Made by a program: the position numbers and the translations under genes. The notes below the pieces were generated by a model that was given only the letters and a program-made list of their open reading frames with translations, made no database searches and had not been told where the DNA came from. Shown here piece after piece: positions 1-36,884 of a DNA stretch of 36,884 nt (positions within the stretch are counted from its first letter, which is position 1; each line of letters begins with the position of its first letter). Origin of the DNA: Alphaproteobacteria bacterium (lineage in GTDB: Bacteria > Pseudomonadota > Alphaproteobacteria > Micavibrionales > Micavibrionaceae); NCBI GenBank assembly GCA_030426925.1, contig JAUHXT010000014.1, positions 1 through 36,884 on the forward strand, given 5' to 3'.

Positions 1-1178
1 CGGACACGGATACCGGCCGTATGCTGTCAATCAGCCGGGCCGGAAACATTGCCTCCAAACTGGGCCCGGAAGCAGGAGTTTTCAGCCGCATTAATCCGGA
101 TGGAAGTATTTTTGCAGGCGGATTTTGTACGGTGGGCAATGTAATCGGCAGTTTATATGGGCTGTGGGAAATAACGGCGAATATGCTAACCGGCGCCAAC
201 ACCCCGAACGTGGATAACGAATACTGCCCGGCAACCCAACCGGGTATTGACGGTCGCGGCGGCTATGTCATTGTACGCAGGATTGTCGAAGATAAAAACA
301 AGGTTATCAACGATGTCCTGTACCGCGTCAGCATAGACGGCCGCCCCAAAGCGAACCAGATGCAGGCGAATTTAAACATGAATAATAACGGTATTCAGAA
401 CGCCAATATTATGAGTGCCGACAAGCTGGTTGTATCGGGAAATATTGATATGTCGGCCAGCGAAACGATTTTATATGTTGAAGAAACAGGACGTTTTGCA
501 GGAACGGGCAGCCGTGTACTTGCCGTGCCGGTCGGCGTCGGCGCGCCGGATCCTGATTGTACATGGAATGACGTTAATTCACCGACCCGTTCGTTAAACC
601 CTGCTGCGGTCAACCCCTGTAACCTGCGGGGCGGTAACCTGACAGTCACCGGAACGCCAGCTGTCGCCGGAAGAAATGCCATGACTGCGGATCAGTTAAA
701 CGCGCCGTTTAGTACATTAAGCTCGCAACGCCTGCAGGCAAACAATATGAATGTAAATGGAACGGCCTTATATAATACGACATCAACAATTGCACAGGCG
801 GAAGTTGGCGGCATTGTATCTTCAGATATAACGGTAGATACCAGCATCCAAACCCAGTCGCTTCAATCAGGAAACATGGATGTATCCGGTACTCCGGTTG
901 TGGGAAGCCTTGTCAGTCAGCTGGTAAAGGTGCCGCAAATTACGGTTGGCGATTTGCAAGTAAATCGCGATTCCAATGGTACAAAAGGAAATATTCAGGT
1001 TAACGGTACATTGGCCTTAAATGACGGTTTAAACGCAGATCAGGGGCGGTTTGTAAATATTACCAATTGCCGGACAAATATTATTACCAGGTTTGACCTG
1101 GATGGTGACGGAAACCGCTATGAAATACCCGATGACCGGGAAAATGTAGCGATATATGACTGTGTGTTGGGGCCCTGA
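1..1178 (+). CDS. PilV-like minor pilin / tip adhesin, 5'-truncated by window edge
   Basis: The frame is already open at the left edge (codons begin at base 3), so the gene very likely starts outside the window; the ATG at 21 is probably internal. The visible part runs into a long C-terminal region with recurring short units of the type Asn-Met-x-Val-x-Gly-Thr, roughly every 20-40 residues, typical of beta-strand-rich, fibre-like PilV/shufflon proteins. A stretch near visible residue 110-140 (Arg-Pro, then Asn-x-Met, then Asn-Asn-x-Ile) matches the equivalent part of the next gene, so the two are paralogs. The C-terminus has an EF-hand-like acidic loop (DLDGDGNRYEIP) between two cysteines. 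The next gene starts one base after the stop. Family knowledge: PilV minor pilins sit at the tip of IncI type IVb pili and recognise the recipient surface. That role here is inferred. Confidence 0.7.
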   Translation, partial: DTDTGRMLSISRAGNIASKLGPEAGVFSRINPDGSIFAGGFCTVGNVIGSLYGLWEITANMLTGANTPNVDNEYCPATQPGIDGRGGYVIVRRIVEDKNKVINDVLYRVSIDGRPKANQMQANLNMNNNGIQNANIMSADKLVVSGNIDMSASETILYVEETGRFAGTGSRVLAVPVGVGAPDPDCTWNDVNSPTRSLNPAAVNPCNLRGGNLTVTGTPAVAGRNAMTADQLNAPFSTLSSQRLQANNMNVNGTALYNTTSTIAQAEVGGIVSSDITVDTSIQTQSLQSGNMDVSGTPVVGSLVSQLVKVPQITVGDLQVNRDSNGTKGNIQVNGTLALNDGLNADQGRFVNITNCRTNIITRFDLDGDGNRYEIPDDRENVAIYDCVLGP

Positions 1179-1179
1179 T

Positions 1180-2586
1180 ATGAAGAACAGAAAACAGGAA
1201 AACGGCTTTACACTGCTGGAAATGCTTCTGGCTGTCGGGGTTTTGGCTGCGTCTTTACTGTTGATTACGCGGTTGTTCGAGGATACGGCCCGTGGCGCGC
1301 TCTATGAAAAAAACAGGGTCTTTTTCGATTCTGTTATGGGGGCGTCGATGGACATGGTCGATACGATGAGCGAATTCGATACGGTTTATGCCTTGTTGCA
1401 AACACAGCCGGCTGGCGTAATGGAAATACCGCTAACCAATGATCCCGTAAATGCAGGGGTTAACCCATTTAATATATCGGTGCAAACAGGAAGTGCTGCA
1501 CAAAATATTAGGCCCAGCACAACGTTTGCCAACACGAATTTCATTGAAACAGGCCCGATTGGAACAAGGATAAGCGTGGTCATGCAGGCGCTGGATGATC
1601 TGGGAGATCCGAATGATGAGCGAAGCATCGGGGTTTTTGTCGTTGGCCTTGATCCCATTTCTGAACGGGATTTGCGCGCCGCATCGTCTGCGCTTGGCGC
1701 TGGCGGTGGGTTTATCAGTGTGGTGGAGGAAAGGCCCGGTTTGTGCCTTCCGGCAGGCTGCACCAATACCATTCGTAGTATTCACAATTCCTGGCAGGTT
1801 GACGCATCGGCAATGGCCGGCGTTCGGTTCGGTGTACAAATTACAGGAACGCCTGCAGACACGGTAAACGGCGGATACCTGGCGGCGTTCCGCTTTATAA
1901 GTGAAAGCGAGATAGCAGGTGATTATCTATATCGTCTGCCGCAACTGACCCGCCCCGAACTCAATACCATGAATACGGACATATTAATGTCCGGAAACAA
2001 TATCGTTGGTGTTGATAATATCGTCCTTGATCAGGACATGACCACGACCGGGGACATGAGCATATATGCCAAAGGCTCCATCTTTGCGGCAGGAAGGCTA
2101 AGTGTAGAAGGCGGTGATTTGGTTGTCGACGGCGATGCGGAAACAGGAAACCTGAATGTCGGGTCCAATTATAACGATGCAGGCTTGAATATTCCCAGCC
2201 GGAATCAGGTAACTGTAGAGAACCAGTTTCTGGCAACGGACGTTACGGCCAATGGAAACCTGATTGCGGATACAGGCGTTGTTACGACCAGCCTGCTGGC
2301 ACCGTCCATCCGTTCCAATGATACGACAATCAGTACGCTGGATGCCACGGCGGCACCGGGTGTTTTTGCAGGTCAAACGGATGCAAGCAACCTGAATGTT
2401 ACTGGTATTGCGCGAACAGGGCTGACCACAGGAAGTGGCGGCATTGCGGTAGACAGCGGAACCACGGGTGTGCTGGAAATGATAGCAAATGGCAATGCTA
2501 TCGTAAGCGGACAAACCACTGCTTCTTCGGCCAATTTCAACGATGTTGATATCCGGCTTTTGGAAGAATGTCTGTCTGGCTGTTAA
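1180..2586 (+). CDS. PilV-like type IV prepilin with long fibre-like C-terminus
   Basis: 468 residues from the ATG at 1180. I chose this start because it puts a class-III-type prepilin leader at the N-terminus: a short basic leader, then Gly-Phe-Thr-Leu-Leu-Glu with Glu at mature position 5, then about 20 hydrophobic residues. A prepilin peptidase would cut after that Gly. The remainder is large for a pilin. From about residue 260 it carries PilV-style repeats (Asn-x-Met..., then Gly-x-Leu-x-Val-x-Gly units) like those of the upstream gene. It begins one base after the upstream stop, so the pair is probably co-translated. Role by family: minor or tip pilin of a type IVb pilus. I saw no shufflon recombinase gene or inversion sites, so variation by inversion is not supported. 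Confidence 0.75.
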   Translation: MKNRKQENGFTLLEMLLAVGVLAASLLLITRLFEDTARGALYEKNRVFFDSVMGASMDMVDTMSEFDTVYALLQTQPAGVMEIPLTNDPVNAGVNPFNISVQTGSAAQNIRPSTTFANTNFIETGPIGTRISVVMQALDDLGDPNDERSIGVFVVGLDPISERDLRAASSALGAGGGFISVVEERPGLCLPAGCTNTIRSIHNSWQVDASAMAGVRFGVQITGTPADTVNGGYLAAFRFISESEIAGDYLYRLPQLTRPELNTMNTDILMSGNNIVGVDNIVLDQDMTTTGDMSIYAKGSIFAAGRLSVEGGDLVVDGDAETGNLNVGSNYNDAGLNIPSRNQVTVENQFLATDVTANGNLIADTGVVTTSLLAPSIRSNDTTISTLDATAAPGVFAGQTDASNLNVTGIARTGLTTGSGGIAVDSGTTGVLEMIANGNAIVSGQTTASSANFNDVDIRLLEECLSGC

Positions 2587-2611
2587 CGGTTTGATCATTT
2601 ACAATAATAGT

Positions 2612-3568
2612 ATGGCTGAAACATCATCGGCAAAAATTTTCATATTAATAACGCTTTGCGCAGGTATCGCGATGGCGGTATTTTGCCCGTCCGTAGCAAC
2701 GGCGCAGGATACTGTCCCTCCGATTTCCGGGCTTGAGGACAATGATAATATTCAGCTGCCGCTGGTCATGGGAACCAACCGCTTTGCAACGGACAATGCC
2801 TATCTTGAAGATACATTGCATCTGCAATACCAGATTAGCTTGCTCGAACGCATGGTTGAACGGCAGGCGGGAATCGCGCGCCTGGAAAAAAACTATCTGG
2901 ATTTGGGTGTTTCGTTTGACCAGCCGGTACCGCCCCACGGCATTTGCAGACAGATTCCGGCCAATATCCCATGTTTTCGCGCTTATCCTGATTTATACGA
3001 TGTCGTCTTGCCCGAATTCAGCATGCTGGAAGTGGAAGACGAACCCGCACCCATACAGGAAACAATAGAGCAGTCCGAACCGCAAGTGGAAGAACCGGTC
3101 GTAGAAGCTACTCCGCCACAACTGTCAGATTCTTACCGGTGGGCAGATGTTTTATGCGGTGGTGGAGTTTGTTCATCGACCCTGATCAAAACAACGAATC
3201 CCGGATTTCGGCGAACAGTACAGCAAGGGGACACGCTCGAAGACGGTAGCATTACGATCAAAACAATTTCGTCCGGCGGTGTGTTTGTCATAGAAAACGG
3301 CAAGGAAATAGAACTGGAATCGGCCTTGTCGCCGGCACGTGGCGGACCGTCTTCATCGCGCCTCGGTCCGTCAAATACACCGCAGGAAGCATTGCTTGAT
3401 AACCCGAATGGTGAATTTCTGCGCGATGTTTTGAGCAACGATGCGGACGTTTCGGAATTGAATAACGTATTTGACGAAGAATCATTGGGTGACCAGCCAT
3501 TGCCCGTTCCCGAAGACGAGCCGATCGAAGATCCCGGCTCTCCATTGGGGCCGACAGGTTTATTCTAG
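2612..3568 (+). CDS. secreted PilP/GspC-like protein, pilus-linked
   Basis: 318 residues from the ATG at 2612. This start gives a clean Sec signal peptide (hydrophobic core, then Ser-Val-Ala-Thr-Ala before Gln-Asp); an earlier ATG at 2543 would overlap the previous gene and spoil it. After a short coiled stretch (about residues 60-95) and a Pro/Glu-rich linker comes a compact domain at about residues 175-245. It starts YRWADVLCGGGVC and ends in a Gly-Asp-x-Leu...Ile...Gly-Val-x-Val pattern, resembling the HR domain of PilP/GspC proteins that dock onto an outer-membrane secretin. The tail is acidic and Pro-rich. It follows the two PilV-like genes by 25 bases. Its stop codon overlaps that of flgL on the other strand. 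The PilP-like reading is an inference from pattern; no family search was possible. Confidence 0.55.
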   Translation: MAETSSAKIFILITLCAGIAMAVFCPSVATAQDTVPPISGLEDNDNIQLPLVMGTNRFATDNAYLEDTLHLQYQISLLERMVERQAGIARLEKNYLDLGVSFDQPVPPHGICRQIPANIPCFRAYPDLYDVVLPEFSMLEVEDEPAPIQETIEQSEPQVEEPVVEATPPQLSDSYRWADVLCGGGVCSSTLIKTTNPGFRRTVQQGDTLEDGSITIKTISSGGVFVIENGKEIELESALSPARGGPSSSRLGPSNTPQEALLDNPNGEFLRDVLSNDADVSELNNVFDEESLGDQPLPVPEDEPIEDPGSPLGPTGLF

Positions 3569-4695
3569 CCTCTGAAATAATTCACAAGGCTAAGCTGCGA
3601 TATAGTAGCGGTCACTGTATAAGAAGCTTCCAGCTGAATTTTCAGGCTATTTATTTTCGCTGCAACTTCCGTAATGTCTGCGTTTTCCACTTCATCGACA
3701 GTGTCCTGAAAAGTCTTTTTCTCGAACCTGTAGAATTCGTTTAACTTGTCCATCTGTACCTGCGTTTGCGCTAGCTGGTAACGGTTACCGTCAACTTTAT
3801 CGACGGCGGCACTCAATGTGGCGGACAGATTGTCCAGAACCTGGAAAAAGTTTTCTTGTTTTTCGGCCGGTGGAAAGGGTGGTGTGTCCCCGGCAAAGGT
3901 TGTCGCCGTGGGATCGTTCAGCGCGCCTGGTGCATATTCCGGTGGCGGCAGGTCCTTTAAAACACCGACAGCCATAATAATTTCGCGCAAGGCTTCCGTA
4001 TTGCCCAGAACGGTATAATCAATTTGTTTATTGTCATCAACACGGGCAACGAGTTTTCCTGCTTCACCGCTTGTTAGCGGCGCAGAATACCCCAATGTTG
4101 TGTCATCCACGGCTTCGTAGGAAGCTATAAATTCTTCTGTCGTGATTGTACCGCTACCCCACAGGCCGATAGCGCCTGATGCTGCCAGGGGCGGCGCTGT
4201 CAGATCCAGTTCGTCAGGGACATATTCTCCCAGAAAACTGCTAAGTAGGCCGGTATTCACCAGCGGTTTTGTATCAGAATCCGATCCGGCAAAAAGATAG
4301 CGGTCACCGTCTTTCGTATTGACCAGATCGACCAGGAAATCATACACGTTGTTTGCCAGAGCCTGAATGGTTTCAAAATCCGGGTAGTCCCCTTGTGACG
4401 GCGATATGGTCAGGGAGTTAATAAGTATTCCCGCTTGTTCCTGTATCTGGTTCAGCGCCAGGTCCATTTGTTCAATCCGCCGGTTCACATTGGTAATGTT
4501 GTTCGTATAAGTTTCGATCGAATTGATATTGGCCCGTGACCGCTTCGAATAAATGACATCTTTATCCAGTCCGGCAAAGCTCTGGGTCTTTTTCCCGGTC
4601 GTTAACTGGGCCGCCAGATCGTCAAAAATACTTTGCTGTGATTGCAGGCGGTTGATCTGGTTTAATGCCTGTCCCAGAGTTGAAATACCTGTCAT
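3565..4695 (-). CDS. flgL: flagellar hook-filament junction protein FlgL
   Basis: 376 residues, a usual length for FlgL. The N-terminal helix has the flagellin-like pattern (Leu-x-Gln-x-Asn-Arg-Leu-Gln-Ser-Gln, then a TGKK turn). The C-terminal helix ends in a flagellin-type Leu-Glu-Ala-Ser-Tyr segment. These two ends form the conserved D0/D1 coiled coil that polymerises at the hook-filament junction. It follows flgK by 19 bases, with AGGAG eight bases before the ATG, so the two form one transcription unit. Its TAG stop overlaps the TAG stop of the convergent plus-strand gene in a CTAG palindrome. Weak point: the central variable region cannot be checked. Confidence 0.9.
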   Translation of the reverse strand: MTGISTLGQALNQINRLQSQQSIFDDLAAQLTTGKKTQSFAGLDKDVIYSKRSRANINSIETYTNNITNVNRRIEQMDLALNQIQEQAGILINSLTISPSQGDYPDFETIQALANNVYDFLVDLVNTKDGDRYLFAGSDSDTKPLVNTGLLSSFLGEYVPDELDLTAPPLAASGAIGLWGSGTITTEEFIASYEAVDDTTLGYSAPLTSGEAGKLVARVDDNKQIDYTVLGNTEALREIIMAVGVLKDLPPPEYAPGALNDPTATTFAGDTPPFPPAEKQENFFQVLDNLSATLSAAVDKVDGNRYQLAQTQVQMDKLNEFYRFEKKTFQDTVDEVENADITEVAAKINSLKIQLEASYTVTATISQLSLVNYFRG

Positions 4696-4714
4696 TGCCT
4701 TGCTCCTTTATTCA

Positions 4715-7180
4715 TTAACGAACCGCGTTCAGCAGCTCTTCAAACATTTCATCAACGGCTGTCACCGTTCTTGCGGCTGCCGAATAGGCAGTCTGCACCA
4801 GAATCAACGTAGACAGCTCTTCATCAATGTTGACCCCCGATTCATCCAGTAACCGCGTTTCCAAAAGATTGCGTAATGTATCTTCATCGGCGTATGCCGC
4901 CTCAACTGTTGCCAGATCCTGCGATTGGGATGTCACCATTTTTTGCGCGTAATCAATCAATGTATCGCTGGAAATAACGCCGGTGCTGATATTGGCGTTC
5001 TGCCCCAAATAATTAAAACGGAACGGGGTAAAGGTTCCGGACCCGACACCGAGCGTTTGTGAAGTTTCTGATTGATAATCGACGCTGGAAATGGGTGTAG
5101 CCGTACCGAACAGGGATTCAACAATATTGGCGCCAACCATTGCTACGCCTGTACCGTCAGCAGTTCCCTGCCCGGCGATAAAGCGCATGGCGCCACCAAA
5201 ATAAGGTCCACCAAGCGCCGTATCATCAATGCCCGGACGTAGTGTCAGCGTTCCGGCGGCGAAGGCCGTATCGTCAACCAGAAGGCCGGGAACGCCCGGA
5301 TCGGCGGAGGAAATTTTCTGAAGTTTGTCCAGAAGCGTAAGCTCTGTATCACCCGGTTCAATTTCAATGCGCACCGGTTCGTTGTTGCCGATTTGTATAT
5401 CGAAATAGGGGTGTTCCGTTTCAAACAGCTGTTCGCCGGTGCCAAAAATTCCCTGGAACATATCGTTACCCATCGCATTGGGAAAACCGGTACTGATAAA
5501 TTCGACATCACCACGGCTTTCCATGACGAACTGACCAAATGCGTTGATATTTGCACGGGCCACAATATCAGTCGGAATATTACCCAGGCCTTCTTCGGTA
5601 ATGATTGTATCATTAATAAAGGCCACAAGCTGGTCCAGGGCGTTATCGATTGTGCCGTCTGCCAGAGTGCCGCTGGGGTCAATGTTCCCGATCGCGAAGG
5701 CTGCGTTCGCGCCCAGATCGCTTAGATCAACACTGATAGTTGCCAGTGTTGGCAACCCATCACGATCGTAAAGTTGAATCTGGAACTCATCATCATTCGG
5801 GTAATTCAGCGCGTATTCAGACAGCGCCGTAATGAGGTCGCTGGTATTCGCCCCTGCGCTGTCAATTTCGGTATATTGCGTCAGGTCGGGCCCCAAAACC
5901 ACCTGGTTTTCCGAATACAGTCCCAAATGTTCCTGTAAATCCAGTACACCGGTCGTAAGGTCAACCGTACCAACTGCTTCCTGATAGGCTGTGTCCCCGA
6001 AGGTGAATTCGAGGATACGTGATAATATTTCACTGGATCCGTTCAGGATCGGGACATCGGATGAATAGGTTCCACGCTGTAAAAGTGTGTTATCGGCAAC
6101 GATGGCATCATTCACCTGTATCACGGACGCAAACCCGACATACGGAACCGGCGCTAATGTTCCCGGATCCAGTTCCGGCGGCGTATCGGCAGGCACTACG
6201 CCACTTGAATCTGTGAAAAGTCGCAGACCTTGTTCTTCAAAACGCAGCGCAGTTTTGTGCGCCAGCTCGTCAATTTGCGCCTGATAGCGCGGCATGGTCT
6301 CATCCCGTAATTCGATTAATGCACCAAGCCGTCCGCCAAGATTACTGCGTGTTACATCAATCGCGCCGGGGTTGGTGGACGGGCTGCCGCCGACATATAA
6401 ACCGGAAATATTGGTTGGGTACGTGCTGGTCGCACTGATCAGGCTTGGGTCGAAATGAAGCTCGTGCACATTTTCGTCCGCCAGAAGAACGCCCTGCGCT
6501 GTCTGCACGACCATCACCCCGTCTCCACGCTGGAAGAAAGTGACCTTGAGGTTATCGGACAGTTCTTTGACCGCCTGATCACGTAAATCTTCGAGGTCGG
6601 CGGTAGAACGGCCAAGACCGGCGGCTCCCCTGATCTGGTTGTTCAAATCAGTTATCTGGTTCAAGAGGCCGTTGACCCGCTCGACAACGACCTCCATTTC
6701 GTCCTGCGCGTCATTGCGCAATGTGTTTACCAGATCGCCGAAATCATTGAATTTCGAAGCGACGATTTGCGCCTGGCCCAGAACCGTGCGTTGCAGGAAC
6801 GTGTCGTTCGGGTTATCTGCCAGCGCGGCAATTTCGTCTTTCAGATTGGATAATTCCGCCGCAATAGACAGTTCGCTGTCCGGCGGTCCATGAAAGGCGA
6901 CAATACGGTTCATATAGGTTTGCTGGACGTCCATAGCGGCCACAGAACTGATTTGTGTCCATAGATCACGCGCCAGATTCAGGTCGACATTGCGGATAAT
7001 AACTTCGCTTCGTACACCAAAAGCTTCCCCGCTGCCCTGAATAACTGCCGAGCTTTGGGGCAATATTTTCCGTGTATATCCCTCTGTGCCGACATTGGAT
7101 ACGTTATTGGAAATCGTGTTCAGCTGTAGCTGGGCAACTCTTAATCCCGATAAAGCAGAGTTAAGTGCCTGAAATGACAT
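4715..7180 (-). CDS. flgK: flagellar hook-associated protein FlgK
   Basis: 821 residues, clearly longer than enterobacterial FlgK (about 550). The N-terminus has the flagellar rod/hook signature (Ser-Gly-Leu-Arg-Val-Ala-Gln, then NNVSNVGTEGYTRK). The C-terminus has the matching helix, ending Ala-Ala-Arg-Thr-Val-Thr-Ala-Val-Asp-Glu-Met. The extra length lies in the central region (about residues 300-650), the surface-exposed part in this family. The protein caps the hook and joins it to the filament, together with FlgL just downstream. Start: the ATG at 7180 has AAAGGAA seven bases upstream. A sigma-54 promoter motif lies 60-80 bases upstream of the start, as expected for a late flagellar gene in several alphaproteobacteria. 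Confidence 0.93.
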   Translation of the reverse strand: MSFQALNSALSGLRVAQLQLNTISNNVSNVGTEGYTRKILPQSSAVIQGSGEAFGVRSEVIIRNVDLNLARDLWTQISSVAAMDVQQTYMNRIVAFHGPPDSELSIAAELSNLKDEIAALADNPNDTFLQRTVLGQAQIVASKFNDFGDLVNTLRNDAQDEMEVVVERVNGLLNQITDLNNQIRGAAGLGRSTADLEDLRDQAVKELSDNLKVTFFQRGDGVMVVQTAQGVLLADENVHELHFDPSLISATSTYPTNISGLYVGGSPSTNPGAIDVTRSNLGGRLGALIELRDETMPRYQAQIDELAHKTALRFEEQGLRLFTDSSGVVPADTPPELDPGTLAPVPYVGFASVIQVNDAIVADNTLLQRGTYSSDVPILNGSSEILSRILEFTFGDTAYQEAVGTVDLTTGVLDLQEHLGLYSENQVVLGPDLTQYTEIDSAGANTSDLITALSEYALNYPNDDEFQIQLYDRDGLPTLATISVDLSDLGANAAFAIGNIDPSGTLADGTIDNALDQLVAFINDTIITEEGLGNIPTDIVARANINAFGQFVMESRGDVEFISTGFPNAMGNDMFQGIFGTGEQLFETEHPYFDIQIGNNEPVRIEIEPGDTELTLLDKLQKISSADPGVPGLLVDDTAFAAGTLTLRPGIDDTALGGPYFGGAMRFIAGQGTADGTGVAMVGANIVESLFGTATPISSVDYQSETSQTLGVGSGTFTPFRFNYLGQNANISTGVISSDTLIDYAQKMVTSQSQDLATVEAAYADEDTLRNLLETRLLDESGVNIDEELSTLILVQTAYSAAARTVTAVDEMFEELLNAVR

Positions 7181-7242
7181 ACTTTATTCCTTTGCATACA
7201 TAACAAAGCCATTTGGTTGTGTTCTTTGTTCTGAATAGGAAT

Positions 7243-7258
7243 TGCAAAAGAAGTGCCA
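7243..7258 (-). promoter_or_regulatory. sigma-54 (RpoN) promoter upstream of flgK
   Basis: On the minus strand the sequence reads TGGCACTTCTTTTGCA, with the -24 GG and -12 GC separated by exactly ten bases as the RpoN consensus requires (TGGCAC-N5-TTGCW). Transcription would begin near 7232, giving a leader of about 50 bases before flgK. RpoN control of hook and hook-associated genes is established in Caulobacter-type flagellar hierarchies. I did not identify an enhancer or activator site. Confidence 0.75.
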
Positions 7259-7277
7259 GATTCATCCGGCGGTCTGC

Positions 7278-8993
7278 TTAGTTACCGAAAGCTTCGGTTG
7301 AACGCAGGATAATGGCCTGCGCAGCATCCTGTTCGCTCCTGATGCCGTCTTCCAGCAGCATGGAAATAAGCATTTCGCGGCGCAGGATAGCGTCGTAAAT
7401 ATCGCGGTCCTGCATCAGTTCAATGCCTTTCATTGCGGCACGCATGCGTTCCACATTGGTGGGCTTGTCATACAGGTTCGTGATGAAATTTGGGTGCTGG
7501 TACATTTTTTTGGTAATCAGCTCCATTTGTGCGTAATAGCTGGGGCGTGCGCCGATAAGTTCTGTGACTTCCCCGTCCGGTAATCCAAAATCCTGAACCA
7601 GGGCACGCATAAACGGCGTGGCATCGTCTTCGAAAACCGGCCCGTTTATTTTTTCAGAGATAATGTTCGACATCGTGTTGCGCGCCACAGATCGCATGGC
7701 AGAAACCGAGCGTAAATCCTGATATGCGTCGAGAATTTTTTCAGACGCGCTCACTGCCGGCGGAAGGTATGTGTTTGTTTCGGATGTAAACAGGTTGTTC
7801 ATCAATGAAAAAACATTGCGTTCGTCATTCGTGACTCCGGGATCATTAAAATCGATATCCAGCGTCAGAGGCTGTGATACAAGGTTTATAAAATCTATAT
7901 CCGCGTTTCTGTTGGCGGGCGCTGTCTCTTCCAGACAGGTTTGCTCCAGTCCTTGCGCGTTATCCAGCTGGTTACAGTTATAATCTTCGAAAGTTTCCTT
8001 TCGCGTAAACATGTCACTTTGCCGGCTTTTGAAAGTCTGGTTCCGCCCGGAAGCCAGTTCGCGGGAACGCATCTTTTCATTGAATGCTGTCTTCGCCACT
8101 TTCATATGGCCTTCTGATAAGGCCAGATGGCGGACCATGGTGCCGATCGTGCACATTTGTTCGCTCGGGTGGTAGTCTTTATGTGCCTTCGCCTGAAGCT
8201 GCTGAATGATCCTTTGCGTTTCAAGTTGCTGCTTGGCGTCCAGAAACTGCCCGATTATGTTAGTCTGTTGTTCCATAGCAACATTCAGCTGCTCGGTCAT
8301 CGTCATCAATGACTGTATCCAGTATTCCTGAAACTCAAAGTGGAATGGGGCAATGCCGCCACCGCCAATGCCACCAATGCCAGGCAGCTGTACTGTCTGT
8401 ATATTGTTATTGTTCAATCCGTGGCAAACAGACATATTGCCGCCTCTGTATCCCCCGATATCCATGCAAACATTCGCAACGCCGGATCTGGCGTTATAAA
8501 CCACGCCTTTCAAGGAGGTTTTGCCGCTCCAGTCCGACCGGATGTCTTGTTCGACCGTACGGTCGTTGATGCGCAGGCTGGTTGTTGTCGTATCGTCAAG
8601 GCCGGACGCGCTGGCCTGTATCATTCCTGTCTTCCTGTCGACCACGAATGATACGTCCATCGGCTTGTTGAAACCTTCTGGCTGAATATTAATCAGAATA
8701 TGATAGCTGTCTTTGTCAAAAATATTTTGGCTGTCTTCGAATATGAGCGTGTCAACTTCATGCGCAGTATCTTCATAAAGCAGGGCATAATCGTCACCGG
8801 ATATCGTTTCGATGCGCACAAAATCGCCGGAGTGAATACCTGTAATGTTTGAAACGGCCTCTGCCGGAAGAATTGTGGAGTTTTTAATAAGAAAAAACCC
8901 GCTTAGCCCGAAAAGGAAGGCCAGCCCGAAAAGCGCAGGGATTTTTTTGCGGCCTGTCAATTTGGAAGATATGGGAGAAAGCTGCAACGTCAT
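7278..8993 (-). CDS. T4SS-linked paralog C of a three-gene family, unknown function
   Basis: 571 residues from the ATG at 8993, preferred over a GTG at 9020. The ATG lies one base after the upstream stop and has GGAG six bases before it, embedded in the end of the preceding gene. The protein has a basic N-terminus and a hydrophobic anchor (about residues 18-35), then a unique region of about 190 residues with a Cys-x(14)-Cys pair. From about residue 232 to the end comes the domain shared with the two upstream genes. It starts MTEQLNVAM, runs through a long amphipathic helix (QFLDAKQQLETQR), a KDYHPSEQMC turn and a Cys...Asp-Asn...Gly-Leu-Glu...Cys segment, and ends with RPSYYAQMEL, NLYDKP and a C-terminal helix. 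Most likely inner-membrane anchored with the domain in the periplasm (inference). I do not recognise the family; the helix is loosely VirB5-like, which is not enough to name it. Confidence 0.8.
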   Translation of the reverse strand: MTLQLSPISSKLTGRKKIPALFGLAFLFGLSGFFLIKNSTILPAEAVSNITGIHSGDFVRIETISGDDYALLYEDTAHEVDTLIFEDSQNIFDKDSYHILINIQPEGFNKPMDVSFVVDRKTGMIQASASGLDDTTTTSLRINDRTVEQDIRSDWSGKTSLKGVVYNARSGVANVCMDIGGYRGGNMSVCHGLNNNNIQTVQLPGIGGIGGGGIAPFHFEFQEYWIQSLMTMTEQLNVAMEQQTNIIGQFLDAKQQLETQRIIQQLQAKAHKDYHPSEQMCTIGTMVRHLALSEGHMKVAKTAFNEKMRSRELASGRNQTFKSRQSDMFTRKETFEDYNCNQLDNAQGLEQTCLEETAPANRNADIDFINLVSQPLTLDIDFNDPGVTNDERNVFSLMNNLFTSETNTYLPPAVSASEKILDAYQDLRSVSAMRSVARNTMSNIISEKINGPVFEDDATPFMRALVQDFGLPDGEVTELIGARPSYYAQMELITKKMYQHPNFITNLYDKPTNVERMRAAMKGIELMQDRDIYDAILRREMLISMLLEDGIRSEQDAAQAIILRSTEAFGN

Positions 8994-8994
8994 C

Positions 8995-10329
8995 CTATTC
9001 TCCGCCCGGATTCGTGACACCTATTTGTCCCAGCTGGTCGACTTCGTTACGGTAGTTCTGCTGTTCTTCATCGATGGCAGTTTCCAGCAGAACAGACAAG
9101 GCCATCTCAGACCGTAAAAGGCTGCGGAACATATCGCGCTTTTGCATCAGCTCAATGGCCTGCATCGCGACTTGCTTTCTTTGTACGTTGACCGGCTTGT
9201 CGTACAGGTTGGTATAGAAATTCGGGTGCTGGTACATTTTCTTTCCCAGCATTTCCATCTGTGCGTAGTAACTTGGTCGCTCACCCAGCATTTCTGTAAT
9301 TTCCGCATCCGGCAATCCGAAATCCTGCAACATGGCAAACATGAACGGTTGAACTTCCGGCGCGCCTTGGGACTTTTGCGCAAGGATAGAGGCAAAAGAG
9401 TTTTGTGCGACACTACGTTTTGCAATCACCGAACGCATGCCTAAAAAGGCGCTGGTCGCCTGTTCCAGTTGGTCGCCTTCCGCATCGGTCAGGAATGATT
9501 CTGGAATCTGGCTGGGTGTTTTATGTCCGTAAAGATAAGCAGCAAGAGCAAATACATCCTCTTCGTCCGGAGTCGGTGGCCCTGCCCCTTCGGCAGTAAA
9601 ATCAAGCTCGAGTGTCATCGGAGATTCAAAAGTCCGCGTAAAGTCGATATCTTTATTTTGCCGGTTTGCCGGCCCGCCGCCACCGCATAACAATTCCAGC
9701 CCCATGGCGTTATCCAGCGGATTACAATACGTGTTTTTAAATTGCTCAAGCCGGCTTGTACGGTCTGAGGATTCACCGTTCAGACTTAAAACGTCACCGG
9801 CTACCAACTGACGCTGCATGGTTCGGTTAGAAATTACAACGGTGTTAAATTCCGTTGATCTGTCGGACGATGCAAGCGAACGCACGTTCGTTCCAATCTG
9901 ACAAAGCCCTTCGCTCGGATGATAATCTTTATGTGCCTGTGCCTGTAGTTCCTGAAACAGCCGCTGTGTTTCCAGCTGGTGCTTGGCATCCAGAAACTGC
10001 CCGATCATGTTCGTTTGCTGCATCATCGCAACAGTCAACTGTTCGGTCATCGCCATATAGGCAGGAAGGATATATTCTTCAAAAAATACATCGACCAGCC
10101 ACGTCTGGTGAGCCAAAAATCCTTGGGTTATATGATCCCGTGTGCCGGCGTGAAAGCCGTCATGAGCCGCTTCACAAACAGCACATCCTACAGATGGAGG
10201 TTTTGGTTCGGGAATAAGCCCGGCAAAAGATAGCGGAGCCGCAAACACGGTTACCATGAAAACCATACCGCACAGTGCCACGCGGAATCTGTTTTTCAAA
10301 AACGAATATTTCTGTTGAACGGTATTCAT
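8995..10329 (-). CDS. T4SS-linked paralog B of a three-gene family, unknown function
   Basis: 444 residues and the simplest member: a Sec signal peptide (cleavage expected after Leu-Ser-Phe-Ala), a short unique stretch with a Cys-x-x-Cys pair (about residues 49-52), then the shared domain from residue 94 to the end. Over its first 60 residues the domain is nearly identical to that of the upstream paralog (MTEQLxVAM, QTNMIGQFLDAKHQLETQR, KDYHPSEGxC). Three cysteines are conserved across all three paralogs: one after the PSE motif and two flanking a DNxxGLE motif, suggesting disulfides and a periplasmic location. The start at 10329 is preceded by GGGAG lying in the last codons of the upstream gene, so translation is probably coupled. 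Not a known family to me. Confidence 0.85.
   Translation of the reverse strand: MNTVQQKYSFLKNRFRVALCGMVFMVTVFAAPLSFAGLIPEPKPPSVGCAVCEAAHDGFHAGTRDHITQGFLAHQTWLVDVFFEEYILPAYMAMTEQLTVAMMQQTNMIGQFLDAKHQLETQRLFQELQAQAHKDYHPSEGLCQIGTNVRSLASSDRSTEFNTVVISNRTMQRQLVAGDVLSLNGESSDRTSRLEQFKNTYCNPLDNAMGLELLCGGGGPANRQNKDIDFTRTFESPMTLELDFTAEGAGPPTPDEEDVFALAAYLYGHKTPSQIPESFLTDAEGDQLEQATSAFLGMRSVIAKRSVAQNSFASILAQKSQGAPEVQPFMFAMLQDFGLPDAEITEMLGERPSYYAQMEMLGKKMYQHPNFYTNLYDKPVNVQRKQVAMQAIELMQKRDMFRSLLRSEMALSVLLETAIDEEQQNYRNEVDQLGQIGVTNPGGE
9908..10018. repeat. diverged direct repeat, copy in paralog B (partner 11245-11355)
   Basis: This 111-base stretch aligns without gaps with 11245-11355 at a constant offset of 1337 bases, with only scattered mismatches. 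Both encode the most conserved part of the shared domain. It reflects gene duplication kept similar by selection or gene conversion, not a mobile element. Confidence 0.7.
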
Positions 10330-10334
10330 TCTTA

Positions 10335-12707
10335 TTATTCTCCCGCTCCCTGTTGCTCTGCTGTTCCGCGAACTGCAGAATCAATTTCACTGCTGATACG
10401 TTCTTGTTCTTTAATAAGTTTCATTTCCAGCAAGACGGATAAAAGGGCTTCGCTACGGATCAGCGTCTTATATATGTCACGGTCCTGCATCAAACCGATG
10501 GCCTGCAGTGCAGCAGCCTTACGGGATACGTTGACAGGTTTATCATACAGGTTGGTATAGAAATTCGGATTTTGGTAAAGCTTTTTGGTCAGCACTTCCA
10601 TTTGTGCGAAATAACTTGGCCGTTCCCCAAGGATCTGGATGATTTCCTCATCCGGCAGTCCCAGATCCTGCACTACCGCGTAAAGGAAGGGCTGTACCTC
10701 CGGTGCGCCGGAGGTTTTCATACCCGCAATTGTTGCAAAAGAGTTCATGGCAACAGAACGCTTCGCGGCAATGGAGCGCACATCGAGATACAAGCTGTCA
10801 CCTTCATTACGGTTGGTCGCTTCGTTCGACATCCATGTATCTTTCATGTATGGCAGTGGCTTGCTTGCATATAAGTTGGATGCCAGGGCGAACACATCTT
10901 CTTCATCGGGAGTGGGGGGACCCGCGCCTTCGGCGGTGAAATCCATATCAAGGGTGAGAACCGTTTCCATGGTGCGTGTGAAATCAACATCTTTGTTTTG
11001 CCGTGCGGGTTGGTCTGCCTGACATAAGAATTCGAGCCCGTTATTGTTGTCTGCAACGTTACAATGAAGATTGCGGTAATGTGTGAGACGGCTTTGTGCA
11101 TCCGAGCCCGAGCTTTCCTTGGTGGACTTTTCACCGGACAATAATTGCCGCTGCATCGTATGATTGGCAATCGCGGTTGTGCTCAAATCCGCATAACGTT
11201 CGGAAGACGCAAGGGAACGCACGTTCGTTCCGATCGTACACATGCCTTCACTCGGGTGGTAATCTTTGTGTGCCTGCGCCTGAAGTTCCTGGAACAGCCG
11301 CTGTGTTTCCAACTGGTGCTTGGCGTCCAGAAACTGCCCGATCATGTTTGTTTGCATTTCCATGGCGACGTTCAACTGTTCGGTCATGGTCATGAGCATC
11401 GGCAGCCAGTTTTCCAAAAACCATGTTTCAACCATCCACAGCTGGGTCAATTCAAGTTCTGAATCGGCGGCCGGGGTTGCCTCATTAAAGAAGTAATCTT
11501 CCGTAATTTCATGAAGTTGCTGAACATACGGCAAAACAAGAAGACAGTTACAGATGGCGGCACCAAAAATTCCCAGAACAGCCCCCGCAACAGCGCCTAA
11601 AGCACTCCCAGCAAGACCTCCAAAATCACCAGTCAGTCCGAAGGCCGCCAGGATTTCCGCACCACCACCACTGGCCAGGGCCGCCAGTCCGCCGCCACCT
11701 GTCAGCGCATCAAGAGACGCAAGAGATTCCGGTGAAAGTGCGCCTTCCAATGCGCCAACCAGCGGGTCACCGGCCTCAAGGCCGGATATAAGTCCCAATG
11801 CACCAACCGGGTCGGTGGCAAGAAGATTGTCAATTAACGCGCCGGCATCCGCGATATCCAGGTCACCGCCGGCGATCAGGTTGTTCAGGGCCTCACCACC
11901 TATATCGGCCAGGTCACCGCCGGCCGCGCCAAGTGCGCCCAGCACTTGTTGTGCCGCTGCCGCGCCTTGTGTTTGTAAAACGTCCTGTGCAAAGTTTGCG
12001 GCATAGCCTGCGGGGTCATTTGCCAATGCCGCCGCATCAAATGGCAGGTCTAGGCTTCCTGCTACCAGCGGGATGGCGCTGGCCGGGTCCTGTACCAGCC
12101 CTATCGCCTGCTGCACCTGTTGCGGTGTGGCAAAATTTGTAAATTCCGCCGCAAGTTCGGCGCCGCGGATTGGATCGTTAATAACCTCGTTGATTGTCTG
12201 ATAAGCAGCTGTTGCCTGCTCAACCGGCATGGAAGCCAGCAATTGTCCGGCAATCTGTGTGCCTTCGTTAACGGCAATGTCGGTGGCAAGGTTTTGTACA
12301 GTCGCGACATCCAGACCCTGGACGAACTGTACCGTATCGGCAATGTTACCTGCTGCGCCCATAACTTGCGGACCGTATTGGTCAACGGCTGCACGAATAC
12401 CCTCAACACTGCTGGTGTCGACGCCGGAGGGCAAGCCGGCTTCGTTAAAAGTAATACCGGACAAAACCTGATCATAGGCCTCTCCACCCAGTGCCCGCCC
12501 ATTTTCTATGACGCTTGTAACGTCGCTGATGGTTGAACTGGTCCCTTCGCCGATAGAACCAAGCGTACCAGCCAGCGTCGGGTTTGAACTCTGCGCATAA
12601 GTTTGCTGCACGACAAGGGAAAAAATCGCCAGCCCTGTCAAAATGACAGGAAGACAATTTGCCCGTATAGATCTCGAAATTTTTACTGCCTTTGCCCCTA
12701 GTCTCAT
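10335..12707 (-). CDS. T4SS-linked paralog A with long Ala/Gly-rich N-terminal region
   Basis: 790 residues. The layout is a signal peptide (about 1-39, ending Gln-Thr-Tyr-Ala), then roughly 320 residues of low-complexity sequence rich in Ala, Gly, Asp and Leu with recurring amphipathic segments. A strongly hydrophobic glycine/alanine segment follows (about 365-398), containing Cys-Asn-Cys. The domain shared with the two downstream paralogs spans residue 441 to the end, with the same three conserved cysteines. It is the first gene of the minus-strand operon and is divergent from the icmL operon, which links it to the secretion system. The start has only a weak ribosome-binding site (GTGAG). 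The membrane segment between secreted region and domain makes topology uncertain. Function unknown. Confidence 0.82.
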   Translation of the reverse strand: MRLGAKAVKISRSIRANCLPVILTGLAIFSLVVQQTYAQSSNPTLAGTLGSIGEGTSSTISDVTSVIENGRALGGEAYDQVLSGITFNEAGLPSGVDTSSVEGIRAAVDQYGPQVMGAAGNIADTVQFVQGLDVATVQNLATDIAVNEGTQIAGQLLASMPVEQATAAYQTINEVINDPIRGAELAAEFTNFATPQQVQQAIGLVQDPASAIPLVAGSLDLPFDAAALANDPAGYAANFAQDVLQTQGAAAAQQVLGALGAAGGDLADIGGEALNNLIAGGDLDIADAGALIDNLLATDPVGALGLISGLEAGDPLVGALEGALSPESLASLDALTGGGGLAALASGGGAEILAAFGLTGDFGGLAGSALGAVAGAVLGIFGAAICNCLLVLPYVQQLHEITEDYFFNEATPAADSELELTQLWMVETWFLENWLPMLMTMTEQLNVAMEMQTNMIGQFLDAKHQLETQRLFQELQAQAHKDYHPSEGMCTIGTNVRSLASSERYADLSTTAIANHTMQRQLLSGEKSTKESSGSDAQSRLTHYRNLHCNVADNNNGLEFLCQADQPARQNKDVDFTRTMETVLTLDMDFTAEGAGPPTPDEEDVFALASNLYASKPLPYMKDTWMSNEATNRNEGDSLYLDVRSIAAKRSVAMNSFATIAGMKTSGAPEVQPFLYAVVQDLGLPDEEIIQILGERPSYFAQMEVLTKKLYQNPNFYTNLYDKPVNVSRKAAALQAIGLMQDRDIYKTLIRSEALLSVLLEMKLIKEQERISSEIDSAVRGTAEQQGAGE
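11245..11355. repeat. diverged direct repeat, copy in paralog A (partner 9908-10018)
   Basis: This is the second copy of the 111-base similarity described for paralog B. The stretch encodes the long helix and the KDYHPSEG turn of the shared domain. The level of match is high enough that recombination between the two genes is conceivable. Confidence 0.7.
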
Positions 12708-12907
12708 CTCACATTTATTCCAAAATTTTTGGACATAACTAAGTCTTTGATTTTTATAATCATTTCAGACCTTACTTATTTTACCATACTTTTTAAACAA
12801 AACGCACATATTGCTTCGTCCCATTTTCAAAGTTTGTTGTTTTTTTCTAGTTGTGGTCAAATATTTTTTTGTAGGTGGTGTTACACCTGCGATTTTGGTA
12901 AATCTTA
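12708..12907. other. divergent intergenic region between the paralog operon and icmL operon
   Basis: This 200-base AT-rich region must hold the promoters for both the minus-strand paralog operon and the plus-strand secretion operon. Visible structure is limited. A perfect inverted repeat CCAAAA-T-TTTTGG lies at 12720-12732, just upstream of paralog A. A short inverted repeat GGTGT-T-ACACC lies at 12877-12887, just upstream of icmL. The latter overlaps a weak sigma-54-like spacing (GG-N10-GC, 12877-12890). I could not place convincing -35/-10 pairs. No gene seen. Confidence 0.5.
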
Positions 12908-13687
12908 ATGGGTCAACCGATCGTTGGATTCTCGATAATGTCAGATAACACAGAAGATTCAGAACAAAAGGCAGGTGCTCAGGATTTGCGCGCGGCTAAA
13001 AAGAAACGCACGCCGTCCACGGGCAGGCCGGTAAAAAAGGGAAAGGTGAAGGCCGATTCCTCCGACAATGCCGATCTGGGCAACGTTGTCGTTCGCAATG
13101 AATTTTACCGGGACGGTTACCGTCTTGCGTTGCGTGCCGCCGTAGTACAAAGCTTTGTCATCCTGTTTCTGGTCGGGGCGATGTATTATGTCGTCCACGT
13201 GCATCAGCCCAAAGATCTCTACTTTGCCACGACAGTTGACGGCCGTGTTATTCCGATGGTTCCGCTGGATGAACCGAACCTGAGCCGTCCGGCCTTGATG
13301 GCGTGGGTCGCGCAAGCCGCAACGGAAACCATGACGTTCGGTTTCAGTGATTACCGCCGACGTTTGCAGGAATCATCCCGCCACTTTACGAAATCCGGCT
13401 GGGTCGCATTCGCGAAAGAACTGGCGGATATTAAATTAATTGAAACGGTGGAGGCAAATTACCAGCTGGTCACCGCTGCGCCTGCTGCTGCGCCAATTAT
13501 TGAAGAAGAAACTATAAAAGGCGGGCGATATCAATGGGTTGTGCGTATGCCGCTGGTATTGTCCTATCAGTCCCGGGAATCAACAAAAACGGATCAATGG
13601 ATGGTCACGCTGGTTATTGTGCGTGTTCCGCGTCTGGAAAGTCCAAATGGTGTGGGAATCGCACAATGGATTGCTGCACCTGCCTAG
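12908..13687 (+). CDS. icmL: type IV secretion inner-membrane protein IcmL/DotI (TraM-like)
   Basis: 259 residues from 12908; an ATG at 12938 is an equally good start (249 residues) and neither has a clear ribosome-binding site. The cytoplasmic N-terminus is long and basic, one membrane segment lies at about residues 74-97, and a periplasmic domain follows. The block around residues 65-135 (RDGYRLALRAAVVQS, VVHVHQPKDLYFATTVDGR, then Trp-Val-Ala-Gln-Ala) is characteristic of DotI/IcmL and IncI TraM. The periplasmic domain resembles VirB8, which helps assemble the secretion channel. It is slightly longer than the Legionella protein because of the extra basic N-terminus. It is the first gene of the core cluster and is followed in canonical order by dotH- and dotG-like genes. 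Confidence 0.9.
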   Translation: MGQPIVGFSIMSDNTEDSEQKAGAQDLRAAKKKRTPSTGRPVKKGKVKADSSDNADLGNVVVRNEFYRDGYRLALRAAVVQSFVILFLVGAMYYVVHVHQPKDLYFATTVDGRVIPMVPLDEPNLSRPALMAWVAQAATETMTFGFSDYRRRLQESSRHFTKSGWVAFAKELADIKLIETVEANYQLVTAAPAAAPIIEEETIKGGRYQWVVRMPLVLSYQSRESTKTDQWMVTLVIVRVPRLESPNGVGIAQWIAAPA

Positions 13688-13779
13688 GAAAGCGCTTATA
13701 CTGCTGAAAGAGAATCTTTTGATGAACTGCCAATCAACCACCGTTTTTGCTTATACTAATGTCAGGATTTCAGCGAACC

Positions 13780-14883
13780 ATGAAGGGTAAAACACCAATT
13801 TACAGCCTGATTTTGTGTGCCTTGATGCTGGGCGCGGCACCGGTCGCGGTGCATGCGCAGGATGATGTGACATCCGGCGTTAGCGCCCCGGCACCGTCTT
13901 GGCGCGATCTGGTCGCTGCTGAAGAAGAGGAAGCGTCCGAAGACGATATTTTTGAAACAGGTGACAGCTCAACGGCATTGCCGGAAGCGAGCGCCAGCCC
14001 CAGAGGGGATGATCTTGAATCGCTTCAGGATGGCGGCACATATACTATTCCCGCTCGCCGCGAAGCGACACAGGAACAACTGCAGGAAAGTATCCGTGAG
14101 GAAGCGTTTGATGCGGCTGTTACCGGGCTTTTCCCTTTAAAGCCTGCACAAATTCAGGAACTTCTGAAATATTATGATGACACAACAAAGGTCGTGGAAA
14201 GCCCCCCGTATACTTTGCCGACTCCCGAAGTAGCGGTGCAGACAATATCTTTGGACCCCGGTGTTGTGCCGCCGACAATCAACGTTGCGGTTGGGCACGT
14301 GACGACATTGAATATCCTGGACATTACCGGCGCGCCGTGGCCGGTCCATGACGTGAGCTGGGCCGGTGATTTCGAGGTGGTGGAACCGCAGGAAGGCGGT
14401 CATATGATCCGGATTACGCCGATGTCTGAATTTGCGTACGGAAACTTATCTATTCGTCTTCTAACATTAAAAACGCCGCTGACCTTTTCTTTAAGAACCG
14501 CGCGGGACAAGGTGCATTACCGCATGGATGCGCGTGTGCCGGAATATGGCCCTTACGCCGAGGCCAGCTTGATTGACGGAACGAGCGAACTGCGCGCCGG
14601 AAGCCCGTTGATGACATCGGTTCTGGACGGCGCGCCGCCTTCCGATGTGGTCCGTCTGGATGTCGTTGGCGTGGATGGCCGCACCACGGCCTATCGCCAG
14701 AACGGAATTCTGTACATTCGCACACCGCTGAACCTGTTGTCCCCCGGATGGCGCAGTTCAGTGTCCTCCGCCGACGGTATGCATGTTTATGCGTTGAACG
14801 ATACGCCTGTCGTCTTGCTGTCTGATGAGGGCAAATTCACCCGCGCGACAATCACTGAAAAGAAGGACGTTTTTGATGAGTGA
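13780..14883 (+). CDS. icmK: type IV secretion outer-membrane core protein IcmK/DotH (TraN-like)
   Basis: 367 residues from the ATG at 13780, chosen because it gives a clean signal peptide ending Ala-Val-His-Ala before Gln-Asp-Asp; an upstream ATG at 13747 would add eleven residues. The length fits DotH (about 360). The N-terminal half is acidic and likely disordered. The conserved C-terminal half (about residues 160-360) has the family pattern: Asn-Val-x-x-Gly-His-Val-Thr-Thr, then Asp-Ile-Thr-Gly-x-Pro-Trp-Pro, then a beta-rich domain. DotH forms part of the outer-membrane ring with DotC, DotD and DotG; neither DotC nor DotD is encoded in this window. The gene overlaps the next start by eight bases, so the genes are translationally coupled. 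Confidence 0.9.
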   Translation: MKGKTPIYSLILCALMLGAAPVAVHAQDDVTSGVSAPAPSWRDLVAAEEEEASEDDIFETGDSSTALPEASASPRGDDLESLQDGGTYTIPARREATQEQLQESIREEAFDAAVTGLFPLKPAQIQELLKYYDDTTKVVESPPYTLPTPEVAVQTISLDPGVVPPTINVAVGHVTTLNILDITGAPWPVHDVSWAGDFEVVEPQEGGHMIRITPMSEFAYGNLSIRLLTLKTPLTFSLRTARDKVHYRMDARVPEYGPYAEASLIDGTSELRAGSPLMTSVLDGAPPSDVVRLDVVGVDGRTTAYRQNGILYIRTPLNLLSPGWRSSVSSADGMHVYALNDTPVVLLSDEGKFTRATITEKKDVFDE

Positions 14884-16150
14884 TAATGGCAACAACGATG
14901 ATGCCATCGACTTCGACGAGGATGTTGGCTTCGACGAAGAGTCCGGCTTTGATGATTTTAGCAATTCCGGCAGTCTGGGCGATTTGTGGAAAAACAACCC
15001 TATGGTCAAAATCGGCACGATTCTGGCCGTTATTGCCATAATTGTATTTGCGATTTTCCTGTTTGGCGGTGGTAAGAAACGCGAGCCGTCGTCCGATTTG
15101 CGCGCTGCGCCGGAATCCAATGATCTGGGGGCACAGGAAAGCGTCGTATCAGATGTATACCGGGAAGCGGTAGAGTCCCGAAACGAAGACAATGTTGAAA
15201 GAGCGCTGGGGACCGGCGGTAGTGCATTGCCGTATACGGTCGATCCCGCCCGCGGACGTATTGCGCCTGAAATCGAAGAAGATCCGGAAGAAGATCCGCT
15301 GGAGCGCTGGCGTAAACTGCAGGAGCAACGGTTGAGGCAGCAGCCCCAAAGGCCGGAACGTCAACGTATCGTATCGGAAGAACCACCTGTCGATACCCGC
15401 GCCCAGGCAGTCAATGCGCTGTCTCAGGCGATGGCAACGCAGATGGAGGGAATTCTCGGCGCAAGGGAAATTCCAGAGCTGCAGATCGAACAGATTACGC
15501 CTGTTGAATTCGTCCAGGACTTGCAGGACAAGAAAGAAGCGAAGCTGGAAGAGCAGAGAAAAGCGCAGGAAGAGCTGGCGCAGGCCGATGACATCAACCA
15601 GATTATTTTGCTGCCTGCCGGTGAAATCGAATACGGCCAGTTAATCACAGAAGCCAATTCCGATACGCCCGGCCCCGTTTTGGTGCAGATCGTGTCCGGA
15701 CCGCTCAAAAACTCAAAACTTCTGGGCAGCTTTAAAGTCGAAGACGACTACCTGATTTTAAGTTTTAACCAGATCGTGATCGACGGGATCAGCTATCCCG
15801 CGAACGCCGTGGCTCTGGACCCTGCTACAGCCAATGTCGGTATGGCCACGGAAGTCGACCATCGGTACTTCACGCGCGTCATTTTACCGGCCGCCGCAGC
15901 CTTTGTTGAAGGGCTTGCGGGCGCTATTTCCGAATCTGAAAGTACAACCGTATCCATCGACGGCAGCACCACGACTTCGACCGAAGAAGATCTGGATGCC
16001 CGTCAGGAAGCGGCAAAAGGGGTGGAAGAGCTGGGCTCACAGGTTGGTGACACCCTTGATGACATTGCCGGAGAAACAAAGACTCTTGTACGGGTTGCGG
16101 CGGGAACGCCGGTCGGTATATTATTCACCGAACCCGTAGTTCAGGATTAA
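14876..16150 (+). CDS. icmE: type IV secretion channel protein IcmE/DotG (TraO-like, VirB10 fold)
   Basis: 424 residues from the ATG at 14876, which has AAGGA about nine bases upstream and overlaps icmK. A very acidic cytoplasmic tail (residues 1-40) precedes one membrane segment (about 43-63). Then come a Glu/Arg-rich linker with a coiled-coil stretch and a C-terminal TrbI/VirB10-like domain (about 220-400) with the hallmark Leu-Pro-Ala-Gly-Glu-Ile and the run from Gly-Pro-Val-Leu-Val to Phe-Asn-x-Ile-Val-Ile-Asp-Gly. It spans the envelope from inner to outer membrane. It is far shorter than Legionella DotG (about 1050) because the long pentapeptide-repeat region is absent; its size matches IncI TraO instead. 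Confidence 0.92.
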   Translation: MSDNGNNDDAIDFDEDVGFDEESGFDDFSNSGSLGDLWKNNPMVKIGTILAVIAIIVFAIFLFGGGKKREPSSDLRAAPESNDLGAQESVVSDVYREAVESRNEDNVERALGTGGSALPYTVDPARGRIAPEIEEDPEEDPLERWRKLQEQRLRQQPQRPERQRIVSEEPPVDTRAQAVNALSQAMATQMEGILGAREIPELQIEQITPVEFVQDLQDKKEAKLEEQRKAQEELAQADDINQIILLPAGEIEYGQLITEANSDTPGPVLVQIVSGPLKNSKLLGSFKVEDDYLILSFNQIVIDGISYPANAVALDPATANVGMATEVDHRYFTRVILPAAAAFVEGLAGAISESESTTVSIDGSTTTSTEEDLDARQEAAKGVEELGSQVGDTLDDIAGETKTLVRVAAGTPVGILFTEPVVQD

Positions 16151-16154
16151 GAGT

Positions 16155-17546
16155 ATGCAAGATAAAGATGAAGATAAAGACTTTGAAGACGATTTCGACG
16201 ACATGGACTTCATGGACGCCGACGATGATTTCAGCGATGAAGAGCTTGATGAGGAGCTGACTGAAGAGGACCTCGACTTTCTGGAAGAAGATACAGCTTT
16301 CGGTGAGGAAGAAGACTGGGACGAAGAAGATTTCGGTGAGGAAGAGCAGACCGACGGCAAAAAGAAAAAGAAGAAAAAAGCTCCGAAATCCAAAAAACCC
16401 CTGAGCATTAACACGATGGTGGTGTTGGGCGCTGTGGTTATTGGTGCGGTCGTTATGGTCTGGTCGCTGGCCCAGCCTGAAAAAGACCAGTTGCCCAAAG
16501 AACGCCCGTTCCAGTCTGCGCTGTCCCCGCAGGGTCAGGCGAACAATCCGGTTACTGTACCGGCCAATCAGGCCAAACAGCAACGCATCGAGCGTGAGAA
16601 TGAAACACAGGAAGGCGGCTTCCTGAAAAATCCCTCTGAAATTGACGGCTCTCCGGCTCCGCAACCATCAATGGATGCGCCGGAAGTAGACAGTATTCTT
16701 GGCGATGTTGCCCCGCCAATGCCGGCCCCGATTGTGTCTGATGATACGGGTATGGATTCGGCTCTGACCCCTATGCCTGATTTGGCGCAGGATGACACAG
16801 GCGATGCCCTGCCGGTTCCGCGTGCGCCCGAACCGGAAATCGCGGACTCCGGACAGGAAGACTCTATGAGCGCGGCAGAGCTTTTGGAAAACAAGATTGC
16901 CCAGCGTCAGCAGGCCATGACAGACGAGGAAGAAGTACCGCAGGAAGTCGTGGAAGAAGATGTCGAAGAGGTTATGGAAGTAGAGCTTCCGCCTGCTCCG
17001 GAACCGGAATTGGCCGAAACGCCTGAGGAGGAAGGTTTTGGCATGGACATGCCGTCTCCCGCAACGCCGGACATCGAAGAAACAGCTATGGAAGACGACA
17101 TGGAGATGGATGTGCCGCCAAGCCCGTCTGTGTCCAGCGCCGAAATGGAATCGCTGCAGGATGAACTGGACACAACACGGGATGAGCTGGCAAAGGTCCG
17201 CAGTAGCAGCAAAGAAGAAATTGCATCTTTGAACGCCGAAATTGAAAAACTGAAGGCTGAACTCGATAAAAAATCCGCACAGCCTGCTGCTGTGAAGTCC
17301 GAAACGGCAGCCCCTGCGAAAAAGGCTGCTCCCAAGAAAGCGGCTGCCAAGCCAAAAGCACGGACGAAAAGCTGGGAATTGCGGGCGGCCATGCCGGGCA
17401 AGGCCTGGGTGTCTGAATCCGGAAGCAAGGAAATGCGCTCCGTTGTTGTTGGTGATTCGCTATCCGGCATCGGTCGCGTGACGGCTATTACTTATAATAA
17501 TGGCGTTTGGGTGGTTCAGGGAACACAGGGCGCAATTAAACAATAA
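16155..17546 (+). CDS. icmG: IcmG/DotF-like (TraP-like) bitopic type IV secretion protein
   Basis: 463 residues. The first 66 are almost entirely Asp/Glu with Phe/Leu, followed by a lysine cluster and a single membrane segment at about 84-106. Next is a long Pro/Glu-rich periplasmic linker, a coiled coil at about 330-375, an Ala/Lys linker, and a compact C-terminal domain of about 60 residues (starting SWELRAAMPGKAWV). That domain ends in a Gly-Asp-x-Leu-x-Gly-Ile...Gly-Val-Trp-Val-Val-Gln-Gly pattern. The architecture and position directly after dotG match DotF/IcmG; direct sequence similarity in the linker is not expected. The start lies four bases after the dotG stop. Confidence is lower than for its neighbours because recognition depends on layout and gene order. 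Confidence 0.75.
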   Translation: MQDKDEDKDFEDDFDDMDFMDADDDFSDEELDEELTEEDLDFLEEDTAFGEEEDWDEEDFGEEEQTDGKKKKKKKAPKSKKPLSINTMVVLGAVVIGAVVMVWSLAQPEKDQLPKERPFQSALSPQGQANNPVTVPANQAKQQRIERENETQEGGFLKNPSEIDGSPAPQPSMDAPEVDSILGDVAPPMPAPIVSDDTGMDSALTPMPDLAQDDTGDALPVPRAPEPEIADSGQEDSMSAAELLENKIAQRQQAMTDEEEVPQEVVEEDVEEVMEVELPPAPEPELAETPEEEGFGMDMPSPATPDIEETAMEDDMEMDVPPSPSVSSAEMESLQDELDTTRDELAKVRSSSKEEIASLNAEIEKLKAELDKKSAQPAAVKSETAAPAKKAAPKKAAAKPKARTKSWELRAAMPGKAWVSESGSKEMRSVVVGDSLSGIGRVTAITYNNGVWVVQGTQGAIKQ

Positions 17547-17886
17547 CCAGCTCTTTGTGGTATTCTGAAGCAGTAGAACGGACAGATTTAGGCCCGCCAC
17601 ATTGTTGACACATTTAAGGACGTAAACAATTTGTAAACATCGGAAAATAGGGATTATATATATAATTACAGTGACTTAACCGTTTTCTATATTACCTCGT
17701 TTTCGCACAAATTTGCCTTATTTCCTCAAAATATGATCTAATAAAGATATAGGGTGATTGGAAAGACCAGAGTATTTCTTATCAGTCTATTTGGCAAAAT
17801 TGGCACTGATGCCGGTAACTATATTAAACTATTTTTGAGGCTCGCATTCAGTGCTAAAGTGTAACGGTATTATTAGGAGGAGAACC
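17547..17886. other. 340-bp gene-free gap inside the secretion cluster
   Basis: No credible reading frame is visible. This is where icmC/dotE (traQ) lies in Legionella and IncI clusters, but that gene is absent. The stretch is AT-rich and holds a likely promoter for icmD (see 17800-17827), a TATATATATAATTA tract around 17655-17668 and an ATCAGT...ACTGAT inverted repeat (17781-17810). No strong terminator hairpin follows icmG. A small RNA cannot be excluded. Confidence 0.6.
17800..17827 (+). promoter_or_regulatory. candidate sigma-70 promoter for icmD-icmJ-icmB
   Basis: TTGGCA (17800-17805) and TATTAA (17822-17827) are separated by 16 bases, which would start transcription about 50 bases before icmD. 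A second TTGGCA lies directly upstream (17791-17796), forming a direct repeat, and both fall inside or at the edge of an inverted repeat (ATCAGT 17781-17786, ACTGAT 17805-17810), so an operator is possible. A further TTGACA at 17605-17610 lacks a good -10 box. Confidence 0.4.
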
Positions 17887-18267
17887 ATGTTTAAACTATT
17901 GAACCGTAAAACAACAAAAGTCGCTGCCGGTGCTTATATCGGTGTTACATTCGGTGTAACCGATGCTCACGCTGGACAGGACTTCAGTACAATTGCAGAA
18001 AACATCATTACATCTATTGAAGATCTGCCGAGCTTGCTCACTGGTCTTGCATACATGCTTGGTATTCTGCTGGGTACACTTGGTATCCTGAAGATCAAGG
18101 ACCACGTGGAAAACCCGTCTAACGCGAAACTGCAGGAAGGCGCAATTCGTCTGGCAGCTGGTGGTGGCTTGTTCGCCCTGCCGATCGTGATCGAGGCGAT
18201 GAATACAACAGTTGGCGATGGTGCCGGTGTACCGAACGTACAGGTTGACGCTATCGAATTTAACTAA
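17887..18267 (+). CDS. icmD: type IV secretion membrane protein IcmD/DotP (TraR-like)
   Basis: 126 residues from the ATG at 17887, which has a strong AGGAGG six bases before its spacer; a longer frame starting upstream would bypass this site. The N-terminus looks like a signal peptide ending Asp-Ala-His-Ala. Two membrane segments follow (about 58-78 and 95-115), with the family block between them: Tyr-Met-Leu-Gly-Ile-Leu-Leu-Gly, HVENPSNAK, then AGGGLFALPIVIE. The length matches Legionella IcmD (about 130). DotP is a small inner-membrane component of the secretion apparatus. The next gene follows after six bases. A second, related domain occurs in the fusion protein at 24292-25851. Confidence 0.88.
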   Translation: MFKLLNRKTTKVAAGAYIGVTFGVTDAHAGQDFSTIAENIITSIEDLPSLLTGLAYMLGILLGTLGILKIKDHVENPSNAKLQEGAIRLAAGGGLFALPIVIEAMNTTVGDGAGVPNVQVDAIEFN

Positions 18268-18273
18268 GATCGC

Positions 18274-18951
18274 ATGAAATTATTACCTATCACTTTGGGT
18301 ATCGCCAGAACTGGCGGTGCCCAAAACCTTTCCGAAGCCGTGGATAATGAAACACGGCAAAAAGTTTTTCAGCGCGATAATAACACCTGTCGTTATTGCG
18401 GCTTTACGTCTGAAAAATATCAAGACGTCCACTTCATCAATAACAATCCGAAAGACAGCCATTTCGACAATATGGCCACGGCCTGCATATTCTGCCACCA
18501 GTGCTTTAATCTGAAAAAGGTCAGCGATATGAAGTCCGGTGTTCTGATCTGGCTGCCGGAGATGTCTCAGGCCGATTTACACCATGTCGCGCGCGCAATC
18601 TACGTAGCGCGCATTTCGCAGGGCTCTATGGCCGATACGGCTAAAAAGGGGCTGGATGTCATCAGGGAGCGCAGAGAGCACGCAAAAGAGCGTCTGGGCA
18701 CCGATGACCCCTTTATTCTGGCGACTGTGATGGACGATTTTCTATTGCCTAAACATTATGCAAACCGCGGGCAAAAGCTCGATGGTATTAAATTATTTCC
18801 TCTGGATCGCAGGATCATTAAGGAAGGAGATCTGGAATTTAACCAGTTTCCGCAGATCCTTGCCTATTGGCGCTCTAAAAACGGCCCATTTGGCGGAAAA
18901 ATCCCGAATCAATGGAAAAATCTTTATGCCCAGATTAACCCGGCAGCCTAA
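18274..18951 (+). CDS. icmJ: IcmJ/DotN-like (TraT-like) zinc-binding type IV secretion protein
   Basis: 225 residues, no signal peptide and no membrane segment, so cytoplasmic. An HNH-like metal site is visible: C39-x-x-C42 (TCRYCG) and C71-x-x-C74 (ACIFCHQC), with further Cys77 and His53/His75 nearby. DotN/IcmJ is a zinc protein of the coupling-protein subcomplex in Legionella, where it contacts DotL; it resembles HNH nucleases but is not known to cut DNA. Size (Legionella about 210) and position between icmD and icmB agree with this assignment. It has no obvious ribosome-binding site and starts six bases after icmD, consistent with translational coupling. The coupling ATPase it would serve is not in this window. 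Confidence 0.88.
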   Translation: MKLLPITLGIARTGGAQNLSEAVDNETRQKVFQRDNNTCRYCGFTSEKYQDVHFINNNPKDSHFDNMATACIFCHQCFNLKKVSDMKSGVLIWLPEMSQADLHHVARAIYVARISQGSMADTAKKGLDVIRERREHAKERLGTDDPFILATVMDDFLLPKHYANRGQKLDGIKLFPLDRRIIKEGDLEFNQFPQILAYWRSKNGPFGGKIPNQWKNLYAQINPAA

Positions 18952-19022
18952 ATTTTCTCTGTAGACTAAAAGAAATATATAATACTCTGTATAGGAGTAA
19001 TAAAACCCGTAAAATCATATAG

Positions 19023-22000
19023 ATGAAGTTTTTTCAGAAATTACTGGCCCCATTTCAGATTGCACTGCGCCAATCCGTCGAAACCTTTATCCGCCTGGAA
19101 ACGGCGGATGACGAATTCACCATGGCTGCGCGCGATGGCTCACTCGTCAGCTATATCAAAGTGGACGGCAGCCGTCAGATTATCGGGGAGCAGGAATACG
19201 CCTATCTGGTAGAAGGGGCGACAATCAAGGTCGGATCCCGTTTCGACCGTCAGGGCCACGCCTGGCAGATTTATTTTGTGCGCGATCCATACCGCGCCAA
19301 ACGTCACATTGAAAAACTGATCCATCCGTCCAAGGTAACGGCTGAAGCGACAAAGCTCGAGGTTGAGGACGTCTTCAACGAACGTCTGAGGCATTTGTCC
19401 CGTTTTGTATCCTACGAAGAATGTTACTTCGTTCTCTGGACACGCCCGTCCATTTTGAACAAAAACGAAATGAAGCGCGCAGGCGAAGAATCCAAGAAAA
19501 AGAAATGGGTCAACGCCGGTTACGCGCAAAATCCGTATTCCGCGCTCGATGCATTGCGTACCCGTCATAAAAGTTTCATTGCTTCAATGCTGTCTTCCAT
19601 GGACGAGCTGGGTATCAGCTGTGAATTGATGGAAGTGCATAACGCGTTACGGGCGGTGAAGAACAACCTGTATCCGACCAAGGCGCATGAAGAATGGCGC
19701 CCGTGCCTGCCCGGCGACCCCATCCCGCCGCGTGCACCCATGAGCAAGACTGATTTGTCCGATATCCTCTGGCCACCCGTGCCGCAGCAACTCGCGCTTG
19801 CCGATGCCCGCATTGTAAATGAGAGCATCGTGCGTGTTGGTGATTTGTTATGGGGCGGTGCGGACATGACATTGGGGCCGATGGACCCTAGCCCGTTTCC
19901 AATGATTTTGAACAGGCTGTTTGAAGCTGGTGTACCGTACCGGATCTCTTTCCTTTTGGAAGGCGGCGGTTCCTATTCAACGCAATTCCGCATGAACGTC
20001 GCCAAAATTCTTGGCGTGACAAATTCCTTTAACAAACAGATCGGTTTTGCCCTCGAAGGGCTGAACCGGCTGGCACGAAGCGAGCCTGTCGTGCGCATGC
20101 GCATATCCTTCGCGACATGGGCCGAACCATCACAAATGAAGCTGATGCAGGACCGTTTGTCCAATCTGGTTCAGGCAATTGAATCCTGGGGCTATACACA
20201 GGTAAGCGAATTTTCCGGCGATCCGCTGGACTGCGTCATGTCCTCCGCTATGGGCATCCATTGCGCGGGAACGGCTCCGACAGGCGTTGTCCCGCTGTTC
20301 GAAGTGATGAAGCTTCTGCCATGGCAGCGCGCGTCCTCCCCCTTCCGCCACGGCGCGATGTTATTCCGTACACCGGATGGAAAGGTCTGGCCGTACCAGA
20401 CAGGAACAAACATCACCACCACATGGTTTGACCTGATCTTTGCGCAGCCCGGTGCCGGTAAATCTGTTTTGATGAATTCGCAAAACATGGCGACCGTATT
20501 ATCGCCGGGTTTGAGCAAGCTGCCCTATCTGGCTGTTATTGATATTGGCCCGTCATCCTCCGGGCTTGTTTCCCTGATCAAGGAAGCCCTGCCGGAAGAT
20601 CGTCAGCACGAAGCGGAATATTACCGCCTGCAGATGAGCCACGATTACGCAGTAAACCCGTTTGATACGCAGCTTGGTTGCCGTTATCCGATGATTGACG
20701 AGCGCAGCTACCTTGTGGAGCTTCTTACTTTGCTCTGTACGCCCCCCGGCGCAGGCAAGCCGTATGACGGTATTCAGCAACTGGCCGGGTTGGTTGTCGA
20801 CGAAATGTTCCGCTGGCGGGACGACAGCGCGGCCAATGCCGAGCCACGCCCTTACCTGCCGCGCCTTGATGCTGAAATCGACGATGCAATGGCGCGCCAC
20901 CGCGTTCATTTACCAAGCGATCCGTTCTGGTGGGACGTGGTCGATAAAATGTTCGATCTCAACGAATATGTTCTGGCGATCAAGGCACAGCGCCATGCGG
21001 TTCCGAATTTAACGGATGCGATTGTCGCCTGCCGCCGTCCGCAAATTCGCTCCCTATTGGAAGAAACATCCGTCGGAATGACGGCGGAGAACGTTATTAA
21101 CGCTTTTGAACGGATGATTACCTCCGCTATTCGGGAATTCCCTATTCTGGCAGGTGTCACGCAGTTCGATGTATCTGCGTCACGCGTTTGTTCGCTCGAC
21201 CTGATGGACGTATCACCGCAGGGCGATGATTCCGCCGACCGTCAGACGTCCATCATGTACTTGCTTGCGCGGCAGGTGTTGGTTCGTAACTGGTGGGTTG
21301 GGCCGGAAATGCTGGAAAAAATTCCTGAAAAATACCGCGGCTGGCATGAACTGCGCTTGCAGGACATCATGGAAACGCCCAAACGTCTTTGTTACGACGA
21401 ATTTCACCGTACCAGCCGTTCACGCTCTGTGCGTTCGCAGGTCGTGCGCGACGTGCGCGAAGGCCGGAAGCGCGGTGTGCAGATCGTTCTGGCATCACAG
21501 CTTCTGGACGACTTTGACGACGATATGGTCGATTTGGCCACCGGTATCTGGGTCTGCGGTAGTGCGATTTCCGAACAGGCGGTGGATGATGTACGCGAAC
21601 GTTTCGGCCTGTCTGAAACGGCACGGTCCATCATCCGCTATAAACTGACCGGACCGAAAGCCGGTGGTGCGCCTGTCCTGTTTGTTCTCGGAACAACAGA
21701 AGGGCGCTACGAGCAACACTTGCTGAATACGCTCGGACCGATCGAACTTTGGGCACTGTCTACGTCATCGGAAGATGTCGCAATTCGTAACCGTTTGTAC
21801 AACGCACTGGGTGCAGGTCGTGCAAGACAGATGTTAGCCGCCAACTTCCCAGGAGGTAGCGCGCGCAATGAAATTAAACGCCGTATTCTCGCATTGGCAG
21901 AAAAAGGGGAAACTCGTGCATCCGCTCTAAGCCGTGTGATTGAAGGGATTGTAGCCGAATTGATCGAAGCCAGCCATACAAAAATGGAAGCGCCGGAAGA

Positions 22001-22049
22001 GCTCAACCGCCGCAAACGTAAAAAACAGGAAGAGCGTATAGCGTCATGA
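19023..22049 (+). CDS. icmB: type IV secretion ATPase IcmB/DotO (TraU-like)
   Basis: 1008 residues, matching DotO/TraU (about 1010). A Walker A motif lies at residues 474-482 (QPGAGKSVL) and a Walker B at about 788-793 (LCYDE), followed by Arg-rich motifs (RDVREGRKRG, then ASQLLDDF) typical of the VirB4-class secretion ATPases. It is cytoplasmic, membrane-associated and powers assembly or transport with DotB. The ATG at 19023 lacks a ribosome-binding site. The nearest AGGAG (18993-18997) is 25 bases away and is followed at once by in-frame stops, so either initiation is weak or the leader folds. The stop overlaps the next start (ATGA), coupling the downstream gene. Confidence 0.95.
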   Translation: MKFFQKLLAPFQIALRQSVETFIRLETADDEFTMAARDGSLVSYIKVDGSRQIIGEQEYAYLVEGATIKVGSRFDRQGHAWQIYFVRDPYRAKRHIEKLIHPSKVTAEATKLEVEDVFNERLRHLSRFVSYEECYFVLWTRPSILNKNEMKRAGEESKKKKWVNAGYAQNPYSALDALRTRHKSFIASMLSSMDELGISCELMEVHNALRAVKNNLYPTKAHEEWRPCLPGDPIPPRAPMSKTDLSDILWPPVPQQLALADARIVNESIVRVGDLLWGGADMTLGPMDPSPFPMILNRLFEAGVPYRISFLLEGGGSYSTQFRMNVAKILGVTNSFNKQIGFALEGLNRLARSEPVVRMRISFATWAEPSQMKLMQDRLSNLVQAIESWGYTQVSEFSGDPLDCVMSSAMGIHCAGTAPTGVVPLFEVMKLLPWQRASSPFRHGAMLFRTPDGKVWPYQTGTNITTTWFDLIFAQPGAGKSVLMNSQNMATVLSPGLSKLPYLAVIDIGPSSSGLVSLIKEALPEDRQHEAEYYRLQMSHDYAVNPFDTQLGCRYPMIDERSYLVELLTLLCTPPGAGKPYDGIQQLAGLVVDEMFRWRDDSAANAEPRPYLPRLDAEIDDAMARHRVHLPSDPFWWDVVDKMFDLNEYVLAIKAQRHAVPNLTDAIVACRRPQIRSLLEETSVGMTAENVINAFERMITSAIREFPILAGVTQFDVSASRVCSLDLMDVSPQGDDSADRQTSIMYLLARQVLVRNWWVGPEMLEKIPEKYRGWHELRLQDIMETPKRLCYDEFHRTSRSRSVRSQVVRDVREGRKRGVQIVLASQLLDDFDDDMVDLATGIWVCGSAISEQAVDDVRERFGLSETARSIIRYKLTGPKAGGAPVLFVLGTTEGRYEQHLLNTLGPIELWALSTSSEDVAIRNRLYNALGAGRARQMLAANFPGGSARNEIKRRILALAEKGETRASALSRVIEGIVAELIEASHTKMEAPEELNRRKRKKQEERIAS

Positions 22050-22531
22050 GTTATCACAACGACTATACAAACGTAAAAGAAGAAGATTTAAAATTCACAC
22101 GAAATGAAAAACTGGGCATGCTCGGTTTTTTTGTCGGTCTTGCTTTGCTTATTTTTCTTATTTACGCGGTAGCAACGCACCGGGAGAAAGGCACAATCAT
22201 GTTTGGCGTGTGCAAGGCATTTGTTGAAATGACTTTGACCTACCCACCCACCATGCACGTATCCGAAGTCTTGCAATATCCAAGGGCAGTCAGAATTTTT
22301 TACAACTATACCGACCCGTACGGAAACATGAAAAGTGAGGCTGTGGAATGTGCATTTACAAATGTCGCGGGCAGGGGCGCTCAGGCAACATCCATTTTGC
22401 ACAACAGAAAAGAAATCAGCGAAGAGCGAATTAAAGAGTTCAACAAAACCATCTCGGCAATCGTGAATGGTGAACCGGATTTAATCCTCCCACGCCCTTT
22501 AGGGTATAATCTTGAAGACCTAAAGGACTAA
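22046..22531 (+). CDS. unknown single-pass membrane protein coupled to icmB
   Basis: 161 residues with a charged N-terminus (1-28), one membrane segment (about 29-49), then a compact domain with two cysteines (Cys58 and Cys97) and a Tyr/Pro-rich middle (TLTYPPTMHV, then FYNYTDPYG). The C-terminus is hydrophilic. The start overlaps the icmB stop by four bases (ATGA), so it is almost certainly the last gene of the secretion operon and probably makes an inner-membrane protein with a periplasmic domain. I do not recognise it. In Legionella and IncI clusters other genes follow dotO/traU, but none that I can match. It converges with the ubiH-like gene 20 bases downstream, with no clear terminator between. 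Confidence 0.8.
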   Translation: MSYHNDYTNVKEEDLKFTRNEKLGMLGFFVGLALLIFLIYAVATHREKGTIMFGVCKAFVEMTLTYPPTMHVSEVLQYPRAVRIFYNYTDPYGNMKSEAVECAFTNVAGRGAQATSILHNRKEISEERIKEFNKTISAIVNGEPDLILPRPLGYNLEDLKD

Positions 22532-22551
22532 TAAGCAATTGAAATATAGTG

Positions 22552-23748
22552 CTATTTTCCCATTGCCTGGCGCATAAAGAATCGCTTGGCCGGATCAAAT
22601 TTCTGCACCGCGCGCAGACCTAGTGTGCGGATCAGCCGAAAAGGGGTCACAGGATTGGAGAACAAGGCGTTCAGCCCATCTGTTGCCGCTGCCATGCTCA
22701 TGTTATCTGTGCGTCTCAATAGTTGGTAATGCTGAAGTAATTGATCGCTTCCACAATCCTGCTGATTTTCTTTAGCCTCTATCAACAATCCTGACAGGCA
22801 CGCAACGTCCCTATAGCCGAGGTTTAGTCCTTGCCCCGCTATCGGGTGTATACCATGCGCTGCATCGGCCACCAGTGCTGTGCGCTCGCTGATATAAGCA
22901 TGGGCATGAACCAGCCCCAGCGGATAGGAAAACCGTTTTCCGTTTAACTGCACTTCGCCATACCGTTCAGGAAAACGGGATGTCAACGCGGCGTTGAACG
23001 TATTGTCTGACCATTGCATCGCCGATTTTTTTGCATCATGTTCGGACCAGACAACCGACGACCGGTGCCGCCCTTTATCATCGTCATGCATCGGTAGGAT
23101 GGCAAACGGCCCTTCAGCCCTGAAATCCTCAACCGCTATATTGTTGTGCGGATTATCGTGAATCACGGTGCACACGATAGCCTGCTGCCTGTACGACCAT
23201 TGCCGCGTCTGAATACCCGCCCATTCGCGTACAAAGGATCGCCGTCCGTCCGCACCAATTAAAAGCGAGGCTTCGATCGTTTCTCCGTCGTCTGTCGTAA
23301 CATACACGTGATCGTCTTCGACGTTCATGCTTTTTACACTGGCTGGCGCTTTGTAATGAAGGGTTTTTATCTTTTTTGCTTTTTGTACCAGTCCGCGGCG
23401 CAGCACGCGTGCTTCAAAAATCCATCCGAACGCATCTTCGTCTACATCACGTGACAAAAATTCCAGCAGGACAGGGGACCCGCTGTCGGAAATGTGAATA
23501 TCACGAATGGCGCATCCGTCTTTTGCGATATTTTCCCAGATACCCGCATCTTCTAAAACCGTCCGTGAGCCTGCAGAAATCGCGATTGTCCGGCCATCGA
23601 AATCGGCTTTCAGCATGGCCGCAGGGTCCTCACGGTCGATACATGTGACTTCCAGCCCGTTTTGCGACAAAATACAGGCCAGTGATAACCCGGCCATCCC
23701 GCCGCCTATAATAACAATGTCGGATTTATGCGCGCGCTGCTTTGACAT
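22552..23748 (-). CDS. UbiH/UbiF/Coq6-family FAD-dependent monooxygenase
   Basis: 398 residues. The N-terminus has the FAD-binding dinucleotide fold (IVIIGGGMAGLSLA, glycines at 15-20). Next is the family segment Asp-Gly-Arg-x-Ile-Ala-Ile-Ser, a DG motif (LIGADGRRS, about residues 163-171), and the second FAD motif (LVADAAHGIHPIAGQGLNLGYRD, about 290-312). This family hydroxylates the aromatic ring during ubiquinone synthesis. Which ring position (UbiH, UbiF, UbiI or the broad UbiL/UbiM types) cannot be read from motifs alone, so no symbol is given. The gene is divergent from glnK and separates the main secretion cluster from the IcmD-IcmC fusion. The start has only a weak ribosome-binding site. 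Confidence 0.92.
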   Translation of the reverse strand: MSKQRAHKSDIVIIGGGMAGLSLACILSQNGLEVTCIDREDPAAMLKADFDGRTIAISAGSRTVLEDAGIWENIAKDGCAIRDIHISDSGSPVLLEFLSRDVDEDAFGWIFEARVLRRGLVQKAKKIKTLHYKAPASVKSMNVEDDHVYVTTDDGETIEASLLIGADGRRSFVREWAGIQTRQWSYRQQAIVCTVIHDNPHNNIAVEDFRAEGPFAILPMHDDDKGRHRSSVVWSEHDAKKSAMQWSDNTFNAALTSRFPERYGEVQLNGKRFSYPLGLVHAHAYISERTALVADAAHGIHPIAGQGLNLGYRDVACLSGLLIEAKENQQDCGSDQLLQHYQLLRRTDNMSMAAATDGLNALFSNPVTPFRLIRTLGLRAVQKFDPAKRFFMRQAMGK

Positions 23749-23824
23749 TTCATGCTCTTTACGTCTATCTATATAGCTGGCTTAGATCACACAGCGTAAA
23801 AGATCAATCACAATAACAGGATGA

Positions 23825-24169
<345 letters not shown>

Positions 24170-24207
24170 CTTCAGGGCTGTTTTGCCCGCAACAAGGCAT
24201 AAAGAAT

Positions 24208-24240
24208 AAAAAAAGAGAGGATGTTGTTTCCAACATCCTC
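24208..24240 (-). terminator. rho-independent terminator of the IcmD-IcmC fusion gene
   Basis: A perfect 10-bp stem GAGGATGTTG / CAACATCCTC with a four-base loop (24217-24240) is followed on the minus strand by a run of seven T (24214-24208). It lies about 50 bases after the fusion gene's stop. The plus-strand side lacks a T run, so it serves glnK poorly. Confidence 0.85.
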
Positions 24241-24291
24241 CGTCTTAGTTTCCAGGGAGGTAACCTTAAGCTTTTAGATTGGGAGCCTTTC

Positions 24292-25851
24292 TTATTGGAA
24301 GGCGATACCCAGTCCCAAAGCATCAATTCCAAGTGTAATCTGAACCGCCTCCAGCATCGGGCCCAGGTTAATGGCGATCGCGCCGCCAAGAATATGTGTG
24401 ATCCCGGCCATTGAGCTGGCTTGAGAATTACCTTCCGCAACGCCTCTGATAATGAAGAGACCGCGAATAAAGCTGATCCAGCCAACAACCGCAACAAATG
24501 CCGTGATTGCGTTAATAACCGCGTTTGCGTGTGCAATTTCTGCACCCGTCATCCCGGCCGTGTAAACCAGTGCACCTTCGTTTTGTCCTTCCTGTCCGTT
24601 GAACATGGAGAAGGATGTAGCGCCAATCATTGAGTCTACGGATAACAATGCACCGGCAACCAGGAATGTCATAACTGTACCGATACCTGTCGGGCCTTTC
24701 GGGCCGTCTTGTTCGGATTTAAGCAGTCGTGAAATACCGACCATGACCAGAAGGATACCGCCAAGGTAACAAAAAGCTGAGAACGCCATCTGCATTGGGG
24801 TCCAGATATCCCGCATCAAGGCGACAAGCATAGCATCCAGTCCGCCGCCGACCGCGCCTTGACCGTTAAAGTCGGAACCGTCGAATCCGGGGATGCCGAT
24901 TGCCACTGTATTAAAGACCACTTCCATAACCATCGGCAGGGCAAAGAACGCACCACCTGCCAGAAACCGTTTCATCGGATCCCATATCTCTACCTGTGTT
25001 GGTTGTTCGACATGCATTCTCAGTCTCATAATACCCCAGAAGCCCAGGATAATACCCATCAGGTAAGAAATACCGGAAAACAGGAACGGAACCAGCTGGT
25101 TGGAATAAACCGTGTTACAAATCACATCGCCCAGTCCGCCTGCGCCACAGCCGCCACTAAGGCCGAACAGGCCGAAAAGATCTCCAAAAACACCGCCCAG
25201 GTTATTGGCAAGATCGCGAATTAGGCCATCAAGCGCTGCATTTCCTGTTGTAAGGTTTCGAAGCAAACCGCGCCCGCCGCCAGTCAGGATGTCTCCAATA
25301 TTGTCGCCTCGTATAGCGCCTTGTAAAGCATCATTCAAAGCCTGGTTGTTCGTCGTAATACCGCCAAAGAAATCAACAGCCGCACCGGCCGCTGCGTCGC
25401 CCAGATCTTGCCCATTCAGTACGCCGCCCAGAATATCTGCGCCGGCGCCCAGAATATCAACTGACCCGTTTGCTACTGTAATAGGCCCGCCGCCAAGAAG
25501 GTCGCCAAGAATAGGTACATTGGCCGCACCGCCAAGAAGGCCGCCTACATCAAGGCCGCCCTCACCGTTGCCCAGTCCGACCGCGCCGAAAACACCGTCT
25601 ACTGCACCATTGAATACGTTAACACCGCTGTCAATGGCACCGCCTACACCGCCTAAAAGGCCACCGTTACCAAGAAGGCCGCCATTAAATACACTACCGC
25701 CGCCTTCATTGCCGCCGCCGAAGAGGCCGCCAGCAAATCCGGGTGAGCCGCCGCCGCCGAAGAACCCGCCAAGTGCGTAAGATTGCTTAACAGGCGTACC
25801 GACAGATAGCGCCAAAAGCATTAAAAGTGTTAGAATTCTCTGTAAGTTCAT
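24292..25851 (-). CDS. IcmD-IcmC (DotP-DotE/TraQ-like) fusion with glycine-rich leader
   Basis: 519 residues. A signal peptide (about 1-26) is followed by a glycine-rich low-complexity region to about residue 240 with Leu-Leu-Gly-Gly repeats. At about 253-325 comes an IcmD/DotP-like domain whose core (YLMGIILGFWGI, then HVEQPTQ, then AGGAFFALPMVMEVVFNTV) aligns with the separate IcmD at 17887. From about 340 to the end lies a second hydrophobic domain with four or so membrane segments (YLGGILLVMVGISRLLKSEQDGP, then ITHILGGAIAINLGP), the pattern of IcmC/DotE and DotV. The protein therefore seems to supply the icmC function missing from the main cluster, joined to a spare icmD. The start has AGGGTGA four bases upstream. 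It is monocistronic, with its own terminator. Confidence 0.8.
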   Translation of the reverse strand: MNLQRILTLLMLLALSVGTPVKQSYALGGFFGGGGSPGFAGGLFGGGNEGGGSVFNGGLLGNGGLLGGVGGAIDSGVNVFNGAVDGVFGAVGLGNGEGGLDVGGLLGGAANVPILGDLLGGGPITVANGSVDILGAGADILGGVLNGQDLGDAAAGAAVDFFGGITTNNQALNDALQGAIRGDNIGDILTGGGRGLLRNLTTGNAALDGLIRDLANNLGGVFGDLFGLFGLSGGCGAGGLGDVICNTVYSNQLVPFLFSGISYLMGIILGFWGIMRLRMHVEQPTQVEIWDPMKRFLAGGAFFALPMVMEVVFNTVAIGIPGFDGSDFNGQGAVGGGLDAMLVALMRDIWTPMQMAFSAFCYLGGILLVMVGISRLLKSEQDGPKGPTGIGTVMTFLVAGALLSVDSMIGATSFSMFNGQEGQNEGALVYTAGMTGAEIAHANAVINAITAFVAVVGWISFIRGLFIIRGVAEGNSQASSMAGITHILGGAIAINLGPMLEAVQITLGIDALGLGIAFQ

Positions 25852-26026
25852 AAATCACCCTGAAAAATAATTCTTATTAACTTAAGTATATCACCGGGCG
25901 GTGGCGTAAGAAAAATTTGCCAAAAATCTTATGGAATCGGCGTCAAAAAAGATAGATTTTATGTAATAAAATCAAATAGATAGTATTTTTGTTAAAGTGA
26001 TTGCCCCCGAAATCGCCTATTCACGA

Positions 26027-26647
26027 TCAGGAAACGGGCGCATCCACTTTCACAGGCAGGTCGGCTGCAATTGGCTCATCATCCAGCATTTCGATCATGC
26101 CGCCGGGCTGAACCGCGAAATTCGCGATAAACAAGGCGTTGGAATAATAAACCACTGCATCGCAAAGGAAGTGACCCTGCTCGTTCTTGCCCTCATAAGA
26201 GGCCGGACGAACAGTATTTTCAATGACCATTTTAGTCTTGTCGTCCACGTCTTTGGGAACATACGGGTCGTCCATACTTTCTGAAATCAGGAACGGGCCT
26301 TCTTCTCCACGTACGAAGAAACAGAAAAAGCGTAAATATTCCAGTACGTTATCGTCTGTGATGCGGATTGGGGCCTTGGCATTGACCTCGTGAATCGGCG
26401 GGGAAGTACCGTTCAGCCAGTACAGATTGCCCTGATCCGTCAGGTAATAGATAAAGAGATTTTTCGGCGTCCAGGCCGGGTCTTTGACGCGAATAAGGGC
26501 AACCTGCTCATAAAATGGCAGCGGACACCAATGAACGGAGGTGGTTTCCGGATTAACCCTGTATTTGTCCCCGATCGGGTTTATCTGTTCCAGAAATCCG
26601 GCTAATTCATCGCCTGCAACCGGATTCCAGCGGTCGTCAACGTACAT
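26027..26647 (-). CDS. conserved-looking protein of unknown function
   Basis: 206 residues, rich in Pro, Tyr, Phe and Trp, no signal peptide and no membrane segment, so probably cytoplasmic and globular. Visible stretches include VHWCPLPFYEQVALIRVKD, IYYLTDQGNLYWLNG, and FCFFVRGEEGPF. The ATG at 26647 has AAAGGG six bases upstream. It is transcribed away from rpmH and is separated by 175 bases from the fusion gene, which lies downstream in the same direction, so the two could be co-transcribed. I recognise no motif and assign no function. Confidence 0.75.
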   Translation of the reverse strand: MYVDDRWNPVAGDELAGFLEQINPIGDKYRVNPETTSVHWCPLPFYEQVALIRVKDPAWTPKNLFIYYLTDQGNLYWLNGTSPPIHEVNAKAPIRITDDNVLEYLRFFCFFVRGEEGPFLISESMDDPYVPKDVDDKTKMVIENTVRPASYEGKNEQGHFLCDAVVYYSNALFIANFAVQPGGMIEMLDDEPIAADLPVKVDAPVS

Positions 26648-26734
26648 GAAAGACCCTTTTCGCTTGTTAAACTATTGATTTATATTAACACCAGTGGCCT
26701 ATATTGCCAGACATCAATTAAATCGCAAGTAAAA

Positions 26735-26763
26735 TTGACAATATATGGACTATAGGCTATATC
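26735..26763 (+). promoter_or_regulatory. sigma-70 promoter of the rpmH operon
   Basis: TTGACA (26735-26740), a 17-base spacer and TATATC (26758-26763) form a near-consensus housekeeping promoter. The expected start is near 26770, giving a leader of about 39 bases that contains GGAG eight bases before the rpmH ATG. Confidence 0.8.
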
Positions 26764-26808
26764 ATCCCCGGAATTCAAAAAATTTAAAGCTTTTGAGCGG
26801 AGATAATA

Positions 26809-26943
26809 ATGAAAAGAACATTTCAACCTAGCAATCTGGTTCGCAAGCGCCGCCACGGCTTCCGTTCACGTATGGCCACGAAAAACGGCCGTCTGGTTCT
26901 GGCACGCCGCCGTGCAAAAGGCCGCAAGCGTCTGAGCGCCTAG
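26809..26943 (+). CDS. rpmH: 50S ribosomal protein L34
   Basis: 44 residues, the standard length. It starts [21 protein letters not shown] and ends in the basic KGRKRLSA tail, a textbook L34. It binds 23S rRNA in the large subunit. It is the first gene of the widely conserved rpmH-rnpA-yidD-yidC group, read from the promoter at 26735. Confidence 0.97.
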
Positions 26944-26963
26944 TAACAGGCCCCCTGCCTGTG

Positions 26964-27347
26964 ATGAACAGCAACAAGAATATTGAATTAGACCGCTTGG
27001 TAAAGCGGTCTGATTTTTTATGGGTCCAGTCTAACGGTCGTAAATGGGTGTCAAAGGGGCTTATCCTTATGATCGCGCCAAATGATGGCCTGGGCACACG
27101 ATTTGGCATTACGGTGACCAAGCGCCTGTCCAAAAAAGCGGTGGACAGGAACCGGATGAAGCGCCGCTTGAGGGCTGTTGCGTCGGATATCCTTGGCGAA
27201 TATGGATCGGACAATGCCGATTATGTGCTGTTGGCCCGTTCTGAGACCGCTACCCGCCCTTATATGGATTTGCTGAACGATCTAAAATGGTGTCTGAAAA
27301 AGCTGGAAGGCAAGAAGAATGAAAACAATCCTGAAAGCGCTGATTAA
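26964..27347 (+). CDS. rnpA: ribonuclease P protein component
   Basis: 127 residues from the ATG at 26964 (a GTG at 26961 directly precedes it and could also be used). The conserved RNR motif is present (SKKAVDRNRMKRRLR, about residues 57-71), as is the N-terminal Arg-Leu-x-x-x-x-Asp-Phe segment. The protein helps the RNase P RNA bind precursor tRNA during 5' maturation. It lies 20 bases after rpmH and overlaps yidD by 29 bases. Confidence 0.96.
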   Translation: MNSNKNIELDRLVKRSDFLWVQSNGRKWVSKGLILMIAPNDGLGTRFGITVTKRLSKKAVDRNRMKRRLRAVASDILGEYGSDNADYVLLARSETATRPYMDLLNDLKWCLKKLEGKKNENNPESAD

Positions 27348-27531
27348 GCTGTATTCCGTCTGTATTTCTCCGCTGATGGGCCGGAACTGCCGTTTTGAGC
27401 CAACCTGTTCAGCATACATGGACGAAGCCATAGAAAAGCACGGTGCGGCCAAAGGCGTATTTTTGGGAACCAAACGCCTGTGCAAATGCCATCCGTACTA
27501 CAAAGGGAAATTTTACGATCCAGTGCCGTAA
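27319..27531 (+). CDS. yidD: membrane protein insertion efficiency factor YidD
   Basis: 70 residues with an N-terminal amphipathic helix, the family block CRFEPTCSAYM at about 25-35, and the C-terminal KRLCKCHPYYKGKFYDPVP. It is a small membrane-associated helper of YidC-mediated insertion. It overlaps rnpA and precedes yidC, the usual order. Confidence 0.96.
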   Translation: MKTILKALIKLYSVCISPLMGRNCRFEPTCSAYMDEAIEKHGAAKGVFLGTKRLCKCHPYYKGKFYDPVP

Positions 27532-27591
27532 GGGGCGTTGCGTCACCAGCCCCCTTCCGCTATAAACGGCCTACATTCAACAAAAGCTTAC

Positions 27592-29478
27592 ATGACCATG
27601 GAAAACCTGAACCAGAAAGCCCATCCGGACGATAACCGGAACCTCATAATTTTTGTGATTATCTCCCTTATCCTGTGGTTCGGGTATGACACTTATGTTT
27701 TGCAGCCGCGCATTCAGGCGCAAAAAGAAGCGCAGCTCGTGCAAATGGAACAACAGCGTGCGGAACTCGGCGTTTCCGAAGTGGTGGAAGAACGCCCGCG
27801 TGAAGAGGTTATTAGCGAAAGCACACGCATCGAACTGGATAACCAGGCGATTTTTGGCACAATTAATTTACAAGGTGCGCGCATTGACGATGTGTCCTTG
27901 CACAAATATTTTGTATCGCTGAAAAAGAAGACGGAAATTTCCGTCCTTTCTCCTGCCGGTACACCATACCCAAAATATGTTGAAACCGGCTGGGTCTCTG
28001 TCGACGATGATCTGGTTCTGCCGGACAAAGATACGCTGTGGTCCGTTTCCGGTAACAATAAACTGGAACAGGGAAAGCCCGTGACGTTGTATTGGGACAA
28101 CGGGCAGGGCGTCCGCTTCGAAAAAACTTTTTCACTTGATGACCGTTATGTTGTCACCGTCGAACAGCGTGTGATCAATAACCGTGAAGCCAGTGCCATT
28201 CTGTCTCCCTATGCACTGGTAAGCGAACATGGTCTGCCCGAAGACTTTACGGGCCGTTTCGTTGTCCATGAAGGACCGATCGGCTATATCGGTAAGGAGC
28301 TGGAAGAGCGTTCTTACAAAAAAATGCGCAAGGAGCCGCGTTTTAATGTCAAAGCAGATCAGGGGTGGATCGGCATAACGGAAAAATACTGGCTGACGGC
28401 CGTTTTGCCGGAACAGGGAAAAGAACTGACATACCGCTTTGCGTTTGCCCCCGCGCGTAACGATAAGGACAAAGACCGTTATCAGGTCGATGTGGTATCG
28501 GAATCACAGGCCGTAAAATCAGGAGAGACCTTCTCATCAACCACACATATTTTCGTTGGTGCGAAAGAAGTGCAGGCGCTGAATACATATAAGGACGAAC
28601 TTGGTATTCCGAACCTCGATCTCGCGGTTGATTTCGGCATGTTCTATTTCCTGACGGTTCCATTTTTCTGGGTATTGCATTTCTTCTATACACTGGTTGG
28701 CAATTTTGGCGTGGCGATTTTGATGATCACATTGTGCCTGCGTGTGCTGGTGTTCCCTCTGGCCAACACATCGTATAAATCTTTCGCAAAGCTGCGCAAG
28801 GTATCGCCGCAAATGTATGAACTGCGGATGAAGCATAAGGACGACAAGAAAAAACTGCAGGAAGAACTGGTCAAACTGTATGAAAAAGAAAAAGTAAATC
28901 CGGCTGCCGGTTGTTTGCCAATTCTAATTCAGATTCCGATTTTCTTTGCGCTGTTCAAGGTGCTGTCGATCAGTATTGAAATGCGGCACCAGCCGTTCGT
29001 TGGCTGGATTCAGGATTTGTCCGCGCCGGACCCGACCAGCCTGTTTAACGGTTTTGGTTTGATCCCGTGGGATCCGCCGCAATTCCTGATGATCGGTATC
29101 TGGCCGTGTCTGATGCTGTTGACGATGATATTCCAACGCAAAATGTCGCCGCCGCCGCAGGACAAAATGCAGGCGCAGATGATGACTGTCATGCCGTTCT
29201 TTATGACGCTGATTCTGGCGAAGTTTGCATCCGGCCTGGTGATTTACTGGACCTTCAGTAACCTTCTGTCCTGTATACAGCAGTACGTCATCATGAAAAA
29301 CATGGGCGTGGAACCGTATTTGTTCCGGAAGGACAAAGACCGCGAAAAAATGGAAGACGCGGTGGAAGAAGGCCCTGCCGTTCACCCCGGTGCGGAAATG
29401 ATTGAACACGATATGGAAGAAGCGGTTGAAAAAGTGATCTCTCCGCCCAAGCCGAAAAAAAGCAAAAAGAAAAAGTGA
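27592..29478 (+). CDS. yidC: membrane protein insertase YidC
   Basis: 628 residues from the ATG at 27592; a second ATG two codons later is possible, and neither has a clear ribosome-binding site. The first membrane segment lies at about residues 18-38, followed by the large periplasmic beta domain. The conserved C-terminal core of five membrane segments follows, containing the hallmark AGCLPILIQIPIFFALFKVL and a late Trp-Thr-Phe-Ser-Asn. The tail is Lys-rich (KPKKSKKKK), a feature that helps ribosome contact in some YidC proteins. It inserts membrane proteins alone or with SecYEG. Its stop overlaps the engB GTG start (GTGA). Confidence 0.97.
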   Translation: MTMENLNQKAHPDDNRNLIIFVIISLILWFGYDTYVLQPRIQAQKEAQLVQMEQQRAELGVSEVVEERPREEVISESTRIELDNQAIFGTINLQGARIDDVSLHKYFVSLKKKTEISVLSPAGTPYPKYVETGWVSVDDDLVLPDKDTLWSVSGNNKLEQGKPVTLYWDNGQGVRFEKTFSLDDRYVVTVEQRVINNREASAILSPYALVSEHGLPEDFTGRFVVHEGPIGYIGKELEERSYKKMRKEPRFNVKADQGWIGITEKYWLTAVLPEQGKELTYRFAFAPARNDKDKDRYQVDVVSESQAVKSGETFSSTTHIFVGAKEVQALNTYKDELGIPNLDLAVDFGMFYFLTVPFFWVLHFFYTLVGNFGVAILMITLCLRVLVFPLANTSYKSFAKLRKVSPQMYELRMKHKDDKKKLQEELVKLYEKEKVNPAAGCLPILIQIPIFFALFKVLSISIEMRHQPFVGWIQDLSAPDPTSLFNGFGLIPWDPPQFLMIGIWPCLMLLTMIFQRKMSPPPQDKMQAQMMTVMPFFMTLILAKFASGLVIYWTFSNLLSCIQQYVIMKNMGVEPYLFRKDKDREKMEDAVEEGPAVHPGAEMIEHDMEEAVEKVISPPKPKKSKKKK

Positions 29479-30098
29479 GCGCAGAGTTTTCAAATCAGCA
29501 GATAGAAGAGGCCCGTAAACTATTTGCGGGCCCCTGCGATTTCATGCTGGGTGTAGCGGGTCTGGAACAGCTTCCCAAAAGCAGCGCGCCGGAAGTCGCC
29601 TTTGCCGGCCGCTCGAATGTCGGTAAATCATCGCTTATCAACGCGCTGACCAATCGCGGCGATTTGGCCCGCACGTCCAACACGCCGGGCCGGACACAAC
29701 AGCTCAACTTTTTTAATCTTGGCGACGTTCTGCGGCTGGTTGACATGCCGGGCTATGGCTATGCCAAGGTTTCGAAAAAAGAACGCTCCGAATGGGAAAA
29801 CCTGATTTTCGATTATCTGCGCGGCCGTCCCAATTTGCGCTGCGTATTTGTTCTCGTTGATGCCCGCCATGGTTTAAAGGACAGCGACGAACGCCTGATG
29901 GCTATGCTCGACGAAGCTGCCGTGTCTTACCGGATTGTTTTGACCAAGGGTGATAAAAAGGCAAAGGGCGTTATGGATGCTGTGCAGGGCGCGTTAAAAA
30001 AACATCCTGCTGCCTTTCCGGATATTCATTTGACAAGCTCGATCAAACAAATCGGCATTCCAGAATTGCGCGCAAATATTCTCGCGTTATCGCGCTAG
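29475..30098 (+). CDS. engB: ribosome biogenesis GTPase EngB (YsxC/YihA)
   Basis: 207 residues from the GTG at 29475, which overlaps the yidC stop. GTPase motifs appear in order: G1 GRSNVGKSS (45-53), G2 TPGRTQ (70-75), G3 DMPGYGYAKV (90-99), G4 as TKGDK, and G5 near TSSIKQIG. It acts in late 50S subunit assembly. Its last 12 bases overlap the end of the convergent minus-strand gene. A following argB, common in alphaproteobacteria, is absent. Confidence 0.96.
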   Translation: MSAEFSNQQIEEARKLFAGPCDFMLGVAGLEQLPKSSAPEVAFAGRSNVGKSSLINALTNRGDLARTSNTPGRTQQLNFFNLGDVLRLVDMPGYGYAKVSKKERSEWENLIFDYLRGRPNLRCVFVLVDARHGLKDSDERLMAMLDEAAVSYRIVLTKGDKKAKGVMDAVQGALKKHPAAFPDIHLTSSIKQIGIPELRANILALSR

Positions 30099-30782
30099 CA
30101 AAATCGAATACATACCCATTCCGGACCCGCCAAATGTCTGTACGCATAACATCGGATATCCTTCACATCCCGGGCACAACGCAGCGGTTAAATCTGTATT
30201 GGTGCCGCTGTTGCGCATAAAGTCAGATAAATCTCCAGATGTCATCTGCGGCACTGTGCCGGAGCCGGTAATTTTCTCGTTTATTTTCGCGCACACGGTC
30301 GGATCAACGCTGTAAGCACTTAAAAGCAGATCGTTCTGGGTCGACGGGGTCCATTCCACGTTAATCGCGTTGGTGAAATGCCAACCTTCAAACGCGTTTC
30401 CGGCGTCAACAAACGGCAACTCTTCCTGCCCTTCGGGAATATACGTTAAACCGCCGCCCTGCGGGTGATAGATTTTATGTATGTGGGGCGGGGTGTTGTA
30501 TGGCGTACTGGACGGGTTCGCCAGGACAAACTGGTTGAAACTGGTGCCCGTCATCTCCATCTGGTCGATAACTCCCTTGGCTGCATTTGCGTATTCAATG
30601 AGTTGCAGCGCATAAAGCTCCGCTATCTCGTCATCAATATCCTGCGAATCTGCCTGTTCGGTTTGTCTGCTCATCGTAACGGTCAGGAACCCGATCAGGG
30701 CAATGCCGATCAACACGTAAATCATGGCGTTTCCGCTTTGATGGCGCTTGCTTTGTAAATTTTCAGAATTCGGTTTGCGCAT
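30087..30782 (-). CDS. pilin-like secreted/membrane protein, unknown function
   Basis: 231 residues. A short basic N-terminus ends in Gln-Ser-Gly, then NAMIYVLIGIALIGFLTVTMSRQ forms a single hydrophobic helix that leads straight into an amphipathic helix (about 45-70). This is the layout of type IV pilins and pseudopilins, although the usual Phe/Glu5 pair after the cleavage glycine is missing. The rest looks globular, with four cysteines, three of them in the C-terminal quarter. The start has AAGGAG ten bases upstream. It is divergent from rmuC and overlaps the end of engB by 12 bases. A link to the pilus genes at the left end of the window is possible but unproven. Confidence 0.7.
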   Translation of the reverse strand: MRKPNSENLQSKRHQSGNAMIYVLIGIALIGFLTVTMSRQTEQADSQDIDDEIAELYALQLIEYANAAKGVIDQMEMTGTSFNQFVLANPSSTPYNTPPHIHKIYHPQGGGLTYIPEGQEELPFVDAGNAFEGWHFTNAINVEWTPSTQNDLLLSAYSVDPTVCAKINEKITGSGTVPQMTSGDLSDFMRNSGTNTDLTAALCPGCEGYPMLCVQTFGGSGMGMYSILLAR

Positions 30783-30828
30783 AGGGGCGTTTCTCCTTTA
30801 TTCTATTAGCTTAACAGGAAGACGGGCT

Positions 30829-32031
30829 ATGTTAGAACAAATTTCAATTGATTTCTTCTCATTCGGCGCAGGCGGGGTCATCGGCCTTTTGGTCGGTGCG
30901 GTTATTGCCGCATGGATGTCTGCGTCTTTATCGAAAGAAAACGCCGCGCTGCAGGCAAAGATGGATGCGGAAAAAGCGGCCATGGACGAGCATTTCGCTG
31001 CGCTGGCCGGCAAGGTACTGGAAAACAATTCCAAAAACTTTCTCGATCTGGCGCAGGAAAGGCTGAAGGCAGCACAGGCCGAAGGCGCGCATGATCTCGA
31101 TAAACGCTCACAGGCAATTGAACAAATGGTCAAACCCGTACATGAACATCTGCAAAAACTGGGTGGTGCGGTTGAACAACTGCATGGAACGAAAAAGGCG
31201 ATACAGGATGATTTGCGCAATTTAAGCCGGGAAACTTCCAAACTGGTCGGTGCGCTGCGTAACCCGGCGGCGCAAGGAAAATGGGGTGAGTTTGTCCTCG
31301 AACGCTTGCTGGATAAAGCCAACCTGATAAAAGGTGTTCATTACAATACACAGACACAGACAGCCGAAGGCAAACGCCCGGATGTTGTTATTCATTTACA
31401 AGACGGTTTCCACATCGTGGTGGATGCAAAGGCGCCGATTAACGATTTTGTCGACCGCATGGATGACGACCTGACCGAAAGTGAAATGGCTGACCTGCGC
31501 ATGAATTTGTCGCGGCAGGTGCGCGGACACGTCCGAGCGCTGGGCGCAAGGGGCTATTGGGAGCAACTGGACTCGCCTGATTTCGTTGTGCTGTTCCTGC
31601 CGTCCGAACAAATGTTTTCCTACGCCATACAGGCCGATCCGTCATTGATCGATTTCGCTGCTGAAAACCAGGTGATCATTGCATCGCCAACGTTGATGTT
31701 GTCCCTGCTGCGGGTAGTGGGTTTAAGCTGGCGGCAGGTGGAACTGGCGAAAAATGCACAGGACATCGCCGCGCTGGGGTCCGAACTGTATGATCGTATC
31801 TTAACGTTCTCCGGACATATTGGCAGAGTGGGCAAGGGGATTGAATCCGCGCTGGCGGCCTATAATAAATCCATATCCTCGTTTGAAACGCGCGTGCTGG
31901 TGAGTGCACGGAAACTAAAGGATATGAAAGTCGCCATGACCGACAAGGATATTGAAAGCCCGGCACAAATTGAAACAACGGCGCGCTCAATATCCGGTGA
32001 AAACAATGATGACGATAAGAAGGTCGCATAG
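30829..32031 (+). CDS. rmuC: RmuC-family DNA recombination-limiting protein
   Basis: 400 residues from the ATG at 30829, preferred because it puts the N-terminal membrane segment (about 9-28) at the very start and has AGGA upstream. A long coiled coil (about 32-125) follows, then the RmuC nuclease-like core with GKWGEFVLERLL, PDVVIHL and the acidic VVDAKAPINDFV (about 207-218). RmuC restrains rearrangements between inverted repeats; its enzymatic activity is not established. It precedes def by one base and is in the same operon. Confidence 0.94.
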   Translation: MLEQISIDFFSFGAGGVIGLLVGAVIAAWMSASLSKENAALQAKMDAEKAAMDEHFAALAGKVLENNSKNFLDLAQERLKAAQAEGAHDLDKRSQAIEQMVKPVHEHLQKLGGAVEQLHGTKKAIQDDLRNLSRETSKLVGALRNPAAQGKWGEFVLERLLDKANLIKGVHYNTQTQTAEGKRPDVVIHLQDGFHIVVDAKAPINDFVDRMDDDLTESEMADLRMNLSRQVRGHVRALGARGYWEQLDSPDFVVLFLPSEQMFSYAIQADPSLIDFAAENQVIIASPTLMLSLLRVVGLSWRQVELAKNAQDIAALGSELYDRILTFSGHIGRVGKGIESALAAYNKSISSFETRVLVSARKLKDMKVAMTDKDIESPAQIETTARSISGENNDDDKKVA

Positions 32032-32032
32032 C

Positions 32033-32563
32033 ATGAACAAAGAAATTTACGACATCATCATCGTTCCTGATCCTGTGCTGAAACAAAAGGCGCAGGAAGT
32101 GCAAACCGTTGACGATGCATTGCGCGCGCAAATGGACAGGATGCTGGAAACCATGTACGACGCACCCGGCATCGGCTTGGCCGCCAACCAGGTGAATCTG
32201 CTGAACCGTGTTTTGGTAATGGATTTTAGCCAGCGCGAAGATGAAGAAGCCTCCCGTGACCCGATTTACATGGTCAATCCGGAAATCATCTGGGAATCAG
32301 ATGAAATCAGCGAAATGGACGAAGGGTGCCTGTCCATCCCCGGCCAGTATGCAACCGTGGAACGTCCGGCGCAGGTGCGGGTTAAATACCTTGATTACGA
32401 TGGTAAAGCGCAGGAAGGCCTGTTCGAAGGATTGGGCTCTCACTGCGTCCAGCATGAAATAGACCATTTGAACGGCGTCTTGTTTGTTGATTACCTGTCA
32501 TCGCTGAAACGCAATATGATTTTGAAGAAAGTCCTGAAAGACCAGAAACTGAAGGCGCTCTAA
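32033..32563 (+). CDS. def: peptide deformylase
   Basis: 176 residues from the ATG at 32033. All three motifs are intact: GIGLAANQ (46-53), EGCLS with metal ligand Cys99 (97-101), and QHEIDH with His141, Glu142 and His145 (140-145). It removes the N-formyl group from nascent proteins, the partner reaction to fmt downstream. It is separated from fmt by a small unknown gene and about 130 bases of AT-rich DNA. Confidence 0.97.
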   Translation: MNKEIYDIIIVPDPVLKQKAQEVQTVDDALRAQMDRMLETMYDAPGIGLAANQVNLLNRVLVMDFSQREDEEASRDPIYMVNPEIIWESDEISEMDEGCLSIPGQYATVERPAQVRVKYLDYDGKAQEGLFEGLGSHCVQHEIDHLNGVLFVDYLSSLKRNMILKKVLKDQKLKAL

Positions 32564-32697
32564 GATTTTCGACAATTTCGCTGCACCGCGTCATATCTTT
32601 CATTTGCCAAATATTTCCCTATTCCCTACGCTCATATAACTTAACAACAATATAAATACATATTTTGTAATTTTTATCTGTGTGAGAGGGGAAGCCT

Positions 32698-33108
32698 ATG
32701 TCCGATAAACCTGTTTCCGGTGATGCCGAAATATTCCAGTTGTCTGAAATTCCGGATGCGTTCAAAGGATCAGCTGACTTTGCCGGACAGTGGATGACAG
32801 CCATATCATTAAGTCCGCCGATGCAAGTTGCTGCCGCAGTAGGAAAGTTTGGTGAAGAATACATGCGGGCTACAATGATGCCGGTAATCGCGCCCAATCA
32901 GACAAAACAGGCATGGCAAGACGCCTTAAGTGCATATGTAAGCATAGGTCAGGTTTGGGTCACGGCAGCAATGGGTACGATTCCTTCTACCAGTAAGGGG
33001 CCGGCGAGAATAATAGAAATGGGTGCCTACAAACGTGGGCCGTCCGGTGAAATAATGGCAAACCGTGGACATAGGCGGGGCGGTGGAGCCAGCGTAGCAA
33101 AAATGTAG
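32698..33108 (+). CDS. small protein of unknown function between def and fmt
   Basis: 136 residues, with a strong ribosome-binding site (GAGGGG, six bases before the ATG). It has no signal peptide. The middle is Ala/Met-rich and partly helical, and the C-terminus is basic and glycine-rich (Arg-Gly-His-Arg-Arg-Gly-Gly-Gly). It interrupts the usual def-fmt pair. The 134 bases upstream are AT-rich and may carry a separate promoter. I recognise no family; the good ribosome-binding site and the clean fit between neighbours support it being real. Confidence 0.65.
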   Translation: MSDKPVSGDAEIFQLSEIPDAFKGSADFAGQWMTAISLSPPMQVAAAVGKFGEEYMRATMMPVIAPNQTKQAWQDALSAYVSIGQVWVTAAMGTIPSTSKGPARIIEMGAYKRGPSGEIMANRGHRRGGGASVAKM

Positions 33109-33146
33109 TTGAAATATATAGCAATTCTCCGCTACCACTCGTCTGT

Positions 33147-34085
33147 ATGACGCAATCGCTTAAAATCATATTCATGGGAACGCCGGATTTCGCGGCCACG
33201 GCGCTGCGGGCGCTGCTGGAAAGCCCTCACGAGGTTATCGCCGTGTACTCACAGCCGCCACGGCCAAAGGGGCGCGGCCAAAGCGTACAAAAAAGCGCGG
33301 TCCATGAACTGGCGGAAACGAATGATATTCCCGTCTATACCCCTAAAAATTTCAAAACGGCCGAAGCGGTAGAGGAATTTCAATCCCTCAATGCCGATGT
33401 CGCAGTCGTTGCGGCGTACGGCCTGATACTGCCAAAGACGATCCTGGATGCGCCGAAACATGGCTGCCTGAACATTCACGGCTCTCTTCTGCCGCGCTGG
33501 CGCGGGGCTGCCCCGATTCAGCGCGCGATAGAAGCAGGCGATGGCGAAAGCGGCATCACCATCATGCAAATGAACGAAGGGCTGGATACCGGCCCGATGA
33601 TCATGGAAGAATCGACGCCCATTACCAACGAAACGACCGCTCAAAGCCTGCATGATGCCTTGGCCGAAATCGGTGGACGCCTGATTGTCAAAACACTCGA
33701 TATCCTCGCCGATAAAAATGTCCTGTGCCACACACCGCAGGATGACAGCAAGGCAACCTACGCCCACATGCTGAAAAAGGAAGAGGGCCGTATCGACTGG
33801 ACAAAAACTGCCGAAGATATTGGCCGGAAAATCCGTGCCTTTACGCCTTGGCCGGGAACATACTGTTTTTCCGGTGGCGGCAAGCGCATCAAAATATTGA
33901 AAGCGGCGCCGGAGAATACCGCAACTGATCATCCGGCGGGAACCGTGCTCGATGGTGGAATTATTGCCTGCGCCGACGGGACAACGCTGGCGCTGGAACA
34001 AGTGCAACCGGAAAACAAAAAACCGATGGACGTGGCGGCGGCGATGAATGGCGGTTATATCAAGGTTGGCGATGGTCTGACATGA
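33147..34085 (+). CDS. fmt: methionyl-tRNA formyltransferase
   Basis: 312 residues. The N-terminal FMGTPDF (9-15) is typical of the family. The active-site block NIHGSLLPRWRGAAPIQRAI (109-128) carries Asn109 and His111, with Asp147 in GLDTGPM. It formylates initiator Met-tRNA using 10-formyl-tetrahydrofolate. No ribosome-binding site is obvious. Its stop overlaps the truA start (ATGA), so the two are coupled. Confidence 0.97.
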   Translation: MTQSLKIIFMGTPDFAATALRALLESPHEVIAVYSQPPRPKGRGQSVQKSAVHELAETNDIPVYTPKNFKTAEAVEEFQSLNADVAVVAAYGLILPKTILDAPKHGCLNIHGSLLPRWRGAAPIQRAIEAGDGESGITIMQMNEGLDTGPMIMEESTPITNETTAQSLHDALAEIGGRLIVKTLDILADKNVLCHTPQDDSKATYAHMLKKEEGRIDWTKTAEDIGRKIRAFTPWPGTYCFSGGGKRIKILKAAPENTATDHPAGTVLDGGIIACADGTTLALEQVQPENKKPMDVAAAMNGGYIKVGDGLT

Positions 34086-34849
34086 CGCGCTGGAAACTGA
34101 CAATCGAATATAACGGTGGCGATTATGTCGGCTGGCAACGGCAAAATAACGGACCGTCCATTCAGCAGTCAATCGAAGAAGCCATCCATGGTTTTAGCGG
34201 ACAGGAAGTAACGTTACATGTTGCCGGCCGCACCGATGCCGGCGTTCACGCCCGCGGGCAGGTGGCGCATGCCGATTTCGATGATTTCACAAAACCGATG
34301 GACGGGTTTGAAGTCGCCAAGGCCATCAACGCGTATTTACGCCCGCAGCCGATATCGGTTCTGAAAGCAGACATCGTTGACGAAGAATTCCACGCCCGCT
34401 ATGCCGCAAAGAACAAGCTTTATACGTACCGCATTATCAACCGCCCGTCTTTGCTGGGCCTTGATAGGGGGCAGGCATTTCATGTCAAACGCCCGCTGGA
34501 TGTAGCGGCGATGGCTGATGCAGGTACTGCCCTGTTGGGCCATCACGACTTCACAACATTTCGCGATTCCAACTGCCAGGCAAAGTCACCGATGCGCACG
34601 CTCGATCGTCTGGAATTTGAAACACGCGACTATGATAATTGCGGTGGCCGTGAAATTTTAATGCATGTCGAAGCGCAAAGCTTTCTCCATCATCAGGTTC
34701 GCAATATCATCGGCACATTGTTATTGGTTGGTGAGGGGAAGTGGACAAAAGCCGATATTGCAGACGCACTGGCCGCCAAAGACCGCACACGTGGCGGCCC
34801 GACGGCTCCTGCTGAAGGCCTGTATCTCGTCCGTATAGATTACGCATAA
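34082..34849 (+). CDS. truA: tRNA pseudouridine synthase A
   Basis: 255 residues. The catalytic motif GRTDAGVHARGQVAH has Asp52, and the family's later block is present (FHARYAAKNKLYTYRI, then FLHHQVRNIIGTLL). It converts U38-U40 in the anticodon arm to pseudouridine. The start overlaps fmt by four bases. It ends just before a hairpin that serves the convergent gene. Confidence 0.97.
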   Translation: MTRWKLTIEYNGGDYVGWQRQNNGPSIQQSIEEAIHGFSGQEVTLHVAGRTDAGVHARGQVAHADFDDFTKPMDGFEVAKAINAYLRPQPISVLKADIVDEEFHARYAAKNKLYTYRIINRPSLLGLDRGQAFHVKRPLDVAAMADAGTALLGHHDFTTFRDSNCQAKSPMRTLDRLEFETRDYDNCGGREILMHVEAQSFLHHQVRNIIGTLLLVGEGKWTKADIADALAAKDRTRGGPTAPAEGLYLVRIDYA

Positions 34850-34888
34850 AAAGGGCCGTTTCTATGAGGGTCGGTCATAGAAACGGCC
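34848..34888 (-). terminator. strong rho-independent terminator between convergent genes
   Basis: A perfect 14-bp stem (GGCCGTTTCTATGA, 34854-34867; complement 34875-34888) with a seven-base loop is followed on the minus strand by C and five T (34852-34848). It is about 85 bases after the stop of the minus-strand gene at 34973. Lacking a T run on the plus side, it may still slow transcripts leaving truA. Confidence 0.85.
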
Positions 34889-34937
34889 AGGCGGGGTCAG
34901 GGTCATCAACAGGGAAGAGCTCCTAGAGAGTGCTATG

Positions 34938-34959
34938 AAAAGAAGGGATTACGCCCTTC
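34938..34959 (-). terminator. first, weaker terminator of the 34973 gene
   Basis: A 6-bp stem GAAGGG / CCCTTC (34942-34947, 34954-34959) with a six-base loop is followed on the minus strand by TTTTC. It lies 14 bases after the stop, upstream of the stronger hairpin, so the gene has two terminators in tandem. Confidence 0.55.
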
Positions 34960-34972
34960 CCTGCCAAACTTG

Positions 34973-35338
34973 TTAATGGGCGAGTGCTATTTCCTCACGG
35001 TGTCCGGGCGTGATAGCGATCAAGTTCGCGCGCACCGGCTGTGCGAAAATATATGGCTTCGGATCGGTCTCACTTTTACCGAAATCTTCCAGGAACTGCA
35101 TATACATCAGCCGTGATAAATGTTCGTAATCGGCCTTGATCGTCCCATGGTCATGGACCATGATAGCGCGGCTGATCGTCGCAGCCAGCAAGGCATAGGC
35201 CTTATCTTCATTGGCGCGCAAGGTTTTTGCATACTTCCACAAATCGGGAATATGTTTTGCCATTTGCCGGCGGAAGTTCACTTCTCCGTCCCTGCGGTTT
35301 TCAAGCTTGCGCATGATATCTTTTTTCGTCGTTGTCAT
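34973..35338 (-). CDS. small helical cytoplasmic protein, unknown function
   Basis: 121 residues, mostly charged and helical, no signal peptide or membrane segment. The N-terminal half is basic (KKDIMRKLENRRDGEVNFRR). The middle has DHGTIKADYEHLSRLMYMQFLEDFGK. The ATG has GAGG seven bases upstream. It is expressed alone, with its own terminators, between truA and dapE. An inverted repeat ACCAT-N7-ATGGT (35368-35384) lies 30-45 bases upstream of the start and could be an operator. No family recognised. Confidence 0.7.
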   Translation of the reverse strand: MTTTKKDIMRKLENRRDGEVNFRRQMAKHIPDLWKYAKTLRANEDKAYALLAATISRAIMVHDHGTIKADYEHLSRLMYMQFLEDFGKSETDPKPYIFAQPVRANLIAITPGHREEIALAH

Positions 35339-35465
35339 CGTTTACCTCACTGGTTGTCTGATGTCTTACCATTCGAAATATGGTCTTTGATTGTTACAGG
35401 GGTGAGACGAAAAAATGATTTTTTGAAGAACAATTGCGGCAAAATTGGCGCTACAGTTGACGTAA

Positions 35466-36611
35466 TTATTTAAAGAATTCGATCAGGATATCTTTGTAAA
35501 CGGCGACCAGTAACGTCAGGTCATCGATTCGCAGGTTTTCATCCACTTTATGAATTGTTTCATTGGTCAGGCCGAATTCCACAACCGGACAATAGTCTTT
35601 GAAAAAGCGCGCGTCGGACGTTCCACCTTTGGTGGAGAGTTCGGGTTTACGTCCGCATAATTTTTCAACGCTCTTCGCAACAAGCCCGGTCCATTCTCCC
35701 GGTTTTGTCAAAAAACTTTCCGCCCCGCAGGACGTTTCCAGCGTATAATTTCCTGTCACGCTGTCCAGAACCTTGCGAACGTCCTGCTCCAGTTTCCCGG
35801 CGTCCCAGCGGTCGTTAAAGCGAATGTTAAAATGCGCTTTGCCCTCGGATGGGATGACATTCGTGGCCGTATTGCCGACATCGATGGTCGTTATTTGTAA
35901 GTTGGTTTCAGGAAAGAAAGCCGACCCCTTATCAAAGATATGCTGGCTCAGCTTGTCCAGTGCTGCCGCAAGTATAGGCAGCGGGTTATCGGCAAGATGC
36001 GGGTACGCCACGTGCCCTTGTGTGCCGTGGACGGTCAAAAAACCGTGCAGAGAGCCTCGCCGTCCGATTTTAATTTCCTCGCCCATCTCTTTAACATTGG
36101 ATGATTCACCGACCAGCGCGGCGTCCGGCACATGCCCGTTCTCCTCCATCCATTCCAGCACGCGTTTCGTACCGTTGATCGCTTCGGATTCTTCATCGCC
36201 CGTAATGGCAACGCTGATGCTGCCCTTCGGTGCGCCGTATTCGCTTAAATATTCCTGCACGGCGATAACAAAGGCGGCATTAGCGGCCTTCATGTCCGAT
36301 GTGCCGCGCCCGTACATGATTCCATCCACGATTTCCCCGCCAAACGGGTCGTGTGTCCATTTGTCAGGATCGCCCACGGGAACGACATCCGTATGCCCGT
36401 TATAACAAAGGTGCGGACCTGTATCGCCCAGCCGGGCAAAGAAATTCTTTACCGGGTACGATCCGCCATTTCCCTCGAACGGCAGGTCGTGGATATCAAA
36501 TCCCATGGTTTTCAGGGGCTTTTTCAATACATCCTGCGCGCCGTCATCATCCGGTGTAACGGATTGGCAGCGGATCAGGGATTGGGTCAGGGTAATAACA
36601 TTTTCGATCAT
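35466..36611 (-). CDS. dapE: succinyl-diaminopimelate desuccinylase
   Basis: 381 residues, usual for DapE. M20 metallopeptidase motifs are in place: NGHTDVVP with metal ligand His73, GRGTSDMKA with Asp106 bridging the two zinc ions, and ITGDEESEA with catalytic Glu140 and ligand Glu141. The C-terminal GGTSDARFF is typical of DapE rather than of ArgE. The enzyme releases succinate to give LL-diaminopimelate for lysine and peptidoglycan synthesis. Its ATG overlaps the stop of the upstream minus-strand frame (ATGA). Confidence 0.95.
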   Translation of the reverse strand: MIENVITLTQSLIRCQSVTPDDDGAQDVLKKPLKTMGFDIHDLPFEGNGGSYPVKNFFARLGDTGPHLCYNGHTDVVPVGDPDKWTHDPFGGEIVDGIMYGRGTSDMKAANAAFVIAVQEYLSEYGAPKGSISVAITGDEESEAINGTKRVLEWMEENGHVPDAALVGESSNVKEMGEEIKIGRRGSLHGFLTVHGTQGHVAYPHLADNPLPILAAALDKLSQHIFDKGSAFFPETNLQITTIDVGNTATNVIPSEGKAHFNIRFNDRWDAGKLEQDVRKVLDSVTGNYTLETSCGAESFLTKPGEWTGLVAKSVEKLCGRKPELSTKGGTSDARFFKDYCPVVEFGLTNETIHKVDENLRIDDLTLLVAVYKDILIEFFK

Positions 36612-36874
36612 AAAACAATAGGAGCACGGGTAGCTTTGCCTGGCAAGTATAGTGTGCCGCCGCCTCCATTAAAAAAGACAGGTTCGTCGTTTTCAGGTCC
36701 AGGATTGTCGTTAGCGACAACGCCCGGAATAGGTTTCAAGTCATAGGCTTGAATAGCATTTAGCAACGGAGGCACAATCAATCGGTCGATGATTGTCTGA
36801 ATTTTGTCATTCTTTACCTTTTCCCTTCCAATCATATGAGTATGAATGGAAACGGGGTGGAAAATTGAGGGCAT
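36608..36874 (-). CDS. short unknown protein coupled to dapE, possibly 5'-truncated
   Basis: 88 residues if the ATG at 36874 is the start; the frame is still open up to the window edge, so the true start may lie outside. The sequence has a helical stretch (KVKNDKIQTIIDRLIVPPLLNAIQAYDLKP), then a Pro/Asn/Gly-rich tail (GVVANDNPGPEND and Gly-Gly-Gly-Gly-Thr). No signal peptide is clear. The four-base ATGA overlap with dapE argues for a real, coupled gene. No function can be given. Confidence 0.5.
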   Translation of the reverse strand: MPSIFHPVSIHTHMIGREKVKNDKIQTIIDRLIVPPLLNAIQAYDLKPIPGVVANDNPGPENDEPVFFNGGGGTLYLPGKATRAPIVL

Positions 36875-36884
36875 GTCCTGATAA

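What the first reader, a model, noticed from the sequence alone, without database searches (positions are those of the whole stretch)
7278..12707. Tandem family of three exported paralogs with a shared, unrecognised domain
Three adjacent, translationally coupled genes share a C-terminal domain of about 340-350 residues. It begins with a long helix (QFLDAKxQLETQR), has a KDYHPSE turn, three conserved cysteines and a NLYDKP block. Each has a different N-terminus: a membrane anchor plus unique domain, a simple signal peptide, or a long Ala/Gly region with a membrane segment. They are divergent from the secretion operon. This is the best candidate for an undescribed part of an I-type machine, such as a hetero-oligomeric pilus or tip component.
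Basis: partly seen in the sequence, partly recalled or inferred. Interest (0 to 1): 0.85.

Follow-up and report, generated by a model that had tools for sequence, protein, structure and literature searches.

The report
Multi-gene IcmX channel tip in Micavibrio
The three look-alike genes encode divergent relatives of IcmX, the protein that caps the central channel of a Legionella-type secretion machine, and among relatives of the predatory bacterium Micavibrio this normally single gene has multiplied up to, but in the genomes counted never beyond, five copies, the number of subunits in the known ring.

Summary
Three adjacent minus-strand genes share a helical C-terminal domain of about 350 residues with three conserved cysteines, divergent from DotI-DotH-DotG-DotF. 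The domain is not new: a confident AlphaFold model has one significant PDB match, IcmX of the Legionella DotA-IcmX protochannel, and profile comparison links it to TraW-position proteins of I-type plasmids (hhalign 98-99%; reversed, shuffled and unrelated controls under 1%). These are divergent IcmX/TraW (VirB5-class) proteins. New are number and build. In 58 genomes (own included) I count five copies in 23 and more in none; in two other families it is four linked plus one unlinked gene. Position in five-gene arrays is conserved across genera, and trees indicate several separate duplications to five. DotA, the pentameric partner, has three ordered paralogs in this family (four here). N-termini differ: Ig-like, Ala/Gly-rich, and in some relatives a GH24 lysozyme, M23-like or possibly lytic-transglycosylase domain. 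Best reading: a hetero-oligomeric, probably hetero-pentameric, IcmX crown with specialised N-termini. Shown: family, linkage in most loci, copy numbers, orthology. Inferred: ring composition, tip location, role in predation. The M. aeruginosavorus genome paper reported no evidence for a type IV system.

The parts
7278..9020 (-). PAR1 (580 aa), last gene of the array: anchor helix, Ig-like beta region about 51-207, IcmX-like domain about 228-579
   Evidence: groups with the 'last' genes of other arrays
8995..10329 (-). PAR2 (444 aa): signal peptide, CxxC, IcmX-like domain
   Evidence: hit in the own genome by the plasmid TraW-position profile, E 2.6e-7
10335..12707 (-). PAR3 (790 aa): signal peptide, Ala/Gly-rich region, hydrophobic segment, IcmX-like domain (about 10338-11447)
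   Evidence: hit by the plasmid profile, E 5.5e-4; nearest tip on the tree is PAR2
12908..13687 (+). DotI/IcmL, first gene of the divergent operon
   Evidence: PF11393 E 6.2e-57
13747..14883 (+). DotH/IcmK
   Evidence: PF12293 E 8.2e-81
14825..16150 (+). DotG/IcmE (VirB10-like)
   Evidence: NF033900 E 6.4e-48, below its cut-off; TrbI PF03743 E 1.2e-9, above its cut-off
16155..17546 (+). DotF/IcmG-like
   Evidence: NF038218 E 1.4e-10, below its cut-off
18274..18951 (+). DotN/IcmJ
   Evidence: NF038221 E 1.4e-28, 99.8 bits against a cut-off of 100
19023..22049 (+). probable DotO/IcmB ATPase (1008 aa)
   Evidence: position after DotN; only a weak TraC match, E 0.01
24292..25851 (-). TraQ-domain protein with a 340-residue N-terminal extension; its relatives lie between DotF and the g138 gene in many loci
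   Evidence: NF033883 E 2.8e-10, below its cut-off; maps

Best explanation
[quoted passage not shown] In Legionella IcmX forms a pentamer with DotA, the central protochannel. Here the single IcmX has become a set of ordered, closely linked, diverged subunits (three in this genome, up to five elsewhere) that assemble together as a mixed ring, most likely a hetero-pentamer where five genes exist. The DotA base has diversified too (four genes here). The conserved C-terminal domain builds the ring. The subunit-specific N-termini (Ig-like, Ala/Gly-rich, or in relatives lysozyme or peptidase domains) would project from the channel and let single subunits bind or open a target envelope. Shown: family, association with the machine, copy numbers, position-specific orthology in five-gene arrays. 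Inferred: stoichiometry, location of the N-termini at the tip, use against prey.
For: Fold: the PAR2 model (pLDDT 90.2, 115-sequence alignment) has one Foldseek match at E <= 0.001, 9ngy chain AP1 (DotA-IcmX protochannel), E 6.6e-4, probability 1.00; VIA Z 13.4 over 281 residues, next row 5.9. The separate PAR1 model has the same chain as first VIA row, Z 11.0, rmsd 5.9 over 265. Sequence: hhalign to seven TraW-position plasmid proteins 98.4% (E 4.6e-15, 313 columns) and 99.4% (E 3.8e-21); reversed, column-shuffled and seven unrelated families at most 0.9%. Those plasmid proteins match the annotated IncI1 TraW at 90%, E 1.6e-6. The plasmid profile finds only PAR2 and PAR3 in the own genome. 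Copy number, my tally over 58 genomes, own included: five in 23, four in 10, four or five in 1, three in 9, two in 3, one in 6, none found in 6. Orthology: in five-gene arrays the nearest relative from another five-gene locus holds the same position for 136 of 145 tips; nearest tip in the same locus for 26 of 220. 'Last' genes: 27 of 27 in one clade with L035 and L042 left out; 19 of 21, support 93, by IQ-TREE with those two in. Separate duplications to five. DotA: 27 of 28 family genomes read have three, the own has four; position conserved for 79 of 81 tips. VirB5 and IcmX are pentamers (passages of PMC9259494, PMC12857230, PMC12981334).
Against: No complex was modelled or measured. Foldseek TM-score is 0.34 and the VIA rmsd for PAR2 is 13.2; the tool warns that helical models can reach Z about 13 without kinship. 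The PAR1 model's Foldseek list is led by beta-domain matches, not IcmX. The family against the single IncI1 TraW sequence is not significant (1.2%), so that link runs through the plasmid proteins. Most genomes, this one included, have fewer than five genes, though some are incomplete. In four-gene arrays position is poorly conserved: 5, 2, 10 and 4 of 10 for positions 1, 2, 3 and last (these include arrays of other families). DotA numbers three, and one or two in most 4+1 genomes, so there is no one-to-one match. Gene conversion could mimic separate duplications. PAR2 and PAR3 are each other's closest relatives. Three family genomes (G026, G028, G031) have three DotA genes but no detectable IcmX-like gene; G026 has DotH too.
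Confidence: 0.6

Rival explanations
1. Alternative tips: each paralog makes its own homo-pentamer and the cell swaps or mixes machines with different tips for different prey, as proposed for the duplicated TrwJ and TrwL of Bartonella Trw.
For: Duplicated VirB5- and VirB6-class genes with sequence variants are known there (PMC2610397 passages; PMC12857230 passages). N-termini differ strongly between paralogs.
Against: Five-gene sets are ordered and position-specific across genera, no genome counted has more than five, and recent copies are the minority (26 of 220 nearest in the same locus). Variation between strains of one species was not tested.
Confidence: 0.22
2. Stacked rings: each paralog forms a homo-pentameric layer and the layers pile up along the axis into a longer channel, gene order reflecting layer order.
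For: Fixed gene order and old divergence in five-gene sets; long, variable N-termini.
Against: Gives no reason for a limit at five; DotA, the base, is multiplied as well.
Confidence: 0.12
3. A neofunctionalised family: one paralog is the working IcmX, the others are secreted or periplasmic enzymes and adhesins that only reuse the domain.
For: Enzyme-like N-termini occur on single paralogs; in two families one gene is unlinked; in the diverse alignment the third cysteine is not kept by all.
Against: The three cysteines are invariant in the 115-sequence alignment that mixes all positions; number and order are conserved in five-gene sets.
Confidence: 0.12

Closest known systems
IcmX of the Legionella Dot/Icm system (DotA-IcmX protochannel, PDB 9ngy)
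   Same: Fold over most of the domain; exported; part of a genome with DotI, DotH, DotG, DotF, DotN and DotA.
   Different: Sequence identity about 10-12% in the structural alignments; up to five paralogs instead of one gene (one gene in Legionella is recalled); conserved cysteines; large variable N-terminal domains; array next to DotI and usually flgK/flgL.
TraW of IncI1 and the TraW-position proteins of related I-type plasmids
   Same: Colinear profile match over 297-313 columns. DotA/TraY is annotated close by in six of the seven plasmid stretches (not within the Aminobacter stretch) and in ColIb-P9.
   Different: One such gene in each stretch seen; no long N-terminal extension; the DotA genes lie on another contig here.
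Duplicated TrwJ/TrwI (VirB5/VirB6) of Bartonella Trw
   Same: VirB5- and VirB6-class genes amplified in one machine (PMC2610397 passages).
   Different: A machine related to that of plasmid R388; copies regarded there as variants for host receptors, not as fixed ring positions.
virB6 paralogs of Rickettsiales (Anaplasma)
   Same: Several channel-base paralogs in one machine (title and abstract start in the listing, PMC7648143; not read further).
   Different: VirB6 class only; a different machine type.

Membership tests
IcmX/TraW (VirB5-class) | Fold of the solved IcmX | tested here: met
   Only Foldseek hit at E <= 0.001 for PAR2; top VIA row for two separate models, Z 13.4 and 11.0
IcmX/TraW (VirB5-class) | Sequence-profile relation to TraW-position proteins of I-type plasmids | tested here: met
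   hhalign 98.4% and 99.4%; controls at most 0.9%
IcmX/TraW (VirB5-class) | Direct profile match to an annotated IncI1 TraW | tested here: inconclusive
   Family alignment against the single sequence 1.2%; plasmid intermediates against it 90%
IcmX/TraW (VirB5-class) | Found with an I-type T4SS that has DotA | tested here: met
   Window synteny, DotA in the same genome, co-occurrence with DotH
IcmX/TraW (VirB5-class) | Pentamer with DotA | not testable with these tools
   No complex prediction available; known from the literature only
I-type (Dot/Icm) T4SS | DotI, DotH, DotG, DotF, DotN, DotA present | tested here: met
   DotG, DotF and DotN fall below their NCBIfam cut-offs (DotN by 0.2 bits)
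I-type (Dot/Icm) T4SS | DotB, DotC, DotD, DotL present | not tested
   not searched in this genome
GH24 lysozyme fusion (relative L115, not the window) | Domain above the Pfam gathering score | tested here: met
   PF00959 E 1.7e-10, 41.7 bits against 22.3; Glu-Asp-Thr spacing of 9 and 15 read by eye against the recalled T4 lysozyme triad
M23 peptidase fusion (L056, L057, L064, not the window) | Zinc ligands H-x3-D and HxH | tested here: met
   H91, D95, H197, H199 invariant in 3 of 3 (motif recalled)
M23 peptidase fusion (L056, L057, L064, not the window) | Domain above the Pfam gathering score | tested here: not met
   Best 23.1 bits, E 8.6e-5, cut-off 28.7; PDB profile best E 0.011, M23 peptidases. 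Hence only 'M23-like' is claimed
Lytic-transglycosylase fusion (11 proteins) | Recognised SLT-type domain | tested here: inconclusive
   Pfam SLT in 3 of 11, best 0.01, below cut-off; PF06737 0.0036 in one; PDB profile E 0.14-0.49 with one unrelated enzyme among the four rows; invariant Glu and GxxQF; hhalign to one plasmid enzyme negative

The most novel reading that the evidence does not exclude
A type IV secretion machine whose channel crown is an obligate hetero-pentamer of five different IcmX/VirB5-class subunits, evolved several times by gene duplication up to the ring's subunit number, with single positions armed with peptidoglycan hydrolases or adhesin-like domains, so that an epibiotic predator can breach the prey envelope with an enzyme-tipped channel.
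Probability: 0.3. Interest if true: 0.92.

Novelty: new variant of a known kind. Interest (0 to 1): 0.8.

Why it matters
[quoted passage not shown] Of the 58 genomes examined here (own included) 55 have DotA and 51 have DotH. IcmX and DotA form the channel whose opening is a live question in Dot/Icm biology (PMC12981334 and PMC12857230 passages). A natural set of non-identical subunits would allow each ring position to be tagged, removed or altered alone, so symmetry breaking, tip location and target contact become directly testable. If the copy number really stops at five because the ring has five places, genome counts alone report a quaternary structure.

Tried and rejected
DotA-DotA fusions: one search listed open frames of 1812-1876 aa holding two DotA matches; reading the DNA showed separate genes divided by stops, so the idea was dropped. 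Ceiling of five: one search listed up to nine matches in one genome; listing the matches of those genomes and the maps resolved them into five genes. In three of the 23 five-gene counts (G036, G053, G057) I took two pieces as one gene: in G036 a gene broken by a stop, in the other two complementary pieces on different contigs. Family f7 first seemed to lack the domain (0 matches with A2); the broader profile A3 found one copy in four of its five genomes. The first genome-contig scan found nothing, its patterns being too narrow; the second worked. No relatives in viral contigs with this query, no PDB sequence match, no Pfam or NCBIfam hit above cut-off for the three proteins. 'Array always beside DotI': not so; G023 has both on one contig about 290 kb apart, and in G002 and G006 they lie on different contigs. 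A flagellar role, suggested by flgK/flgL next door, was rejected: flgK/flgL are inverted or not seen beside some arrays and the fold points to IcmX. A SleB-like reading of the L062 N-terminus and a beta-helix reading of L069 found no Pfam support. Relaxase PF03432 is found in 18 of 58 genomes, own included, so a purely conjugative role is unlikely but not excluded; other relaxase families were not searched. The rows shown by Foldseek and VIA held no other VirB5 structure (TraC, TrwJ, CagL); this excludes nothing. Earlier reports: the rows listed by the paper searches (the best 4 to 20 of up to 265 papers) showed none that, by title and abstract start, describes these paralogs; subscription papers and preprints were not covered, and the primary DotA-IcmX paper is not held.
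Full report
What was checked. The three ORFs are real, adjacent, on the minus strand at 7278-12707, and share a C-terminal domain of about 350 residues. Identities are 61% (PAR2-PAR3) and 52% (PAR2-PAR1). A search of the own assembly (2.14 Mb, 99.84% complete) found no fourth copy. The window is a whole contig, G000:C26. The plus-strand operon next to it encodes DotI, DotH, DotG, DotF and DotN, with a probable DotO behind (position, weak match only). The 66 named homologous loci carry labels such as Micavibrio sp., Alphaproteobacteria, Proteobacteria or Pseudomonadota, one Micavibrio aeruginosavorus (L072) and one Verrucomicrobia MAG contig (L092). The window's own taxonomy is inferred from this.

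What the domain is. No Pfam, NCBIfam or PDB sequence match above cut-off was found. From 115 sequences (window plus loci) AlphaFold gave an all-helical model of mature PAR2 with mean pLDDT 90.2. Against 350,542 PDB chains one match has E <= 0.001: chain AP1 of 9ngy, the in situ DotA-IcmX protochannel of Legionella (E 6.6e-4, probability 1.00, 12% identity, TM 0.34). Its residue numbers 23-458 fit IcmX and not the much longer DotA (lengths recalled). VIA gives Z 13.4 over 281 residues with the next row at 5.9. The VIA rmsd is large (13.2), so the match is of arrangement with bending, and the tool warns that helical models can reach about 13 by chance. A second model, full-length PAR1 from a 32-row alignment (pLDDT 71.5), again has the same chain as first VIA row, Z 11.0, rmsd 5.9 over 265 residues; its Foldseek list is led by beta-domain matches.

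Sequence evidence agrees. In seven plasmids from Alpha-, Beta- and Gammaproteobacteria and a Nitratidesulfovibrio, proteins in the TraW place (DotA/TraY annotated in six of the seven stretches, a TraX-like neighbour tested in Shinella only) give a profile that aligns colinearly with this family: 98.4%, E 4.6e-15, 313 columns, and 99.4%, E 3.8e-21, with the broader alignment. Two reversed and five column-shuffled comparisons and seven other families (FlgK, FlgL, DotI, DotG, DotF, DotH, g138) gave at most 0.9%. The plasmid profile matches the annotated IncI1 TraW at 90%, while this family against that single sequence is not significant (1.2%). Run on the own genome, the plasmid profile hits only PAR2 and PAR3. 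I conclude membership of the IcmX/TraW, VirB5-class family.

Link to the machine. In 58 genomes (own plus 57 relatives) the broad profile finds the domain in 52 and DotH is found in 51. Domain without DotH: G015, G016, G020 and G054, all 77-88% complete. DotH without domain: G026, G039, G055. Neither: G028, G031, G042; all three still have DotA. In a sample of 289 genomes of the class, 5 have the domain (own and two of its family among them) and all 5 are among the 13 with DotH. On gene maps, DotI lies divergent right beside the array in 25 of 34 unnamed and 50 of 66 named array loci. The rest end at a contig border or lie apart: in G023 array and DotH are about 290 kb apart on one contig. flgK follows directly in 50 of the 66 named loci. 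Named and unnamed loci overlap in genomes.

Number. In 40 named loci where the array is bounded by DotI and FlgK, 9 have three genes, 5 have four and 26 have five. The 66 loci are what remained of the best 80 of 124 matches, a biased sample. Tallied by hand over the 58 genomes: five genes in 23, four in 10, four or five in one (G011, split contig), three in 9, two in 3, one in 6, none found in 6. Incomplete genomes are lower bounds. In G036, G053 and G057 two pieces were taken as one gene. None has six. In families f3 and f5 nine of eleven genomes have five, four in an array plus one unlinked; G046 is fragmentary with four and G050 shows one. The unlinked genes form one clade, 11 of 11, support 100.

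Orthology. On a 220-tip FastTree, in five-gene arrays the nearest sequence from another five-gene locus holds the same position in 136 of 145 cases; in three-gene arrays in 28 of 30; in four-gene arrays, which include other families, in only 21 of 40. The nearest tip lies in the same locus in 26 of 220. The last gene is one clade, 27 of 27, with L035 and L042 left out. In an IQ-TREE of 21 five-gene arrays (19 named, plus L035 and L042) 19 of 21 'last' genes form one clade (support 93), and three groups of genomes reach five differently: in one (8 genomes) genes 1-4 descend from one ancestor of that group (support 99), in another (5 genomes) likewise (92), in a third (6 genomes) from two pairs (100 and 99). 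L042 seems to have its own expansion (92 for genes 1-4, 41 with the last); L035 is unclear. In f3 and f5 (array genes of four genomes, unlinked genes of eleven) the copies form further separate clades (1+2 support 98, 3+4 support 86). So five seems to have been reached several times and, in these genomes, not passed. Gene conversion within lineages could produce part of this pattern. The window has three genes: PAR1 groups with 'last', PAR2 and PAR3 are each other's nearest.

DotA. The own genome has four tandem DotA/TraY genes at G000:C42:98056-109755. Of 28 family genomes read, 27 have three and the own has four; position is conserved in 79 of 81 tips. In 12 genomes of other families of the order, 8 have one, 3 have two and 1 has four in the stretches read. 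Thus both halves of the protochannel are multiplied in this family, but in f3 and f5 five IcmX genes go with mostly one or two DotA genes, so the two numbers are not coupled one to one. Against the model, G026, G028 and G031 have three DotA genes each and no detectable IcmX-like gene. DotH is single in the 51 genomes that have it.

N-termini. Of 96 N-terminal stretches examined, 38 form one similarity group with PAR1: an anchor helix and, in the PAR1 model, two Ig-like sandwiches (best fold matches designed Ig dimers, Z 10.0 and 9.6). PAR3-like ones are Ala/Gly-rich. In one relative (L115) the N-terminus is a phage-type lysozyme above the Pfam cut-off, with the recalled catalytic spacing intact by eye. 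In three (L056, L057, L064) it carries complete M23-type zinc ligands, Pfam scores staying below cut-off. In eleven, including three unlinked f3 genes, it resembles lytic transglycosylases only weakly. Nine of the 66 named loci carry one or more of these. Of the 96 stretches, Pfam found a lysozyme, M23 or transglycosylase-like domain at E <= 0.01 in one each. A cysteine-rich stretch with an Asn-His often joins N-terminus and domain (read by eye).

Mechanism. [quoted passage not shown] From this I infer a mixed ring whose positions carry different outward domains. What is shown ends at family, association, number and orthology; ring composition, N-terminal exposure and a role against prey are inference. 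The Micavibrio genome paper says there is no evidence for type III or IV secretion (PMC3189940 passage); the DotI, DotH, DotG and DotA matches in this lineage point the other way. G022, a one-contig genome with two IcmX-like and three DotA genes, is probably M. aeruginosavorus by recalled length, which I could not verify.

Noticed in passing
L128/L129 (G000:C42:98056-109755, minus): Four tandem DotA/TraY paralogs of about 920-1020 aa in the own genome, on another contig than the window.
   Followed up: yes
window 21-3568 (+): Weakly shufflon/PilV-like and prepilin-like genes next to flgL; a g341-shufB-shufA block recurs beside the arrays of L051 and L052, recalling the IncI pairing of an I-type T4SS with a type IV pilus.
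   Followed up: partly
window 3565-7180 (-): flgL and flgK sit directly behind the array in most relatives; the linkage of flagellar hook proteins with a T4SS array is unexplained, and the pair is inverted in L028 and L119.
   Followed up: partly
window 24292-25851 (-): TraQ-domain protein with a long N-terminal extension, apart from the operon in which many relatives keep it.
   Followed up: no
window 18274-18951 (+): The DotN/IcmJ-like protein also matches the IscB model NF040563 (E 1.1e-7, below cut-off).
   Followed up: no
L062:11400-13343 and L076:7939-9732: Position-2 IcmX-like genes in which the domain match spans far more than its usual length, suggesting an insertion after the cysteine region.
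   Followed up: no
L045 (G026:C90:2000-21000): DotH-DotG-DotF matched but no IcmX-like or DotI match in the stretch; a replaced or very divergent IcmX is possible.
   Followed up: no
L047, L053, L054: Two adjacent DotI-like genes ahead of DotH in three genomes of family f3.
   Followed up: no
L184, L185 and window 23831: A P-II regulator gene lies near T4SS genes in the window and close to the unlinked IcmX-like gene in two f3 genomes.
   Followed up: no
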